From contig DATKXK010000010.1 of the NCBI GenBank assembly GCA_035529075.1, positions 62,001 through 126,000 on the forward strand: DNA of 64,000 nt, read 5' to 3'. The notes under the pieces were generated by a model. That model was not told the origin of the DNA. It searched no databases and saw only the letters and a program-made list of their open reading frames with translations. Positions 1 through 64,000 of the stretch are shown here, in pieces. Origin of the DNA: Acidobacteriota bacterium. GTDB lineage: Bacteria > Zixibacteria > MSB-5A5 > GN15 > FEB-12. Within the stretch, counting starts at the first letter, position 1, and every line of letters starts with the position of its first letter. Position numbers and translations under genes: made by a program.

Positions 1-86
1 AGCACGTCTACGGCGATCACGAGATGAATCCGTTCGGCACCGAGGAACCCGGAGAGCTGATCCTGGTTGCGCGCAAACGCCCCTGA
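1..86 (+). CDS. 3' end of an unidentified gene (partial)
   Basis: Only the last 27 codons are inside the window; the reading frame runs from base 3 to the TGA at 84-86. The encoded tail ends in GELILVARKRP. A beta-strand followed by a basic VARK-type terminus is often seen at the C-terminus of class I SAM-dependent methyltransferases, but this is too short to identify the family. It ends just before a hairpin and converges on the minus-strand SRPBCC gene. Confidence 0.4.
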   Translation, partial: HVYGDHEMNPFGTEEPGELILVARKRP

Positions 87-106
87 CCGGCCCTGAGGGC
101 GGTCAG
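83..106. terminator. Hairpin between convergent genes
   Basis: An interrupted inverted repeat (CTGACC ... GGTCAG outside, GCCC-TGA-GGGC inside, one bulged G) lies between the end of the upstream plus-strand gene and the end of the minus-strand SRPBCC gene. It could end transcription from both sides. No T-tract follows on either strand, so intrinsic termination is uncertain. Confidence 0.35.
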
Positions 107-124
107 ACCTTCGGACGTCTCCGT

Positions 125-592
125 CTAGTGGGCTGCGGACCCGAACCGCTGCCCGAGTACCCTCTCCCGGAAGGCGAAGATGGCGTCGATCTGCCTGCGG
201 ACCACAAGGGCATGGGCTATTCGGCCCAGGATACCCAGCGGCAGCCCGTAGCGGACGGTATCCCCCAACACGATGCCGTTCGCGATTTCCTCAAACCGGT
301 GCTCATGGTGCCAGAACCTGTACGGCCCGAAGCGCTGTTCGTCGATGAACATGAACGGTTCGTTCACATGGGTGATTTCGGTCACCCACGTGACGGGGAT
401 ACCGGCGAACGGGGTGATACGGTAGGTGACGAGCATCCCCTCGTACATCAGGGCCGGCACGTCGGAGATCGGTCTCAGGTTGAGCGAGGGCGGGGTCAGA
501 AGCGCGAGATTCGCCGGGTTGGAAAAGAACCGCCAGGCGTCATTCAGCGACAGGGCCAGTTGCTGACTCCGCTGAACGCTGTAGATTTTCAT
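125..592 (-). CDS. SRPBCC-family ligand-binding-like protein
   Basis: A 155-residue protein with the START/Bet v1-like (SRPBCC) pattern: N-terminal strand (YSVQRSQQL), a helix with a WRFFSNPANLALLTPP segment typical of the 'cell division inhibitor SulA-like/SRPBCC' annotation group, a central WHHEHRF strand, and a long C-terminal helix with FAFRERVLGQRF. The family forms a hydrophobic pocket, but no substrate can be read from the sequence. It lies 20 bp downstream of the DUF523/DUF1722 gene on the same strand and probably shares its transcript. These two families are repeatedly neighbours, often with DNA photolyase, in bacterial genomes (established knowledge); no photolyase is visible here. 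A GGAGGAG motif lies about 12 nt before the ATG, which is long spacing. Confidence 0.75.
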   Translation of the reverse strand: MKIYSVQRSQQLALSLNDAWRFFSNPANLALLTPPSLNLRPISDVPALMYEGMLVTYRITPFAGIPVTWVTEITHVNEPFMFIDEQRFGPYRFWHHEHRFEEIANGIVLGDTVRYGLPLGILGRIAHALVVRRQIDAIFAFRERVLGQRFGSAAH

Positions 593-612
593 GGCAGTGT
601 GGTCTCCTCCAA

Positions 613-1578
613 CTATTCAGACTTTCTCCAGGAGTTGATGTCGGCCAGCTCACCGGGGTATGGTCGGAAGAAGCTGTCAGACCGCAGGAACGTCTTGTCG
701 TACCGGACGGCCCAGACCTGGAGCGTTTTTCGAAGCGCGCTCAGGGGGAACTCTCCCTGACAATACCTCTCTAACGACCGACTGAAGGCGTGCCTCTCGG
801 AGGCGTCGAGGTGAGTCGAGTAGTAATCCAGTGCGCCGGCCAGTATTTTTCTTACGGAAGCCCGCCGGGGAGGTCTGCTCATGGCGGCGCGAAGGTGGAG
901 CTGATATTCCGCGAAGGTCGCGCGTGGATGTTTCCTGTCGCAGGCTCGCATGGCCGCGTCGAGGCGCCGCGCCCGCCCCTGGTTGCAGGCGGCCAGCAGG
1001 TGACGGTTGTACCGATGAAAAGCAACCAGGCGTTTCATGCTGCCGGATCGCATGCTCAGGCGGAACGCTGCCAGTGTAAACAGCCCGGTCAACCAGTGTT
1101 CACGGGCGCGGTCCCGGGCCAGCCTCGAATCCGTCGTGACGGCCAGATCACCGCAGCGTTTCAAAACCTGTGCGGCAAAGACGCCGGAACCGTGCCGTGA
1201 TTCGGTTCGATGATTGTCGGTCAGGCTTCGGATTCTCACGTCGCCGATGCCGCATGAGGGTGATCGGCCCTTGAGAATGAAGCCGTCCACGTCCTGCTGC
1301 GAAGAGAGAAACCGATGTGCGAAGGCATTCATCGTTCGGGTCAGATTCCGGCCGGTCGTCGGCTGGCAGAGTGAAATTTCCGATCCGGTCCGAACGAGTT
1401 CTATCGGTTCGCGGGGAGTGCCCAGCCCGATCCGGACCTCGGGGCAGACCGGTACGAAGTTCACGTACGGTTTGAGAGCCTGCACGAACGGGCTGCACAG
1501 ACGCCGCCCGTCAAAGCGGCAGGCCTCGAATCCCAGGCACTTGCTGACCACTACCGTGGGTTTGGCGAACGAACTCAT
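613..1578 (-). CDS. DUF523 and DUF1722 domain protein (YbgA-like)
   Basis: A 321-residue two-domain protein. The N-terminal half (about 1-150) is DUF523, with the cysteine pattern CLGFEAC-RFDG near the start, a VPVCPEV segment and the KGRSPSCG motif, suggesting a metal- or cluster-binding fold. The C-terminal part (about 190-310) is DUF1722 (YbgA), a helical domain recognised by LVAFHRYNRHLLAA and the LLxYYxxH-like DYYSTHL segment. In Enterobacteria ybgA lies next to the photolyase gene phr, so a role linked to DNA repair or tRNA modification is often inferred, but the activity is unproven. It is the first gene of a minus-strand pair with the SRPBCC gene. The ATG is preceded by a weak GGAAG ribosome-binding site. 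Confidence 0.88.
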   Translation of the reverse strand: MSSFAKPTVVVSKCLGFEACRFDGRRLCSPFVQALKPYVNFVPVCPEVRIGLGTPREPIELVRTGSEISLCQPTTGRNLTRTMNAFAHRFLSSQQDVDGFILKGRSPSCGIGDVRIRSLTDNHRTESRHGSGVFAAQVLKRCGDLAVTTDSRLARDRAREHWLTGLFTLAAFRLSMRSGSMKRLVAFHRYNRHLLAACNQGRARRLDAAMRACDRKHPRATFAEYQLHLRAAMSRPPRRASVRKILAGALDYYSTHLDASERHAFSRSLERYCQGEFPLSALRKTLQVWAVRYDKTFLRSDSFFRPYPGELADINSWRKSE

Positions 1579-1754
1579 GCCGGGCTTCCGTTTACAACAC
1601 TCCTGTCGTCGGTGTCCTCGCGCAGACGCTCACGCGCACCGCGCGGTCAAAACCTCGTTTTTCTCTGTCGGGCAAAGTAGCGCCGGTAAGTCCTGTTTGC
1701 AAGCCGAAACGGGCGCCGACCAGCGAAATCAAATCGACCGGTATCAGCTTCCCC

Positions 1755-1783
1755 TTTACAAAGGGAAGGCCGGCGGCTATATT
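1755..1783 (+). promoter_or_regulatory. Candidate sigma-70 promoter for the AtuA-carboxylase operon
   Basis: TTTACA (1755-1760), a 17-nt spacer and TATATT (1778-1783) match the sigma-70 consensus at 10 of 12 positions. It lies about 70 nt before the TTG start at 1852. A small palindrome (CCCTTT-AC-AAAGGG, 1752-1765) overlaps the -35 box and could bind a regulator. Nothing else gene-like is visible between 1579 and 1851. Confidence 0.5.
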
Positions 1784-1851
1784 GTTTCTCCTGTGTGCAA
1801 AGACACGCTTTTCGGTGGCTGGAGACAACGGCATAGCTGGGACCGCACAGC

Positions 1852-3642
1852 TTGAAGAAAGCAATTCGTATCGGCAATGCAGGCGGCTACTGGGGTGATG
1901 ACCTCGCGGCACTAAAACGCCAGATCACAGGTGGACCGCTCGACTACATCATGATGGACTTCCTGGCCGAGATCACGATGTCCATACTCCAGCGCCAGCG
2001 CAAGAAATCTCCGGATCTCGGCTACGCGGTTGACTTCCTGGAACAGCTCGCGGAGTGCCTGCCTCTGGCTGTTCAGAAGGGAGTGAGGATCATAACGAAC
2101 GCCGGGGGGATCAATCCGATCGGCATGGGCCGAAAGATTCTCGACATGGCTCGTGCCATGGGACTCGACCTGAAAGTCGGCGTGGTATATGGGGACGACA
2201 TCGTCAATCAGCTTTATGAGCTTTCCGCCGCCGGTGAGCGGTTCACCAACATGGAAACAGGCCAGGACTTTCACGGCGTGCGTTCACGCATAGCCGCGGC
2301 CAACATCTATCTCGGCGCAGAGCCGGTCGTAAAGGCGCTCGAGACGGGCTGCCAGCTTGTGGTCACCGGTCGAGTCACCGACACGGGTCTGGCGCTGGCC
2401 CCGATGATACACGAGTTTGGCTGGGCCATGGACGACTGGGATCGCATGGCCGCGGGCATCGTGGCCGGGCACATAATCGAGTGCGGTTGCCAGGCCAGCG
2501 GCGGCAACGTCACCGACTGGCACGAAATTAAGAACTTCGAGGCCTGCGGTTATCCGATTATCGAAATGGATGACAGTGGAGAATTCGTCGTCACCAAGCA
2601 CCCCCGCACCGGCGGGCTGGTTTCCGAGAAGACGGTCAAGGAACAGCTCGTGTACGAGATGGGTGATCCGGCCAATTACATATCGCCCGACGGGATAGCC
2701 CGCTTCGATACCATTCGGCTGAAACCCGCCGGTAAGAACCGGGTGCGCGTGTCCGGGATCAGGGGAAAGCCGGAGCCTGACCGCCTGAAGGTTTCGATGG
2801 CCTACGACGACGGCTGGAAATCGTCCGGCGAGGTCCTCGTGTCCGGACCCGACACGTATCGCAAGGCCGAGACCATCGCGCGGATCTTCTGGGGGAAACT
2901 CGGGCATACGTATGAGTCGACGCGCACTGAGATGATCGGTTCCGGCTCTATCTGGCCCGACCATCTGAGGAATTGCGACACCAACGAGATTCTGCTCCGC
3001 TTCGGGGTGCGGGATCGCGAGCTGGATAAAGTCAGGGACTTCGGCAAAGTGCTCTCGACGCTGATTCTGTCCGGCCCGGCGGGTATGGCGGTTACCGGGC
3101 AGGGCCGACCCAGGCCGAAACAGGTCATCGCATACTGGCCGGCCTTGATTCACCGCAGCCGCGTCCGGGCCAAGGTGCTGGCAATTACGACGGATGGCCG
3201 GGAGGAGTTCTACGAGATCTCGTTTCCGGTGCGGGTGCAGACGGCGCCGGTACAAGCCGCCGGGGCGAGGCCTCGTCGGAGAAAGCGACAACGACCCGCC
3301 GGACGGCTGAAAACGGCGCGGCTGCGCGATATCTGTTACGCGCGCTCGGGTGACAAGGGTGATACGTGCAATATCGGTGTGCTGGCGCGTACGCCCGAGG
3401 CGTACGGCTGGATCGTCGAACACCTGACCGCTGAACGGGTCAGGAGGTTCTTTCGCGGCATAACCGGGGGAAAGGTGATTCGCTATGAACTGGACAACTT
3501 GCTGGGCCTTAATTTCCTTCTGGAGGAAACGCTGGGCGGCGGCGGGACGAAATCGTTAATGATAGATCCGCAGGGAAAGACGCTGGCACAGGCGCTGTTG
3601 CAGATGCCCGTCAGAGTGCCCTCGTCGCTGCTTCAGAGTTAG
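1852..3642 (+). CDS. atuA: AtuA-family (DUF1446) acyclic terpene utilisation protein
   Basis: A 596-residue protein with the DUF1446/AtuA domain over roughly residues 1-455 (start KKAIRIGNAGGYWGDD, then TNAGGINP and the RVTDTGLALAP stretch) and, after a basic linker near 470-485, the smaller AtuA-like ferredoxin-fold domain (about 488-585; YARSGDKGDTCNIG). AtuA is required for growth on citronellol/geraniol in Pseudomonas and a homologue accompanies many leucine/isovalerate clusters; its chemistry is not settled. Here it opens an operon with the carboxyltransferase 15 bp downstream. Start is TTG, chosen because the family begins with this KKAIRIG strand; the upstream ribosome-binding site is poor. 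Confidence 0.9.
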   Translation: MKKAIRIGNAGGYWGDDLAALKRQITGGPLDYIMMDFLAEITMSILQRQRKKSPDLGYAVDFLEQLAECLPLAVQKGVRIITNAGGINPIGMGRKILDMARAMGLDLKVGVVYGDDIVNQLYELSAAGERFTNMETGQDFHGVRSRIAAANIYLGAEPVVKALETGCQLVVTGRVTDTGLALAPMIHEFGWAMDDWDRMAAGIVAGHIIECGCQASGGNVTDWHEIKNFEACGYPIIEMDDSGEFVVTKHPRTGGLVSEKTVKEQLVYEMGDPANYISPDGIARFDTIRLKPAGKNRVRVSGIRGKPEPDRLKVSMAYDDGWKSSGEVLVSGPDTYRKAETIARIFWGKLGHTYESTRTEMIGSGSIWPDHLRNCDTNEILLRFGVRDRELDKVRDFGKVLSTLILSGPAGMAVTGQGRPRPKQVIAYWPALIHRSRVRAKVLAITTDGREEFYEISFPVRVQTAPVQAAGARPRRRKRQRPAGRLKTARLRDICYARSGDKGDTCNIGVLARTPEAYGWIVEHLTAERVRRFFRGITGGKVIRYELDNLLGLNFLLEETLGGGGTKSLMIDPQGKTLAQALLQMPVRVPSSLLQS

Positions 3643-3657
3643 ACGGGACGGACACAG

Positions 3658-5265
3658 ATGTTTCGTATTGAATCCAAAGTTGACACGAGTTCCGCGACGT
3701 TCAAGGAGAACGCGGAGGTAAACCGGCGGCTTCACGCCGAGTTCAAGGAGCGCCTGGAAAAGGTGAAGCTGGGAGGGCCGGAGAAGTCGCGCAAACGCCA
3801 CGTCGACCGTGGGAAGATGCTGCCGCGCGACCGGATGGCCCGCCTGCTCGACCGCAACAGTCCCTTCCTGGAGATCTGCTCGCTGGCCGCCTATGACATG
3901 TACGACAACGACGCGCCCTGTGCCGGTATCATTACCGGTATCGGCAAGGTGCACGACAAGCACGTCATGGTGATTACCAACGACGCCACGGTGAAGGGCG
4001 GCACGTACTTCCCCATAACGATTCTCAAGCACGGGCGGGCGCAGGCGGTGGCGGAAATCAACAACCTGCCCTGCATTTACCTCGTCGACTCGGGCGGAAT
4101 CTTCCTGCCCCTGCAGTCAGGCACCTTTCCCGACAAGGATCACTTCGGCCGTATCTTTTACAACCAGGCCCGGATGTCGGCCAAGGGGTTGGCCCAGATT
4201 TCAATTGTCCTGGGCTCCTGCACCGCCGGCGGCGCCTACCTTCCGGCGATGTCCGACGAGACCGTCATTGTTCGCAAACAGGGTACGATTTTCATCGGCG
4301 GCCCCCCTCTCGTCAAGGCGGCGACCGGTGAGGTGGTGACGGCCGAAGAGCTGGGCGGGGCGGACGTCCACTGCCGGACCTCGGGCGTTACCGATCACTA
4401 CGCGCAGAATGACGAGCACGCCCTGCAGATGGCCCGCAACATCATCGAAAACCTCCACATACCCAGGCCCGCCGAAGTTGACCGCACGGCTCCGGAGGAC
4501 CCGCATTACGATCCCGAGGAACTGTACGGTGTTGTCTCGCACGACGTCAGAAAGCCCTATGACATTCGTGAAGTAATCGCGCGGCTTGCGGACGGTTCCC
4601 GTTTCCACGAGTTCAAGGAGCTGTACGGCGCCACGCTGGTTACGGGCTTTGCGCGGATCATGGGTTATCTCGTCGGGATCATCGGCAACAACGGCGTCCT
4701 CTTTTCGGAATCGTCGCTCAAGGGCGCCCATTTCATCGAGTTGTGTACGCAGCGAAAAATCCCCCTTGTCTTTCTGCAGAACATATCGGGATTCATCGTC
4801 GGTCGTCAGTACGAGGCGGGCGGCATTGCGCGCGACGGAGCCAAGCTGGTTCACGCGGTGGCGAACGCGGACGTACCGAAGTTCACCGTCGTGGTCGGTG
4901 GCTCCTACGGCGCCGGAAACTACGCCATGTGCGGACGCGCTTACTTTCCACGGCTGATGTTCATGTGGCCCAACGCCCGGATTTGCGTCATGGGCGGCGA
5001 GCAGGCGGCCGACGTACTGGCGACGGTCAAGATTGTGCAGCTGCAAAAGGAGGGCAAGAAACTCAGCGAAGAGGAGATCAGGACCATCCGGCAACCGATC
5101 ATAGACAAGTACGAGGCGGAGTCAACGCCGTACTATTCGGGGGCGCGGCTGTGGGACGACGGGATAATCGGCATGACCGATACCCGCCAGATGCTGGCCC
5201 TGTCGATAGCAATGGCTCTCAACGCGCCGATACCGGATCAGAAGTACGGCGTTTTCAGAATGTAA
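3658..5265 (+). CDS. mccB: Methylcrotonyl-CoA carboxylase carboxyltransferase (beta) subunit
   Basis: A 535-residue biotin-dependent carboxyltransferase. It transfers the carboxyl group from carboxybiotin to 3-methylcrotonyl-CoA (or a close homologue), giving 3-methylglutaconyl-CoA in leucine breakdown. The acyl-CoA half carries [34 protein letters not shown] and [17 protein letters not shown]; the carboxybiotin half carries [36 protein letters not shown] and [13 protein letters not shown], ending in YGVFRM as in known MCC beta chains. Length matches the family. Biotin carboxylase and biotin carrier are encoded 0.9-2.4 kb downstream. Geranyl-CoA carboxylase (AtuC) is a close relative and cannot be fully excluded because an AtuA gene precedes it. 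Confidence 0.93.
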
Positions 5266-5318
5266 ACGTGATCGTGACCCCGACGAGACAACCATGAGAA
5301 TACGGTGAGCGCGAGCAA

Positions 5319-6122
5319 ATGAACTTTACGACACTCAAATATGATAAGGACGGCCAGGTTGCCCGCGTCTGCTTCAACAGGCCGGAAATCCACAACGCCT
5401 TCAACGCGACCATGATCACCGAGATGTCGCGGCTGTTCTCCGAGATCGAAAAGGACAGCGAGGTTCGCGTGATAGTTCTGACCGGCGAGGGCAAATCATT
5501 CTGCGCCGGGGCCGACCTTAACTGGATGCGCGAGGTGGTCAAGCAGTCATTCGATGAAAACCTTGCCGAATCCAGCGCCCTGGCAGACCTGTTCTACCAG
5601 ATTTATGCCTGCCCGTGCCCGGTGGTCGGCCGCATCAACGGCGCAGCCATCGGCGGCGGGACCGGGTTTGTGGCCGTCTGCGATATCGCCCTGGCGGCCC
5701 GTTCGGCCCGCTTCTCGTTTTCCGAGGTCAAGATCGGCGTCGTGCCGGCCTGTATCGGTCCCTACGTCATCAAGAAAATGGGGGAGGGAAAGGCGCGCGA
5801 GTTGTTTATCACTGGTGAGCGTATGCCGGCCGAGCGTGCCTTCCAGGTCGGCCTCGTCAACAAGGTGGTCGAGGACGACCGGCTTGATGCCGAAGTCGAC
5901 CGCTTGGTTCAGGACCTCCTGACGTCGGGTCCGGAGGCCGTGGCCATGGCCAAGAAGCTCATCGGCGAGGCGCCGGGAATGTCACCGGAGCAGTTCAAGC
6001 CGTACACGGCCCAGATGATTGCACGGCTGCGCGTGTCGGATGAGGGGCAGGAGGGCATGACGGCTTTCCTTGAGAAGCGCAAGCCGGCGTGGGTGGCCCG
6101 GCGTGAACGGCGGGAGGAGTAG
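5319..6122 (+). CDS. liuC: Enoyl-CoA hydratase, probably 3-methylglutaconyl-CoA hydratase
   Basis: A 267-residue crotonase-family hydratase. GKSFCAGADLNWM and NGAAIGGGTGFVAVCDIA form the two oxyanion-hole regions, and SEVKIGVVPACIGPYV is the variant typical of methylglutaconyl-CoA hydratases (LiuC/GnyH), which carry the VP-xxx-PYV segment. It would hydrate the carboxylase product to HMG-CoA. It sits between the carboxyltransferase and biotin carboxylase genes, the usual liu/atu position; AtuE (isohexenylglutaconyl-CoA hydratase) is the alternative. The stop at 6122 is 2 bp before the next ATG, so the genes are co-transcribed. No HMG-CoA lyase gene is seen in the window. Confidence 0.88.
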   Translation: MNFTTLKYDKDGQVARVCFNRPEIHNAFNATMITEMSRLFSEIEKDSEVRVIVLTGEGKSFCAGADLNWMREVVKQSFDENLAESSALADLFYQIYACPCPVVGRINGAAIGGGTGFVAVCDIALAARSARFSFSEVKIGVVPACIGPYVIKKMGEGKARELFITGERMPAERAFQVGLVNKVVEDDRLDAEVDRLVQDLLTSGPEAVAMAKKLIGEAPGMSPEQFKPYTAQMIARLRVSDEGQEGMTAFLEKRKPAWVARRERREE

Positions 6123-6124
6123 CT

Positions 6125-7645
6125 ATGTCGGACGGATTATTCGCAAAGGTGCTCATCGCTAACCGCTCGGAGATCGCTGTGCGCGTCCTTAACGCCTGTC
6201 GCACGCTCGGGATTCCGACCGTTGCGATCTACTCCGAGGCGGACGCCAACAGCAGGCACCGGCTTCTGGCCGACGAATCGGTATGTATCGGACCGCCGCC
6301 GCCCGGCGAATCGTACCTGCACATCGACAAGATTATCGACGCCGCCAAACAAACAGGGTGCGACGCCATACATCCCGGCTACGGTTTTCTCGCCGAAAAC
6401 CCGGCCTTCGCGAAACGCTGCGCCGATGAGAAGATCACCTTTATCGGCCCCGGCGCCGAGGCCATCGAACTGATGGGAAACAAGGTGATCTCACGCCGGA
6501 TGATGGCCGACGCCGGGGTGCCCATCATCCCGGGCATGAATAGCAGCGAGTCATCCCCGGAAGCGTTCGCGCGCGAGGCGGAGAAGATCGGCTACCCGGT
6601 GCTGGTTAAGGCCGCCGCCGGCGGGGGCGGCAAGGGGATGCGTGTGGTGCGCTCCGATGATGACCTCCCGGCGGCACTTGAGGCCGCTCAGCGCGAAGCC
6701 AGAAACGCTTTCGGCGACGACACCATTTACCTCGAGAAGTTCCTGACCAATCCGAGGCACATCGAATTCCAGGTCCTGGCCGATCACCAGGGCAACTGCG
6801 TGCACCTGTTCGAACGCGAGTGTTCCATCCAGCGACGTCACCAGAAGATCATCGAGGAGTCACCGTCGACGGCACTCGACGAGGAGCTGCGGAACCGCAT
6901 GGGCCAGGACGCCGTCAGGGTGGCTAAAGCGGCCGACTACACCAACGCCGGGACCGTGGAGTTTCTTTTGGACGAAGGCGGCGGCTACTACTTTCTGGAG
7001 ATGAACACGCGTGTCCAGGTTGAGCATCCCGTGACCGAATTCGTCTGCGGCGTGGATCTCGTGGTTGAACAGATCAAGATTGCGGCCGGACTGCCCCTGT
7101 CGGATCATCTGTTCAATCTCGTGCAGCGCGGGCACGCCATTGAATGTCGCATCTACGCCGAGGATGGCGAGAACGACTTCCTTCCCTCGACCGGTCGAAT
7201 CCTGCACTACTCCGAGCCGGTCGGCCCGGGAATTCGCGTGGATTCCGGGGTGACGACCGGGACTGATATCACCATTGATTACGACCCGATTATGGCCAAG
7301 CTTATCGTACACGCGCCGGATCGTTCCCTGGCGATACGCAAGATGATTGATGCCCTGCACCAGTACAAGATTCTCGGAGTGAAGACCTCCAAGAAATTCA
7401 TGGTTGACGTCCTCCGTCACGAGGAGTTCGCCGCCGGCAGGACGTTCACCAGCTTTATTGAGCAGCACATGGCCGACCGGGCAACCGACCTCTCCGCCTA
7501 CAGGGAACTGGCCGCCGCGGTGGCCTCGGTTGCGTCCGTGACCGGCCGTGAAGCACCAGCCGTTGCCGCCGAAGGCCGGACAGCTCTGCCCTCTCCATGG
7601 GAAACGCTTAGCCACTGGCAGATAGGAGATTCGATTGATGCATAG
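6125..7645 (+). CDS. Biotin carboxylase subunit of an acyl-CoA carboxylase
   Basis: A 506-residue ATP-grasp biotin carboxylase that makes carboxybiotin from bicarbonate and ATP. The N-terminal domain begins FAKVLIANRSEIAVRV; the ATP-grasp lid has VKAAAGGGGKGMR; the active site has EMNTRVQVEHPVTE; the C-terminal domain follows (EDFLPSTGRI-type segment). The MCC alpha chains of Pseudomonas (LiuD) and human continue into a BT linker and a biotin domain, reaching about 650-700 residues. Here the protein stops shortly after the catalytic core and the biotin domain is a separate gene overlapping the stop by 8 bp. A strong GGGAGGAG precedes the ATG. Co-localisation says it serves the carboxyltransferase at 3658. 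Confidence 0.93.
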   Translation: MSDGLFAKVLIANRSEIAVRVLNACRTLGIPTVAIYSEADANSRHRLLADESVCIGPPPPGESYLHIDKIIDAAKQTGCDAIHPGYGFLAENPAFAKRCADEKITFIGPGAEAIELMGNKVISRRMMADAGVPIIPGMNSSESSPEAFAREAEKIGYPVLVKAAAGGGGKGMRVVRSDDDLPAALEAAQREARNAFGDDTIYLEKFLTNPRHIEFQVLADHQGNCVHLFERECSIQRRHQKIIEESPSTALDEELRNRMGQDAVRVAKAADYTNAGTVEFLLDEGGGYYFLEMNTRVQVEHPVTEFVCGVDLVVEQIKIAAGLPLSDHLFNLVQRGHAIECRIYAEDGENDFLPSTGRILHYSEPVGPGIRVDSGVTTGTDITIDYDPIMAKLIVHAPDRSLAIRKMIDALHQYKILGVKTSKKFMVDVLRHEEFAAGRTFTSFIEQHMADRATDLSAYRELAAAVASVASVTGREAPAVAAEGRTALPSPWETLSHWQIGDSIDA

Positions 7646-8135
7646 GCACGACTTCGTGTTTGACGGTCAGGCCGTTGAGTGCTCCACGGAGAAACGCGGC
7701 GCGGTTTACGAAGTACGGGTCGGCGAAAAGCTCGTGGAGGTACATCCGCTCGGCACGGACCTGTTCGCCGCAACTCTCAACGGTCAGAAGAAGATCATCG
7801 CCGCGGAATTCAACAAGGGAGTCTGCTATCTCGAGATCGATTCCGTCCAGCTCGAATTGCGCGAGCCCGGCGACGAAGGATTTGCCGGAAGTGGCGCTGA
7901 CCTCTCCGCGGTCAAGGACAAGATATTCGCCCCCATGCCCGGAAGGATCGTCAAGATCCTGGTGAACGTGGGTGACACCGTCAAGGAAAAGCAGCCGCTG
8001 GTGATCGTCGAAGCCATGAAGATGGAGAACCCGGTCAGCTCTCGTGCCTGCGGCAGGATCAAGGCGATAAACGTCCAGGCCGAGCAGCAGGTCGACACCG
8101 AGACTCCGCTCATCGAGCTGGACATCCAGGAGTGA
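7638..8135 (+). CDS. Biotin carboxyl carrier protein (separate BT-biotinyl half)
   Basis: A 165-residue protein. Its first 90 residues form a strand-rich region resembling the BT linker domain of MCC/PCC alpha chains, and the C-terminal 75 are a biotinyl domain (APMPGRIVKILV ... VEAMKMENP), with the biotin-accepting lysine at residue 128 in the AMKM motif. It carries carboxybiotin between the biotin carboxylase just upstream and the carboxyltransferase. The ATG at 7638 lies inside the end of the preceding gene in another frame and has its own AGGAG nine bases upstream (TTG at 7635 is possible), which argues for genuine gene splitting rather than a sequencing frameshift. Confidence 0.9.
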   Translation: MHRHDFVFDGQAVECSTEKRGAVYEVRVGEKLVEVHPLGTDLFAATLNGQKKIIAAEFNKGVCYLEIDSVQLELREPGDEGFAGSGADLSAVKDKIFAPMPGRIVKILVNVGDTVKEKQPLVIVEAMKMENPVSSRACGRIKAINVQAEQQVDTETPLIELDIQE

Positions 8136-8139
8136 GCAC

Positions 8140-8156
8140 AACTCAAACCTTGAGTT
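8140..8156 (+). terminator. Short hairpin after the carboxylase operon
   Basis: AACTCAA-ACC-TTGAGTT is a perfect 7-bp stem with a 3-nt loop, 5 bases after the stop of the biotin carrier gene. It is AT-rich and not followed by a T-tract, so it may be only a weak 3' end signal. The next gene is convergent, so transcription must stop within the 100-bp gap. Confidence 0.3.
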
Positions 8157-8235
8157 AGATAATCGGGCCGCGACCGCCGGTTCCGATCAGTGCTCAGCCG
8201 TCTTTCGGGAAAGCCCCCGATTGATCCCGGCCGTC

Positions 8236-8832
8236 TTAGATTTTAACCCCCAGGGTGACCGTCACAAACTGGTAATCTGATATATATGTTCCCGAGACAT
8301 CGGTGAATCTGAACTCGATGAAGGGCCTGATCGGGCCACCGGCGGCCAGTTCGGCACCGAAGCCGGGGGATGCGTAAAAGTCGTTCTCCGAGCGGCTTTC
8401 GATCTGGCGCTCAATGATTCGGAGTCCGGAGGCCGTAGCCACGGTACTCCGGTACATGAACTGTTCGCGGCGCGCTTTCGCGTAGCCGCCGCCGAGAATC
8501 AGATAGAGCGTGGAACCGTTTCTCTGCCGATAGCTTATTTTCACATCAACCCCGGCGGCAACAAAGGAGAAATCTCCCTCGGTGTCTATATCCGACAGCA
8601 ATCGATGGTAAAAGCCCCGGAGAATAAACTCAATGCCGCCTGACGGAACGGCTGCTAACGGCACTCCGGCACCAAGCCCGGCATGATAGCCGGTCTCGGC
8701 GCGTTCACCAAGATCGCCGACGGCAAGATTGCCGCCGCCACCCAGATACAGGGCGGCCCGTGACCCGGCCAGGCATGACGTCGAGCCGGTCAGCCAAAGA
8801 AGGAAAAGAATGGATATCCGTATCCGCGCCAA
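8236..8832 (-). CDS. Small outer-membrane beta-barrel protein
   Basis: A 198-residue protein with a hydrophobic N-terminal signal sequence (ISILFLLWLTGSTSCLAG, cleavage near residue 22-24) followed by alternating polar/hydrophobic strands with aromatic ends (ALYLGGGGN, GIEFILRGFYH, STLYLILGGGYAK, PFIEFRFT) and the terminal FVTVTLGVKI, typical of 8-stranded barrels of the OmpW/OmpX-like 'outer membrane beta-barrel' class. The start is TTG at 8832: a GGAGG lies 7 bases upstream, and the longer frame above it has no signal-like start. No ligand can be inferred. It shares the pattern and the final LGVK terminus with the next minus-strand gene, so they may be distant paralogues. Confidence 0.75.
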   Translation of the reverse strand: MARIRISILFLLWLTGSTSCLAGSRAALYLGGGGNLAVGDLGERAETGYHAGLGAGVPLAAVPSGGIEFILRGFYHRLLSDIDTEGDFSFVAAGVDVKISYRQRNGSTLYLILGGGYAKARREQFMYRSTVATASGLRIIERQIESRSENDFYASPGFGAELAAGGPIRPFIEFRFTDVSGTYISDYQFVTVTLGVKI

Positions 8833-8922
8833 CGTGAGTCCTCCACTGCGCCGGGCGCGGACTGACGGCCCGGCACAAACGCTAATATATCCAATAGGAC
8901 CTGAAATAGAACCCCAAAGCAC

Positions 8923-8952
8923 AAAAAAATACCGGGGCCGACGGCCCCGGTA
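8923..8952 (-). terminator. Rho-independent terminator of the 8977-9588 gene
   Basis: On the minus strand TACCGGGGCC-GTC-GGCCCCGGTA (8930-8952) is a perfect 10-bp GC-rich stem with a 3-nt loop, followed by seven T residues (8929-8923). It lies 25 bp after the stop codon of the beta-barrel gene, so the two barrel genes have separate transcripts. Confidence 0.9.
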
Positions 8953-8976
8953 TTGGCACTGCCGAATAACAATCTC

Positions 8977-9588
8977 TTAGAAGAACTTTACTCCCAGTGT
9001 CACCGGCACGAACGAGGAGGATTCTCCTTCCGTGGCGATGGAGACGTAGCGCAGCTGCGCGAACAGGCTCCAGGCCGGGCCTGCCTTTAGCTCGACGCCG
9101 GCGCCGAGGTTAAAGTACATCTTGTTCTGGTCTTCCTGGATCAGGCTGTTGAGCGTGCTGGTAGCCAGAGTGTTGGAGCCGGAGAACTCAGACTGCTGGA
9201 TCTTGGCCATTCCAAGGCCGCCAAGCACGAACGGCTTTACCGGGGAGGACGGAAGAGCAAACGACATCCGTGCGTCGACACCGAACATCCACATCTTGTT
9301 CGCGCCGCCTTCGACGCCCGTCAGCGTCGAGAGGAGGGGATTGCTGTCAAAATCGATCGGGAACTGGTGATGTTCCACCTTGGCCACTATCTGAGTATTC
9401 GGAGCAGCTTTGTAGCCAAAGCCTATGCTTCCGTGGAAACCGGTCTTGTACCCCTCCTTGAAACCGTCGGGCGCGGCCGGCAGCGACAGTGCTCCGCCTG
9501 CATAGAGGCTGAACGGCTGCGGCGCCTGCGCCCAGGCCGCGACAGCAAACACCGTCAGAAAGAGTACGGTGAAAAGCAGTTTCTTCAT
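8977..9588 (-). CDS. Small outer-membrane beta-barrel protein
   Basis: A 203-residue protein with a clean signal peptide (KKLLFTVLFLTVFAVAAWAQ, cleavage after AWA) and a mature part built of amphipathic strands, including GFHGSIGFGYKA, QIVAKVEHHQFP, KMWMFGVDARMSFAL, FVLGGLGMAKI and the C-terminal FVPVTLGVKFF. A final aromatic residue is the beta-signal recognised by the BAM machinery. The fold suggests an 8-stranded OmpX/PagP-size barrel of unknown role. The ATG has an excellent GGAGG seven bases upstream, and a strong terminator follows, so it is monocistronic. It is divergent from the thiolase operon with a 411-bp gap. Confidence 0.85.
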   Translation of the reverse strand: MKKLLFTVLFLTVFAVAAWAQAPQPFSLYAGGALSLPAAPDGFKEGYKTGFHGSIGFGYKAAPNTQIVAKVEHHQFPIDFDSNPLLSTLTGVEGGANKMWMFGVDARMSFALPSSPVKPFVLGGLGMAKIQQSEFSGSNTLATSTLNSLIQEDQNKMYFNLGAGVELKAGPAWSLFAQLRYVSIATEGESSSFVPVTLGVKFF

Positions 9589-9999
9589 CTTTACCTCCAG
9601 TTAACGTGAGTGCCACCTGCGTTTGTAGATAAATCGGACGAGTGAGACGATTCCTTAACGGCCTGTGGTCAGGCAACTCGGATATACTCCGGGGCTCAAT
9701 TAACTACGGGCAAGGTCTGGATTAAACCGGACTAATTCAGTCTGAATGGTTCATAAGGCCGCGAACAGGTTATTTCGCGCAGTCAGCACTTGCACACTGA
9801 GTGGTTCTGCCGGGTTGCGGGGTCGGTGTTACCTGCTGCTGCACGTCGGCGGAATTCGGCCTCTGGCGGCCACGGGACGGTCGGACAGGACGCCCCGAGA
9901 CGACATTTGTGAACAAATTCACTTGCGCCTGCCCGCGCGATTCGTTATATAGCGCAAAAACATCGTCCGGCACAAATCCACTTATATCAGGAGGCTTCG
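9589..9999. other. Divergent intergenic region, 411 bp
   Basis: No convincing gene is seen. The right end holds a candidate promoter for the thiolase operon (9923-9951), with a short palindrome GTGAA-CAAA-TTCAC (9909-9922) abutting its -35 box. The left end must hold the promoter of the minus-strand beta-barrel gene, but I find no sequence there I would call. The rest shows no repeat or RNA signature. Confidence 0.6.
9909..9951 (+). promoter_or_regulatory. Candidate promoter and operator for the beta-oxidation operon
   Basis: TTGCGC (9923-9928), a 17-nt spacer and TATATA (9946-9951) resemble a sigma-70 promoter about 45 nt before the thiolase ATG at 10000. The inverted repeat GTGAA-CAAA-TTCAC (9909-9922) directly precedes the -35 box, a position used by TetR/FadR-type regulators of acyl-CoA genes. 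The operator role is inference; no regulator gene is adjacent. Confidence 0.4.
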
Positions 10000-11190
10000 A
10001 TGCCAAAAAGAGACGAGGCTTATATCATCTCCGCCTGCCGGTCAGCAATTGGCACGTTGCACGGCGGCCTGGGCAGCTTCACTGGTCCGCAACTCGGTGC
10101 CTTTGCCGTCAAAGAGGCCGTCAAGCGTGGCAAAATAGATCCCGCTGCCCTTGATGAAGTCATTATGGGACAAGTAGTTCAGGGAGCTGCCGGTCAGGCG
10201 CCGGCCCGTCAGGCGGCTATCCACGGGGGCATTCCGGCTGAAGTGCCGGCCATAACGATCAACAAAGTCTGCGGTTCAGGGCTCAAGGCCGTTATGCTGG
10301 CAGCGCAGTCGATTCGGGCCGGCGACCAGAATCTCGTTCTGGCCGGCGGCATGGAATCGATGTCCAGTACGCCGTATGTCATCCGGGGGGCCAAAACGGG
10401 CACCAAGTTCGGTCACCGGAAACTCGAGGACATCATGATCTCTGACGGCCTGTGGGACTCTTTCAATGACGTTCACATGGGTAACATCGCCGAGTACACG
10501 CGCAAGAAGGCCAACGTGACCCGCGAGGACCAGGATGAATTCGCCTTTAAGTCCCATCAGAAGGCGGTTGCCGCGCAGACGGCCGGCAAGTTCAAGCAGG
10601 AGATCTTTCCTATCAGCGTGCCGCGCCGCAAGGGCGATCCGGTGATTTTCGAGGTCGATGAGTGTCCGCGGGCCGACATTTCCATCGAGAAACTGGCCAA
10701 GCTGCGTCCGGCATTCGAGAAGGAGGGGACAGTCACGGCCGGGAACGCTCCGGGTCTCAACGATGGCAGCGCGGCGTGCGTGGTGGCCTCGGAGAAGTAC
10801 ATGAAGGACAACGGGCTTACACCGCTGGCGCGGGTGATCGAGTACGCCGTCGCCGGTACCGAGCCCATCGACCTGTTCTTCTCACCGATCTATGCGGTGC
10901 AGAAGCTGATGGAGAAGATGAAGGTCGACATCAACTACTTTGACCTCATCGAAGCCAATGAGGCATTCTCGGCGCAGGCGGTCACGGACGGTCGCGGTCT
11001 GAAGTGGGACTGGGACCGCGTCAACGTGCATGGCGGCGCGGTGGCTCTCGGCCATCCGATCGGCGCCTCCGGCACCCGTATCCTGACCACGCTGATCTAC
11101 GCGCTGAAGGATCGAGGACTCAAGACCGGCCTGGCCACGCTCTGCCTTGGCGGCGGCAACGCCGTTGCGATGGCTATTGAGCTTAGCTAA
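10000..11190 (+). CDS. Acetyl-CoA C-acetyltransferase (thiolase)
   Basis: A 396-residue type II thiolase that condenses or cleaves acetoacetyl-CoA/acetyl-CoA. All catalytic landmarks are present: nucleophilic Cys91 in [30 protein letters not shown], His352 in [18 protein letters not shown], and Cys382 in CLGGGNAVA. Length fits AtoB/PhaA-type enzymes. It is the first gene of a four-gene run with a 3-hydroxyacyl-CoA dehydrogenase and two acyl-CoA dehydrogenases, so it most likely closes a short- or branched-chain acyl-CoA degradation pathway, taking products of the neighbouring carboxylase module to acetyl-CoA. AGGAGG is seen 6-7 bases before the ATG. Confidence 0.93.
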
Positions 11191-11216
11191 TAACCACAGT
11201 CGTGGAGGGAACGAAC

Positions 11217-12080
11217 GTGAAGTTAGAGGATATCAAGACGGTGTCAATCATCGGCGCCGGCACTATGGGCAACGGGATTGCCCAGGTGTTTGCCCAGACC
11301 GGGTACGCCGTGAACCTGATGGAAGTAGATCAGGCGTACCTGGATCGTGCTCTGGCGACCATTACCAAGAGCCTTGACCGGATGGTGAAAAAGGAGAAGA
11401 TCACGGAGGCTGTGAAGACCGAGACCCTCGGCCGAATCAAGACCTCAACTGATCTCAAGTCTGCCTCCGGTTCACAACTGGTCATTGAGGCCGTCACGGA
11501 ACAATTGGACCTGAAGCTGAAGCTGTTTCAGGAGCTTGAGGGTATCTGCGGCCCTGATACGCTGTTTGCTTCCAACACGTCATCGTTGCCGATAACCCGG
11601 CTGGCCGCGGCGACCAAGCGACCGGCCCAGTTTATCGGTATGCACTTCATGAACCCCGTGCCGATGATGAAGCTGGTTGAGCTGATTCGCGGTATTGCCA
11701 CCTCGGATGAAACGTGTAACGTCATCGCGGAGTTAGCAAAGAAGCTCGGCAAGGTGCCGGTGGAGGCCAACGATTTCCCCGGGTTCATCGCGAACCGCAT
11801 CCTGTTGCCGATGATCAACGAGGCGATCTACGCCCACATGGAGGGTGTCGGTACGATTGAGGCCATCGACGAGGTGATGAAGCTGGGGATGGGGCATCCG
11901 ATGGGACCGCTGACACTGGCCGATTTTATCGGCCTTGACGTCTGCCTGGCCATTCTGGAAGTGATGCACGACGGGTTGGGCGATCCCAAGTACCGTCCGT
12001 GCCCGCTCCTGCGGAAGATGGTTCAGGCCGGCTACCTTGGCCGCAAGACCGGTCGCGGATTCTACGACTACAGCAAGTAA
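11217..12080 (+). CDS. 3-hydroxybutyryl-CoA dehydrogenase
   Basis: A 287-residue NAD-dependent 3-hydroxyacyl-CoA dehydrogenase of the short single-function type. The Rossmann fold begins [19 protein letters not shown]; the catalytic His lies in [15 protein letters not shown], and the C-terminal helical domain has [19 protein letters not shown] and [16 protein letters not shown]. Length matches Hbd/PaaH. GTG at 11217 is the better start: GGAGGGA lies just upstream, whereas the GTG at 11202 overlaps that ribosome-binding site. It is 26 bp after the thiolase and 11 bp before the acyl-CoA dehydrogenase. Confidence 0.92.
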
Positions 12081-12091
12081 GGAGTCGGTCT

Positions 12092-13234
12092 ATGGATTTC
12101 AAGTTGTCCGAAGATGACCTTGAGCTTAAGATGACGGCCCGGGAATTGGCTGAGAAACGTCTCTACCCGATCGCCATGGAAATGGACGAGAAGGAACAGA
12201 CGCCGCCGGAACTGATCAAGGAATGTGCGGAACTCGGTTATTTCGGGTTCACCGCTCCCGAGAAGTACGGCGGTCTCGAACTCAGTGCCACCTCCTTCAT
12301 GGGGGTGCTCGAAGAGATCTGCGCGGCCTGCGCTGGCTTCGGCATCATGCTCTCGGTTCACAACTCCCTGGTCTGCGAGATCATCAAGCTGTACGGCTCT
12401 GAGGAGCTCAAACAGAAGTACCTGCCGCTTATGGCGACCGGAGAGAAGATCGGCGCCTACTGCATCACGGAACCGCAGGCCGGTACCGACATCGCCTCGC
12501 TGAGTATGACGGCCGTCGAAAAGGGCGACTCCTGGGTGCTCAACGGCACGAAGACGTTTGTCACCAACGCGAACTTCGCCGGTGTGTATATCGTCTTCGC
12601 CAAGACGCACCCGGAGGAGGGGCGCAAGGGTATCTCCTGTTTTGTGGTCGACGGCGGCCTTGACGGGATGACGCTCGGCCAGCCCGAGAAGAAATGCGGG
12701 TTGAGGGCCTCAGACACGCGCGAGGTGAACTTCGCGGATGTCGTGATTCCAAAAGGGAATCTTCTGGGGAAACCCCGCGAGGGTTTTCGTATGGCCGTGA
12801 GCATCCTGAATTCCGGCCGTATCGGGGTGGCCTTCCAGTCCATCGGCATTGCCCAGGCGGCTTTGAGCGAAGCCATCAAGTACTCCAAGGAGCGCCGGCA
12901 GTTTGACCAGCCGATCGCCAACTTCCAGGCCATTCAGTTCAAGCTGGCTGACATGGCGATGAAGATCGACGCCGGCAGGTTGCTGGCGTACCGCGCGGTG
13001 CAGCTCAAGGATGCCGGGGAACCGTGCCACCGTGAGTCGTCCATGGCTAAGCTGTTTTGTTCCACCATGGCCAACTTCGTCTGTAATGAAGCCCTGCAGA
13101 TTCACGGAGGGTACGGCTACATCAAGGAGTACGCCGTGGAGCGGTATTTCCGCGATGCGCGCGTGACGGAACTTTACGAAGGTACCTCGGAAGCCCAGCG
13201 CATGGTCATTTCGAGGGATCTCTTGAGGGAGTGA
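12092..13234 (+). CDS. Acyl-CoA dehydrogenase (short/branched-chain type)
   Basis: A 380-residue FAD-dependent acyl-CoA dehydrogenase. It contains the signature segments CITEPQAGTDIASL and VKG-like domain boundaries, the substrate-channel region GRIGVAFQSIGIAQAAL, IHGGYGYIKEYAVERYFRDARV, and ELYEGTSEAQRMVI, where the Glu before GTSE is the catalytic base of the butyryl-CoA group. It makes the 2,3-double bond and passes electrons to ETF (no ETF genes here). The longer frame beginning at 11999 overlaps the preceding gene, so the ATG at 12092, preceded by AAGGAGTCGG, is the start. Whether it prefers butyryl-, isovaleryl- or 2-methylbutyryl-CoA cannot be told by eye. Confidence 0.92.
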   Translation: MDFKLSEDDLELKMTARELAEKRLYPIAMEMDEKEQTPPELIKECAELGYFGFTAPEKYGGLELSATSFMGVLEEICAACAGFGIMLSVHNSLVCEIIKLYGSEELKQKYLPLMATGEKIGAYCITEPQAGTDIASLSMTAVEKGDSWVLNGTKTFVTNANFAGVYIVFAKTHPEEGRKGISCFVVDGGLDGMTLGQPEKKCGLRASDTREVNFADVVIPKGNLLGKPREGFRMAVSILNSGRIGVAFQSIGIAQAALSEAIKYSKERRQFDQPIANFQAIQFKLADMAMKIDAGRLLAYRAVQLKDAGEPCHRESSMAKLFCSTMANFVCNEALQIHGGYGYIKEYAVERYFRDARVTELYEGTSEAQRMVISRDLLRE

Positions 13235-13237
13235 GCG

Positions 13238-14380
13238 TTGCTGGAAAAGAAGCACCTGGAATACCGCGAAAAAATCCGGGCGTTCATGGAGGAAACCGTC
13301 AAGCCGGTCGCCGCGACGCTTGACCTTGAACAACGGTTTCCCGACGAGCACATGAAGCCGCTGACCGACATGGGGCTGCTCAGTATGCTCGTGCCCGAGA
13401 AATACGGCGGTCGCCCTACCGACACGTTGACCTACACCATAGCGGTCGAGGAGGCCTCGCGCGTATGCGGGTCCACCGGCATTATGCTGGCGGCGCACAA
13501 TTCGCTGGGCTGTTTACCCATCCTGGAGTTCGGCTCCGAGCAACAGAGGCAGAAGTACCTGCCGCGTGCCGCGCAGGGGGAGCTGATCGCCTTCGGCCTT
13601 TCGGAGCCGGAGGCCGGGTCCGATGCCGGCGGCACGCGCACCATGGCCCGCCGTGAAAACGAACACTGGGTCATCAACGGCTGCAAGTGCTGGATAACGT
13701 CGGCCACCAAGGCCTTCGCCACGATTGCTTCCGCGCGCACGTCCGAGGATCTCGAGGACAAGCGTATCACCTGTTTCATTCTTGACAAAGACTGGGAAGG
13801 CTACTCGGTCGGCAAGAAGGAAAACAAACTGGGCCTGCGGGGTTCGGACACGGCGTTTCTTCATTTCGATGATCTGCGCGTGCCCCTGGATGCGCAGCTC
13901 GGCGACGTCGGGCAGGGGTTCAAGCAGATGTTGATCACCCTGGACGGAGGCCGGATATCTATCGGCGCCATGGCCCTGGGCCTCGGCCAGGGGGCCTTCG
14001 AGTGCGCGCTCAGGTACTCGGCGGATCGCGTACAGTTCGGCAAACCGATCAGCTACAATCAGGCGATCCAGCACAAGCTGGCCGACATGGCGACGGAACT
14101 GGAGGCCGCCCGGCAGCTCCTGTACGAATGCTCCTGCATGAAGGACGCCGGAGTGCCGTACGGTCATTATTCGGCCATGGCCAAGCTGTACGCCTCGGAA
14201 GTGGCCACTCGCGCGGCCGCCACCGCCATCGGCATCCTTGGCGCCGTCGGCATCAGCACCGGCCGGTACCCGGCCGAGCGTATCTGGCGCGATGTCAAGC
14301 TTTGCGAGATTGGGGAGGGGACGTCCGAGATTCAACGGCTGGTCATCGCCCGGTACCTGCTCAAGTCGTTGAAGGTGTGA
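13238..14380 (+). CDS. Second acyl-CoA dehydrogenase
   Basis: A 380-residue paralogue-like acyl-CoA dehydrogenase directly after the first one (3-bp gap). Motifs are FGLSEPEAGSDAGGTRT, WVINGCKCWITSA (flavin domain), GGRISIGAMALGLGQGA and the C-terminal IGEGTSEIQRLVIARYLL, retaining Glu at the catalytic position. The lid segment differs from the upstream enzyme: GAVGISTGRYPAERIWRDV instead of the usual HGGYGY, so it probably has a different acyl-CoA substrate. Start is TTG with GAGGGAG seven bases upstream. A strong terminator follows, so this is the last gene of the beta-oxidation operon. Confidence 0.9.
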   Translation: MLEKKHLEYREKIRAFMEETVKPVAATLDLEQRFPDEHMKPLTDMGLLSMLVPEKYGGRPTDTLTYTIAVEEASRVCGSTGIMLAAHNSLGCLPILEFGSEQQRQKYLPRAAQGELIAFGLSEPEAGSDAGGTRTMARRENEHWVINGCKCWITSATKAFATIASARTSEDLEDKRITCFILDKDWEGYSVGKKENKLGLRGSDTAFLHFDDLRVPLDAQLGDVGQGFKQMLITLDGGRISIGAMALGLGQGAFECALRYSADRVQFGKPISYNQAIQHKLADMATELEAARQLLYECSCMKDAGVPYGHYSAMAKLYASEVATRAAATAIGILGAVGISTGRYPAERIWRDVKLCEIGEGTSEIQRLVIARYLLKSLKV

Positions 14381-14403
14381 CAGCTGCCCATAGAATCAAC
14401 CAT

Positions 14404-14443
14404 GCCCGCCGGGGCGGCATTGCCCGTCTCCGGCGGGCTTTTT
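14404..14443 (+). terminator. Rho-independent terminator of the beta-oxidation operon
   Basis: GCCCGCCGG (14404-14412) pairs perfectly with CCGGCGGGC (14430-14438), followed by TTTTT. It starts 23 bp after the stop of the second acyl-CoA dehydrogenase gene. Confidence 0.88.
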
Positions 14444-14477
14444 GCTTCGGGCGGTGCTCCGGCCGACGCGAATTTGT

Positions 14478-14506
14478 TTGAACCTCAGGCCGGTATTTTG
14501 TATCAT
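14478..14506 (+). promoter_or_regulatory. Candidate sigma-70 promoter for ilvE-rpiB
   Basis: TTGAAC (14478-14483), exactly 17 nt, then TATCAT (14501-14506). It lies between the upstream terminator and the ilvE ATG at 14551, giving a leader of about 38 nt with a TTGAGG ribosome-binding site. Confidence 0.6.
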
Positions 14507-14550
14507 GACTAAAACGGTGCATCTAATCATCTTGCTCTTGAGGTATCCAT

Positions 14551-15495
14551 ATGGCGTTCAATAAGACCGAATACATCTGGATGAACGGTAAGTTCGTCAA
14601 GTGGGACGATGCCAAAATCCACGTCCTCTCGCACGTGGTCCACTACGGCTCGTCGGTGTTCGAGGGCATGCGCGCGTACAAGACACCCAGGGGAGCGGCC
14701 TGTTTTCGCCTGAAGGATCACAGCGTTCGGCTGTTCGATTCGGCAAAAATCTATCGCATGGACATCCCCTTCACGCCGGAAGAGATCGACCAGGCCACGC
14801 TCGACATTATCGGTGCCAACCGTCTGGACGAGTGCTACGTGCGCCCCGTCGTCTACCGGGGATATAACAGTCTCGGGGTGGACCCCTCGCGTTGCCCGAT
14901 CGACGTCTGCATTGCCGTCTGGCCGTGGGGGCAGTACCTCGGCCCGGAGGCTCTTGACAAGGGCGTATCGGTGTGCTTCTCGTCGTGGAACCGCATGGCT
15001 CCCAATACGCTTCCCGCCATGGCCAAGGCCGGGGCCAACTACATGAACAGCCAGCTTATCAAAATGGAGGCTATCAGCCACGGCTACGTGGAGGGAATTG
15101 CCCTGGATGTCTACGGTCACGTCTCGGAAGGCTCCGGCGAGAACATCTTTCTCGTCCGCAACGGCGTGCTGATTACACCGACCTTTGCCGCCTCGATCCT
15201 TCCCGGCATCATTCGCCGGTCCATCATCAGGCTGGCCGAGGATATGGGCATCAAGGTCATCGAGCAGAACGTCCCGCGCGAGGCCCTGTACCTGGCCGAC
15301 GAGGTCTTTTTCACCGGCTCGGCGGCCGAGATCACGCCGATATCCGCAATCGACCATATCAAGGTCGGTACCGGCAGGTGCGGGCCGATCACCAAGAAGC
15401 TCCAGCAGACCTTCTTCGGTATCGTCAGCGGCGCGATCGAGGACAAGTACGGCTGGCTGACGTACGTGCCGGAGTACAAAGGAGTACCGGTATAA
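14551..15495 (+). CDS. ilvE: Branched-chain amino acid aminotransferase
   Basis: A 314-residue class IV PLP aminotransferase that interconverts Leu/Ile/Val and their 2-oxo acids. It shows the IlvE start (YIWMNGKFVKWDDA, HVVHYGSSVFEGMRAY), the PLP-binding lysine in AMAKAGANYMNSQL, VSEGSGENIFLV and the late EVFFTGSAAEITPI motif, all as in the IlvE group I enzymes. It can serve both synthesis and, with the acyl-CoA genes upstream, the first step of branched-chain amino acid breakdown. It has its own promoter and abuts rpiB with no gap. Confidence 0.95.
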   Translation: MAFNKTEYIWMNGKFVKWDDAKIHVLSHVVHYGSSVFEGMRAYKTPRGAACFRLKDHSVRLFDSAKIYRMDIPFTPEEIDQATLDIIGANRLDECYVRPVVYRGYNSLGVDPSRCPIDVCIAVWPWGQYLGPEALDKGVSVCFSSWNRMAPNTLPAMAKAGANYMNSQLIKMEAISHGYVEGIALDVYGHVSEGSGENIFLVRNGVLITPTFAASILPGIIRRSIIRLAEDMGIKVIEQNVPREALYLADEVFFTGSAAEITPISAIDHIKVGTGRCGPITKKLQQTFFGIVSGAIEDKYGWLTYVPEYKGVPV

Positions 15496-15957
15496 ATGAA
15501 GGTGGCCGTCGGCGCCGATCACAAGGGCTACGCCTTCAAGGCGCGGATCAAGGGCATACTCGAGAAGCTCGGTCACGAGGTGATCGACTTCGGTACCGAT
15601 TCGGAAGAGTCGGTGGACTACCCGGATTTCGGCCTGAAAGTGGCGCGCGCGGTTCGAAGCGGTCAGGCCCGGTTTGGCATAACGGTTTGCTGGACCGGCA
15701 ACGGCATGAACATCGCCGCCAACAAGGTTCCTGGTATCCGGGCGGGCATGGCACTCAGTCCCGACCAGGCCCGCCTGACGCGCCTTCACAACGACGCCAA
15801 CGTCCTGACGATTGCCAGCAAGTACACGCCTGAAAGCGATCTCGAGGCCATTGTCACGACGTTTCTCACCACCGAGTTTGAGGCCGGACGGCACGTACAG
15901 CGGCTGGAGAAGATCAGACAGCAGGAGGAAAGCGCCGCCGACGTGTCGAAGGAGTAG
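15496..15957 (+). CDS. rpiB: RpiB-type ribose-5-phosphate isomerase
   Basis: A 153-residue RpiB/LacAB-family sugar-phosphate isomerase that interconverts ribose 5-phosphate and ribulose 5-phosphate. GADHKGYAFKARI gives the phosphate/active-site start, and CWTGNGMNIAANKVPGIRAG holds the catalytic cysteine region. The usual CGTGIG is CWTGNG here, a notable variation, so another pentose/hexose phosphate is possible. HNDANVLTIASKYT is the typical C-terminal motif. ATG follows directly on the ilvE stop (translational coupling), and a terminator follows. Confidence 0.88.
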   Translation: MKVAVGADHKGYAFKARIKGILEKLGHEVIDFGTDSEESVDYPDFGLKVARAVRSGQARFGITVCWTGNGMNIAANKVPGIRAGMALSPDQARLTRLHNDANVLTIASKYTPESDLEAIVTTFLTTEFEAGRHVQRLEKIRQQEESAADVSKE

Positions 15958-15988
15958 CCCGTCCCGGCTTCAAAGTGCCTGATATTGC

Positions 15989-16019
15989 GGGTCGACCGTC
16001 CGGTCGGCCCGTGTTTTTT
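15989..16019 (+). terminator. Rho-independent terminator after rpiB
   Basis: GGGTCGACC (15989-15997) pairs with GGTCGGCCC (16002-16010), nine pairs with one G-T, loop GTCC, followed by GTGTTTTTT. Confidence 0.88.
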
Positions 16020-16058
16020 CAGGCCGGGTGACCGGTCAAGGGGCCCGTATGGAATAGA

Positions 16059-16087
16059 TTGACCCCCAAAGCCGTTTTGCCTACCTT
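16059..16087 (+). promoter_or_regulatory. Candidate promoter for glyA
   Basis: TTGACC (16059-16064), 17-nt spacer, TACCTT (16082-16087), between the rpiB terminator and the glyA ATG. The -35 box is good (5 of 6) and the -10 box is modest. Confidence 0.42.
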
Positions 16088-16119
16088 GGCGGTACCTGAA
16101 TAAAGAAACGGAGCCAGCC

Positions 16120-17376
<1,257 letters not shown>

Positions 17377-17378
17377 GC

Positions 17379-17687
17379 ATGCTGTTTCAGGTGACGATGT
17401 TTCCGACGTCCAAGGGCACCCCCTCGGCCTCGGCCGACGTGGCCCGGGTGATCGACATCATCGACAGGTCCGGCCTGCCGTACAGGCTGACGGCCATGTC
17501 GACCATCATCGAGGGGGAATGGGAGCCGGTGATGAAAGTCATCAACCGTGCCCGGCTGATGTTGCGGCGACGGCACAGCCGCCTGTATATCAATATCACT
17601 GTCGATGACCGCAAGGGGGCGCGCCATCGCCTGACGGGAAAAATAGAATCTGTTGAACATAAACTCGGACGCGAGGTGAAAAAGTAA
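17379..17687 (+). CDS. MTH1187-family thiamine-binding protein
   Basis: A 102-residue protein of the MTH1187/YkoF (DUF77) family, recognised by LFQVTMFPTSKGTPSASADVARVIDIIDRSGL and the TAMSTIIEGEWEPVMKVI region. The fold is ferredoxin-like and family members bind thiamine or a derivative. The start is the ATG at 17379, just after the glyA stop; a longer open frame running back inside glyA is out-of-frame shadow. It overlaps cutA by one base (TAATG), so the two are translationally coupled. Confidence 0.85.
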   Translation: MLFQVTMFPTSKGTPSASADVARVIDIIDRSGLPYRLTAMSTIIEGEWEPVMKVINRARLMLRRRHSRLYINITVDDRKGARHRLTGKIESVEHKLGREVKK

Positions 17688-18007
17688 TGGAGAACATTCG
17701 GGTCGTCTTCATATCGGTTCCCCGGGACGAGGTCAAGAAGTTCGCGCGGGCGATCGTGGCCGAGCGGCTGGCCGCCTGTGTCAACATCGTGCCCCATATC
17801 GACTCCTTCTTCTGGTGGAACAACGAGGTGCAGTCCGACGAGGAAGCCCTCATGATCATCAAGACCACGCAGGCGCGCGTCGACCGCCTCATCGAGTACG
17901 TCAGGGAGAACCATCCCTACGACATCCCGGAGATCATCACCGTGCCCGTGGCCGAGGGCCTGCCTGACTACATCAACTGGGTCATAGAAGAGACGGGGAA
18001 GAGCTAA
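17687..18007 (+). CDS. cutA: Divalent-cation tolerance protein CutA
   Basis: A 106-residue CutA1 family protein, a small trimeric ferredoxin-like protein. Signature parts are AIVAERLAACVNIVPHIDSFFWW, EEALMIIKTTQARVDRLIEYV, NHPYDIPEIITVPV and LPDYINWV. CutA is nearly universal; a role in copper tolerance was proposed in E. coli, but its real function is not clear. It is the third member of glyA-thiamine-binding-cutA. Confidence 0.93.
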   Translation: MENIRVVFISVPRDEVKKFARAIVAERLAACVNIVPHIDSFFWWNNEVQSDEEALMIIKTTQARVDRLIEYVRENHPYDIPEIITVPVAEGLPDYINWVIEETGKS

Positions 18008-18031
18008 TAACCACATAGCAAGGGGGCATCG

Positions 18032-20428
18032 ATGGGTGCCGGGGAGAAGCAGAAATGGTGCAAGCGCCCAAGGTGGCGCGTGGCTGGAGTTGCGTTCGGT
18101 GCAGTATTGCTTGCTTTGCTGTTGCACGTCGGCAGTGCATCCGGCCAGGTTGAGCAGGAGCAGGACATCAGTGTCGAGTTACTCGAGGCGCTCGACAAAA
18201 CTCTTGAGAAGATCCCTGAGCAACTCAGGTCCGACGTGATTATCGAGGTCCCGGAGAATTTCGATACAATCGAAGCAGAAGTCCGCAAGCATCTTGATCA
18301 GGGTGAGTTGTTCGAACTGTCTACTCTTGTCAAGATAGGTAACGTGGAATACAGCCGGGACCGATTCGACAACGCGCTGCACTACTTCAACGTCGTTCTT
18401 GATCAAGTAGAGAACCAGGGGGGCCGGGAGGCTGTAGCGGCGGCGAGCGGTAACATCGGTCTGATTTATCGAGCCAAGAACGAACGTGACCGGGCGCTGG
18501 AGTATTTCGAGAGAGCGTTGGAGATAGATCGTGAGACTGGTTATCGTGAGGGTGAGGCGGCTCAACTGTGTAACGTCGGTCTGATCTACCAGGATAAGGG
18601 CGATGCCGAACGCGCGCTGGAGTATTACGAGAAAGCGTTGAAAATAGATCGGAAGATCGGTTGTCGCCAGGGTGAGGCGAGTGACCTGAGGAGCATTGGC
18701 AAGGTCAATTATACCGAAGGTGACCCTGACCGGATCCTGAAGTACTCCAAGAAAGCCCTGAAGATATATCGTAAGATAGGCGATCGTCTGAATGAGGCGA
18801 ATCAACTGGGCAACATTGCGCAGGTCTATCTCATGGAGGGCGATCCTGACCGCGGGCAGAAGTATCTACAGGACGCGCTGGAGATGTTCAGCGAGATCGG
18901 CTATCGTAGGGGTGTGGCGATGACTATTGGCAACATCGGTGGGGCCTACCACCAGAAAGGTGATGCTGATCGGGCGCTGAAATACTACGAAGACGCGTTG
19001 AAGATAGATCGTGAGATCGGCTATCGTAAGGGTGAGGCGCATCGACTCGCCAACATCGGTCTTGTCTATCGGGACAAAGGTGATCCTGAGCAAGCGCTGG
19101 AGTACCTGGAAGAGGCGTTGAAGATACGTCGTGAGATCGGCGATCGCGGGGGTGAGATGGTTGACCTGGCCCACGTCGCGAAGATCTATGAGGCCCAGGG
19201 TGATTACGACCGGGAGTTGGCGTATTTTGAGGCGGCAGTGGAGGCAGCTTCTGCGCTGAATTCCCGTCAGGGCGATGTGGGAATGGTAGCTGCTCTAACC
19301 AAGATCGGACTGGTCTGTCAGGTGCAGGGTGATGCCGAGCGGGCGCTAGAGTATCACCAGAGAGCGTTGAGTATACGTCGCGAGATTGGCGATCGTCTGG
19401 GTGAGGCATATGATCTGCGCGAGATCGGTCACTGTTACTACGCGAAAGGTGAATCTGACCGGGCGCTCGAGTACTACGAAAAAGCGTTGATGATGTTTCG
19501 TGAGATTGGCGATCGTTTCAATGAGGCAGCTGTTCTGAACCACATCGGCTCGGTTTTCCTTGAAGATAAGGGTGAACCTGATCGGGCGCTGGAGTATTGC
19601 GAAGAAGCACTCAAGATAGATCGTAAGATCGGCTATCGTATGGGTGAGGCGCATCGACTGGCCAACATCGGTCTTGTCTATCGGGATAAAGGTGACCCTG
19701 AGCGAGCGCTGAAGTACCTGGGAAAAGCATTGAAGATACGTCGTGAAATCGGCGATCGTCAGGGTGAGGCGCAGGACCTGTGCAACGTTGCCGACATCTA
19801 TCACGCCGGGCGTGATCCTGAACGGGCGTACGAATATCTAGTGAAAGCGTTGAATATAGGTCGTGAGATGGGCGATCGTCAGGGTGAGGCGGGTTGCCTG
19901 GGGAAGATCGGTGTGCTCTACGCTGAAGCGGGTGATCTTGACGAAGCGCTCAAGTACCATGAGGCAGCGTTGAAGATAGCTCGTGAGATCGGCGATCGTT
20001 GGGAGGAGGCGGGCCAGTTGACCAACATCGGTGTGGCCTATCGGGAAAAGAATGATCCTGACCGGGCGCTCGAGTATTACGACGAATCGCTGGGGGTATT
20101 TCGTGAGATAGGCAATCGTCACGCTGAGGCGGAGGTCTTGTGCAACATCGGTCTGATCTATCTGGATAAGAGCGATTTTGACGGCGCGGTGGAGTATGAA
20201 TCGGAAGGGTTGAAGATAGCTCGTGAGATTGGCTATCCCAAGTGTGAGGCGCTTGGCCTGGCCAACATCGGGGTGATCTACAAGGCGAAGGGGGATCCCG
20301 CGAACGCGCTGGAGTATTTGGAACAGGCCAAGGCCGTCCTCGACCGTCACGGCCTTGCACATGGGCGCGACGTCATAGAGGCCGCTCTTGCCGAGATACA
20401 CGCAGCGGAAAAGGCCGAAGGCAAGTAA
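18032..20428 (+). CDS. Large TPR-repeat protein with N-terminal signal/anchor
   Basis: A 798-residue protein. Residues 1-38 form a basic N-terminus and hydrophobic stretch (VAGVAFGAVLLALLLHVGSASG), a signal peptide or anchor, so the protein is exported to the periplasm or envelope. From about residue 105 to 775 it consists almost entirely of 17 consecutive 40-residue TPR units of the MalT/TPR_12 type (core ALEYYEKALKIDREIGYR-GEA). There is no enzymatic or DNA-binding domain, so its role is presumably protein binding. AAGGGGG lies seven bases before the ATG. It starts 24 bp after cutA and ends 3 bp before nrdR but looks unrelated to both. Confidence 0.85.
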   Translation: MGAGEKQKWCKRPRWRVAGVAFGAVLLALLLHVGSASGQVEQEQDISVELLEALDKTLEKIPEQLRSDVIIEVPENFDTIEAEVRKHLDQGELFELSTLVKIGNVEYSRDRFDNALHYFNVVLDQVENQGGREAVAAASGNIGLIYRAKNERDRALEYFERALEIDRETGYREGEAAQLCNVGLIYQDKGDAERALEYYEKALKIDRKIGCRQGEASDLRSIGKVNYTEGDPDRILKYSKKALKIYRKIGDRLNEANQLGNIAQVYLMEGDPDRGQKYLQDALEMFSEIGYRRGVAMTIGNIGGAYHQKGDADRALKYYEDALKIDREIGYRKGEAHRLANIGLVYRDKGDPEQALEYLEEALKIRREIGDRGGEMVDLAHVAKIYEAQGDYDRELAYFEAAVEAASALNSRQGDVGMVAALTKIGLVCQVQGDAERALEYHQRALSIRREIGDRLGEAYDLREIGHCYYAKGESDRALEYYEKALMMFREIGDRFNEAAVLNHIGSVFLEDKGEPDRALEYCEEALKIDRKIGYRMGEAHRLANIGLVYRDKGDPERALKYLGKALKIRREIGDRQGEAQDLCNVADIYHAGRDPERAYEYLVKALNIGREMGDRQGEAGCLGKIGVLYAEAGDLDEALKYHEAALKIAREIGDRWEEAGQLTNIGVAYREKNDPDRALEYYDESLGVFREIGNRHAEAEVLCNIGLIYLDKSDFDGAVEYESEGLKIAREIGYPKCEALGLANIGVIYKAKGDPANALEYLEQAKAVLDRHGLAHGRDVIEAALAEIHAAEKAEGK
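18340..20330 (+). repeat. Tandem 120-bp coding repeats (17 units)
   Basis: Within the TPR gene the DNA itself repeats with a 120-nt period (unit core GATCGTGAGATCGGCTATCG and GTGAGGC), with two or three slips of 3-9 nt near 19260-19560. Units at about 19000-19150 and 19610-19760 are nearly identical in DNA, suggesting duplication of a five-unit block or recent gene conversion. Confidence 0.85.
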
Positions 20429-20431
20429 CCC

Positions 20432-20881
20432 ATGAAATGCCCCCATTGCGGACACCAGGAAGATAAGGTCGTGGACAGCCGGCCGTACCAGGACGGGCGG
20501 GCCATACGCCGCCGCCGCGAATGCCTTCAGTGCGGGGAAAGGTTCACCACCCTCGAGTACGTGGAGCAGGGGACACTGACCGTGCTCAAGTCGGACAACC
20601 GGCGGGAGCAGTTCGACCGGGGGAAAGTGTTGCAGGGTCTCAAGCTGGCCTGCAACAAGCGGCCGGTGACTTCCGATGAGATGCAGGCGATAGTGGACCG
20701 GATCGAGGCGGAACTTCACGCCCGGGGCAAAAACGAGGTCACCAGCAAGGATATCGGCGAGCTGGTCATGGACAACCTGCGGCAGGCCGATGAAATAGCC
20801 TACGTGCGGTTTGCCTCGGTCTACCGCAAGTTCAAGGACAAGACGGAGTTTCTCGACGAGATGAAAAAGCTGCTGGAGTGA
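20432..20881 (+). CDS. nrdR: Transcriptional repressor NrdR
   Basis: A 149-residue NrdR. The N-terminal zinc ribbon has CPHCGHQEDKVVDSRP and RRRECLQCGERFTT; residues 49-139 form an ATP-cone (VLKSDNRREQFDRGKVLQG ... YVRFASVYRKF). NrdR senses ATP/dATP and represses ribonucleotide reductase genes by binding NrdR boxes. Length and motifs are exactly those of the family. No nrd gene lies nearby. The ATG is 3 bp after the TPR gene stop. Confidence 0.97.
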   Translation: MKCPHCGHQEDKVVDSRPYQDGRAIRRRRECLQCGERFTTLEYVEQGTLTVLKSDNRREQFDRGKVLQGLKLACNKRPVTSDEMQAIVDRIEAELHARGKNEVTSKDIGELVMDNLRQADEIAYVRFASVYRKFKDKTEFLDEMKKLLE

Positions 20882-20928
20882 ACCGGCCCTGTTGACTTGA
20901 CGACCCCTTTTATCGATTTTTGCTGCAA

Positions 20929-21663
20929 ATGACCACCTCGGAAGACCAGCCTGACACCACCAAAGGCGGCGGCATGCCGTTTCTGGAGCACGTCGAGGAA
21001 CTTCGCCGCCGCATCCTGAAGTCCCTGCTGGCGGTTGTCGTCATGTCCGGCGCGGCGTTCTACTTTTCCGACGAGCTTATCAAACTCATCAAGATACCGA
21101 TCGGCGACACGCCGCTTCACAACATCCAGGTGACCGGGACGTTTTACGCCTACCTGAAGATTTCGCTGATCACCGGGGTGGTGGCGGCTCTGCCGGTGGT
21201 CTTCTACCAGATGTGGGCGTTCATCTCGCCGGGGCTGCTTCGCCGCGAGAAGATCGTCATCCTGCCGCTGGTGCTGATTTCGACGGTTCTTTTCGTCATC
21301 GGGGGCGGCTTCTGTTTTGTCGTGGTGCTGCCGATTGCGCTGCGGTTCCTGATCGGGTTCGGCGGCGAGTTGGTCATAAATTACATCACCATCGGAAGTT
21401 ACATCAGTTTTGCGGGCCTGCTGCTCCTGGCCTTCGGCTTTGCCTTTCAACTGCCTATCGTGAGCTACATTCTGGGGCGGATCGGGCTTATCAGCAGCCG
21501 GGGGCTGGCCAAAGGCCGCCGGTATGCCGCTGTCCTGATTCTGGTGGTGGCGGCGATCATCACGCCCCCGGACGTTTTCACGCAGGTCCTGCTGGCCGTC
21601 CCGATCTACCTGCTGTACGAGATTTCCATTGTAGTAGTGTACCTGACCGGCCGGCGGACGTAG
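20929..21663 (+). CDS. tatC: Twin-arginine translocase subunit TatC
   Basis: A 244-residue polytopic membrane protein with six predicted helices. MPFLEHVEELRRRIL is the conserved TatC N-terminus that forms part of the signal-peptide site; FYQMWAFISPGLLRREK and FAFQLPIVSYIL follow, and TPPDVFTQVLLAVPIYLLYE is the late signature. TatC recognises twin-arginine signal peptides on folded proteins. The ATG at 20929 is used; a TTG three codons earlier is possible. No tatA/tatB is in the window. Confidence 0.95.
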   Translation: MTTSEDQPDTTKGGGMPFLEHVEELRRRILKSLLAVVVMSGAAFYFSDELIKLIKIPIGDTPLHNIQVTGTFYAYLKISLITGVVAALPVVFYQMWAFISPGLLRREKIVILPLVLISTVLFVIGGGFCFVVVLPIALRFLIGFGGELVINYITIGSYISFAGLLLLAFGFAFQLPIVSYILGRIGLISSRGLAKGRRYAAVLILVVAAIITPPDVFTQVLLAVPIYLLYEISIVVVYLTGRRT

Positions 21664-21690
21664 CCGGTGACGCCCGGCGCGGTATGTTTG

Positions 21691-21719
21691 TTGACAAATT
21701 ATAGCCGGGGGGTTAGATT
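21691..21719 (+). promoter_or_regulatory. Sigma-70 promoter of tRNA-Gly
   Basis: A perfect -35 TTGACA (21691-21696), 17 nt, and TAGATT (21714-21719) place the start about 10 nt before the tRNA at 21737. Confidence 0.75.
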
Positions 21720-21736
21720 TCAGGTGAGTTTTACCA

Positions 21737-21808
21737 GCGGGCGTAATTCAGTGGTAGAATGCAAGCTTCCCAAGCTTGACGTCGTGGGTTCGACCCCCAT
21801 CGCCCGCT
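21737..21808 (+). tRNA. tRNA-Gly (anticodon CCC)
   Basis: A 72-nt cloverleaf: acceptor GCGGGCG/CGCCCGC, D arm with AGTGGTA loop, anticodon stem CAAGC/GCTTG with loop TTCCCAA (anticodon CCC), variable ACGTC, T arm GTGGG-TTCGACC-CCCAT with one mismatch-free 5-bp stem, discriminator T. It closely resembles E. coli GlyU. The 3' CCA is not encoded (TTTTTTT follows), so a CCA-adding enzyme is needed. Confidence 0.96.
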
Positions 21809-21833
21809 TTTTTTATTGCCGTTGAATAACGAC

Positions 21834-23117
21834 ATGAAAGTGGTCAGCATAGAGCGGGCCTCGCCGCTTTTCGGCCGGGTCAGGCCCGGTTACCGGCTGG
21901 TGAGCGTAAACGGCCGCAAGGTGCTCGACGTGATCGATTTCCACTACAGGGTGACCGACGAGCGGGTCAGGCTCACCTTCGCCGATCCGCGCGGGCGGCA
22001 GACGGACTTTGAGTTCGTCGAGCCGACGGCCGCGCACCTGGGGTTGACGTTCGACGATCACAGGATTCGGCACTGCAACTGCGACTGCATCTTCTGCTTT
22101 GTCTCGCAGCAGCCGAAAGGGATGCGTCCGGCGCTGTACGTCCGGGACGAGGACTACCGGCTGTCGTTCACGCACGGCAATTACGTGACGCTGTCCAACG
22201 TTTCAGAGAGCGACCTGGCGCGGATAATTGAGCAACGCCTGTCGCCCCTGTACGTCTCGGTGCATGCCACCGACGACGCGCTTCGCCGGTCGATGCTTCG
22301 CAACGACCGCCTGAGTCCGATCCTGCCGCGCCTTTGCCGCCTAACCGACAACGGCATCACGATACACAGCCAGGTGGTGCTGTGCCCCTCGATCAACGAC
22401 GGCCGGTATTTCGAGCAGACGGTCGACGATCTGGCCGCGCTCCACCCGGGCGTGGCGTCGCTGGCCGTCGTGCCGGTAGGGCTGACCAGATACCGCGAGG
22501 GCCTGCCGCCGCTGCGCACGTACACCGCGCAGGAGGCCGGGGAGATTATCGACTACATCGAAACACGCCAGGCCGGGTTCCATGCCCGGACCGGCAGCCG
22601 GTTTGTCTGGCCGGCCGATGAATTCTATGTGGCCGCCGGGCGAGCTTTCCCGCCCCGGCACGTCTACGAGGACATGCCCCAGTTTGAGAACGGAGTCGGC
22701 ATGGCCCGGGAGTTCATGACAGGGTTTAACCGTCGTCGCAGCAGGCTGAAAGGAATACGGTCGGACAGCCGCGTGATGATGTTGACCGGCTGTTCCGCGT
22801 ACCCGTTTCTGTCCGAAGAGATATTGCCGTATGTCACGGAGACGCTCGGTTTGAACCTCAGTCTGCACCGCGTGTTCAACCGGTTCTGGGGCGAGACGGT
22901 CACGGTTACGGGACTGCTGACCGGGCAGGACCTGCTGCAGGATGCAACGGACACGGCCGACCAATACGATCTGGTCGCGCTTCCGCCGAACTGCCTGAAC
23001 GCCGACCAGCTCTTTCTCGACGATTTGTCTCTGGCGGAGTTCCGGGAGAGACTGGGCAAACCGGTGCTGGTCGGTCGCTATAACCTCGCGCAGACGATCA
23101 GGGAGGCGTTCTCTTGA
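21834..23117 (+). CDS. DUF512 radical-SAM-like FeS protein
   Basis: A 427-residue protein with an N-terminal PDZ-like region (about 1-60; LVSVNGRKVLDVIDF), a cysteine cluster C81-x3-C85-x2-C88 (the spacing of radical-SAM 4Fe-4S sites) followed by FTHGNYVTLSN, and a C-terminal DUF512 domain. The family is conserved next to der in many bacteria; this gene overlaps der by four bases, keeping that neighbourhood. Function is unknown; the DUF512 annotation often reads 'putative FeS-containing oxidoreductase'. ATG at 21834 is chosen; a TTG at 21816 is possible, and no good ribosome-binding site is seen because the gene begins just after the tRNA. Confidence 0.85.
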   Translation: MKVVSIERASPLFGRVRPGYRLVSVNGRKVLDVIDFHYRVTDERVRLTFADPRGRQTDFEFVEPTAAHLGLTFDDHRIRHCNCDCIFCFVSQQPKGMRPALYVRDEDYRLSFTHGNYVTLSNVSESDLARIIEQRLSPLYVSVHATDDALRRSMLRNDRLSPILPRLCRLTDNGITIHSQVVLCPSINDGRYFEQTVDDLAALHPGVASLAVVPVGLTRYREGLPPLRTYTAQEAGEIIDYIETRQAGFHARTGSRFVWPADEFYVAAGRAFPPRHVYEDMPQFENGVGMAREFMTGFNRRRSRLKGIRSDSRVMMLTGCSAYPFLSEEILPYVTETLGLNLSLHRVFNRFWGETVTVTGLLTGQDLLQDATDTADQYDLVALPPNCLNADQLFLDDLSLAEFRERLGKPVLVGRYNLAQTIREAFS

Positions 23118-24424
23118 GTATCCCGGTAGTGGCCATAATCGGGCGGCCGAACGTTGGCAAGTCATCCCTGTTCAATCGTTTTCTCAAGAAGCGCCTGGCC
23201 GTCGTGGATGCCGAATCGGGAGTCACCCGAGACCGCAACTACGCCGCCTGTGACTGGAACGGTGTAAAGTTCCGGCTGATCGACACCGGCGGCATGGTGC
23301 CGGATTCGAAAGACGCGATGGAACGACTGATTCTGGATCAGTCCGAGTTTGCCGTCCACGAGGCGGACCTGGTGCTGCTCATGGTGGACGTGCAGACGGG
23401 CCTTGACGAGGCTGACCGCAGACTGGCCCAGGCGCTGCTGAAAGCGCACAAAGACAACATCCTGGTGGTCAACAAGGCGGACAATGATACGTTCGACAGC
23501 GACGTTTTCGGCTTCGTGAAACTGGGCCTGGGTGACGCATACGCCGTATCGGCAACCGGTGGGCTGGGCGTGGGCGATCTGCTGGACGAGGTTGTCAGGC
23601 GGATAGCCGGCAAGAAGGAAGAGAAGCCGGCCGAGGGCGTTATCCGGGTGGCCGTGGTAGGACGGCCCAACGTCGGCAAATCCTCATTCATCAACACGCT
23701 GTTGGGGGAAAACCGGCTGATCGTATCGGGCGAAGCCGGAACCACCCGGGATGCCGTCGACACGCCGTTCGAGCTGGAAGGCCGCCAGTACTGCCTGATA
23801 GATACGGCTGGACTTCGCCGCAGTTACAAAGTGCAGGAGAACATTGAGTTTTACACCAACCTTCGCGCCACCAGAGCCATCGAGGGCTGTGATGTCGCGG
23901 TAGTGCTGGTGGACGGTTCGGAGGGCGTGACGGTGCAGGACCAGCGTATCCTCTCGCAGGTTCTTCATTGCCGGCGGGCGGCGGTGCTGGCCGTGAACAA
24001 GTGGGACTTGGTTGAGAAGGACAGTCTTACGGCCGACCGCTTCACGAAGGACATCAACCGGCAGTTGGCCAAGTTCGCCTTCCTTCCGATTGTGTACGTG
24101 TCGGCGCTGTCCGGTCAACGTTTGGTCAGGGTGATGACGGTTGTCGATCGCGTGTACCAGGAGTTCAATCGCCGCATCCCAACGCCGCTGCTTAACGACT
24201 TTCTGCAGCGGGTCTACGCCCGCAAGAAACCCCCGGCAAAGGAACGTAAATTTATCCGCTTTAAGTACGTCACCCAGACCGAGGTGGCGCCGCCGACCTT
24301 TGTGTTCTTCGCCAACCATCCCCAACTGGTCGACAAGGCATATCTTCAGTACCTTTCCAACCAGCTTCGGCTGCAGTACGGTTTTGAGGGCGTGCCGATC
24401 CGCATCAAGTGCCGTCAAAAGTGA
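23114..24424 (+). CDS. der: Ribosome biogenesis GTPase Der (EngA)
   Basis: A 436-residue protein with two tandem GTPase domains and a KH-like C-terminus. GRPNVGKSS occurs twice (near residues 10 and 182); GVTRDRNY and GTTRDAVDT are the G2 regions, NKAD and NKWD the G4 motifs. Der is needed for 50S assembly. TTG start overlaps the DUF512 stop (TTGA), with GGGAGG upstream. Length is typical. Confidence 0.97.
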   Translation: MSIPVVAIIGRPNVGKSSLFNRFLKKRLAVVDAESGVTRDRNYAACDWNGVKFRLIDTGGMVPDSKDAMERLILDQSEFAVHEADLVLLMVDVQTGLDEADRRLAQALLKAHKDNILVVNKADNDTFDSDVFGFVKLGLGDAYAVSATGGLGVGDLLDEVVRRIAGKKEEKPAEGVIRVAVVGRPNVGKSSFINTLLGENRLIVSGEAGTTRDAVDTPFELEGRQYCLIDTAGLRRSYKVQENIEFYTNLRATRAIEGCDVAVVLVDGSEGVTVQDQRILSQVLHCRRAAVLAVNKWDLVEKDSLTADRFTKDINRQLAKFAFLPIVYVSALSGQRLVRVMTVVDRVYQEFNRRIPTPLLNDFLQRVYARKKPPAKERKFIRFKYVTQTEVAPPTFVFFANHPQLVDKAYLQYLSNQLRLQYGFEGVPIRIKCRQK

Positions 24425-24504
24425 CCCCGTGCCCTGATCTTCGGGCCGCCGTTTGTGAAGTGCGCGCGGCCGTGTTCTGCGGGGACGTGGTGCGGTTCGT
24501 GCGC

Positions 24505-24531
24505 TAAGCAGGCCCGGCTTTCGGCCGATAC
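24505..24531 (+). promoter_or_regulatory. Sigma-28-like promoter before the partner-switch operon
   Basis: TAAG (24505-24508), 15 nt, GCCGATAC (24524-24531) compares with the flagellar sigma-28 consensus TAAA-N15-GCCGATAA. The -10 box matches 7 of 8. The predicted start lies at about 24538, practically on the ATG at 24540, implying a leaderless or nearly leaderless message. Assignment is by pattern only. Confidence 0.45.
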
Positions 24532-24539
24532 ACGGTTGT

Positions 24540-25832
24540 ATGAGCGCTTTTGGCGGACCTGCGGCCGAACTGGACGAACTCGAGGCGAAACTGGCTGCGC
24601 GCACGGCACAGCTTCGCGACCTCGCCACCATGGGAACGGTGATCACCCGTATTCACGAAATAGACGCCGTTCTCTCCGTCGTCATGGATATGGCCATACG
24701 GCTGGTCGAGGGGGAGGTCGGGTTGATCATGATCGCCGAAGACGACTGCCTTCGGCCCGAGGTCTGCTGGGGGGTCAGCGAGGATTTCATCAAGTCGCTC
24801 ATCTACGAGGACGGCATCGACCTCGTGACTTACTGCCACCGGAATCGTCAGCCGGTCGTGCTGTCCGGTCTTGACCTGAGATGGGACGGCGGCATCAAGC
24901 TCGATTCCGTTATCGCCATGCCCATCCAGACGGCGGATGAATGCCTCGGCGTGATGGTGATCATTAACAAGACCAACGGCGGTGCCTATACCGACGACGA
25001 TACGGAAATTCTCAGGATGCTGCTGAATTTCGTGGCCGTGGCGATTGACAATTCACGCCTTCTGAAGGACAAGCTTGTCCGCCAGAAGATTGAGCAGGAG
25101 ATGTTGATCGCCAGGCAGGTACAGGAAACCATCCTGCCGCGAGATGACACGAAGATCGACGGGGCTGAGATCGGGGCGGTCTATTTCCCGGCCCGCGAGG
25201 TGGGGGGAGATTTCTACGACATCCTCCGGATTGACGAGCAGCGATTTCTCGTCATCCTGGGTGACGTCTCCAACAAGGGGGTGCCGGCGGCCCTGGTGAT
25301 GTCCGCGTTGTCGGGAATCGTCAAGTCGGTGATGCTCTCCGATCCTACCGTCTCGGTGGCCGAACTGGCCGGACGCCTGAACGACATTCTGGCGACCGAA
25401 ATCATCAAGGATCGCGAAATGTTCGTGACGCTGTTCTTTGCCCGTTTTGATCTGGAGGCAAAGGAACTCACCTATTGCAATGCCGGGCACGTGCCGGGCC
25501 TTTACTGGGACAGCACTACCACCCGTATCGAGGAACTGGCCAAGGGCGGCCCTATCGTCGGCCAGTTTGAGGGTATTGCGTTTACGGAGGGTCGGTGCGG
25601 GATTACCGGCGGTGATCGCCTGTTCCTCTTCACGGACGGGCTGACGGAGGCCGAGGACGCCGACCACAACCTCTTCGGGCGTGAAAGAGCGGAACAGGTC
25701 TTCGGCACCGAGATCGGTCTGGCCCCGAAGGAGTTCTGCCTGCGCGTAAAGGAATGGGTCGATCACTTCACGGAAGGGGCCTCGAAGGACTCGCAGGATG
25801 ATTTCACTGTCCTTCAGGTGAGGGTGGAATAG
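24540..25832 (+). CDS. GAF-domain PP2C (SpoIIE/RsbU-type) phosphatase
   Basis: A 430-residue protein with a short coiled coil (ELDELEAKLAARTAQL), a GAF sensor domain (about 35-170, ending AVAIDNSRLL), a helical linker with EMLIARQVQETILPRD, and a SpoIIE/PP2C phosphatase domain (about 195-428) with YFPAREVGGDFYDI and ILGDVSNKGVPAALVMS carrying the metal-binding Asp residues and LFLFTDGLTEAED near the end. Enzymes of this class dephosphorylate STAS anti-anti-sigma factors. The matching anti-sigma kinase and STAS genes follow directly, so the target is very likely the STAS protein at 26282. Start is not backed by a ribosome-binding site. Confidence 0.92.
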   Translation: MSAFGGPAAELDELEAKLAARTAQLRDLATMGTVITRIHEIDAVLSVVMDMAIRLVEGEVGLIMIAEDDCLRPEVCWGVSEDFIKSLIYEDGIDLVTYCHRNRQPVVLSGLDLRWDGGIKLDSVIAMPIQTADECLGVMVIINKTNGGAYTDDDTEILRMLLNFVAVAIDNSRLLKDKLVRQKIEQEMLIARQVQETILPRDDTKIDGAEIGAVYFPAREVGGDFYDILRIDEQRFLVILGDVSNKGVPAALVMSALSGIVKSVMLSDPTVSVAELAGRLNDILATEIIKDREMFVTLFFARFDLEAKELTYCNAGHVPGLYWDSTTTRIEELAKGGPIVGQFEGIAFTEGRCGITGGDRLFLFTDGLTEAEDADHNLFGRERAEQVFGTEIGLAPKEFCLRVKEWVDHFTEGASKDSQDDFTVLQVRVE

Positions 25833-25834
25833 TC

Positions 25835-26260
25835 GTGGCCGAGTACTCGCTGAGATACCCGTCAGTCAGCGACTCCGAGGAGCGGATGCTCGACGATCTG
25901 GATAAGATCGTGTGCGAGAACGAGATCGAAGCAGCCACCGCCCAGCCGCTTAAGCTGGCCGTGTCAGAAGCGTTCACCAACGCCCTGATTCACGGCAACC
26001 GCCAGGATTGTCGGAAACTTATCCGGATCGATCTGCGAGTGAATGAATGCGAAGTAACTGCCGATATAGCTGATCAGGGTCATGGAGGGCTGAAGCAGGT
26101 ACTGAATCGGCGGCCCCCCGCGCCGCTGGCCGAAAACGGGCGCGGCATTGACCTCATACGGCATACCACTACGGCTGCCACCTTCTGGGAGAACGAATCC
26201 GGCGGCCTGGTGGTTTCGATTCGGCTGAAACGGAATGTCAAAAGTGGAGTTAACGGCTAA
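25835..26260 (+). CDS. RsbW/SpoIIAB-like anti-sigma factor kinase
   Basis: A 141-residue GHKL ATPase. The N box is VSEAFTNALIHGNRQD, the ADP-binding region IADQGHGGL and the later NGRGIDLIRH; the family either kinases a STAS protein or binds a sigma factor. It is encoded 2 bp after the SpoIIE phosphatase and 21 bp before the STAS gene, the standard partner-switch set. No sigma factor gene is adjacent, so the client may be a distant sigma factor or a non-sigma target such as a motility or chemotaxis protein. Start is GTG. Confidence 0.9.
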   Translation: MAEYSLRYPSVSDSEERMLDDLDKIVCENEIEAATAQPLKLAVSEAFTNALIHGNRQDCRKLIRIDLRVNECEVTADIADQGHGGLKQVLNRRPPAPLAENGRGIDLIRHTTTAATFWENESGGLVVSIRLKRNVKSGVNG

Positions 26261-26281
26261 TCTCTCGATCTGGAGGACGTG

Positions 26282-26632
26282 ATGGATATCAGGACACGGG
26301 AAGAAGGCAGTGTGACCGTGCTCTATCTCAAAGGGAGGCTCGATTTGGCCAGCGGAGCGACGCTGAAAGAAGAAGTCAAAAAGCTCTTTGCCAAAGGCTG
26401 CACCCAGATCCATCTGAATCTGGCCGAGGTCGAATTCATCAACAGTTCCGGCCTGGGCTCGCTTGTCTCCGTCATGAAGGAAGTGCGTTTGCTCAAAGGC
26501 CGGCTCACCCTCTCGAATCTCGCCAGCTACGTGCAGGAGATTTTTGATATTACACAACTCTCGCACATCTTCGAGGTGTTTCCGACCGAGGAGGACGCGC
26601 TGGTTTCGTCCCAATCGGTAAGTGTGGTCTGA
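26282..26632 (+). CDS. STAS-domain anti-anti-sigma factor
   Basis: A 116-residue STAS protein of the SpoIIAA/RsbV type: VTVLYLKGRLDLASG at the N-terminus and EFINSSGLGSLVSVMKEV around the phospho-acceptor, expected Ser56 (second Ser of SSG). It would be phosphorylated by the adjacent kinase and dephosphorylated by the SpoIIE-type phosphatase. ATG at 26282 with GGAGG eight bases upstream is preferred to the GTG at 26279. Confidence 0.93.
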   Translation: MDIRTREEGSVTVLYLKGRLDLASGATLKEEVKKLFAKGCTQIHLNLAEVEFINSSGLGSLVSVMKEVRLLKGRLTLSNLASYVQEIFDITQLSHIFEVFPTEEDALVSSQSVSVV

Positions 26633-26665
26633 CGGGGCGCGCTTAGTGGCAAAAGGGGTTGACGA

Positions 26666-28573
26666 ATGAATGACGTTGTGCGACGCATCGGGGAACTTCT
26701 GGTCAGACTCCAGTCGCCGGACTACTACGACCGTGAGGACGCTGTAAAGGAGCTCGGGACATGCAGCGAGGACGACGCGGTGCACGGCCTGGTGATGGCC
26801 TTGGAAGATCCCGATCTCGGCATTCGTGAACTGGCCGCCGACTTCCTGGCCCGCATCAAGACGCCCGCCGTTTCCCAGCTCCTGATCCGGTGCCTGGCCA
26901 GTGAGGACATCGGCACGAGAAACCTTACGTGCGAGGTCCTGGTGAGAATCGGTTCGGACGCCGTGCCGGTCCTTATCGAAAGCCTGGAAAGCGACGACCG
27001 GGATGTACGCAAGTTCGTGGCTGACGTCCTGGGTCGCATCAAGGACCCGCGAGCCGTGGAACCACTGTGCGCAAGACTTGCCGACGACAGCCGCAACGTA
27101 GTCTGCTCTGCGGCAGAGGCCCTGGGCGAGATCGGTTCACCGGAGGCCGTACCGGACCTGCTGGCCGTGTGCGAGAAGACGGAAGACGCCCGCCTGCACG
27201 CCATAGAAGCGCTCGGCAAGACCGGGGACCCGGCCGTCCTGGAGCGGCTGTACGAGTACCTGGAATCCCCGGATCCCATGCTTCAGTATGCCGTGATCGA
27301 AGCTATCGGCCAGATGGGACTGGTCAGGGCCGTCGAACGACTGATACCGTTCTTCGATTCAACGGATCCGGCCATTGCCGAAGCTGCCATGTCCGCCGTC
27401 ATCACCGTAAGCGTCCGGAGCAGAGAACCGGTGGCCTGCGATCCGCCGCTTGACCGGTTCACTGATTTTCTCCTTGAAGGGATCAAGAGCCGGGACCCGG
27501 CTACAACCCACTATACACTCGATCATCTGGCTCAATGGTACGGCTCCGGCATCATGGAAGGTGTTTTCAGCGTGCTCGAGTTTGTGGATGACGACACGTT
27601 CAGGCGGGTGGTCGAAATCGTCGGCGAGATAGGCGCTCCCGCCGGGGAACTGCTGGTATCAAGGCTGTCCGTATCATCCAAGCAGCTCAAGCTGAAACTC
27701 CTTGATGCCGCTCGTCTCATCGTCGACGAGGAATTCGCCCGGCACGTAATGCCGTACGCCGAGGATGACGACCCGGAAATCCGCCAGCGCGTAGCCCACC
27801 TTCAGGGCATCTCCGGGTATGTCGGTGCCGTGCCGACGCTCAAGAAGCTCGCCCTGGACGCCAACGGCCACGTTCGTGCCGCCGCCATTGCAGCCCTCGG
27901 CTGGCTGTGCGGCGAGGAGGACGTCGATTTCATTCTGACCGGCCTTGATGACAAGTACCCGGACGTGCGCGAGGCGACGGTCGGCGCGCTCATCATTGTC
28001 GGCGGATCCAAGGTGATCGCGAAGTTCACCGCTGATCTCTACCACGAAGATACTGAGCGGCAGCGCCTGGCCGTCACCGCCCTGGGGTGGATTGGCGAAG
28101 TCGACGTGGTCGAGCCGCTGCTGCGCGCCATCAACCATCCGGATGCAGGTGTGCGCAAGTCGGCGATTAGCGCCCTGGCGCGTATCGGCAACGTCAGCGA
28201 CGTCGAACCGATTGCGCTGGCTCTCAACGATGAGAACAGCGCCGTTCGCAAGGCGGCGGTCTCGGCCCTCGTGACCCTCAGGGGCGGCTGGGCTTTTCAC
28301 CACATTCGGCCGCTGCTTGACGACCCCGACGTCTGGGTGCGGTATCATACCATCAGTGCCGTCGGCGACATCGGTGATCCCAAGTATGCCGATTACCTGA
28401 TCCCCTACCTTGACGATTCCCTGGATGTGATAAAAATCGCCACCGCCAAGGCCATGGCCGTTCTGTGCGATGAACGCGCCGTGCCGGCGCTGGCTCGCCT
28501 GACGCGAGAGAAGAACGCCGATCTCGCAGACGCCGCAAAGGTGGCCCTTACACGCATCGGAGGTACAACGTAA
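26666..28573 (+). CDS. HEAT-repeat scaffold protein
   Basis: A 635-residue all-helical protein made of about 17-19 HEAT/PBS-lyase-like repeats of roughly 31 residues (for example DRDVRKFVADVLGRIKDPRA and DAGVRKSAISALARIGNVSD), with one less regular stretch near residues 255-345. There is no signal peptide, membrane helix or enzymatic domain. Such arrays bind proteins. It lies between the STAS gene (33 bp upstream) and a response regulator, with whose ATG its stop overlaps (GTAATG), so translation is coupled. By position it is a candidate adaptor between partner switch and two-component/chemotaxis signalling. No cysteine or bilin-lyase context supports a phycobilin role. Confidence 0.85.
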   Translation: MNDVVRRIGELLVRLQSPDYYDREDAVKELGTCSEDDAVHGLVMALEDPDLGIRELAADFLARIKTPAVSQLLIRCLASEDIGTRNLTCEVLVRIGSDAVPVLIESLESDDRDVRKFVADVLGRIKDPRAVEPLCARLADDSRNVVCSAAEALGEIGSPEAVPDLLAVCEKTEDARLHAIEALGKTGDPAVLERLYEYLESPDPMLQYAVIEAIGQMGLVRAVERLIPFFDSTDPAIAEAAMSAVITVSVRSREPVACDPPLDRFTDFLLEGIKSRDPATTHYTLDHLAQWYGSGIMEGVFSVLEFVDDDTFRRVVEIVGEIGAPAGELLVSRLSVSSKQLKLKLLDAARLIVDEEFARHVMPYAEDDDPEIRQRVAHLQGISGYVGAVPTLKKLALDANGHVRAAAIAALGWLCGEEDVDFILTGLDDKYPDVREATVGALIIVGGSKVIAKFTADLYHEDTERQRLAVTALGWIGEVDVVEPLLRAINHPDAGVRKSAISALARIGNVSDVEPIALALNDENSAVRKAAVSALVTLRGGWAFHHIRPLLDDPDVWVRYHTISAVGDIGDPKYADYLIPYLDDSLDVIKIATAKAMAVLCDERAVPALARLTREKNADLADAAKVALTRIGGTT

Positions 28574-28947
28574 TGGAAAGACCCTCGATACTGGTGGTGG
28601 ACGACGAGTTGCTTATCCGTGACCTCCTGTACGACTTCTTCAGTGGCCAGGGGTGGGACATATCGGTGGCCGAAAACGGTGAACGAGCACTGGACATCCT
28701 GCGCGGTCGCAAGGTCGATCTGGTCCTGACCGACATCAAGATGCCCGAGATGGACGGATTGACCCTCACCAGCCGAGTCCACGAGACCTACCCAGGTATT
28801 CCGGTGGTCGTGATGACCGGGTATCCGTCCGTGGATTCAGCAGTCCAGGCCCTCCGCAGCAAGGTTGCCGACTACATCATCAAGCCCTTCAACATCAACC
28901 AGTTACACAAGGTAGTTATGGAGAAGCTCAAGGAGAAGGAAGGATGA
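28573..28947 (+). CDS. Single-domain response regulator
   Basis: A 124-residue receiver domain with acidic pocket VVDDE, phospho-acceptor Asp in LTDIKMPEMDG, a Thr in VVMTGYP and Lys in YIIKPF. It has no output domain. Its KMPEMDG-MTGYPS type resembles NtrC-like receivers rather than CheY. It overlaps the end of the HEAT-repeat gene, so the two proteins are made together and may interact. The partner kinase is not evident. Confidence 0.9.
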   Translation: MERPSILVVDDELLIRDLLYDFFSGQGWDISVAENGERALDILRGRKVDLVLTDIKMPEMDGLTLTSRVHETYPGIPVVVMTGYPSVDSAVQALRSKVADYIIKPFNINQLHKVVMEKLKEKEG

Positions 28948-28990
28948 TTGCCGCCGTCAAACAACGGCTGTCCTGAACATCGGGTGCGGT

Positions 28991-30013
28991 ATGCTGGCCA
29001 GTTTCGAACATGAGATTGAAATGGGTCTCGACGAATTTCGAATGATCCGTGATTTTATCCATGAAAAGAGCGGCATCTACTTCGCGGAAAACAAAATGCA
29101 CGTGGTTAAAAACCGGCTGGCCAAGAGAATGGCGGAACTCGACCTCAAGGCCGTTCGCGATTATTTCTATCGCGTCAAGTATGACGCGTCGCTTTGCGAG
29201 TTCAACCGGCTCATGGATCTCGTTACGACCAACGAAACGAGCTTCTTCCGCAATCGACCGCAGCTGCTGTCATTCTCCACGGAAATCATTCCCAGCATCC
29301 TCAAGCACAAGCAGGACAGGGGAGCCCCGCGCCGGATCAAGGTATGGTCGGCCGGTTGCTCCACGGGTGAAGAGCCTTACACTCTGGCGATTCTTCTCAA
29401 GGAGTGCTCTGAGCACCTGGACGAGTGGTCTCTGGAGATCATTGCCAACGACATATCGCAGAGAGTGCTGCGAAAGGCCCGGCTGGCTGAATATGCGGGC
29501 CCGACCCTGCACGACATTCCCAGTGACGCGCTCGGCCGTTATTTCACGCCTGCGGACGGGTCATATCGAGTCAGGCCCGAAATCAAGACGCTGGTCAAGT
29601 TCTCCCACATGAATCTCAACGACCCGAGAATGATCAGCCTGATCAGTGGCGTAGACGTCGTGTTCTGCCGTAACGTGATGGCTTATTTTTCTCATGAGGC
29701 CAAGAAACGCCTGGTCCGTGCCTTTTACAACGCGCTCCGCCCGGGGGGGTACCTCTATGTCGGCCACGCGGAGTCACTGCACGGCATCTCCAAGGCGTTC
29801 AAACTGGCCTACTTCAGAAACGCGCTGGTTTACCTCAAGGAGGCGGCCGCCGCGCCCGGCCGTGCCGCCCCCGTGCCGGCCCGCGAACTCCAGCCGGCCC
29901 GGGCCACCGTCGGCCTCGGCGGCGCCGAGCCCTGGGCCGCGGCGGGAGTCCTGAGTCCGCCGGCCGGGGTCAAACACGAGCCGGTGAACGGCGTGTCGGT
30001 GACTGGGGAATAA
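28991..30013 (+). CDS. cheR: Chemotaxis methyltransferase CheR
   Basis: A 340-residue CheR that methylates glutamates of chemoreceptors using SAM. The N-terminal helical domain (about 10-80) includes FRMIRDFIHEKSGIYF; the catalytic domain has TTNETSFFRN, KVWSAGCSTGEEPYTLAI (SAM motif I), NDISQRVLRKARLAEY and DVVFCRNVMAYF. After the core (about 280) it carries an Ala/Pro-rich tail of some 55 residues (AAAPGRAAPVPARE region), unlike the E. coli enzyme, and no pentapeptide-binding clues are readable. No receptor, cheA, cheB or cheW is present in this window, so the rest of the pathway lies elsewhere. Confidence 0.93.
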   Translation: MLASFEHEIEMGLDEFRMIRDFIHEKSGIYFAENKMHVVKNRLAKRMAELDLKAVRDYFYRVKYDASLCEFNRLMDLVTTNETSFFRNRPQLLSFSTEIIPSILKHKQDRGAPRRIKVWSAGCSTGEEPYTLAILLKECSEHLDEWSLEIIANDISQRVLRKARLAEYAGPTLHDIPSDALGRYFTPADGSYRVRPEIKTLVKFSHMNLNDPRMISLISGVDVVFCRNVMAYFSHEAKKRLVRAFYNALRPGGYLYVGHAESLHGISKAFKLAYFRNALVYLKEAAAAPGRAAPVPARELQPARATVGLGGAEPWAAAGVLSPPAGVKHEPVNGVSVTGE

Positions 30014-30024
30014 AGGTGGATTCC

Positions 30025-30396
30025 ATGAGTCGCACAATCCTCGTTGTCGATGACTCTCCGACGGTGGTGAAATTCGTGTCCTTCTCACTGAAGACCCGCG
30101 GCTACCGGGTTGTGACGGCGCGGGACGGGATGGACGCCATCGAGAAACTGTCCGCCCTGACCGACGGCGTCGATCTTATCATCACCGACCTGAACATGCC
30201 CAACCTGGACGGCTACACGTTTATTGAAGCCGTCCGTCGGAACAAGGAACATCAGGACATCCCCATTATCATACTGTCGTCGGAAGAGGGTCAGGCCGAC
30301 CGCAGCCGCGGACTCTCGGTCGGCGCAAATTCGTATCTGGTCAAACCGTTTGAGTCCGAAAGGCTTCTTAACGAAGTATCAAGGTACTTGAAATGA
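30025..30396 (+). CDS. Single-domain response regulator
   Basis: A 123-residue receiver: ILVVDDSPTVVKFVSFSL, phospho-acceptor in IITDLNMPNLDGYTF, ILSSEEG and the Lys of YLVKPFE. The SPT-V motif resembles receivers of chemotaxis and PilG/TaxR type. It lies between cheR and cheY, and may be a second CheY or a phosphate sink. The ATG at 30025 has AAGGTGG five bases upstream; a GTG at 30016 overlaps that site and is less likely. Confidence 0.9.
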   Translation: MSRTILVVDDSPTVVKFVSFSLKTRGYRVVTARDGMDAIEKLSALTDGVDLIITDLNMPNLDGYTFIEAVRRNKEHQDIPIIILSSEEGQADRSRGLSVGANSYLVKPFESERLLNEVSRYLK

Positions 30397-30441
30397 AAGC
30401 ACACCACCAAGCGGCACCGCGCAGGTATAAAAGGAGGCACC

Positions 30442-30819
30442 GTGTCTAATCTTAAGATTCTGGCGGTCGATGATAGCCCGACCATGCGGCGAATCATTGT
30501 CAACACGCTTAAGAAGGCAGGTTACCCCGACGTGACGGAAGCAACCGACGGCAAGGACGCACTGGCAAAACTCAAGGTCGACAAATTCAACTTCGTCATC
30601 ACCGATTGGAACATGCCGGAGATGGACGGCATAGCGCTCGTCACTACCTTGCGCGCAACGGAGGAATTCAGAGATCTGCCGGTCCTCATGGTCACCACCA
30701 GATCGGTCAAAGAGGACATCATGGAGGCCATGAAAGCAGGCGTCAACAATTACATTGTCAAACCCTTCACGCCTGATACCCTCAAACAGAAAATCGAGCA
30801 GATTCTCACCGGCTTATGA
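30442..30819 (+). CDS. cheY: Chemotaxis response regulator CheY
   Basis: A 125-residue CheY. It has KILAVDDSPTMRRIIVNTL, the phospho-acceptor in VITDWNMPEMDG (the W-N-MP form typical of true CheY), MVTTRSVKEDI with the Thr switch, and NYIVKPFTPDTL. It would bind FliM and the switch after phosphorylation by CheA. It is followed 21 bp later by a CheZ homologue, as in many proteobacteria. GTG start with a perfect AAGGAGG upstream. Confidence 0.93.
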   Translation: MSNLKILAVDDSPTMRRIIVNTLKKAGYPDVTEATDGKDALAKLKVDKFNFVITDWNMPEMDGIALVTTLRATEEFRDLPVLMVTTRSVKEDIMEAMKAGVNNYIVKPFTPDTLKQKIEQILTGL

Positions 30820-30840
30820 AGGTGACTGAGGAAGGACGCT

Positions 30841-31443
30841 ATGCCTGATACGGATACGACAAAGAACAAGATTCAGAAAGATGTCGCCGAGCTCTCGGCC
30901 TCTATCTTCAGGTTGGCGGACAATCTCGAGAGGCTTCGCCGCCCTCTCCTGGAGTCGCGCTACGGGGTCCCGGAAGCGGCCAACCAGCTGGGTGAAATCA
31001 GCCGTCAGACTGAGGCCGCGGCTCACCGGATGCTGGACAAGGTGGAAAAGATCACGCAGCGTGAGGAGCAGACCATCAGCGACCTGGGTGCCGTAACGGA
31101 CCTTCTCCTCCAGGAGAAAACGGACGAGATTGTCAGGCGGGTTCGTGGCGCCGTGCAACGGGCCGACGCTAACCTCAACGATGCGTACGCTATCCTTGAA
31201 GCCTTGCAGTTTCAGGACGTTACCAGCCAGCAGATGAGCCAGGCGGCAAATGAACTCGGGGAGATCGAAACGAAACTTCGAGACATTCTTGCGGCTCTTG
31301 ATTCCGGCGGCGGCGAGGCGCCCGGTTCTCTGCAGCGAGTTGAGGCGACTTCAGCACAAGAGGCCGGCTCCGCCCAACACGGTTCGAGCATGGAGCAAAA
31401 GGACATCGACAATCTGTTTGCGCAGCCCGAACGTAATCGGTAA
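30841..31443 (+). CDS. cheZ: CheZ-family CheY phosphatase
   Basis: A 200-residue, highly helical protein. The key segment LEALQFQDVTSQQM carries Asp126 and Gln130, matching the D-x3-Q catalytic pair of E. coli CheZ (D143/Q147) in FQDLTGQ. Two long helices (about 10-75 and 85-160) would form the dimeric four-helix bundle, and a linker of low complexity follows. The C-terminal peptide SMEQKDIDNLFAQ corresponds to the CheY-binding tail and also closely resembles the CheY-binding N-terminus of FliM. Placement right after cheY supports the role. It ends the signalling operon. Confidence 0.88.
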   Translation: MPDTDTTKNKIQKDVAELSASIFRLADNLERLRRPLLESRYGVPEAANQLGEISRQTEAAAHRMLDKVEKITQREEQTISDLGAVTDLLLQEKTDEIVRRVRGAVQRADANLNDAYAILEALQFQDVTSQQMSQAANELGEIETKLRDILAALDSGGGEAPGSLQRVEATSAQEAGSAQHGSSMEQKDIDNLFAQPERNR

Positions 31444-31524
31444 CAGCCCCTCGTGATCCGATCAAACGGCGCCCATCGACCGGATCGCCAGCCAGACAGC
31501 CCGCTATTTTAAGCCAAGTTTTTG

Positions 31525-31553
31525 TTGAAAACCTCGCCTGGGGTCTCTACTAT
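31525..31553 (+). promoter_or_regulatory. Sigma-70-like promoter for the kinase/activator pair
   Basis: TTGAAA (31525-31530), 17 nt, TACTAT (31548-31553), with start about 31560. It lies in the 137-bp gap after cheZ, so the master flagellar kinase and activator would be transcribed independently of the signalling operon. Confidence 0.6.
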
Positions 31554-31580
31554 CCCGCCATCGGAGGAATGGGATACTTG

Positions 31581-32936
31581 ATGACGGAAGAGCAGAACAG
31601 CGGGTTGGCGACGTCGGCCGGAACGGTTGACGAGATGGCCAGATTCACCGAGTCCTACGCGTCTTTCAATCGCATTATCAACAACTTACAGCGGCAGTAT
31701 ATCGAACTCAAGGAGGAGTTCTCGGCCCAGAACGAGCGGCTGGTGGAGACCAATCGCAAGCTCGTGGCCATGACCGCCCGCAATCTCGAGGCAACGGAAT
31801 TTCTCAACCGGATACTGGGTTCGATTTCCGCCGGTGTCATAGCCGTCGACCAGGGCGGGCGCATCACTCATTTTAATTCAGCGGCCTCGGTCATGCTCGG
31901 CATACCGATCGACAAGCCGCGGGGAGAGCATTACCGGGACGTCATCCCGCCCGGGGATCCGATTGACGCCAACGCCTTGCGCGCCGCGGAATCCGGCCGG
32001 CCGGTCGACTCCGTGGAAAAGCGCACGAACCTTCCCGACGGAACCGCCCTTCACCTCTCGGTCTCTACCGCCATTCTCTGTGATGATGAGGGCAAGCCCA
32101 ACGGTGCGGTCGAAGTTTTCCACGACCTGACCAAAGTAAAGAAGATGGAGGCGGAGATTGCCCGGCTGAACACGCTGGCGGCGCTGGGGGAAATGGCGGC
32201 CACCATCGCGCACCAAGTGCGTAATCCCCTGGCCGGCATCGGGGGGTTTGCGGCGCTTCTGAAGCGTGACATGGAATCGGATGACCCGAGGCAGAAGACG
32301 GTCGACAAGATCGTTCGCGGTGTGGAGAATCTTAACAGCACGGTCAGCGCGCTGCTGGGCTACACGCGGACCGAGGAGGTCAGGAGGGACGAGGTTGACT
32401 ACGGCGACTTTCTCAAGACTGTGATCAGGCAGTACCGTCACGAGAACGCCGAGATGGTTCCGGGGATGTTCATCCGCCTGATGATTCCGGACTCCCCGCC
32501 GGCGGTCTCGGTCGGGTTAATGATCGACCGGCAGTTGTGCCGTCAGCTCTTCTGCAACCTCCTGACGAACGCCGTTGAGGCCTGCCGGGGCAAAGGGAAC
32601 ATCACGATCTCCTATCGTAAACTTCCGCGGCAGGCCGCTGCCCGCTGGTACGGTGAGAAGGTGCTCCTGGGGCTCGAAGAGACACTGGTTGAGACGGTCG
32701 TTGCCGATAGCGGCTCGGGCATCAAGCCCGAGGCGCTGGAATCGGTGTTTTCTCCGTTCTTCACGACCAAGCAGGACGGCAACGGTCTCGGGCTTGCCGT
32801 CGCCTGGAAGATCATCAAGGCGCACGGGGGCGACATCATTGCGGAGAACATTCCCGGCGGGGGAGCCAGGTTTACGCTGCTGTTCCCCGCCAAGGTCGAT
32901 ACTGTGACCGCGGATAAGGAACGCGCGAACGAATAA
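31581..32936 (+). CDS. PAS-domain sensor histidine kinase (FleS/FlrB-like)
   Basis: A 451-residue soluble kinase without membrane segments: N-terminal coiled coil (about 20-70, NRKLVAMTARN), PAS domain (about 75-190; NRILGSISAGVIAVDQGGR), HisKA with phospho-acceptor His211 in TIAHQVRNPLAGIGGFAALL, and HATPase with LTNAVEA, DSGSGI and FFTTKQDGNGLGLAVAWK. The cytoplasmic PAS layout and the activator gene 16 bp downstream match FleS/FlrB, which controls flagellar genes through FleR/FlrC. The first in-frame ATG (31569) sits one base after GGAGG, so 31581 (or TTG 31578) is chosen. Confidence 0.9.
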   Translation: MTEEQNSGLATSAGTVDEMARFTESYASFNRIINNLQRQYIELKEEFSAQNERLVETNRKLVAMTARNLEATEFLNRILGSISAGVIAVDQGGRITHFNSAASVMLGIPIDKPRGEHYRDVIPPGDPIDANALRAAESGRPVDSVEKRTNLPDGTALHLSVSTAILCDDEGKPNGAVEVFHDLTKVKKMEAEIARLNTLAALGEMAATIAHQVRNPLAGIGGFAALLKRDMESDDPRQKTVDKIVRGVENLNSTVSALLGYTRTEEVRRDEVDYGDFLKTVIRQYRHENAEMVPGMFIRLMIPDSPPAVSVGLMIDRQLCRQLFCNLLTNAVEACRGKGNITISYRKLPRQAAARWYGEKVLLGLEETLVETVVADSGSGIKPEALESVFSPFFTTKQDGNGLGLAVAWKIIKAHGGDIIAENIPGGGARFTLLFPAKVDTVTADKERANE

Positions 32937-32952
32937 GCATGGAGCGTCTCTG

Positions 32953-34326
32953 ATGAAGTACTCGGTTCTGATCGTTGATGACGACAGCCTGGTAAACGAG
33001 TTCCTTGTGGAAACCCTGCAGCGGGCCGACTACGAAACCGAAGCGGTTCTTTCCGGCGAGGAAGGGCTGGAAAGGTTCCGGGCGCGCCATTTCGACATCG
33101 TTCTGACCGATCTGAAGATGGACCAGATGGACGGTATCGCCCTGCTTGACAACATCAAGCAGCTGGTGCCGCAGACGGTAGTGGTTATCATGACCGCTTA
33201 CGGCACGGTTGAGACGGCCGTAACGGCCATTAAGAAAGGCGCCTACGACTTTCTGCTCAAGCCGGTTCTGCCGGAGACGCTGGAGCTGATGCTGTACCGT
33301 ATTTCCGAAACGCTCGATCTCCGAGCCGAAAACGCCCTGCTCCGCAAGGACCTTGCGCACAAGTTTCAGAACATTGTCGGCAAATCGAAGCTGATGACGG
33401 AGATATTCGATCTTGTGGAAACCGTGGCCGATGCCCGGACGACCGTCCTGCTGACGGGCGCATCCGGTACCGGCAAGGAACTCGTCGCCCGCGCCATACA
33501 TTATTCCTCCAACCGGCGCGAACGCCCGTTTGTCAAACTCAATTGCGCCGCCCTGCCCGAGAACCTCGTGGAGGCGGAACTGTTCGGCTACGAGAAGGGC
33601 GCGTTTACGGACGCCAAGAAAACCAATCGAGGTCGGTTTGAACTGGCCGACGGCGGCACTCTCCTGCTCGACGAGATCTCCGAGATGCCCCTTAACCTTC
33701 AATCCAAGCTGTTGCGGGTCATCCAGGAACGGGAGTTTGAGCGCGTCGGCTCCGCGACGACCATTTCGGTTGACGTTCGGCTTATCGCCACCACCAACCG
33801 GAATCTCAGGGAGTACATCGCGGAAGCAAGATTTCGTGAGGACCTGTACTACCGGTTGAACGTCATTCCCATATACCTTCCGCCGCTCAGGGATCGCAAA
33901 GAGGATATCCCCGTTCTGGTGGAGCACTTTATCGACAAGTACAACCGCGAGAACGACAAGGGCATCACGGGGCTCAACCGCATGGCGCTTCGCCTTCTGA
34001 TGAAGTACGATTGGCCCGGCAACGTCCGTGAGCTCGAGAACCTTTTGGAGCGGGCCGTGGTGACCACCCGCGGTGAGTACCTGACGGAGGATGATTTTCC
34101 CCCCGAGCTGGCCATTGGAAGGGTCGATGCCGGCGTACCGGGCCTCAGCGTTCCCATGAAGCTCGAGGAGGGGAGCAGGTATCTGATTCTCAAGACTCTC
34201 GAAAAGTATAACGGGAACAAGACGAAGGCAGCCGAGGCGCTCGGCATCACTACGCGTACTATCCGCAACAAGCTGGCCGAGTACCAGGTCAAGGAAAAGA
34301 CTACCGACGCACCCCTAGTCGGGTGA
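32953..34326 (+). CDS. Sigma-54 dependent response regulator (FleR/FlrC-like)
   Basis: A 457-residue NtrC-family activator: receiver (1-120, phospho-acceptor Asp53 in LTDLKMDQMDG), AAA+ domain (about 135-375; GASGTGKELVARAIH Walker A, GGTLLLDEISEMP Walker B) and a Fis-type helix-turn-helix (NKTKAAEALGITTRTIRNKL). The sigma-54 contact loop reads GAFTDA (216-221) instead of GAFTGA. Together with the kinase it probably activates the two sigma-54 promoters found upstream of flgB and flgF, only 1.7 and 10 kb away. It is followed by motAB. Confidence 0.93.
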   Translation: MKYSVLIVDDDSLVNEFLVETLQRADYETEAVLSGEEGLERFRARHFDIVLTDLKMDQMDGIALLDNIKQLVPQTVVVIMTAYGTVETAVTAIKKGAYDFLLKPVLPETLELMLYRISETLDLRAENALLRKDLAHKFQNIVGKSKLMTEIFDLVETVADARTTVLLTGASGTGKELVARAIHYSSNRRERPFVKLNCAALPENLVEAELFGYEKGAFTDAKKTNRGRFELADGGTLLLDEISEMPLNLQSKLLRVIQEREFERVGSATTISVDVRLIATTNRNLREYIAEARFREDLYYRLNVIPIYLPPLRDRKEDIPVLVEHFIDKYNRENDKGITGLNRMALRLLMKYDWPGNVRELENLLERAVVTTRGEYLTEDDFPPELAIGRVDAGVPGLSVPMKLEEGSRYLILKTLEKYNGNKTKAAEALGITTRTIRNKLAEYQVKEKTTDAPLVG

Positions 34327-34355
34327 AATCCTTTGGTCGACGGGCCTGCGCCGCT

Positions 34356-34382
34356 TATTAATCAGCCCCCATCTGCCGATAC
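34356..34382 (+). promoter_or_regulatory. Weak sigma-28-like promoter and palindrome before motA
   Basis: GCCGATAC (34375-34382) is a 7 of 8 match to the sigma-28 -10 box; the -35 region 11 nt upstream (TATTAATC, 34356-34363) matches poorly. A palindrome CAGGGCA-GT-TGCCCTG (34394-34409) lies at or just past the expected start. Class-III control of motAB is usual in many bacteria; here it is a tentative reading. Confidence 0.35.
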
Positions 34383-34448
34383 TACATAACTAACAGGGCA
34401 GTTGCCCTGCTGTATGAACCTGTAATTACCGGTAGTGCAGGCTGATTC

Positions 34449-35213
34449 ATGGACCTTGCCACCATACTCGGCATAGCTCTGGCCGTTGCAGCCATCCTGG
34501 GTGGTTACACTCTTGAGGGCGGCCATATCGATGCCTTGTTCCTGATTGCGCCGATCATAATCGTCGTTGGCGGAACGCTCGGCGCGACCATGGTAACCAC
34601 TTCTTTCAGCACCGTTCTTCAGGTTCCGCGCTACCTGCGCCTGGCCACCTTCGGCCAGGCCAGTTCGGTGGCCGGCGGTATCGAGGCGATTGTCAAGATG
34701 GCCGAGAAAGCCCGGCGGGAAGGCATTCTTGGCCTGGAACCGGATCTTGTAAGGATATCCGATCCCTTCTTCAGGAAAGCCGTGCAGCTGCTTATAGACG
34801 GCACGGAAGTCACCGTCCTGAGGGAGATTCTGGAGACGGAGATTGCCTGCAAAGAGGAGCGCCATAAGCGCGGCATCAGTTTTTTCCAGAAGGCCGGCGG
34901 TTTTTCGCCTACCCTCGGAATCCTCGGGACCGTTCTGGGGCTGGTTCACGCACTGGGCAGTACTTCTGACGCCACGAAGATGGCCACTGCCATTGCGGCT
35001 GCTTTTATTGCCACCCTGTGGGGAGTCGGACTGGCCAATCTCCTTTTCCTTCCCCTCTCCGACAAACTCCGGCTCCGCCACGAGGAGGAGATGACCTACC
35101 TGGAACTGATCACGGAAGGCATCGTCGCCATCCAGTCCGGGGACAACCCCCGCGGTATTCGGATCCGACTGCAGTCTTTCGTGGCCCCCCAGCACCGTCA
35201 GCAGGAGGGGTAA
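34449..35213 (+). CDS. motA: Flagellar motor stator protein MotA
   Basis: A 254-residue protein with four membrane helices and a large cytoplasmic loop. The first helices include TLEGGHIDALFLIAPIIIVV and GTLGATMVTTSF; the conserved proline region is PTLGILGTVLGLVHAL; the last helix is AAFIATLWGVGLANLLFLPL. It forms the proton or sodium channel with MotB encoded 3 bp downstream. LEGGHIDAL near the start is the usual PomA/MotA-type G-G motif. No charged residue in the sequence settles the coupling ion. Confidence 0.95.
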   Translation: MDLATILGIALAVAAILGGYTLEGGHIDALFLIAPIIIVVGGTLGATMVTTSFSTVLQVPRYLRLATFGQASSVAGGIEAIVKMAEKARREGILGLEPDLVRISDPFFRKAVQLLIDGTEVTVLREILETEIACKEERHKRGISFFQKAGGFSPTLGILGTVLGLVHALGSTSDATKMATAIAAAFIATLWGVGLANLLFLPLSDKLRLRHEEEMTYLELITEGIVAIQSGDNPRGIRIRLQSFVAPQHRQQEG

Positions 35214-35216
35214 CGG

Positions 35217-35960
35217 ATGCCTCGACGACGCCGGAAACTCACTGACAGCGAAAACCTTGATCGCTGGCTCCTGACCTACGCAGACCTGATCACGCTGCTG
35301 CTGGCGTTTTTCATCGTGATGTATTCCATGTCCCAGGTCGATGCCAAGCGGTTCGGCAAGGTGGCCGAAGCTCTCCACGGCGTGCTAAAGGGGGGAGACT
35401 TTGTGATAAAGCGTGACGGCGCCAGCCGCAAGACGGGCCACGGTCTGCTGGAACTGGGCAATCTCCAGATGATTCAACGGCAAGTTGAGGAACGGTTCAA
35501 AGGAGTGGGCAAACAGGACGTCATTGAAACCGAGATTACCGAGCGCGGCCTGGTCGTGCACATCGTCGAATCGGCTCTTTTCAACGAAGGAGTCGCCGAC
35601 CTGGAGCCGAGAGCCGTGGACGTGCTGGACATAATCGGCAACCAGGTACGCGGCCTGCCGAATCACATCCGGATTGAGGGTCACACCGATGATCGTCCGA
35701 TCTCCACTACCGTCTATCCATCGAACTGGGAGCTTTCCTCGGCCCGGGCCACCGAGGTGGTGCGGTATCTTCTGGACGGCCAGTCGATTTCTCCGGATCG
35801 CATTTCGGCCCTGGGGTACGGCGAATACCGTCCCGTGCGGCGCAATAATTCCATTGAAAACCGGGCCGCCAACCGGCGGGTCGACATCGTAATCCTGACC
35901 ATGGAGCTCACCCTCAAGGAGCCGACCTCACAACTGTACTGGGTAACCCGTCAGCAGTAA
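35217..35960 (+). CDS. motB: Flagellar motor stator protein MotB
   Basis: A 247-residue protein with a basic N-terminus, one membrane helix with the ion-carrying Asp in LTYADLITLLLAFFIVMY, a plug/linker, and an OmpA-like peptidoglycan-binding domain (about 125-230) with RIEGHTDDRPI, NWELSSARATEVVRYL and NRAANRRVDIVIL. Size is typical. It anchors MotA to the cell wall. Confidence 0.95.
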   Translation: MPRRRRKLTDSENLDRWLLTYADLITLLLAFFIVMYSMSQVDAKRFGKVAEALHGVLKGGDFVIKRDGASRKTGHGLLELGNLQMIQRQVEERFKGVGKQDVIETEITERGLVVHIVESALFNEGVADLEPRAVDVLDIIGNQVRGLPNHIRIEGHTDDRPISTTVYPSNWELSSARATEVVRYLLDGQSISPDRISALGYGEYRPVRRNNSIENRAANRRVDIVILTMELTLKEPTSQLYWVTRQQ

Positions 35961-35964
35961 TGTC

Positions 35965-35981
35965 TTCCCCGACGGGGGGAA
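35965..35981 (+). terminator. Hairpin after motB
   Basis: TTCCCC (35965-35970) and GGGGAA (35976-35981) pair across GACGG, 5 bases after the motB stop. It is followed by AATACTTTCC rather than a clean T-tract. It would separate motAB from the sigma-54 flgB operon. Confidence 0.35.
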
Positions 35982-36080
35982 ATACTTTCCCGTTGTGGCC
36001 GGTGCAAGGTCCCTCAAGGCGACCGCCGGCGCGTCCCAACTCCTTGTCAAACAATAAGAAACAATCCCCTGGGCACACTT

Positions 36081-36096
36081 TGGCACTTCCCTTGCA
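36081..36096 (+). promoter_or_regulatory. Sigma-54 promoter of the flgB operon
   Basis: TGGCAC (36081-36086), 5 nt, TTGCA (36092-36096) is a complete match to the -24/-12 consensus TGGCAC-N5-TTGCW, with GG and GC 12 nt apart. The expected start is about 36106, leaving a 29-nt leader before the flgB ATG. Confidence 0.9.
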
Positions 36097-36134
36097 TTGA
36101 TGATTGCTGTAAAAGTGTAAGCGGACCTGACAGT

Positions 36135-36548
36135 ATGGCCAATATGCTCTCAAAACTGGTCTTTGACCGGATCGGGGTTCCTGCCAATCGGAAGTTCCTC
36201 GATCTGGCCGCTTTGCGCCACCGATTCATTAGCGGCAACGTGGCCAATGCGTCCACCCCGGGATACAAGGCGCGCGACATTGATTTCAAAACCGAGTTCG
36301 CCAGGATGACCTCGCGCACCAGTCACATCGCTGGTTACCGCACCGACCAGCGACACATTCCCCTCGGCAGTCATCAGGCGCGCCAGCCGGAGGTGCAGAC
36401 GGAACCGATAGCCCGGGGCGATATGAATTCGGTGGATATCGACCGGGAGGTGTCAAACATGGCCCAGAACGAGTTGCTGTTCACCGTCGGGGCGCGTCTC
36501 CTGCAGAAGAAGTTTGAGGGCTTGCGCAAGGCGATCACGAGCAAGTGA
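36135..36548 (+). CDS. flgB: Flagellar basal-body rod protein FlgB
   Basis: A 137-residue proximal rod protein. It has the rod signature LRHRFISGNVANASTPGYKARDIDF and the C-terminal heptad VDIDREVSNMAQNELLFTV typical of FlgB. First gene of the rod/MS-ring/export operon and led by the sigma-54 promoter. Length and motif order match the family. Confidence 0.95.
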   Translation: MANMLSKLVFDRIGVPANRKFLDLAALRHRFISGNVANASTPGYKARDIDFKTEFARMTSRTSHIAGYRTDQRHIPLGSHQARQPEVQTEPIARGDMNSVDIDREVSNMAQNELLFTVGARLLQKKFEGLRKAITSK

Positions 36549-36558
36549 GGTATCACGT

Positions 36559-37053
36559 ATGGGCGGTATTCTGAATGCCATCGAAATTTCTTCGCGGGGC
36601 CTTTCGGTTCAGCGAGGTAAGATGAACGTCGTGGCGGAAAACATGGCCAATGCCGAGACGACGGAAACGGTCGAAGGAGGGCCGTATCGGCGCAAGCGCG
36701 TGGTCGTGACCGAGGAAAAACCACGGCCGGAGTTCAGGACCTTTCTGAAGCAGGCCGACGGCCATCTGGTCAGGACGCATGGGGCCCATCGCAAGGGATA
36801 CGGCGCGCCGGCCGCGCGCAAAGAACAGCCGTCAACTGTCCGCATGAAAGAGGTTGCCGACCCGGAAAGCAGCTACAAGCTGATCAATGACCCGACTCAT
36901 CCCGACGCCGACGAACAGGGCTACGTGAGGATGCCGGATATCGACATCATCGAAGAAATGGTTGATATGATGGCCGCTACGCGGGGCTACGAAGCAAACA
37001 CGGTGGCCATCGGTGCGGCCAAGAAGATGGCCAGGAATGCGCTCGATATTTAA
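36559..37053 (+). CDS. flgC: Flagellar basal-body rod protein FlgC
   Basis: A 164-residue rod protein: AIEISSRGLSVQRGKMNVVAENMANAET at the N-terminus and GYVRMPDIDIIEEMVDMMAATRGYEANTVAIGAAKKMA at the C-terminus (given here in parts of the known FlgC pattern). The commonly seen NP.HPDA.xxGYV motif appears as NDPTHPDADEQGYV. The start is the ATG at 36559, just after the flgB stop; the longer frame beginning at 36514 overlaps flgB and lacks the family start. It is coupled to flgB. Confidence 0.95.
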   Translation: MGGILNAIEISSRGLSVQRGKMNVVAENMANAETTETVEGGPYRRKRVVVTEEKPRPEFRTFLKQADGHLVRTHGAHRKGYGAPAARKEQPSTVRMKEVADPESSYKLINDPTHPDADEQGYVRMPDIDIIEEMVDMMAATRGYEANTVAIGAAKKMARNALDI

Positions 37054-37071
37054 CGAAAGCGAGGAGTGCTG

Positions 37072-37398
37072 ATGAAGATTAACGCCGTAGCGATTCAGTC
37101 GTATCAACAGTTGAACCGGCAGAGCCGCCCTGACTCGGTTCCTGCCGAGAAGGCGGCCGGCAGGGCCGCCGAGAAGACCGTGACGATTGAACCGCAGGAT
37201 GAAACGCAATCGTCAAAACTGGCCGTCAAGGCTCGCGGCGGCAGTTATGCCAAGTTTCTCACTGATGAAGAGCGACAGGCGCTGGATCTGCTGTTCAGCC
37301 GCTTTCGGGACACCGGCCGGTTCGGTGCGTCTTACCGCGCCGAAACTGATGCCGATGAGGGCAGTCCGGTAGGCCGCCTGATCGACGTAAAGGTGTGA
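37072..37398 (+). CDS. Uncharacterised protein between flgC and fliE
   Basis: A 108-residue protein of unknown family. It has a polar, probably disordered N-terminal half (SRPDSVPAEKAAGRAAEK), then SYAKFLTDEERQALDLLFSRF, a short helix, and the ending GRLIDVKV. No signal peptide or membrane helix is seen. GAGGAG lies 5 bases before the ATG. The tight fit between flgC and fliE makes a flagellar role likely (export chaperone, anti-sigma or rod-associated factor), but nothing in the sequence decides. It does not look like FlgM. Confidence 0.8.
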   Translation: MKINAVAIQSYQQLNRQSRPDSVPAEKAAGRAAEKTVTIEPQDETQSSKLAVKARGGSYAKFLTDEERQALDLLFSRFRDTGRFGASYRAETDADEGSPVGRLIDVKV

Positions 37399-37400
37399 GC

Positions 37401-37721
37401 ATGTCCGGTACCGTTCTAAATACAGGCAGGCTCGTTCCCGGCCTTGTCGAACGCGTCGCGAGCGCGCCGGCAACGCCGTCACGCAACGTCGATGATGGCG
37501 CCGGCCGGTTTACCGACCTGTTTGCCGAACTCGTGAACTCGGTGAACGATGCCCAGCACGCGGCCGCCCAGACCCAGCAGGCGTTCCTGGCGGGTGAACC
37601 CGTGGAACTCCACGAGGTCATGATAAAGGCCGAGGAAGCCGGGCTGACCATGGATCTGCTTCTGGAAATCCGTAACAAACTGATGAGCGCATACTCGGAT
37701 ATTATGCGCATGCCGATGTAG
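37401..37721 (+). CDS. fliE: Flagellar hook-basal body protein FliE
   Basis: A 106-residue FliE, linking MS-ring and rod. The family signature is in the C-terminal half: FADLFAELVNSVNDAQHAA-like (F-T-DLF-AELVNSVNDAQ), GEPVELHEVMIKAEEAGLTMDLLLEIRNKL and AYSDIMRMPM. The ATG follows AAGGTGTGAGC. It ends 62 bp before fliF. Confidence 0.95.
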   Translation: MSGTVLNTGRLVPGLVERVASAPATPSRNVDDGAGRFTDLFAELVNSVNDAQHAAAQTQQAFLAGEPVELHEVMIKAEEAGLTMDLLLEIRNKLMSAYSDIMRMPM

Positions 37722-37739
37722 TACGTTCCGGGTCGAAGT

Positions 37740-37761
37740 GGTTGGCTATGGAAAGCCGACC
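37740..37761 (+). other. Hairpin in the fliE-fliF gap
   Basis: GGTTGGCT (37740-37747) pairs with AGCCGACC (37754-37761), eight pairs with one G-T and a 6-nt loop. It sits 22 bp before the fliF start and has no T-tract, so an mRNA processing or translation-control structure is more likely than termination. Confidence 0.4.
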
Positions 37762-37783
37762 CGACTACTAAATAGGATTTGCC

Positions 37784-39343
37784 ATGGACCAATTCAAAGC
37801 ACTCTTCAAGAATGTAGCGGCCACAGTCGGGCGTATGACCCCGGCTCAGGTCATTATGCTCTTCGGCCTGGCGGCGGCCACCGTTGTCGGTACCGTCTTC
37901 GCCGTCGGCTGGATCACGAGCGTGCGGTACGCCCGCTTGTATTCCAACCTTGACCAGGGCGACGCGGGCGAGGTCATTGCCCGCCTTGAAGACCAGAAGA
38001 TCAACTACCGGCTGAGCGACAACGGCACCACGGTCGAAATCCCGGCCGGTCAGGTTTACAAAACGAGGATTTCTCTTGCCTCGGATGGCCTGCCGAGGGG
38101 CGGCAGCGTCGGTTACTCGATCTTCGACCAGAGCAACCTCGGCATGACCGATTTCCTGCAGAACCTGAACTTCCGCCGGGCGCTGGAGGGGGAACTGACG
38201 CGTACGATCGTGCAGTTGCGCGAGGTCCAGGCGGCGCGCGTACACATAGTCATGCCCAAAGAACGCCTGTTCAAGGAAGATCGCAAAGAGGCAACCGCTT
38301 CGGTTCTCCTCAAGCTGACCGGCGCGGGCACCCTGTCCAAGCATCAGATCAACGGCATTGCACACCTGGTTGCATCGTCGGTAGAGGGGCTCAAACCGCC
38401 TAATATCGCCATCCTGGATTACGACGGCAACCTGCTCTCGTCGGCGCAGGACGCCGACCCCGTGGCCGGGCTGTCCAGTTCGCAGCTCGAGGTGCGGAAA
38501 AACGTCGAGCAGTACCTGGAGGAAAAAGCGCAGACGATGCTTGACGGTGTGCTGGGCACCGGCAAATCCGTGGTGCGGGTCACGGCCGACCTGAATTTCC
38601 AGCAGCTCGAGCGGACCAGCGAGACTTACGATCCCAATGCTCCGTCAATCCGCAGCGAGGAGAGAACCAAGAGCACCAACACGACCAGCGACAAGGCAGA
38701 GGAACTCAACGAAAGCTCCGGCGAAGAAAACACGGAGTACACCATCACAAATTACGAACTGAATAAGACGGTTGAGCACATTATCAACGCCATTGGTGGT
38801 ATCGAGCGGCTCTCGGTGGCGGTTACGGTCGACGGTACGTACGACGAAGTCCAGAACGAGAACGGCAACAAGGAGCTGATCTACCAGCCCCGGCCGCAGG
38901 AGGAGATTGACAGGTTGTCGGCGATTGTCCGGAACGCAGTCGGGTTTGACCAGCAGCGTAACGATCAACTGGAGGTCATCAACATTTCTTTTGACCGTCG
39001 AAACCTCCAGGAGGATCGAGAAATGCTGGATACGATGTACCGCCGCGAATTTTACATGGATGTCGCCCGCAAAGTTGGCCTGGTTCTGCTGGTCCTGTTC
39101 GCTTTCCTCCTCTTTAGAAGGAAGTCAAAAGCGCTCTTTGCGGCCCTGGGTAGACTGGCTGCGCCCGTGGGGTCGGTGGATGCTCTCCCGATCGAACTGT
39201 CGGCCCCCGCGCGACCTGAGCCGGAGGTGGCGGCGATTCGACCGGACATGCGCAAGCCTCGCCTGACTGACCAGATGAAGGCCACGGCCAAGGAACGTCC
39301 CGAAGAGATAGCCAAGGTTATTAAGACGATGATGATCGAGTAG
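37784..39343 (+). CDS. fliF: Flagellar MS-ring protein FliF
   Basis: A 519-residue MS-ring protein with two membrane helices (about 22-46 and 425-442, GLVLLVLFAFLLF), ring-building motifs YARLYSNLDQGDAGEVIARL, NFRRALEGELTRTI, ARVHIVMPKERLF and SVEGLKPPNIAILDYDGNLL. The C-terminal tail (LTDQMKATAKERPEEIAKVIKTMM) is the FliG-binding helix. It is followed 7 bp later by fliG. Confidence 0.96.
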   Translation: MDQFKALFKNVAATVGRMTPAQVIMLFGLAAATVVGTVFAVGWITSVRYARLYSNLDQGDAGEVIARLEDQKINYRLSDNGTTVEIPAGQVYKTRISLASDGLPRGGSVGYSIFDQSNLGMTDFLQNLNFRRALEGELTRTIVQLREVQAARVHIVMPKERLFKEDRKEATASVLLKLTGAGTLSKHQINGIAHLVASSVEGLKPPNIAILDYDGNLLSSAQDADPVAGLSSSQLEVRKNVEQYLEEKAQTMLDGVLGTGKSVVRVTADLNFQQLERTSETYDPNAPSIRSEERTKSTNTTSDKAEELNESSGEENTEYTITNYELNKTVEHIINAIGGIERLSVAVTVDGTYDEVQNENGNKELIYQPRPQEEIDRLSAIVRNAVGFDQQRNDQLEVINISFDRRNLQEDREMLDTMYRREFYMDVARKVGLVLLVLFAFLLFRRKSKALFAALGRLAAPVGSVDALPIELSAPARPEPEVAAIRPDMRKPRLTDQMKATAKERPEEIAKVIKTMMIE

Positions 39344-39350
39344 GCCGGAT

Positions 39351-40361
39351 ATGGATTACGAACAGATGACCTCACAGCAACGAGCGGCCGTAGCGCTCGT
39401 ATCGTTCGGCGCCGAGGTTTCGGCGCTGGTGCTTAAAGGATTGAGCGAATCAGAGTTGGAAAAGATCACGATTGAGATCGCCAACCTCCGCGACGTTCCG
39501 CCGCAGATCGAAGCCAAGGTCATGGAGGAATGTCACGACATCTTCATGGCGCGCCAGTACATCTCCCAGGGAGGTGTGGATTTCGCCTCTCAGGTCCTGG
39601 AATCGGCTCTTGGCCCCGCGAAAGCCCGGGAGATTCTGCACCGGCTGGAATCGTCATTCCAGGCGCGAGGGTTCTCACTTCTGAAGGATATCGACCCCAA
39701 GCAGCTTTCAGGGTTCTTTCAGAACGAACACCCCCAGACCACGGCGCTGATTCTCACCCAGTTGCATCCAAACCAGGCGGCCGCCGTGCTCTCGGAGCTT
39801 TCCCCTGAACTGCAGGCCGAGGTTTCACTTCGAATAGCCACCATGGAGAAAATCTCGCCCGAGACGCTCAAGGAAATCGAGGCCACCCTGTCCGGACACT
39901 TCGGGTCAGAGGCCAGTCGCGACCTGTCCGTCTCCGGCGGCGCCAAGACCATCGCCGAGATACTGAACCTCATCGACTCCACGGCCGAGAAGAACATCCT
40001 CCAGTCGCTGGAGGCAGATGACCCGGAGCTGGCCGCCGAGGTCAAGAACATGATGTTCGTGTTTGACGACATCGTCCTGCTTGATGACCGCTCAATCCAG
40101 CGTCTTCTCAAGGAGGTCGAGACCAAAGAGCTGTCCCTGGCTCTCAAGGCCGCCGGGGAAGAGGTCAAGCACAAGATTTTCAGCAACGTCTCGGAGCGCG
40201 TCGCCACCATGATCAAGGAAGAAATGGAGTTCATGGGGCCGACCAGGCTTTCCGACGTTGAGGCCGCCCAGGGGCGCATTGTCGAAGCCGTCCGGCGGCT
40301 CGAGGAGGAGGGCCAGATTATCATCGCCGGCCGCGGCGGCAAAGAGGATATCATTGTCTAA
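39351..40361 (+). CDS. fliG: Flagellar motor switch protein FliG
   Basis: A 336-residue FliG with its three armadillo-like domains. N-terminal part binds FliF (ALVSFGAEVSALVLKGLSESE), the middle contains NEHPQTTALILTQLHPNQAAAVL (EHPQ motif for FliM), and the torque helix area has MFVFDDIVLLDDRSIQRLLKEVE and MIKEEMEFMGPTRLSDVEAAQ with the conserved charged residues. Length is typical. The gene overlaps fliH by 8 bp. Confidence 0.97.
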   Translation: MDYEQMTSQQRAAVALVSFGAEVSALVLKGLSESELEKITIEIANLRDVPPQIEAKVMEECHDIFMARQYISQGGVDFASQVLESALGPAKAREILHRLESSFQARGFSLLKDIDPKQLSGFFQNEHPQTTALILTQLHPNQAAAVLSELSPELQAEVSLRIATMEKISPETLKEIEATLSGHFGSEASRDLSVSGGAKTIAEILNLIDSTAEKNILQSLEADDPELAAEVKNMMFVFDDIVLLDDRSIQRLLKEVETKELSLALKAAGEEVKHKIFSNVSERVATMIKEEMEFMGPTRLSDVEAAQGRIVEAVRRLEEEGQIIIAGRGGKEDIIV

Positions 40362-41055
40362 GATCATCCGATACTCCACCGAGGCTCCGACCGTATACGT
40401 CGGCGAACGACACGAGGAGACCGTCCTGGAAATCCGGGCGGAGGAAACACTGACCGAGTTCTTTCCCATCGTGTCTTTCGTTACCTCTCCCAATGGAGCG
40501 AAGCTGATCCCGATTCAGGAAGTCCACAAGCTCAAGCAGGTCCTTGACGCCGAAAGGGACAAGGCTTACAGCGCCGGGTTCGAAAAGGGCCAAGCCGAAG
40601 GGCTGGCCGAGGGGCAGCGTGACGCCCGCCAGGTGCTCAGGCAGTTCGAGCAGGCCCTGCAGGACGCCATCGGCCAGCGCGAATCGCTCCTGGCCGAGGC
40701 CAGGCAGAAGGTCCTGGAGCTCGTCATACAGGTGGCCAGAAAAGTCACTCTCGATGCCATCAGCGTGGATCCCGAGATAACCGCCACGCTGATCTCCCGG
40801 GTGATCGACCGGCTGGTTGACCGCTCGAGGTTAAAGATCAAGGTGCACCCCGACTTCCTTCCGATCGTAGAGCAGCAGACCGACCGATTCCTGGCGGGAT
40901 CGACGTCCATCAAGGATCTTACATTCGAGCCCGACCCGCGAGTCCGGCTGGGCGGCTGTTTTATAGAAACTCCGACCGGGGACATAGACGCTCGGTTGGA
41001 ATCACAGTTCGAGGTTGTCCAGGAGGCCATACGCGGCGATGGGGACGAGTCGTGA
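40354..41055 (+). CDS. fliH: Flagellar export ATPase regulator FliH
   Basis: A 233-residue FliH. Its central helix contains FEKGQAEGLAEGQRDARQVL, with the AxxxG-type repeats characteristic of FliH, and the C-terminal domain includes VLELVIQVARKVTLDAI and RLKIKVHPDFLPIV with FEPDPRVRLGGCFIETPTGDIDARL (V-ATPase E-subunit-like). It inhibits FliI and escorts it to the export gate. The start is TTG at 40354 with AAAGAGGA upstream, inside the fliG tail; longer frames run through fliG. Stop overlaps the fliI GTG. Confidence 0.9.
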   Translation: MSKIIRYSTEAPTVYVGERHEETVLEIRAEETLTEFFPIVSFVTSPNGAKLIPIQEVHKLKQVLDAERDKAYSAGFEKGQAEGLAEGQRDARQVLRQFEQALQDAIGQRESLLAEARQKVLELVIQVARKVTLDAISVDPEITATLISRVIDRLVDRSRLKIKVHPDFLPIVEQQTDRFLAGSTSIKDLTFEPDPRVRLGGCFIETPTGDIDARLESQFEVVQEAIRGDGDES

Positions 41056-42368
41056 GTTACGTCTCGTGGGACATGTATGCCGACCGCATCAGCCGCGCTT
41101 CCACCGTTCGGCAATTCGGCAAGGTGACACAGGTGGTAGGGCTGGTCATCGAATCAGCCGGGCCGGCCGTTTCCGTCGGTCGTCTCTGTCACATCGAAAA
41201 CCGGGACGACGGCTCGCGTGTCCGGGCGGAGGTGGTCGGATTTCGCGACGACAGAACGCTTCTGATGCCCCTGGGCAGCACGGCGGGCATCACGCCGGGG
41301 GCTATTGTCACATCCACGGGGGAGCAGTTGCGGGTACCGGTAGGCCCGGGGCTTATCGGCCGCATCGTCGGCGGTCTGGGCGAACCGTTAGACGGCAAAG
41401 GACCGGTGACGTGCAGTGCCTCGCGATCCGTGTCCGCCCGACCCATTCCGGTTCTGCGCCGGAGACGCATCACCGAGTCCATTCGAACCGGCATCAAGTC
41501 CGTGGACCTCACGGCAGCAATCGGGAAAGGTCAGCGCATGGGCATTTTTGCCGGCTCCGGCATCGGCAAGTCGATCATGCTCGGCATGATCGCGAGGGGC
41601 TCCTCGGCCGATGTGAACGTGATTGCCCTTGTCGGCGAACGGGGCCGGGAGGTCCGCGAGTTCATCGAGCAGGACCTCGGCCCGGAGGGTCTGAAGCGAT
41701 CCGTGGTGGTGGCTGTCAGTTCCGATCAGCCGGCGCTCATCCGTATCAAGGGCGCCATGGTTGCCACGACGATTGCCGAGTATTTCCGCGACCAGGGCAA
41801 GGACGTTATGTTGTTGATGGATTCCATAACGCGGATCGCCATAGCCCAGCGCGAGGTCGGCCTGGCCGTCGGCGAGCCGCCGGCCACACGCGGTTACACG
41901 CCTTCCGTGTTCGCCATGCTTCCCTCGCTGCTGGAACGAGCCGGTAACACCGAAGAAGGATCGATTACCGGCCTGTACGCGGTTCTCGTCGAAGGGGACG
42001 ACTTCAACGAACCGATATCCGATGCCGTGCGGTCGACTCTCGACGGGCACGTGGCCCTGTCGCGACGGCTGGCCGCCCTCAACCAGTATCCGGCGGTCGA
42101 CATCCTCGACTCGATCAGCCGCCTGATGAAGGACGTGTGCACGGCGCAGGAACTGGACCTGGCCGCCCGCGCCCGGGCGCTCGTGGCGACGTACAGGGAG
42201 GCTGAGGACCTGATTAACGTCGGCGCTTACGTCAAGGGTTCGAACGAGAAAATAGACCGGGCTATCGAGAAAATCGACGACGTAAACCAGTTCTTCCGCC
42301 AGGATATATCCGAACTGTGCGATCACGAGGCCGCCGTTGCCGAGCTTGCACAGATCCTGGATTCCTGA
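41052..42368 (+). CDS. fliI: Flagellum-specific ATPase FliI
   Basis: A 438-residue T3SS-type ATPase. Walker A is G168-SGIGKS with GIFAGSGIGKSIMLGMIA, followed by VIALVGERGREVREFIEQ and VMLLMDSITRIAIAQREVGLAVGEPPATRGYTP; the FliI-specific LGEPLDGKG is present. Length and motif order match FliI. It overlaps fliH by 4 bases (GTGA) and is 11 bp before fliJ, forming the export ATPase set. Confidence 0.97.
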   Translation: MSYVSWDMYADRISRASTVRQFGKVTQVVGLVIESAGPAVSVGRLCHIENRDDGSRVRAEVVGFRDDRTLLMPLGSTAGITPGAIVTSTGEQLRVPVGPGLIGRIVGGLGEPLDGKGPVTCSASRSVSARPIPVLRRRRITESIRTGIKSVDLTAAIGKGQRMGIFAGSGIGKSIMLGMIARGSSADVNVIALVGERGREVREFIEQDLGPEGLKRSVVVAVSSDQPALIRIKGAMVATTIAEYFRDQGKDVMLLMDSITRIAIAQREVGLAVGEPPATRGYTPSVFAMLPSLLERAGNTEEGSITGLYAVLVEGDDFNEPISDAVRSTLDGHVALSRRLAALNQYPAVDILDSISRLMKDVCTAQELDLAARARALVATYREAEDLINVGAYVKGSNEKIDRAIEKIDDVNQFFRQDISELCDHEAAVAELAQILDS

Positions 42369-42379
42369 GGGCTCGGATC

Positions 42380-42901
42380 ATGAAGAGGTTCAAGTACCGT
42401 CTTCAACCCCTGCTCAACGTCAAATCGCACCTCGAAAAACAGCGACAGAAGGAACACGCCCGGGCAAGCGAGAAGGTCATGCATCAGAAGGATCTCCTGG
42501 CCGGGATATATGCCGAGCGTGATGCCACCGCCGAGACTCAGAAAGCCCGGATGATCGGCCGGATATCGATCTCCGGACTGCTCGTCTGCTCACGGTATCT
42601 GCTGAAGCTCAGGCGCGATACGCTGGCCGGAATCGAACTGTTGCGCGGACTGGAAAAGGCGGCCGAAGAGAGACGCCTGGCCCTGGTCAAAGCCTCGAAA
42701 GAACGGAGAATCTACGAGAAGCTTCGCGAACGCCAGCGGGCGAAGTACTTCAAGGAACTGGCTCGACAGGAGAGAAACGAAAGCGACGAAATAGCGGGCA
42801 ATACCTTCCGCCTTCACAGCGGCAAATCGTCCGGGTCTCGCGGGGGGCGTGAAGTCGCGGCGGGCAAGACGCCGGCCACGTCTTCGGAATCTACTTCATA
42901 A
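42380..42901 (+). CDS. fliJ: Flagellar export chaperone FliJ
   Basis: A 173-residue, strongly helical coiled-coil protein, starting MKRFKYRLQPLLNVKSHLEKQ, the FliJ hallmark (F-x-LQPLL), with a second helix around AGIELLRGLEKAAEERRLAL. The C-terminal 25 residues (SGSRGGREVAAGKTPATSS) are low-complexity. It stimulates FliI and links it to FlhA. The start is the ATG at 42380, 11 bp after fliI. Its 3' end overlaps the convergent minus-strand gene by 11 bp. In most genomes fliK and flgD would follow; they are absent here. Confidence 0.88.
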   Translation: MKRFKYRLQPLLNVKSHLEKQRQKEHARASEKVMHQKDLLAGIYAERDATAETQKARMIGRISISGLLVCSRYLLKLRRDTLAGIELLRGLEKAAEERRLALVKASKERRIYEKLRERQRAKYFKELARQERNESDEIAGNTFRLHSGKSSGSRGGREVAAGKTPATSSESTS

Positions 42902-44186
42902 GAACCATCTTCCGGCTGGTCGTGTAGGCGTCGGTGACCAGGCGGTAAAAGTACACGCCGGAAGCAAGCGGCTGACCGGAATCCGAATGAGCGTCGAATT
43001 CTACTTCGTGAACTCCCGCCGCCATCTGCCGGTCTACCAGCCGTCGCACTCTCCGGCCAAGCACGTTGAACACGTCTATCCGCACGCGGTTGGAGGTCGG
43101 CAGGCTGAACTGAATCAGCGTAGTGGGGTTGAACGGATTCGGATAATTCTGGGCCAGCGCATACTGTGACGGCAGGGGGTGGTCATCAACAGCGTCGTCC
43201 ACGTCGGTCGGCAGACGGATCTCAACGTATCCCGCCGTGAACAGGGGGGTAAAGGTGATATCGCCGGCCGCCGGCGTGCGCGTCACGGTGGTGTGCACGA
43301 CACCGGCAAAGGCCGTGGTGTCTATCTTTATGATAGTGTCCGGGGCCAGCGGGTCGATGGTGAAGTAGAGGCTGGCAATGATCCCGCTGCCGGCCGGAAG
43401 AGGGTCGGCCTCGTAGAACGAGAGACGCAGTATCAATTCGGAGGACTCGTTCTGATTCTGAACCGGCTGGCTGTTGCTGTACGGCGGCAACGGCCGGGTC
43501 TGCTGAAACGACACGGAGTCGTACTGCAGGTAGGGAGATCCGTAGTCCAGGGCCACCGTGACGTTCGCAACATCGTCTTCGTTGAAGAAGTTGACGTCGA
43601 GTGCAATCGTCTGTCCTCGCTCGCCGGCCGTGTCGGTTATCCAGACGCTGTCAAAGGCCACCGGGGCTTCGCGGATAATGAGGCGGCCCGGCACGAACTG
43701 AGGTACGAAAGCGTCGAACGCATCGTCGGTAAACGAAGTGCCCCGGGTGATGGAGCCTTCAATAATCGTCGTTGAGTCGATTAGGACGACCTGCGGTGAT
43801 ATGCTCGACGGATACGACAGGAAGAGATGCCCGAGCAACCCGGTCGCCGGTGGGATACCGTCAAAGGCATATACGGAGATCGCGGTTGAATCTCTGTTGA
43901 AACTGGCGCCCCTGAAATCTGAATCTTCAAGCCGGCCGCCCAGAAACGAGAACGAGTCAATAGCGACCTGCGGGGAGTTGGGCTTCAGCGTGATCTCGAC
44001 TCCCGACAGCAATTCATCGTTCAGGAAACGAATCGGCACGACGCCTATTCCCGACGTATATGCCACCGCGGAGTCGACCCAGACGGTGTCTGGCAGGTTG
44101 GGGTCCGTCCCCTGGGTCCAGGCGGTAGAAGTCATCGTCAGCGAGCCGATTAAGACGAGCAACCATATCCGAATTGTTCTGTTCAT
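42891..44186 (-). CDS. Secreted protein with C-terminal sorting (T9SS-type) domain
   Basis: A 431-residue secreted protein: signal peptide (IRIWLLVLIGSLTMTSTAW), two roughly 150-residue beta-rich repeats that look cohesin-like (first from VPIRFLNDELLSGVEITL; second from IALDVNFFNEDDVANVTVAL), and a C-terminal 85-residue domain beginning YALAQNYPNPFNPTTLIQF and ending ASGVYFYRLVTDAYTTSRKMVLMK, the FlgD-Ig/T9SS type A sorting-domain pattern. Exported and cell-surface fate is inferred from that. Start is M at 44186, because the longer frame lacks the signal start. It lies alone on the minus strand between two flagellar operons and is of unknown role. Confidence 0.85.
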   Translation of the reverse strand: MNRTIRIWLLVLIGSLTMTSTAWTQGTDPNLPDTVWVDSAVAYTSGIGVVPIRFLNDELLSGVEITLKPNSPQVAIDSFSFLGGRLEDSDFRGASFNRDSTAISVYAFDGIPPATGLLGHLFLSYPSSISPQVVLIDSTTIIEGSITRGTSFTDDAFDAFVPQFVPGRLIIREAPVAFDSVWITDTAGERGQTIALDVNFFNEDDVANVTVALDYGSPYLQYDSVSFQQTRPLPPYSNSQPVQNQNESSELILRLSFYEADPLPAGSGIIASLYFTIDPLAPDTIIKIDTTAFAGVVHTTVTRTPAAGDITFTPLFTAGYVEIRLPTDVDDAVDDHPLPSQYALAQNYPNPFNPTTLIQFSLPTSNRVRIDVFNVLGRRVRRLVDRQMAAGVHEVEFDAHSDSGQPLASGVYFYRLVTDAYTTSRKMVLMK

Positions 44187-44665
44187 ATCCACGATCCTGT
44201 TCTCCGATGCCACTCAAAGAGCAAAATCTGTGCTTTCTCAGCCGTCAGTGTCAAGAATCAGGCGGGCCTTCGGAGATTCGCCGGTGCTGACTGTAAGTAG
44301 TTGCAAGACCGCAAGCTTGATCGACCTCAATATATGGAGGCGGGCCGATATCGGCAAACGCTTTTTGGCCGGCGAGCCGCCGGTATGCAAGATGCTTCCT
44401 AAATCCTCCGCGCCCAACGCCTCCCGGCGGTCCTGTCGTTACACGCGTCAGGTCCCGTTCGGGCAAGGACGCTGTTGTGCAAAAACATCCGAGGATGCCG
44501 ACGGGTTCCGCGCCGTGCATGATCCGGCCCGAGATGGCCGGAGAAAACATTTCTCTCAAGCCAAAGAAAAACATTCCTGATCCAACCGGCCGGGGCCCTG
44601 TGTCAGGGTGGCGAGACCAGTGTAATCTGTTGACGGGTCATTGGTTACGCGCCTCCATGACAGCT
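44187..44665. other. Intergenic region before flgF, 479 bp
   Basis: I see no gene here. Between the divergent starts of the sorting-domain gene and flgF there is a 12-bp palindrome GCCGATATCGGC (44344-44355), which contains a sigma-28 -10-like GCCGATAT on both strands but no -35 partner. The region is a plausible home for enhancer sites of the sigma-54 activator, but none is identifiable by eye. Confidence 0.5.
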
Positions 44666-44681
44666 TGGCACGGACCCTGCT
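44666..44681 (+). promoter_or_regulatory. Sigma-54-like promoter of the flgF operon
   Basis: TGGCAC (44666-44671), 5 nt, CTGCT (44677-44681): GG and GC are 12 nt apart, one mismatch to TTGCW. The start would fall near 44691, past the ATG at 44682 and before the ATG at 44703, which supports the latter as the flgF start. Confidence 0.8.
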
Positions 44682-44702
44682 ATGACAGGATTGGAGGATT
44701 CT

Positions 44703-45431
44703 ATGGTTAAAGGTATGTACACCTCTGCATCGGCTATGCTACCGCGCGTCCGCAAGCAGGAAATGCTGGCCAATAACATCGCCAACACCGGCACCGCCGG
44801 TTTCAAGAAAGACCGGATGTTCACCAAGGAACTCTCGCGTGCCGCGCAACGGCAACTGCCCAGAAAAACAGACTGGCAGAAGCCTATGGTGGACCGGGTC
44901 TACATCGATTACGCGCCGGGCGTCTTCGACAAAACGGGCAACCCGCTCGACCTGGCCATTGACGGTGACGGTTTCTTCACCCTTCAGGCTCCGGACGGCG
45001 GCACGGTTCTGACGCGCTCAGGGGCCTTCCAGGTGGACGCCGACGGCTTTCTTGTGTTTCCCGGCGGATATCTTGTGACCGGCGAGGGAGGGCCGATTGA
45101 AGTCGGCGACGGCAAAGTGTCGATCAGCCAGACCGGTGAGGTGGAGGTCGACGGGTTTGCGGTAGGCCGCATCGTGCCCAAATCGGTCTCGGACGTGAGC
45201 AAACTCGAACGGCTTGGCGATTCGCTTTTCGGCGTGCCGGCCGACGAGTCGCTTCTCCCGGCCATAAGCGCCAGCATCCAGCAGGGGTATCTCGAAACGT
45301 CCAACGTTGACGTCGTCCATGAAATGGTAGAGATGTTGATCTCCTACCGCACGTACGAAGCCAACGCCAAGGCGCTGCAATCGCAGGACGAAAGCCTGGA
45401 CCACCTGTTTAACAGGGTGGCGGGGGATTAA
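44703..45431 (+). CDS. flgF: Flagellar rod protein FlgF
   Basis: A 242-residue proximal rod protein of the FlgF/FlgG family: MYTSASAMLPRVRKQEMLANNIANTGTAGFK, DLAIDGDGFFTLQAPDGG, LTRSGAF, and C-terminal QQGYLETSNVDVVHEMVEML-type ending. Shorter than the following FlgG and the first of the pair, as FlgF usually is. GGAGG precedes the ATG at 44703; the upstream ATG at 44682 would be inside the promoter. First gene of the second sigma-54 operon. Confidence 0.9.
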   Translation: MVKGMYTSASAMLPRVRKQEMLANNIANTGTAGFKKDRMFTKELSRAAQRQLPRKTDWQKPMVDRVYIDYAPGVFDKTGNPLDLAIDGDGFFTLQAPDGGTVLTRSGAFQVDADGFLVFPGGYLVTGEGGPIEVGDGKVSISQTGEVEVDGFAVGRIVPKSVSDVSKLERLGDSLFGVPADESLLPAISASIQQGYLETSNVDVVHEMVEMLISYRTYEANAKALQSQDESLDHLFNRVAGD

Positions 45432-45467
45432 GTAGAGCGAAAACGAAGTGGACACAGGAGTGACGAT

Positions 45468-46256
45468 ATGATCAAAGCGATGCGCACCGCGGCGACCGGC
45501 ATGATGTCGCAGCAGATGAACGTTGACAACATCGCCAACAATCTCGCCAACGTCAATACCACCGGCTTCAAGAAGAGCAAGCTCGAGTTCCAGGACGTGC
45601 TGTATCAGAATCTCCGGCGTGCCGGGGCCGCCTCCGCCCTCGGTGCCCAGGCGCCGACCGGGCTGGCTATCGGCTATGGAACCCGTGCCTCCGCCACCGT
45701 TCGTCAATTCACCACCGGCGACCTGCAGCAAACGGGAAACCCGTTCGACATGGCTCTCGATGGCGACGGTTTTTTCCAGATTCAGAGACCTGACGGCACC
45801 ACCGCATACACGCGCGACGGTACCTTCAAGCTCTCCAGCGACAGTCGCCTTGTCACCACTGACGGATACTACCTCCTGCCGGAAATCAGCGTGCCGGAGG
45901 ATACCGTCTCAGTGGCGATCGGCAAGGACGGCAGCATTGAGGTACTGCAGTACGGCCAGGACGAACCGGCTCAGATCGGGCAGATCGAGTTGGCTCGCTT
46001 CGTGAATCCGGCCGGTCTGTCAGCAATCGGGCGAAACCTGCTCGTCATGACCTCGGCCTCCGGTGATCCGATTACCGACGTGCCGGGTCAGGGCGGTCTC
46101 GGCGAGATCGACCAGGGCTACGTGGAAATGTCCAACGTCAGCGTGGTCGACGAGATGGTGAATATGATTGTCGCCCAGCGGGCCTACGAAATGAATTCGA
46201 AGGCGATACAGACCGCCGACGATATGGCGTCGGTGGCCAACAACCTGAAGAGATAA
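45468..46256 (+). CDS. flgG: Flagellar distal rod protein FlgG
   Basis: A 262-residue distal rod protein: AMRTAATGMMSQQMNVDNIANNLANVNTTGFKK, LGAQAPTGLAIGYGTRASATVR, and the C-terminal GEIDQGYVEMSNVSVVDEMVNMIVAQRAYEMNSKAI. The EMVNMIVAQRAYEMNSK terminus is diagnostic of FlgG. Length is typical (260). It is followed by flgA with a 4-bp gap. Confidence 0.96.
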   Translation: MIKAMRTAATGMMSQQMNVDNIANNLANVNTTGFKKSKLEFQDVLYQNLRRAGAASALGAQAPTGLAIGYGTRASATVRQFTTGDLQQTGNPFDMALDGDGFFQIQRPDGTTAYTRDGTFKLSSDSRLVTTDGYYLLPEISVPEDTVSVAIGKDGSIEVLQYGQDEPAQIGQIELARFVNPAGLSAIGRNLLVMTSASGDPITDVPGQGGLGEIDQGYVEMSNVSVVDEMVNMIVAQRAYEMNSKAIQTADDMASVANNLKR

Positions 46257-46260
46257 AAAT

Positions 46261-46947
46261 ATGAAACCCTCGTCTGTAGCCGGTGCGGTGCTGCTGTCGC
46301 TGGCACTGGCCGTAACCGGACATACCGTTGCCGTCGACGATCTGGTCGTGCAACGGTTATACGAGGACTACAGCCTCGACACGCTTCACTACGCCGTGGA
46401 GGTTCTGTCCAATCCGCTGAGGGAGATGGATGTCGACCCTGAGCAGGTGGCCTTGCGCCCCCTGACGCGGAAGGAACCGCTGGGACTGTTCACCGTCCTG
46501 GTGGAAGTGACAGACGGCGGGGCGCTCATAAAGCGAGGCCAGGTCCGGCTCCGCGTCAGGAAATACGCCGACGTTCTGGTAGCCGCGGGCAGACTGGTCC
46601 GCCATGAACCGCTCACTGCCGACAGGCTGGTTAAGAAAAGGATGGAGGTGACCTCCTTGCGGGAGCAGCCGGTCACTTCGGTCGACCGGATCAACGGGTG
46701 CAGGTTGGCGCGGAATCTCAGCAAGGGACAGATTCTCACCGCCGGTGCGATCCAGCCGGTGCCTGACATTGACGTCGGGCGGGAGGTCTCCATCGTTATT
46801 GCCAGCGGACTGTGCACGATAACGGCACCGGGCCGCTCGCTTCAGGCCGGTCTGACCGGCTCGTACATCAGAGTAAAGAACATGGCATCGGGCAAAATCC
46901 TTAACGCACGCGTTGTCGACAGCCTCTCCGTCGCGGTCGACCCGTAA
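46261..46947 (+). CDS. flgA: P-ring assembly chaperone FlgA
   Basis: A 228-residue periplasmic protein with a signal peptide (VAGAVLLSLALAVTGHTVA) and a C-terminal SAF domain (VAAGRLVRHEPLTADRL ... GRSLQAGLTGSYIRVKNMASGKILNARV), the FlgA signature. It assists FlgI polymerisation in the periplasm. Located just before flgH and flgI, its usual place in this kind of operon. Confidence 0.9.
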   Translation: MKPSSVAGAVLLSLALAVTGHTVAVDDLVVQRLYEDYSLDTLHYAVEVLSNPLREMDVDPEQVALRPLTRKEPLGLFTVLVEVTDGGALIKRGQVRLRVRKYADVLVAAGRLVRHEPLTADRLVKKRMEVTSLREQPVTSVDRINGCRLARNLSKGQILTAGAIQPVPDIDVGREVSIVIASGLCTITAPGRSLQAGLTGSYIRVKNMASGKILNARVVDSLSVAVDP

Positions 46948-46981
46948 CGCGCGCCGACGCCGAAGGCGCGAAAGGAGACAC

Positions 46982-47566
46982 ATGAAGAAAATCATCATAT
47001 TGCTGGCTATCCTGCTGCTGCTGCCGTTCTCTCTCAAGCTCAAGGGACAGGGATTCGGTCGTGACCAGTCGTTATTCTCCGATATCAAGGCGCGCCGGGT
47101 CGGTGACATCCTTACCGTCATCATCGTCGAGCAAAACCGCGCCTCCAGCCAGGTCGAGTCCAAGACGGAAAAGAGCGGTAACTCCCAGCTATCCGGCGGC
47201 CCGGGCGTCGGACCGCTCCTGCGCCATATCCCAATCTTCAGCGCCGACGCCAAAATGAAGAACGATTTCGAAGGCAAGGGGGAGAACCTCCGCACCGGGA
47301 CCATCATGGGAAAAATTTCAGTAACGGTAGTGGAAGTGCGGGAGAACGGCGACCTGGTGGTGGAAGGTTCCCGCGTGATCGGCATCTCGGGCGATAAGGA
47401 GACGCTTAACCTTACCGGTGTCGTGCGGCAAAAGGACATTGCCGCCGATAACAGCGTCCAGTCATACCAGATCGCCGACGCCGAGGTTGTTTACACCGGT
47501 AAAGGCAATACCAACACCGGGGCCCGACCGGGCTTCATAGCCCGGCTGGTTAACTGGATCTTTTAG
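46982..47566 (+). CDS. flgH: Flagellar L-ring protein FlgH
   Basis: A 194-residue L-ring protein: N-terminal signal-like KKIIILLAILLLLPFSLKL, then RRVGDILTVIIVEQNRA, NLRTGTIMGKISVTVVEVRENGDLVVEGSRVIG and the terminal GFIARLVNWIF, all as in FlgH. Unusually no lipobox cysteine follows the signal sequence and I see no cysteine in the protein, so it is probably not lipidated, unlike E. coli FlgH. The ATG at 46982 follows AAAGGAG; a frame beginning at 46913 overlaps flgA. Confidence 0.92.
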   Translation: MKKIIILLAILLLLPFSLKLKGQGFGRDQSLFSDIKARRVGDILTVIIVEQNRASSQVESKTEKSGNSQLSGGPGVGPLLRHIPIFSADAKMKNDFEGKGENLRTGTIMGKISVTVVEVRENGDLVVEGSRVIGISGDKETLNLTGVVRQKDIAADNSVQSYQIADAEVVYTGKGNTNTGARPGFIARLVNWIF

Positions 47567-47575
47567 GAGACCGCC

Positions 47576-48715
47576 ATGCTCAGTGCCATATACAATCACC
47601 TGTTTCTTCCGGCGGGATTCACCGCCGTGCTGTTCTTCCTGTCGCTGTGGCTGCCGGCGGCTGCCGAGGGCGCCAAGGTCCGGATCAAGGACATCTGCTC
47701 GTTTCAGGATCGGCAGGAAGTCGCGCTTCTCGGCTACGGCCTGGTGGTGGGTCTGGACGGGACCGGCGACGGGACCGGGACGCAGTTCACCAGCCAGTCA
47801 ATGGCCAACATGATGGAGCGTCTGGGCGTCACGGTCGATCAGAGGAAGCTCAAAGTCAAGAACGTGGCCGCCGTAATGGTCACGGCGCGCCTGTCGTCGC
47901 AGCAGACGGCCGGATCTACCATAGACGTCACCGTGTCGTCCATCGGTGACGCCTCGTCTTTGCAGGGGGGGACGTTGCTGTCGACACCGCTTTCGACGCC
48001 GAGCGGCGTCGTGCGGGCCACCGCCCAGGGCGCGGTGTCCATCGGCGGCTTTAACGTACAGGTCGACGAGGCCAACAAGATCGTGAACAACTACACGCTG
48101 GTCGGAAGAGTCCCGGGGGGCGGTACCGTGACCGATCCGCTGGCGCCGACCCCGGGCAGCGACCGCGAATTCATCCTGTCGCTGCATGACCCGGATATGA
48201 CCACGGCGCATCGGACGGCGCAGGTGATCAATATCAAGTACGGGACGGTCGCCTACCCGACCGACGGCGGTGCCGTTCGCATCGTCATCCCGGATTCGCT
48301 CATGTATCCGACGCTTCGGTCCAAATTCATGTCCGATATCGGGCACCTGCGCATAGTGCCGGACAACGTGGCCCGCGTGGTGATCAATGAAAGAACCGGC
48401 ACCATTGTGGCCGGCGAACACGTTACCATTGCTCCGGTAGCGGTCGCGCACGGGACGATCACGGTCGACATCCGTTCGCGCCCGATAATATCGCAGCCGC
48501 AGCCGTTCTCGGAAGGCGAGACGGTAATCACGCAGGAACCGTCGATCACCGTAAATCAGGAACAGGCCCGGGTGGTGAACCTCAAGGGTTCCGTTTACCT
48601 CAAGGACGTAGCCGGGGCTTTGAACAAGATCGGCGCTACCCCCCGTGACATTATCGCCATTTTCCAGGCCCTCAAGCAGGCCGGGGCGCTGCGCGCCGAA
48701 CTGGTGATCCTCTGA
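47576..48715 (+). CDS. flgI: Flagellar P-ring protein FlgI
   Basis: A 379-residue P-ring subunit with signal peptide (AVLFFLSLWLPAAAEG) and strong family motifs: LLGYGLVVGLDGTGDG, NVAAVMVTARL, VSSIGDASSLQGGTLL, VNNYTLVGRVPGGG-like, and the late VVNLKGSVYLKDVAGALNKIGATPRDIIAIFQALKQAGAL. It makes the periplasmic bushing of the rod. Its stop overlaps the flgJ ATG by one base. Confidence 0.96.
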   Translation: MLSAIYNHLFLPAGFTAVLFFLSLWLPAAAEGAKVRIKDICSFQDRQEVALLGYGLVVGLDGTGDGTGTQFTSQSMANMMERLGVTVDQRKLKVKNVAAVMVTARLSSQQTAGSTIDVTVSSIGDASSLQGGTLLSTPLSTPSGVVRATAQGAVSIGGFNVQVDEANKIVNNYTLVGRVPGGGTVTDPLAPTPGSDREFILSLHDPDMTTAHRTAQVINIKYGTVAYPTDGGAVRIVIPDSLMYPTLRSKFMSDIGHLRIVPDNVARVVINERTGTIVAGEHVTIAPVAVAHGTITVDIRSRPIISQPQPFSEGETVITQEPSITVNQEQARVVNLKGSVYLKDVAGALNKIGATPRDIIAIFQALKQAGALRAELVIL

Positions 48716-49656
48716 TGATCTCGTTGGCCAAAACCGCCCCATCACTCCTGAAGCAGACCGGCCTGGACCGGCTAAAAACGCAGCAGGCGGCAGACATCGA
48801 GCAGGAGAAAGCCCGGCTCCGTGAGGCCACGCGGGAGTTCGAGTCTTTCTTCATGTACTACCTGCTCAAGAACATGAGAAAAACGATTCCCAAGAATGAG
48901 CTGACCCGGACCGGCGGGCTTTCGGAGTCCATGGGCAGCGACGTTTTCACCGATCTGTTTGACATGGAGGTGGCCCGCAAAATAACCAGAAGCAACAATC
49001 GGTCGATAGCCGAAATGCTGTACCAATCGCTCGAGAAGCAGACTGAAGCCCGCTTTGGTCAGCCCGGGCCGACACCGGACGCCGCCCCGGGAATCTCCCC
49101 TGAGCCGAAAGGTCTTAAGCTGGACAGGGATCACATCGAGTTGCCCAACAGGGACGACCGGCAAATACCGCGGCCGGATGCGGTCCGGAGCCTTCCCGTA
49201 TCACAGGGGCCGAGACGGGTCCGTCATGATCCTATCCTGGCCAAGTACGGTCCCGATATTTATCGGGCTGCGGCCGAAACCAAGCTGGATTCGGCGCTTA
49301 TCGCTTCGGTCATCAGGGCTGAATCCAACGGCGACGCGCGTGCGGTCTCGACCGCCGGGGCCCGGGGCCTGATGCAACTGACCGACACCACCGCACGCGA
49401 AATGGGCGTCACGGACGTCTTCGACCCGGCGGCAAACATCAGGGGCGGCAGCCGGTATCTGCGCCAGCTGATTGATCGGTACGGAGACGTGAAACTGGCC
49501 CTGGCGGCCTATAACGCCGGCCCGGGGAACGTTGACCGTTACAAAGGGGTTCCTCCATTTAAGGAGACGCGCCGGTACGTCGCGCGTGTGATCAGGCTGA
49601 TGGCCGCACACACGGCGAATTCGAGTGCCTCGAACTCTAAAGTGTCACACAGGTAA
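48715..49656 (+). CDS. flgJ: FlgJ rod-cap/rod-binding domain fused to lytic transglycosylase
   Basis: A 313-residue two-domain protein. The N-terminal part (about 20-110) is the FlgJ rod-binding domain (EFESFFMYYLLKNMRKTIPK, GSDVFTDLFDMEVARKI). A linker follows, then a soluble lytic transglycosylase (SLT/GH23) domain (about 175-300) with catalytic Glu203 in VIRAESNGDARA, GARGLMQLTDTTAREMGV and AYNAGPGNVDRYKG. The E. coli FlgJ has a GH73 muramidase instead; here cutting of peptidoglycan for the rod would use GH23 chemistry. No signal peptide, so export would be by the flagellar apparatus. ATG overlaps flgI stop (TGATG). Confidence 0.92.
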   Translation: MISLAKTAPSLLKQTGLDRLKTQQAADIEQEKARLREATREFESFFMYYLLKNMRKTIPKNELTRTGGLSESMGSDVFTDLFDMEVARKITRSNNRSIAEMLYQSLEKQTEARFGQPGPTPDAAPGISPEPKGLKLDRDHIELPNRDDRQIPRPDAVRSLPVSQGPRRVRHDPILAKYGPDIYRAAAETKLDSALIASVIRAESNGDARAVSTAGARGLMQLTDTTAREMGVTDVFDPAANIRGGSRYLRQLIDRYGDVKLALAAYNAGPGNVDRYKGVPPFKETRRYVARVIRLMAAHTANSSASNSKVSHR

Positions 49657-49680
49657 AGCCGATAGAAGGAGTACAGGACG

Positions 49681-50184
49681 TTGCAGCCAATATCGGACAT
49701 GCTTAATCGGTTGATAGACATAATCGGTCGTGAAGCCGCCCTCTTTGAGTCCTTCCTCGAGTTGCTGGACCAGCAGAAGCGGACGCTGGTTTCCAATCAC
49801 CTTGAGGGCCTGAACGAAGTCACCGATAAACAGCGTGAGAAACTGGTCGAGAGCCGGTTGCTCAGCAGGGAGCGCGACGAGCTTATCCGTCAGATCAAGG
49901 CCGCCAACAGCCTCGAAGGGGACGTAACCGTCACCAGGCTTCTCGAGTTCGCGGACAGGGACCAGGCGGAACGCTTGACGCAGCTCAGGGAGATCATTCT
50001 CGACATGAACGATCGAATCGCCCGGGCCCGGAACACGAACGCGATGCTGTTAAACCAGTCGCGCGAGTTCATTGCCCGCACGATGACGGCGCTGTCCAAG
50101 ATAAAGAACCCTGACCATACGTACGCCGCCGACGGTGCCGCCGCCGGCAAAGGCTCCAACGTGGCCGTGGACAGGAGGGTATGA
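49681..50184 (+). CDS. flgN: FlgN-family export chaperone
   Basis: A 167-residue helical protein with the FlgN pattern: MLNRLIDIIGREAALFESFLELLDQQKRTLV at the N-terminus, and a long coiled coil through QLREIILDMNDRIARARNTNAMLLNQS. FlgN chaperones FlgK and FlgL before export. Both clients are encoded downstream, FlgK by overlap. TTG start with AAGGAG 9 bases upstream; an ATG at 49699 would also be plausible. C-terminal 35 residues are low-complexity. Confidence 0.82.
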   Translation: MQPISDMLNRLIDIIGREAALFESFLELLDQQKRTLVSNHLEGLNEVTDKQREKLVESRLLSRERDELIRQIKAANSLEGDVTVTRLLEFADRDQAERLTQLREIILDMNDRIARARNTNAMLLNQSREFIARTMTALSKIKNPDHTYAADGAAAGKGSNVAVDRRV

Positions 50185-51578
50185 TGCCGGGCTTGTTTCA
50201 GGGATTGGAAATCGGAAAGCGCGCACTGCTGTCACACCAGGTGACGCTCCAGACCATCGGTCACAACATCGCCAACGTCGACACTCCCGGTTACACCCGC
50301 CAGCGGGTCCGCATCTCGTCCGCCCTGCCGGAAACCCTCACCTACGGCTCGGTGGGGATGGGTATTCAGGTTGACGACGTCCGCCAAGTGCGCGACCTCT
50401 TTCTCGGCCAACAGTACCGCGAGGCCAACAAGGCGATGGGCCAGTGGACGTACAAGCAGAAAACAATGTCGCAGATCGAGTCGCTGTTCAACGAGCCCCA
50501 GGACAACTCCCTGAACGACTACCTCAACCAGTTTTGGGACGCCTGGTCGGATCTGTCGACGAACTCTGATTCGAGCACCCATCGACAGATGATACGGACC
50601 AAGGCCAACCAGTTCATCAACGGACTGCACCAGTTGGCCAAGCAGCTGACCTCGCTCCGCGACGCGATCGACCGCGACCTGACCGACATGACCAAAGATG
50701 TCAACCGCTTGACTGCCGAAATTTCGCAGCTGAACCAGCAGATAAAGACGACCGAGCTGGGTGGCAGGAAGGCCAACGATTTGCGGGACGCCCGTGATCG
50801 GCTGATCGACGAGCTGTCCAACGTCGTGGACGTGCGCACGGTTGACAAGGCCAACGGGGCCAACATCGTTTACATGGGTGCCATGGTGCTTGTCGACGGC
50901 TCTGACTCGTTCGATATCGACACCGTGGCCGAGAACGAGGCGGGCGTAACCACGCACCGGGTGGTCTGGAAAGGGACCGACGTCACGCTGGCCAACATCG
51001 ACGGTCAGCTGGCCGGCCTGACGGAATCGCGCGACGAGATTATTCCACGGTACCTCGAAGAGCTTAACGCACTTACCAGGGAACTCGTGGAACGGGTCAA
51101 CACCATCCATCGTTCCGGCTACGGATATCAGAACGGTTCCACTGATGTTGCTTTTTTTGACCCGCGGTTTACCGACGCCGCCACGATCCGGCTGAACGCG
51201 GATATCGAGCAGGACATTAACAAGATCGCCGCCTCGTCCACCCCGGACGGCGACAACCTGATTGCGTTGCAGTTATCCGATTTGCGGGACGTGACGGTAA
51301 TGACCGACAACACGATGACGTTCAACGACTATTACAGCGGTCTTGTCGGCGGACTGGGCGTCGAGTCGCGTGAGGCGACGTCGTTCTCGGACAACTATGA
51401 ACTTTTGCGATACCAGGTTGAGAACGCCCGGCAGTCGGTCCAGGGCGTATCGCTGGACGAGGAGATGACCAATCTGGTCAAGTTCCAGCACGCCTACGAT
51501 GCAGCCGCCCGGGTCATCACGGTGATGGATGAGGCGCTCGACGTCGTCATCGGGGCCATGGGCATAGTGGGAAGATAA
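50184..51578 (+). CDS. flgK: Flagellar hook-associated protein FlgK (HAP1)
   Basis: A 464-residue hook-filament junction protein: LEIGKRALLSHQVTLQTIGHNIANVDTPGYTRQ at the N-terminus, central coiled coil (KDVNRLTAEISQLNQQIKTTELGG), and the C-terminal VQGVSLDEEMTNLVKFQHAYDAAARVITVMDEALDVVI. Shorter than the E. coli protein (547), mainly in the central exposed part. The ATG at 50184 has AGGAGG at good distance; one at 50181 is too close. Follows flgN by overlap. Confidence 0.95.
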   Translation: MPGLFQGLEIGKRALLSHQVTLQTIGHNIANVDTPGYTRQRVRISSALPETLTYGSVGMGIQVDDVRQVRDLFLGQQYREANKAMGQWTYKQKTMSQIESLFNEPQDNSLNDYLNQFWDAWSDLSTNSDSSTHRQMIRTKANQFINGLHQLAKQLTSLRDAIDRDLTDMTKDVNRLTAEISQLNQQIKTTELGGRKANDLRDARDRLIDELSNVVDVRTVDKANGANIVYMGAMVLVDGSDSFDIDTVAENEAGVTTHRVVWKGTDVTLANIDGQLAGLTESRDEIIPRYLEELNALTRELVERVNTIHRSGYGYQNGSTDVAFFDPRFTDAATIRLNADIEQDINKIAASSTPDGDNLIALQLSDLRDVTVMTDNTMTFNDYYSGLVGGLGVESREATSFSDNYELLRYQVENARQSVQGVSLDEEMTNLVKFQHAYDAAARVITVMDEALDVVIGAMGIVGR

Positions 51579-51623
51579 CATTTCAGGCCCCTCGGGGCCG
51601 AGCAATACACCACGGAGGGTGAC

Positions 51624-51932
51624 TTGCTGATACTAACACGGAAGTTGGGCGAATCTATCACCATCGGCGATGACATCAAGGTGTCGATCCTTGGTGTTCG
51701 TGGTCGCCAGGTACGCCTGGGGATAGAGGCGCCAAGCAGCGTCGTCGTTCACCGCGAGGAGATCTATGTCAAGATCCAGGCCGAGAATCGAAAGGCATCC
51801 AAGACGATCAAGGGTGACCTTCTCGGCGTCGTCAAGATGATCAAGGACAAGATCGGCGGGTCTTCGCACCGCACCGGATCCTCGGTGGTCGACTACAAGG
51901 ACAGTCCGTCCAAAAAGAAACACAGCGGTTAG
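51624..51932 (+). CDS. csrA: Carbon storage/flagellin translational regulator CsrA
   Basis: A 102-residue CsrA: the RNA-binding core (1-60) starts [17 protein letters not shown] and has [18 protein letters not shown], with the conserved Arg44-like residue in the VHREE segment. It adds a 40-residue basic C-terminal extension (KKKHSG end) not found in E. coli CsrA (61 residues). It sits between flgK and flgL, with fliW after flgL; FliW binds CsrA in the flagellin homeostasis switch known from Bacillus and Campylobacter. Start is TTG with GGAGG upstream. It represses translation by binding GGA motifs near start codons; the flagellin leader has many. Confidence 0.95.
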
Positions 51933-51991
51933 TCCGAGCGGCCGGCGGCGGCCGGGACTGAAACCGGCGCCGGAACCCGGGAGAGGCGGCA

Positions 51992-53911
51992 ATGCGCATA
52001 ACCAACGGAATGATGGCCTCCCAGGTCGTCTTCAACATGCAGCGGTCACTTCGGCGCTTCACCGACATGCAGACCAACATGTCGTCGGGACGCCGGATCA
52101 ACAAACCCTCTGATGATCCGCTGGGAACGCTGCGGGACCTGGGGTACCGGACGGAACTGGCCAAGATCGCCCAGTACAGCAAGAACGTGACCCAGGGACT
52201 GACCTGGATGACCACGTACGACTCGGTTCTCGCCGACGTCAAGGACATCGTCTCATCGGCCAAGGAGGTCGCCATTGCGATGGCCAACGGCAACTACGAC
52301 GCGGCGGCACGGGAAGCATCGGCGCAGGAGATCCGCTCGATGATCGAACAGCTCGTACAGCTGGCCAACACGGAACTCGAGGGACGCCGCGTCTTCTCAG
52401 GGTTCAGGACAAAGGTCACCCCGTTCGAGGTGTCGGGCAACGGTGTTCTGTATCGGGGCGACCGGGGGGAGATCCAGTTCGATGTCGAGTCCTCGTCCCT
52501 GATGACGATCAATCTGGACGGCGCGTCCGCGTTCCTGGAACGGCTCTGTATTCTCGGCGAGGACGCCGACCTTCAGGTTGGCGTCACCGGACAGACTTTG
52601 CTGGCTGACCTGCACAACGGCAACGGCATCGATCAGGGCTCGTTTACCATCACTGACAGGAATCTCGATTTCCTTCCCGTCGCGACCGTGGATATCAGCG
52701 GCGCGACCACCGTTGATGACGTCCTGACGCTCATAAATGCTGAACTCACTGCCTCCGGAATCACCAACCTCGTGGCTCGTCTTGGTGATGAAGGAAACAA
52801 CATAACCCTGGAAGCGACCGAGAACGGCCTGATATCGAACAGCACGCTGTTGAGCGACCTGAACGAAGGCAAAGGTATTGATCTCGAACCGGGAACGATA
52901 CAATTGACGGACTCCGGCGGCATCGGCGTACAGGTGAATCTCTCCGGGGCGGAGACGATAGGCGATGTCATCACACAGTTCAACGCTCAGCTCGCGGCGG
53001 CCGGCGTGGCCAACGTCACCATGGCTGTCAACGCCGCCAACACCGGACTGGTAATCACCGATACCAACGGCGTGCCGCTCGGGTTGACGATCACGGACGT
53101 TGACGTGGACAACCACACGGCCTCGGGTCTCGGAATCGTCGGGGCGGTCGACCCGACGCTCGACGGAGATGACCTCAACCCGGTGACTCGCTTCGAGGTG
53201 GCCGAGAATGGCGGCACCACGGCGGGTGATCTCTGCGTTCTCGGTGAGTTCCCCGGCACCAGGGTGGGTGAAGATCTTGACCCCGGCCTGCAGGTCACTG
53301 ATCTGTTGACCAGCCTGAACAACCGGCTGGGCGCCGGCCTGGGCAGCTTTACGGTCTACCAGGGCGGGTCGACTCACACCGTTGACGTGACCGATCCTGC
53401 GCTTGTGACCGTTCAGGACCTTCTGGACGAGCTTAACAATTCAGGTCTCGACATCACGGCCTCCATCAACGCCTCCGGTCGGGGTATACAGGTTGTCAAC
53501 AATGACACCACCAGGAGCTTCAGCATAGAAGAAGACGGTGACGGCCGGACGGCAAAAACCCTCCAACTGTTTGGTTCCAGCGATCTGCTGGGCAGTATGC
53601 TGACCCTGCGCAACGCCCTGGAAAAGGACGACCAGGAGGGCACCGGGATGCTGCTGCAGAACCTTGACGACGGGCTGCTGCAACTTCTCAAGCAGCGGGC
53701 CACCATCGGTGCACGCACGATTCGTTTGGAGGCAACCGATCGCCGGCTGCTGGACCTGAACCTCAATTTCACCGACCTGCTGTCAAAGACGGAAGATGCG
53801 GATATTTCAAAACTCGTCACCGACCTGACGACATATGAAAACAACTATCGGGCCGCGTTGATCTCCGCCGGAAAGATCGTGCAACCGAGCCTGCTGGATT
53901 TTCTAAGCTGA
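51992..53911 (+). CDS. flgL: Flagellar hook-filament junction protein FlgL (HAP3), enlarged
   Basis: A 639-residue FlgL, about twice the E. coli length (317). The N-terminal D0/D1 part (about 1-160) contains RITNGMMASQVVFNMQRSLRRFTDMQ and SSGRRINKPSDDPLGTLRDL; the C-terminal helices (about 540-639) include LLKQRATIGARTIRLEATDRR and YENNYRAALISAGKIVQPSLLDFL. Between them lies a large exposed insert of repeated flagellin-IN-type modules (TVDDVLTLINAELTASGI and related), whose first and third units begin LCILGE and LCVLGE. It joins hook and filament. RBS GGGAGAGG precedes the ATG. Confidence 0.92.
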   Translation: MRITNGMMASQVVFNMQRSLRRFTDMQTNMSSGRRINKPSDDPLGTLRDLGYRTELAKIAQYSKNVTQGLTWMTTYDSVLADVKDIVSSAKEVAIAMANGNYDAAAREASAQEIRSMIEQLVQLANTELEGRRVFSGFRTKVTPFEVSGNGVLYRGDRGEIQFDVESSSLMTINLDGASAFLERLCILGEDADLQVGVTGQTLLADLHNGNGIDQGSFTITDRNLDFLPVATVDISGATTVDDVLTLINAELTASGITNLVARLGDEGNNITLEATENGLISNSTLLSDLNEGKGIDLEPGTIQLTDSGGIGVQVNLSGAETIGDVITQFNAQLAAAGVANVTMAVNAANTGLVITDTNGVPLGLTITDVDVDNHTASGLGIVGAVDPTLDGDDLNPVTRFEVAENGGTTAGDLCVLGEFPGTRVGEDLDPGLQVTDLLTSLNNRLGAGLGSFTVYQGGSTHTVDVTDPALVTVQDLLDELNNSGLDITASINASGRGIQVVNNDTTRSFSIEEDGDGRTAKTLQLFGSSDLLGSMLTLRNALEKDDQEGTGMLLQNLDDGLLQLLKQRATIGARTIRLEATDRRLLDLNLNFTDLLSKTEDADISKLVTDLTTYENNYRAALISAGKIVQPSLLDFLS

Positions 53912-53936
53912 TAGGGATTAACAGAGGGATGTTCTT

Positions 53937-54413
53937 ATGCTCGTAAACAGCATGCGATTTGGAACGCTGGAAGTGCCTCCACAAAAGCTTATCACTATGG
54001 AGCGGCCGGTTCTCGGCTTCGAGTCACTGCGGCACTTCTGCCTGGTCGAGATCGACGAGCTCAAGCCGTTCCTGTGGCTGCAGTCGACCGAGGATTCGGC
54101 TGTGGCATTCCTGGTCGTCAACCCGGTGGTCTTCTTTCCGGACTACCGCATCGAGATCAACTCCAACGAGATCGCCGAACTGAAAGTTGATCGCGTCGAA
54201 TCGGTGGAGACCTATGTTGTTGCGACTGTTCCGGATGATCCGCAGAACATGTCGGTCAACCTTCAGGGGCCTATTCTCATCAACACCGAGAATAACTTGG
54301 GCAAGCAGTTGGTGCTTGTTAACTCCGATTACCGCGTGAAGCACTCCCTCCTGCGTGCCCTGGACGAATTGCCGATTCAGGCCGTACAGGAGGAAGAACT
54401 GGCCCCCGTCTGA
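53937..54413 (+). CDS. fliW: Flagellar assembly factor FliW
   Basis: A 158-residue FliW. RFGTLEVPPQKLITMERPVLGFESLRHF is the family N-terminus and FLWLQSTEDSAVAFLVVNP the central motif; PQNMSVNLQGPILIN is the diagnostic late segment. FliW binds CsrA and flagellin, releasing flagellin mRNA when flagellin is depleted. It is 25 bp after flgL in the same operon as csrA. Length fits. Confidence 0.95.
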   Translation: MLVNSMRFGTLEVPPQKLITMERPVLGFESLRHFCLVEIDELKPFLWLQSTEDSAVAFLVVNPVVFFPDYRIEINSNEIAELKVDRVESVETYVVATVPDDPQNMSVNLQGPILINTENNLGKQLVLVNSDYRVKHSLLRALDELPIQAVQEEELAPV

Positions 54414-54510
54414 TGCCGGTTGTGTCCGGCCACCGGGTGCCGGGATCGGCAGCCCGAATCGATCAGTGCCTTGCAGCCTTGTGCAGGCGCACAGAAATCG
54501 GATTTCGAGA

Positions 54511-56160
54511 GTGAAAGTAGGACACTCACAGGCTCAATCGCGTGGGGCGAGAACGGCGCCCTGCTCCAGCGAAGAACTGACCCGCCGGGCGAACGCCTAT
54601 CTTCAGGCCGGTGACTTCATTTCGGCCTACCCATCAGTCTCCCAACTGGCACAAATGAACCCTGACAACCCACAGGTGTCGGTCACGGCGGGGCTTATCG
54701 CCCTGAAGTGCGATCGCCGCGATGAAGCCGTGGAGCATTTTGAGCGGGCACTGGGAATATCACCGGGGAACTACGATGCCGGGTACAACCTGGCGCTGGT
54801 CTACATGGCTCAGGGCGAGCTTCACCGTGCTTTGCACCAACTGCGTCGACTGGCGCACTTCCATGCGGAAAACGCAGAATTACAGAATGACCTGGCCGTC
54901 CTGTGGCTGAACGCGGAAAGGCCCTCCCGCGCTGAAGTCAGCTTCTACCGCGCTCTGCGGCTCGATCCGAATTTCAGAAAGGCGCGCAATAACGCCATGG
55001 AATATTTCCTCAGGCACGGCCTGCTGGAGCGAGCCCGAAAACTCCTGGCCTTTCAGGGAAAATGCGAATCACTGTCGGCGATCTCCCGGGCCGAGCTTTC
55101 GCGATGGCAAGAGGTTCTCGACCGGGCGGCCGCGGGCCCGGGGCCGGAGGAGGCCGTCCAAGCGTCCGGCACAGCCGTCAGTGAATCGGTCGAACCGGCA
55201 CCGCCTCGTATCGGCAAAATTGCCGTGTTCGCCTCGCACCGGGCGTTTGTGCAGGATATCGTCGCCGCGCTGGGCAGAGGCAACGACGTTCGGTATTTCG
55301 AGGGCGACACCGTCGAGCAGATAGCCGAGCTGATGTCATGGGCGGACGTGTCCTGGTTCGAGTGGTGCGATGAACTGCTCATAGAGGCCACCAAACTACC
55401 GAAACAAGGCCGGATTATAGCCCGCCTGCACAGCTACGAAGCTTTCACCGATATGCCTTCCCGAGTCGACTGGAGCAAGGTCGACCGCCTTGTTTTCGTC
55501 AACGAATCGGTCAGGGATATCGCCGCGGGGCAGATCGCCAACCGGGTTGATACCGTTGTTATCCACAACGGCCTGGATCTCGAGCGGTTCACGATTCCCG
55601 AGGACAAACGGTACGGCAAGAAGATTGCCTCGGTGGGCTACATCAACTACAAGAAAAACCCGCCGCTGCTCCTTTACTGCTTCAAGAAAATACACGAGTA
55701 TGACCCGGCCTACAGCCTGCACGTCGCGGGGACGCATCAGGACTCGCGCATCGCCCTATACTTCGACAACTTCCTGCGTCACTCGCCGCTGCCCGTTACC
55801 TTCCACGGCTGGGTGGAGGACATACCGGCCTGGTACGCCGACAAGGATTTCGTCGTCTCGACCTCTTTGTTCGAATCATTCCACTATTCGATTGCTGAAG
55901 GCATGGCGTCGGGACTCATGCCGCTTGTCCACAACTGGTACGGCGCCGACCGCCTTTACCCGGATGGCTGCCTGTTTGAAGATCCGGACGGCTGCCTTGA
56001 GCTCGTCAAGAAGTATGAGCGCGTCGACCGCCGCCGCCTGGCCGTTGAAAACCGTGAGTATATCGCCCGCAGGTTCAACCTTCGGGACAAGGTGGATCAA
56101 ATCGCAGGCCTGCTGCTGTCGCTGAAGGGCGAAGATGCGACCGCCGAGAGGGGAGACTGA
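54511..56160 (+). CDS. TPR-linked GT4-type glycosyltransferase
   Basis: A 549-residue protein with an N-terminal TPR region (about 20-150; GYNLALVYMAQGELHRAL) and a C-terminal GT-B glycosyltransferase (about 230-530). Domain B has IASVGYINYKKNPPLLL, LHVAGTHQDSRIALYF, and FESFHYSIAEGMASGLMPLV, where the E-x7-E pair typical of GT4 enzymes sits. It is placed between fliW and flagellin, so flagellin glycosylation is the best guess (inference). The start is GTG at 54511; a frame reaching back to 54355 overlaps fliW and has no similarity to TPRs. The gene may be co-transcribed with flgK-fliW. Confidence 0.8.
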   Translation: MKVGHSQAQSRGARTAPCSSEELTRRANAYLQAGDFISAYPSVSQLAQMNPDNPQVSVTAGLIALKCDRRDEAVEHFERALGISPGNYDAGYNLALVYMAQGELHRALHQLRRLAHFHAENAELQNDLAVLWLNAERPSRAEVSFYRALRLDPNFRKARNNAMEYFLRHGLLERARKLLAFQGKCESLSAISRAELSRWQEVLDRAAAGPGPEEAVQASGTAVSESVEPAPPRIGKIAVFASHRAFVQDIVAALGRGNDVRYFEGDTVEQIAELMSWADVSWFEWCDELLIEATKLPKQGRIIARLHSYEAFTDMPSRVDWSKVDRLVFVNESVRDIAAGQIANRVDTVVIHNGLDLERFTIPEDKRYGKKIASVGYINYKKNPPLLLYCFKKIHEYDPAYSLHVAGTHQDSRIALYFDNFLRHSPLPVTFHGWVEDIPAWYADKDFVVSTSLFESFHYSIAEGMASGLMPLVHNWYGADRLYPDGCLFEDPDGCLELVKKYERVDRRRLAVENREYIARRFNLRDKVDQIAGLLLSLKGEDATAERGD

Positions 56161-56163
56161 ACC

Positions 56164-58860
56164 GTGGCAAAGTCCAGGACAGGAAAGGTCACGCGGCACC
56201 GCAAGAGCACCGGGCGGCCGCCCGTCAGGAGCGCCGCTACCGCCGGAGCCACCCTCGACAGGCTGTTGATGGCCGTGCGAAGCGATCCGGCCGACGTCGG
56301 CGCGGCGCTTGCTCTGGCCCAGTACTACTACGTCAATAACCTCGAGGATAAGGTCCTGTCCGTGCTCCAGCCGCTCGAACGGCAGTACCCGTTCAGCGAT
56401 GCCGCCCGGCGGCGCAAGTATGACCACCTGATTGCCTTCGGTTACGTCCGTGAGCACGGCTTTGCCGAGGCTGAACCCGTCATCGCACGCGCCCTGGAAG
56501 ATTGTCCGGAGGCCCTGGACCTGTACTACGCCCTGGCGTACCTCAAAGTATCGCTGCGCGAGTTCGGTGACGCCCTCGAGGCCTGCCGGAAGTATCTTTC
56601 CGCGTTCGACGAGTCTGCCGCCGCTCCGGCGGGCACACATTTCACCGCGACCTCCGCGCACCGGTCGCAGTTGCTGAATTTCATGGCCACCGCGTACCGG
56701 GAGACGGCCGAGACGGGCCTGGCCATCGAGACATGGCAGCAGGCGATCTCCGCTGATCCGACAAATCACTTTCCGTATCTCAACCTGGCCAACCTCTATA
56801 TGCAGGAAAAGGACTGCGGCAGCGCGGAGTCGATTGTCAGGGCAGGTCTCAGGGACTGCCGGCAGGTGCAGGAACTCCGCATGCTGGCCTCCAGGCTGGA
56901 GAACTCCGCCACGATATCCGCCTGCATGATCGTGAAAAATGAAGAGGAAATGCTCGAGAACTGCCTGAGGTCCATCCGCGACTGGGTCGACGAGATCGTC
57001 ATCGTGGATACCGGCTCGACGGACAGGACGGTGGAGATAGCGAAGTCCTTCGGGGCTACGGTGTACCACCAGGCTTGGGAAGACAACTTCTCCAGGCATC
57101 GCAACTACTCCATGGACAAGGCGACCTGCGACTGGATATTCATTATAGACGCTGATGAAAAAGTCAGGCAGGAGAGCGTTCCGAGGCTGCGGGAACTTGT
57201 CAACAGCGGTAAGTACCCCGCATACTGCATTAACGTGTTCAACGTCTACGGGTCGCAGAGGGACATGGTGACGTTCTTGCCGTCCGTGCGGTTATTCAGA
57301 CGTGACCTCAACCTTCGGTACGAGGGTATCGTTCACAACCTTCTCAACGTTCCCGACGACGTCCCCGTGGCCCGGGTGGACGTCCGGCTCGACCACTACG
57401 GGTACGATTTGTCTGAAGAAAAGATGAAACGGAAAGGGGAGCGGACGCGCGGCCTGCTGGAGAAACAGCTCGAGGAAAACCCGGACGATGCGTTTGCGCT
57501 TTTCAACTACGCCCAGGTGCTGTTGACCGGGTTCAACCGGTCCATCCGTGACAACGGACCGGTGATCCTTGACGCCGCCGGGCGGGCGGTCGAGTTGACG
57601 AATCCGGAGGCGCCAAAGGAACGGCATATTCATTTGATGGGTCTCAACCAGCTCGCCTGGACACACTTTTACCTGAATGACCATGAACAGGCGCTGGCCT
57701 GTGCCCGTCGCGCCCTCGAGATCAAGCCCGCCTACCTTGATCCGCTGCTGCTGGTGGGCCATGCCTACAGCCGCCTGGGCCGGTACGACGAGGCGGCCGA
57801 GGCCTACCAGGTGTACCTGCAGGCCCAGGAGTCGTTTCATGCCTCGACCGAACACGATAACATCATCCTGTCCCACGTCGACAGCCGCCCTGCAGCCTGC
57901 TACGGGTTAGGCATGATTGCCGAGATCAAGGGAGATACCGAGCTGGCCAGGAAGTGGTACTCAGAGACGTTGCGGGCAAAGCCCGACTATCTCGAAGCCA
58001 ACCGCCGACTCGGCCTGCTGTACCAGCGTGAGGGCAACCTGCCGGAGGCGGAACGATACCTCCGTCAGCAGGCCGAGCGAGCAGGCAATACAAAAGACCT
58101 GGCGCTGGACCTGGCCGCGGTTTACTCCGGCCTGAAAGATAACGACCGGGCTGAGGAGTGCTTCCGCCAGGCCATGGAGCTGGCTCCGGAGGACCCGAAC
58201 GCGCCGGAGCAGTTCGGCCAGTTCTGTCTCACCCTTGAGCGGTACGACCGGGCCGGCGAACTGTTCCAGAAGGCAATTGCCATGGCCGGCGCCACGGAGG
58301 CGCTGTCAATCCAGCTTGCTTCGGCCCTTACCGGGGCCGGACGCTGGTCGGAGGCCGCCGGTCTCTATGCCGATCTGGCGGCCCGTGGATCCGCGTCCGG
58401 TGAAATCCTCAACGATCTGGGCAACTGTTACTATAAGATGGAAGACTATGCGGCCGCCGAGACGTACTACCAGCAGGCCATGGAGTGCAGTTCCGTCCCC
58501 GGTGTGGTCTACCGAAACCTCGGTTTGACCCGTGCCCGGCTCGACAAGCCGAAAGAGGCCATATGGGCGCTGGAAAAGTACCTCCAGATCGAGCCGTCCG
58601 AGCATGACTTCCTTCACGTTGTCGGAGACCTGTATGCGAAAATGGGACATTTCGACTCTGCTATGTCCTATTACGAGAAGTACTTACAGCAGAAACCGAA
58701 CGATCCGCTTGCCCTGTATAATCTATCTGAATGCTATCTCCATATGGGACATACAGATTCGGCGATCATAGGATATCGCCGCGTGCTGCAGATCGATCCT
58801 CATTTCAAGCCTGCCCACGACCGCCTCAGCCACCTTTCGCAGCCGGCCGGGAAGGCCTAG
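56164..58860 (+). CDS. Large TPR protein with a GT2 glycosyltransferase domain
   Basis: An 898-residue protein: a TPR-like helical N-terminus (about 25-245), a GT-A family 2 domain (about 253-430) with ISACMIVKNEEEMLENCL, VIVDTGSTDRTVEIAKSF and IFIIDADEK (DxD-like metal site), and about ten TPRs to the C-terminus. The layout resembles SunS-like/TPR-GT2 enzymes that glycosylate proteins, and the TPRs would bind the substrate. GTG start, only 3 bp after the GT4 gene, so the two enzymes are produced together. Placed just upstream of flagellin. Donor sugar unknown. Confidence 0.85.
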   Translation: MAKSRTGKVTRHRKSTGRPPVRSAATAGATLDRLLMAVRSDPADVGAALALAQYYYVNNLEDKVLSVLQPLERQYPFSDAARRRKYDHLIAFGYVREHGFAEAEPVIARALEDCPEALDLYYALAYLKVSLREFGDALEACRKYLSAFDESAAAPAGTHFTATSAHRSQLLNFMATAYRETAETGLAIETWQQAISADPTNHFPYLNLANLYMQEKDCGSAESIVRAGLRDCRQVQELRMLASRLENSATISACMIVKNEEEMLENCLRSIRDWVDEIVIVDTGSTDRTVEIAKSFGATVYHQAWEDNFSRHRNYSMDKATCDWIFIIDADEKVRQESVPRLRELVNSGKYPAYCINVFNVYGSQRDMVTFLPSVRLFRRDLNLRYEGIVHNLLNVPDDVPVARVDVRLDHYGYDLSEEKMKRKGERTRGLLEKQLEENPDDAFALFNYAQVLLTGFNRSIRDNGPVILDAAGRAVELTNPEAPKERHIHLMGLNQLAWTHFYLNDHEQALACARRALEIKPAYLDPLLLVGHAYSRLGRYDEAAEAYQVYLQAQESFHASTEHDNIILSHVDSRPAACYGLGMIAEIKGDTELARKWYSETLRAKPDYLEANRRLGLLYQREGNLPEAERYLRQQAERAGNTKDLALDLAAVYSGLKDNDRAEECFRQAMELAPEDPNAPEQFGQFCLTLERYDRAGELFQKAIAMAGATEALSIQLASALTGAGRWSEAAGLYADLAARGSASGEILNDLGNCYYKMEDYAAAETYYQQAMECSSVPGVVYRNLGLTRARLDKPKEAIWALEKYLQIEPSEHDFLHVVGDLYAKMGHFDSAMSYYEKYLQQKPNDPLALYNLSECYLHMGHTDSAIIGYRRVLQIDPHFKPAHDRLSHLSQPAGKA

Positions 58861-58913
58861 ATCGCCTGACCGCCCGGCCCTGTGTGACCCACAAAAAAGA
58901 GGGGGGAGAACTC

Positions 58914-58940
58914 TTAAGTCGCTTACCCTTTTGCCGATGA
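58914..58940 (+). promoter_or_regulatory. Sigma-28 promoter of flagellin
   Basis: TTAAGTCG (58914-58921), 11 nt, GCCGATGA (58933-58940), against consensus TAAAGTTT-N11-GCCGATAA. The -10 box differs at one base. It lies downstream of the glycosyltransferase gene and would start an mRNA near 58947 with a leader of about 205 nt. Confidence 0.8.
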
Positions 58941-58946
58941 ACAGAG

Positions 58947-59152
58947 TATGACACAAGGATTCGGTGTAGCCAAGCCAATGTAAAGTAAGAGGAGGGTATA
59001 CCGCGCACCAAGACCGTCCTGTACGCAAACCGATGTTTATCGGAAGAACTCGTATTGGAGACTGATTTGACATAGGAAGTGACGTCATGGAGAACCCAAA
59101 ACCGATACCAAGCGGTAAGGAAACCTGATACATAGTCAAGGAGGATTGACTG
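58947..59152 (+). promoter_or_regulatory. Long flagellin 5' leader with many GGA motifs
   Basis: About 205 nt precede the flagellin ATG. Nine GGA triplets are present, the last two in the Shine-Dalgarno AAGGAGGA (about 59139-59147), and a hairpin CCGAT-GTTT-ATCGG lies at 59030-59043 with GGA at its foot. CsrA binds GGA in loops or overlapping the SD, and csrA-fliW are encoded upstream. The CsrA target role is inference from this arrangement. Confidence 0.55.
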
Positions 59153-61348
59153 ATGTCACTTCGTATCAACCACAACCTGGCGGCTCTGAATGCCAACAGG
59201 AACTTGAAGCTGACGAATGATGCACTGACGAAGTCAATGCAGAAACTTTCGTCCGGCTTCCGAATTAACGCAGCGGCAGACGATCCGGCCGGTCTGGTGA
59301 TTTCGGAGCAGTTCCGCTCTCAGATTGCCGGTCTGAACCGAGCTATCCAGAACTCGGAAGGATCGATCTCCATGATCCAGACGGCTGAGGGCGCCCTCAC
59401 CGAAATCAACAACCTGTTGATCTCGATGAGAGAGCTGGCTATTCACGCCGCCAACGAGGGCTTCAACGACACCGATCAGTTGGCTGCCGACCAGGCCGAA
59501 ATTGCCAACGCGATCAAGACTATTGACCGGATCGCGGCCAACACCCAGTTCGGTACGAAGAAGATCCTCGACGGCTCGAAGGATAACATCGCCACCATCA
59601 CGTCGGCGAACTCCTCGGGCCTGAGCATTATCAAGTCCGGCCTGTCGACCGGCCTGCACTCGATCTCAGCCACCAAGACGGCTGACTCGACGGCGTCGCT
59701 GAACACCACCTCGCTCGGTCTGTCGCTCGCCAACACGGACGGCGATCCGGCCAACCTGGTGGAGAAGATTCACAACCTCGACGTGCTGCAGGCCTCCGAC
59801 GTGGCCAAGAAATCGACCGGTACCATTACCCTGGCGGATGCCTGGGGCAATGACCTGACCCTTGCCGCCGCGGCAACGTCGGGTATGGTCTCGTCAGCCG
59901 CCGCTCTGGCGGTTGCCACCGCGGGTAACGTCGGGACCTACGACATCATCCTGAACTACCAGGAGTACGGTGAGTCACCAGCCGGTAATCAGGTGGTCTC
60001 GATCGACGTCGCTCTTAACGATACGGCTGCTGACGTCGCCGGCAAGATTGAGTCGCAAATCAATCTGAATACCGAGCTGGCGGGTAGGCTGGTTGTCACA
60101 GCGACCGCCGCCGGCAGCCCGATTCGTATCAAGACGGCCAACACCGGTGCCCAGTACACGGTTCGGGTGGAGTCAGTCACGGCTAATCCGGCTGATGCCG
60201 GCAGCCAGCTCTTTGACTTCACGGCCGCGTCCTCGCGGGGCCAGTCGGCTAACGTCCTCGAGTTTACCGTCGTGACCGAGCAGTGGGCAAGCGGCAGGAC
60301 GGCCCAGGCAACGGTGGGGGCGGCCGGCTACAACAGTCTCGACACGCTGATTACGGCCATGAACACGGCCCTTGCCACCACTGGCGGCTCGGGCGGTTTC
60401 GGGACCATTATAGGCGGTGTTAACGACATCGTGGCTACGGAGGCCAACACCAACCAGATCCAGTTCTCGACACAGGACGAGGGTTCGGCATACAGCATCA
60501 AGCTCAGTGAGCACGCCGGAACCGCGGGCGTCGGGAACCTAATCAACGTCCTGGGGCTGACGACGGACACCCTGCCGAATACGGGGATTGATGCCCTGGT
60601 CAGGTTTGACGACTACACCAACACCATTACGGCCGCCAAGTACGGGACCACCCACGACGTCACCTTGTACAACAAGGACGCCGACGATAGCAGCCGTGGT
60701 ACGGCCACTTTCACGGTGGCAACGGCTCTGAACGGTATCAACGTCGGCAACCTGCTGTTGGATGTCAAGGCGGCCAAGTTCGGCGTCCGTCTGGACGGCG
60801 GCCCGGCGAGCTCGGTGACGGCCGGTATCAACTCGACCATTTTCAATGCCAACCGCAGTGAGTCGATCGTTGTCAGGTACGGCCTGGATTCCAACGGCGG
60901 TACGGAGACGATCAACAACTTTAACCAGTCGCTGGTCTTCCAGATCGGTGGCAACGTCGGTCAAACGACCGAAATCGGCATCCGTAACATGGCGGCCTCG
61001 TCACTGGCCAAGAACCTCGCCGGCAACATGTTCACCTCGCTGGCGGAAATGGACGTGACTACCGTCCAGGGCGCTCAGGACGCCCAGGCGCTCATCGACA
61101 ACGCCATTCTCGAGGTGTCGACGGCCAGAGGTACTCTCGGATCGTTCCAGAAGAACACTCTGGAGTCCAACCTGAGAAACCTCCGCGTTGCCGCTCAGAA
61201 CCTGACGGCTTCGGAGTCGCAGATTCGTGACACTGACATGGCGGAAGAGATGTCAGAATTTACCAAGAACCAGATCCTGGTGCAGACGGGCATGGCTATG
61301 CTGGCCCAGTCGAACCAGATCCCGCAGGTGGTTCTGTCACTCTTCTAA
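59153..61348 (+). CDS. fliC: Flagellin, with a large central domain
   Basis: A 731-residue flagellin. N-terminal D0/D1 (1-about 150): MSLRINHNLAALNANRNL, KLSSGFRINAAADDPAGLVI, FRSQIAGLNRAIQNSEGSIS. C-terminal D1/D0 (about 640-731): NLRVAAQNLTASESQIRDTDMAEEM-type and ending MAMLAQSNQIPQVVLSLF. Between lie some 490 residues of beta-rich, Ser/Thr-rich variable domains, including IN-type modules (ADVAGKIESQIN, LDTLITAMNTAL), about twice the E. coli protein's size overall. The many Ser/Thr residues fit O-glycosylation by the upstream enzymes (inference). Strong AAGGAGG before the ATG. Confidence 0.97.
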   Translation: MSLRINHNLAALNANRNLKLTNDALTKSMQKLSSGFRINAAADDPAGLVISEQFRSQIAGLNRAIQNSEGSISMIQTAEGALTEINNLLISMRELAIHAANEGFNDTDQLAADQAEIANAIKTIDRIAANTQFGTKKILDGSKDNIATITSANSSGLSIIKSGLSTGLHSISATKTADSTASLNTTSLGLSLANTDGDPANLVEKIHNLDVLQASDVAKKSTGTITLADAWGNDLTLAAAATSGMVSSAAALAVATAGNVGTYDIILNYQEYGESPAGNQVVSIDVALNDTAADVAGKIESQINLNTELAGRLVVTATAAGSPIRIKTANTGAQYTVRVESVTANPADAGSQLFDFTAASSRGQSANVLEFTVVTEQWASGRTAQATVGAAGYNSLDTLITAMNTALATTGGSGGFGTIIGGVNDIVATEANTNQIQFSTQDEGSAYSIKLSEHAGTAGVGNLINVLGLTTDTLPNTGIDALVRFDDYTNTITAAKYGTTHDVTLYNKDADDSSRGTATFTVATALNGINVGNLLLDVKAAKFGVRLDGGPASSVTAGINSTIFNANRSESIVVRYGLDSNGGTETINNFNQSLVFQIGGNVGQTTEIGIRNMAASSLAKNLAGNMFTSLAEMDVTTVQGAQDAQALIDNAILEVSTARGTLGSFQKNTLESNLRNLRVAAQNLTASESQIRDTDMAEEMSEFTKNQILVQTGMAMLAQSNQIPQVVLSLF

Positions 61349-61367
61349 TCGCCATGGCGATAGATGC

Positions 61368-61398
61368 GATTCGGGGGAGGCTTGACCTCCCCCGAATC
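61368..61398 (+). terminator. Perfect 13-bp hairpin between fliC and fliD
   Basis: GATTCGGGGGAGG and CCTCCCCCGAATC form a perfect 13-bp stem with loop CTTGA, 20 bases after the flagellin stop. No T-tract follows (CAACAACAC), so it may be a 3'-end stabiliser or a weak terminator that lowers fliD transcription relative to flagellin. Confidence 0.55.
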
Positions 61399-61452
61399 CA
61401 ACAACACAGGCAAGCATAACGACAGTGATGTCGATTCGATTACAGGAGTAAC

Positions 61453-63786
61453 ATGCCATCTTTCTCGATCGAGGGCATCAGTTCGGGGATCAACACCGCC
61501 GAATACATCGATGCCATTATGCAATTTGAGCGGCGCCCGGCCGTGCTCATGGAGACGGAACAGGCCGCCAAAACTAACATCGTTTCCACTCTCAAGGCCC
61601 TGCAGGCAAAAATCCTCGCGCTCAAGACCAAGTCAGCGCTTCTCATGAGGAGAAGCACCTTTGAAAAAGCCTCCATATCCGTCTCCGATGAATCGATCCT
61701 GAGCGCCACGGCCAGCGGGCGGGTGAGCGTGGGCTCCTATGACCTGCAGGTGCTGTCACTGGCCCGCAACCACCAGCTGGCCTCGCAGGGATTCTCCGAT
61801 GAGTCGATTTCCTCGCTTGGCACGGGCACAATAACCATCAGCGTTGGTTCCGCCTCACCCGACGTTATCACCATTGACGCCGGCAACAACTCGCTCGTGG
61901 GAATCAAGAAGGCGATCAACGACGCCGACGCCGGCGTCACCGCCACGATCATAAACGACGGCTCCGGTTCCCGAGCCTACCGGCTGATTCTTTCTGCCGA
62001 TACGAGCGGCGTCACCAACACGATCAATGTCACTTCGAACCTTTCCGGCGGCAACAACCTGAATTTTTCGACGTCGTCCTTTGACGATCCCGAAGCCGTC
62101 AGCATGGATTCCGGATCGGATGCCGCCATCTCGCTGGGGGCCTCGGCGGCCTACACCGGCAATGAAAACAAGATCTATACGTTCACCGTGGCCGGCACCG
62201 GGGTGCAGACGGTCGGCACCGACAATATCACGATTGACTGGACCGACGGCACCGACTCGGGGTCAATTGTCGTCACCCAGGCGGATGCCGAGGTGGAACT
62301 GGTCGGTGCGAGAGCCGACGGGCTCAAACTCACCTTCTCGACCGGTCAATTGAAGTCCGGTGACATCTTTCAGGTGCAGACGTTTGCGCCGCTGCTCCAG
62401 CAGGCTTCCGACGCCCGGGTCGCTATCGGCTCGGCAGGCGGAACCGGCTCGCCGATCACGGTGACCTCCGAGACAAACACGCTCGACAACGTCATCGCCG
62501 GCGTGTCTCTCCAACTGGAGAAGGAAACGCTCCCGGGCGACCACGTGACCATCAAGACGGACATCGATATCACCGGCATAAAAGAGAGGATCAATGACCT
62601 GATCGCCGCCTACAACGACGTCAACGACTTCATAGACCGGCAGAATGCGTACAGCGAGGACACCAAGGAGACGGGAGTGCTGTTCGGAGATTCCGTGGTC
62701 CAGTCCATGCAGTACTCCATCAGGCGCGTCATCGCGTCACGGGTCACGGGTCTCACCTCGAAGTTCAACCAGCTGTTCACGATCGGCATACGCACCGGCA
62801 CGGACGGCAAGCTGTCCATAAAGGATACCAGCCGGTTTGAGGAGGCGCTGCGCAACAATCTGGACGACGTCATAGACCTGTTCGCCGACTCGGGCAACAG
62901 CTCCTCGAGTTCCATCGAGTTCGTGTCGGCGGGCAACGAGACCAGGGTCGGCGAAGATTACGAGGTTGACATTACGCAGGCGGCTACGCGCGGCGTTTAC
63001 AGGGGCAGCGGCATCGCCGACCCGACCGCCACGCCGCTGACGCTGAACAGCTCCAACAACCGTCTTAAGTTCACCATAAACGGTGTGCAGTCCGATGATA
63101 TCATCCTGTCGGAGAAAACGTATAATTCGGCCGACGAGCTTGTCCGGGAACTCCAGGACAAGATTGACAGCGACCCCCTGATCGGTAACCGGGGCCTGTC
63201 GGTCGAATGGGTCGAGTCCGGCTCGGGGATCGGGTACCTGGAACTGACCAGTTCGACGTACGGCAGCGGGTCCAAGGTTGGCATCGTTACCTCAATTCCA
63301 AGCGGCGCCTTTGCTCTGCTGGGTCTGGCTTCGGGGACCGCCGTCCCGGGCCAGGACGTGGAGGGGACCATCAACGGAGAGGCGGCTGAGGGCAGCGGGC
63401 AGTATCTGACCGGCAAAGAAGGCAACGCCACGACGGAGGGGTTGAAGCTGCGGATCACGCTGGATGCCGACCGGCTGACAAGCGGCAGCGAGGGAACCAT
63501 CACTTTATCCAAGGGCGTGGCTTCGAATCTCCAGACCGTGCTGGACAGCCTCACCAAGGTGGGGGACGGCATGATAGACCGCCGCATCCGGGCGTATCAG
63601 AATCAGATCGAATATCTGAAGGAGCGCGTCACGGCCTTTGACGAACGGCTGGTAATGCGGCGTGAACGGCTGGCTCTTCAGTTCCAGCGGATGGAACAAA
63701 TCCTCGGTCAACTCAACGCCCAGGGAGACTACCTTACAAGCCAACTGGCCAATATCAACGCCAACTGGGTTCGGACCGGAGACTAA
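61453..63786 (+). CDS. fliD: Flagellar filament cap protein FliD (HAP2), enlarged
   Basis: A 777-residue filament cap, against about 470 in E. coli. N-terminus FSIEGISSGINTAEYIDAIMQFERRPAVLMETEQ and C-terminus NQIEYLKERVTAFDERLVMRRERLALQFQRMEQILGQL match FliD, with the coiled-coil legs. Between are IN modules (SLVGIKKAINDADAGVTATI) and a further beta-rich repeat with about 250 extra residues. Follows fliC by 104 bp and is followed by fliS, the classical fliC-fliD-fliS order. RBS AGGAG. Confidence 0.95.
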   Translation: MPSFSIEGISSGINTAEYIDAIMQFERRPAVLMETEQAAKTNIVSTLKALQAKILALKTKSALLMRRSTFEKASISVSDESILSATASGRVSVGSYDLQVLSLARNHQLASQGFSDESISSLGTGTITISVGSASPDVITIDAGNNSLVGIKKAINDADAGVTATIINDGSGSRAYRLILSADTSGVTNTINVTSNLSGGNNLNFSTSSFDDPEAVSMDSGSDAAISLGASAAYTGNENKIYTFTVAGTGVQTVGTDNITIDWTDGTDSGSIVVTQADAEVELVGARADGLKLTFSTGQLKSGDIFQVQTFAPLLQQASDARVAIGSAGGTGSPITVTSETNTLDNVIAGVSLQLEKETLPGDHVTIKTDIDITGIKERINDLIAAYNDVNDFIDRQNAYSEDTKETGVLFGDSVVQSMQYSIRRVIASRVTGLTSKFNQLFTIGIRTGTDGKLSIKDTSRFEEALRNNLDDVIDLFADSGNSSSSSIEFVSAGNETRVGEDYEVDITQAATRGVYRGSGIADPTATPLTLNSSNNRLKFTINGVQSDDIILSEKTYNSADELVRELQDKIDSDPLIGNRGLSVEWVESGSGIGYLELTSSTYGSGSKVGIVTSIPSGAFALLGLASGTAVPGQDVEGTINGEAAEGSGQYLTGKEGNATTEGLKLRITLDADRLTSGSEGTITLSKGVASNLQTVLDSLTKVGDGMIDRRIRAYQNQIEYLKERVTAFDERLVMRRERLALQFQRMEQILGQLNAQGDYLTSQLANINANWVRTGD

Positions 63787-63807
63787 GGGGCAGGTGGCAG
63801 GGAGGTT

Positions 63808-64000
63808 ATGGAAAACGCGCTGAACGCTTACCGGCGCACCGACACGATGGGCAAGTCGCAGCTTGACCTCATCGTCCAGGTATACGACGGGGCCGTATCG
63901 GCGTATACGGCCGCCGTCGAGAGTTACGAGGCCAACGACCTGCAGCAGGGTCACGAACACCTGGAGCATGCCAGGAGATTCGTGACCCACCTTTACACGA
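63808..64000 (+). CDS. fliS: Flagellin export chaperone FliS (partial)
   Basis: The first 64 codons: MENALNAYRRTDTMGKSQL, LIVQVYDGAVSAYTAAVESY, ending at the window edge. The start Y-x-x-x-x, LDLIVQVYDGA motif, and position after fliD identify FliS, the chaperone that binds the C-terminal helix of flagellin. GGGAGG precedes the ATG. The gene continues past base 64000. Confidence 0.9.
   Translation, partial: MENALNAYRRTDTMGKSQLDLIVQVYDGAVSAYTAAVESYEANDLQQGHEHLEHARRFVTHLYT

Follow-up and report, generated by a model that had tools for sequence, protein, structure and literature searches.

Genes of the locus

The window, a stretch of 64,000 nucleotides, comes from a Candidatus Zixiibacteriota genome, that of an uncultured Zixibacteria bacterium (assembly 3.04 Mb, 100% complete). 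ORF coordinates and Pfam assignments show nine ORFs at positions 24540-31443, all on the plus strand and lying head to tail with short gaps or overlaps. The first three encode a putative partner switch. PP2C (24540..25832, 430 aa) joins a GAF domain (PF01590) to a SpoIIE/PP2C-type serine phosphatase (PF07228, 1.1e-41) with conserved catalytic Asp residues. KIN (25835..26260, 141 aa) is a SpoIIAB/RsbW-like serine kinase (PF13581, HATPase_c_2) that matches SpoIIAB structures and conserves residues E45, N49, D80, G82, G102 and G104. STAS (26279..26632, 117 aa) is an anti-sigma-antagonist-like protein, above the cut-off of TIGR00377; S56 and S57 are conserved, and alignment with SpoIIAA predicts Ser56 as the phospho-acceptor. 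By family and by conserved residues, the parts of an RsbU/RsbW/RsbV-type switch are present: a PP2C phosphatase, a serine kinase, and a STAS protein with a predicted phospho-serine. These parts are tied together by natural single-ORF fusions, KIN-STAS in 12 loci and PP2C-KIN in five.

The next gene encodes a HEAT-repeat solenoid (26666..28573; PF13646, 1.9e-82) whose repeats span its 635 aa and whose AlphaFold model has a pLDDT of 92.5. It overlaps the gene for RR1 (28573..28947; PF00072), a single-domain receiver with residues D10, D11, D54, T82 and K104 conserved in 48 orthologs. Then come the sole CheR methyltransferase of the genome (28991..30013; PF01739, 2.5e-58), a second single-domain receiver, RR2 (30016..30396; PF00072), CheY (30442..30819; PF00072; best NCBIfam model CheY, active site conserved) and a CheZ-like phosphatase (30841..31443). 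The CheZ match to PF04344 is weak, at 33.2 bits just above the cut-off of 30.7, and D126 and Q130 are conserved. Catalytic residues are intact in CheR, CheY and CheZ, which rules out that these genes are pseudogenes.

An earlier, sequence-only reading had listed these nine genes, with coordinates and spacing that proved correct, but it closed the cluster too early. The series resumes 126 bp further on with an NtrB-type PAS histidine kinase (31569..32936; Pfam), an NtrC-type sigma-54 activator with receiver, AAA and Fis HTH domains (32953..34326; PF00158, 4.2e-72), MotA (34449..35213; PF01618, PF20560), MotB (35217..35960; PF13677) and the flagellar locus, all on the plus strand. A predicted sigma-54 -24/-12 promoter, an exact match, lies on the same strand 5' of flgB (36081..36096). 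With an NtrB/NtrC-type pair and a sigma-54 site at a flagellar operon, the locus has the features of a flagellar sigma-54 two-component pair of the FlrBC kind. No sigma-54 or sigma-28 site was found 5' of the phosphatase gene, and a sigma-70-like match 5' of NtrB (31525-31553) is at chance level. On the basis of gene spacing, we assume that the genes from the switch to NtrBC form one transcript.

The sequence-only reading had also remarked that CheA, CheB, CheW, a receptor and a sigma factor are missing. Pfam searches find none of them in the local cluster, and for CheA, CheW and receptors the absence extends to the whole genome. PF01584, PF00015 and PF01627 have no match in the 3.04 Mb assembly, that is, there is no CheW-domain protein, MCP or Hpt; therefore there is no CheA, which rules out a copy elsewhere, including a mini-CheA. 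An assembly gap at the place of CheA is likewise ruled out, as CheZ and NtrB are contiguous on a 545-kb contig. The absence of CheB refers to the locus. The genome thus falls short of a full chemotaxis set, keeping CheR, two extra receivers, CheY and CheZ. FliM retains the CheY-docking motif LSQEEIDALL despite the absence of CheA. The sigma factor FliA is encoded on a different contig.

Conservation across the phylum

We compared 58 related loci from 12 families; the genomes are related to one another and many are fragmented MAGs. The order STAS-[HEAT]-RR1-...-NtrB holds in 58 of 58. In contrast to this constant frame, HEAT and the che genes form an optional block: 27 loci are without HEAT, CheR, CheA or CheB. 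In relatives that have them, CheA and CheB occupy exactly the gap between CheZ and NtrB (31444..31568). MotAB lies downstream of NtrBC in 30 loci, and the sigma-54 site 5' of flgB is found at the same position in 21 of 23. Because the cluster is conserved in dozens of genomes, this comparison of gene orders rules out a chance arrangement.

The distribution of the switch follows that of the flagellum. Of 77 FliG-positive genomes of the phylum, 75 have a STAS ortholog, compared with seven of 20 FliG-negative ones (Fisher p ~1.5e-9, not corrected for kinship); in the other 13 of the 20, STAS and the flagellum are jointly absent. PP2C has orthologs in 54 of 61 relatives. Among 38 good genomes of the order, 37 carry PP2C and 37 carry FliG, the one exception being the same genome. 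Together with the phylum-wide synteny, these counts bear out the earlier placement of the switch in a motility locus rather than a sigma-factor operon.

Four FliG-less genomes (G097, G104, G105 and G106) retain STAS-RR1-NtrB-NtrC, which points to NtrBC, and not the motor, as the partner. Four loci carry STAS-RR1-NtrBC with no PP2C or KIN alongside, and in these the switch may be dispensable. Across the panel, identity is 0.68 for STAS compared with 0.39 for KIN, the least conserved switch part; it is as if STAS, rather than KIN, carried the conserved output.

A model for the output of the switch

Based on these comparisons, we propose that the partner switch feeds the flagellar NtrBC/sigma-54 circuit, a predicted target to which we give roughly even confidence. 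In the default state, KIN would phosphorylate STAS at Ser56. On sensing a signal through its GAF domain, PP2C would become active and remove the phosphate from STAS. Free STAS, together with RR1, would then alter the activity of the kinase NtrB and, by way of NtrC, the expression of flgB and the genes downstream of it. HEAT and CheR-RR2-CheY-CheZ-CheA-CheB would be a separable chemotaxis block placed between the switch and NtrBC, with HEAT working for CheR and chemotaxis. In the host, CheA and all receptors are gone, as is CheB from the locus. CheR, CheY and CheZ may be relics or may have been retuned; CheY perhaps still acts on the motor via FliM. As the chemotaxis genes are optional, and mostly lost in the host, the switch probably controls the making or use of the flagellum rather than chemotaxis. 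More tentatively, we suggest that NtrB/NtrC may be under the direct control of free STAS acting with RR1. STAS-RR1-NtrB-NtrC would then be a phylum-wide regulatory unit that in some lineages has persisted after the flagellum, and the kinase and phosphatase genes beside the unit, were gone, and the output of the switch would be a sigma-54 pair, not a sigma-70-type factor.

An alternative, which we consider rather unlikely, is that the switch controls sigma-28, that is, FliA encoded elsewhere, with KIN as its anti-sigma factor or STAS sequestering FlgM. FliA is present in the genome, the switch co-occurs with flagella, and there is a precedent in Pseudomonas aeruginosa, where HsbA sequesters FlgM (PMC5085249). 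An FlgM-like ORF also lies just beyond the end of the window, but at 15.1 bits it is below the cut-off and has no family match in other searches. Similar ORFs recur near flagellar genes in several relatives as well as in the host, mostly below the cut-off, and this weakens the variant in which KIN replaces FlgM. Both fliA and flgM are unlinked to the switch, whereas NtrBC is always linked. The low conservation of KIN would be unexpected if it bound a conserved sigma factor, and the FliG-less genomes that keep STAS-RR1-NtrBC also argue against a sigma-28 output.

The sequence-only reading had suggested that the switch gates chemotaxis, with HEAT joining the STAS/kinase pair to RR1. The order STAS-HEAT-RR1-CheR that it expected is indeed conserved in many Zixibacteria, the HEAT and RR1 genes overlap, HEAT is retained in some genomes lacking a CheW domain or a local CheR, and in Halobacterium a HEAT_PBS protein connects Che proteins with the motor. 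However, the loss of HEAT goes with that of CheR and leaves STAS-RR1-NtrB in place, as in the 27 loci described above. In the host, CheR, CheY and CheZ have evolved faster following the loss of CheA, but the switch, RR1, RR2 and NtrB have kept a normal rate. CheR never occurs without HEAT among the 58 loci, and distant full-length HEAT homologs in other phyla sit directly before CheR with no partner switch. These neighbourhoods identify the HEAT protein as a predicted CheR-linked chemotaxis component occurring in several phyla; its proposed role as a scaffold between switch and receiver is not supported, and gating of chemotaxis by the switch is improbable. A fold search with the HEAT model was uninformative, returning generic HEAT solenoids alone (SF3B1, karyopherins, PP2A-A), and searches of the literature on HEAT proteins next to bacterial CheR and on CheA-less CheY systems found nothing directly relevant.

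We regard it as very unlikely that the target of the switch is the motor or stator (MotA/MotB, or CheY at FliM) and not transcription, with RR1 or CheY as effector: the 30 loci with MotAB after NtrBC and the retained FliM motif are consistent with it, but MotAB is not beside STAS-RR1-NtrBC in FliG-less genomes and many loci that retain the switch lack CheY. That the genes are mere neighbours, with an unrelated switch target and a locus shared for historical reasons, is hardly credible: the retention of parts of the locus in some FliG-less genomes would fit it, but the order is unbroken in 58 loci of 12 families and switch and flagellum are jointly absent in 13 of the 20.

Known systems and significance

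Partner switches are mostly known as controllers of sigma factors. The Bacillus SpoIIE/SpoIIAB/SpoIIAA and RsbU/RsbW/RsbV systems have the domain set and catalytic residues found here, but the window has no sigma factor in the operon and its switch is joined to a sigma-54 two-component pair. The HptB-HsbR-HsbA-FlgM/HsbD system of P. aeruginosa also has a PP2C phosphatase, a HATPase and a STAS protein with a phospho-serine at position 56 (predicted in the window). Both systems lie among flagellar genes, cheR included, and HsbR is a PP2C-kinase fusion like those of some relatives of the window. They differ in that the window has GAF rather than receiver input, separate kinase and phosphatase genes, no Hpt in the genome, and RR1 and NtrBC as constant neighbours where HsbR/HsbA has flgM. 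In Vibrio fischeri, a STAS protein, SypA, is likewise under kinase/phosphatase control, and the syp locus also holds a sigma-54 activator, SypG; however, that locus serves biofilm polysaccharide and SypE combines several domains in a single protein. FlrBC, FleSR and FlgSR share with the window the PAS kinase, the receiver-AAA-Fis activator and the sigma-54 promoter 5' of flgB, but in every locus compared here STAS and a single receiver precede the pair. For HEAT, a possible counterpart in Halobacterium salinarum is OE2401F (HEAT_PBS), which consists purely of HEAT repeats, is encoded in a che region and is needed for motor switching; it serves an archaeal motor and adjoins CheF, not CheR. In Geobacter and other Desulfuromonadales, the gene for a full-length HEAT homolog immediately precedes cheR-cheB in che clusters that have no partner switch; a 2008 survey of Geobacter che clusters did not mention HEAT.

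If our model is true, the phylum-wide STAS-receiver-NtrBC unit would extend partner switches to the sigma-54 control of flagella. Through the repeated loss of the adjoining che genes, the phylum offers a natural experiment in which flagellar regulation can be told apart from chemotaxis. One outcome is a species that has CheR, CheY and CheZ yet lacks CheA and receptors, in which the source of phosphate for CheY and the substrate of CheR become testable questions.

Extent and conservation of the switch genes

The families of the nine plus-strand ORFs listed by the sequence-only reading were confirmed: the GAF and SpoIIE-type phosphatase (PP2C), the SpoIIAB/RsbW-like kinase (KIN) and the STAS protein of the switch, the 635-residue HEAT-repeat protein (HEAT), the single-domain receiver RR1, CheR, a second receiver (RR2), CheY and CheZ. 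That reading ended the cluster at CheZ, but the run continues. Past a short gap (31444-31568), it takes in genes for an NtrB-type PAS histidine kinase, an NtrC-type sigma-54 activator with receiver, AAA and Fis domains, MotA and MotB, followed by flagellar genes up to the window end. Because of the gene spacing, we assume that the genes from the switch to NtrBC form a single transcription unit. A minus strand protein inside the flagellar locus (42891-44213) has a C-terminal end resembling a type IX secretion sorting signal. Elsewhere, window positions 18032-20428, upstream of NrdR, encode a 798-residue protein made up almost entirely of TPR-like repeats.

Among the comparison genomes, many of which are MAGs, the order STAS-[HEAT]-RR1-...-NtrB was found in 58/58 loci having STAS and NtrB on the same contig; these loci span 12 families. 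Genomes behind this and our other tallies are related, and the counts should not be read as independent tests. HEAT was present in 30 of the 58 and CheR in 28, never without HEAT. The switch had been read as tied to chemotaxis genes. However, 27 of the 58 loci lack HEAT, CheR, CheA and CheB (some retain just CheY or CheZ) and keep STAS-RR1-...-NtrB, which indicates that the switch does not depend on the che block. KIN and STAS form a single ORF in 12 of these loci, and PP2C and KIN in five. Many relatives encode an extra, sometimes degenerate, receiver protein after RR1 (L033:8992-9459, L040:11289-11777, L044:11323-11760) that the window lacks. One contig with a typical Zixibacteria locus (L097) is labelled Calditrichaeota, probably wrongly.

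STAS orthologs (E 1e-16, tallied by hand) occurred in 75/77 FliG-positive versus 7/20 FliG-negative genomes of the phylum (Fisher p about 1.5e-9, kinship not corrected). In G033, one of the two FliG-positive exceptions, the contig breaks at the locus. PP2C orthologs and FliG were each found in 37 of the 38 good genomes of the order; G051 lacks both.

Candidate targets of the switch

In four genomes in which FliG was not found (G097, G104, G105, G106), STAS-RR1-NtrB-NtrC is retained; MotA/MotB are missing from the locus, as are PP2C and KIN in three of the four. A sigma-54 promoter (TGGCACTTCCCTTGCA, 36081) lies between MotB and FlgB. Such a site, with 0-2 mismatches, was found 109-151 bp past MotB in 21/23 loci, and its chance per locus is about 3e-4 (<=1 mismatch, 25 positions). 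No sigma-54 promoter was found before the phosphatase gene. Given the persistence of STAS-RR1-NtrBC without FliG and the site before FlgB, NtrBC is very probably the FlrBC/FleSR-like flagellar regulator and, for the switch, the most parsimonious target. STAS or RR1 may touch NtrB.

The main rival is that the switch output is sigma-28, because FliA is encoded elsewhere in the genome, away from the switch. The nearest known case, which works similarly in outline, is HptB-HsbR-HsbA of P. aeruginosa. Its genes sit in a flagellar gene region that also holds cheW and cheR, and dephosphorylated HsbA binds FlgM (PMC5085249). However, it has a receiver-PP2C-HATPase protein and an Hpt; the window's switch has separate GAF-PP2C and HATPase genes instead, and no Hpt domain was found in its genome. 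Roughly 800-2000 bp beyond the end of the window (L167:1772-3009), FliS-like and FlgN-like ORFs are followed by a weak FlgM-like ORF and then an HDOD-like protein. Unlike canonical SpoIIA/Rsb operons, the window's switch operon contains no sigma factor.

Origin of the HEAT-repeat protein

The AlphaFold model of HEAT is a confident all-helical solenoid (pLDDT 92.5, 38 helices) and is structurally generic. Full-length homologs (about 24-31% identity) were found in Nitrospirota, Desulfuromonadales/Geobacter and other groups. Outside the phylum, they mostly occur in che clusters, directly 5' of CheR (often CheR-CheB), and none of their neighbours was recognised as a switch gene. HEAT is thus most likely a chemotaxis protein of older origin, linked to CheR, which in Zixibacteria is placed between STAS and RR1. 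It may have a secondary role, since a few genomes (G000, G015, G023, G053, G078) retain it despite having no CheW domain at all or no CheR at the locus. In Halobacterium, motor switching requires a HEAT_PBS protein (PMC2666748), which may serve as a lead for HEAT function, not a test of it. An 869-residue HEAT ORF with an extra ClpC-like N-terminus (L052:560-3169, G047) is probably an assembly chimera.

Loss of chemotaxis in the window's genome

The absence of CheA, CheW and receptors, first noted in the gene run, holds genome-wide: no CheW domain, MCP signalling domain or Hpt domain was found across the 3.04 Mb assembly (100% complete). Without a CheW domain, the genome has neither CheA nor CheW. 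CheB is absent at the locus, and CheR occurs once in the whole genome. The window's genome has lost chemotaxis proper. Most HEAT-bearing relatives carry CheA (~590 residues) and CheB between CheZ and NtrB, and the closest sampled relative (G027) retains CheA; a tree of concatenated neighbours indicates that CheA disappeared from the locus several times, on separate branches. In G015 and G017, whose genomes have no CheW domain or MCP, CheA is reduced to a 309-residue remnant (L043:13227-14156 and L054) with Hpt and HATPase domains only, the dimerisation and CheW domains being missing. G024 encodes a CheZ-like part (weak, 15.3 bits) and CheA in a single 775-residue ORF (L056:735-3062).

Compared by mean identity with a 12-relative panel, CheR (0.558 vs 0.660, sd 0.009), CheY (0.779 vs 0.833, sd 0.014) and CheZ (0.386 vs 0.510, sd 0.018) of the window's genome have moved away. 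The values for PP2C, KIN, STAS, RR1, RR2 and NtrB fall inside the panel spread or exceed it, and that for HEAT is slightly under the panel mean (0.549 vs 0.564, sd 0.017). The catalytic residues of CheR, CheY and CheZ are intact and FliM retains the CheY-docking motif LSQEEIDALL, which suggests that CheY may still be able to reach the motor.
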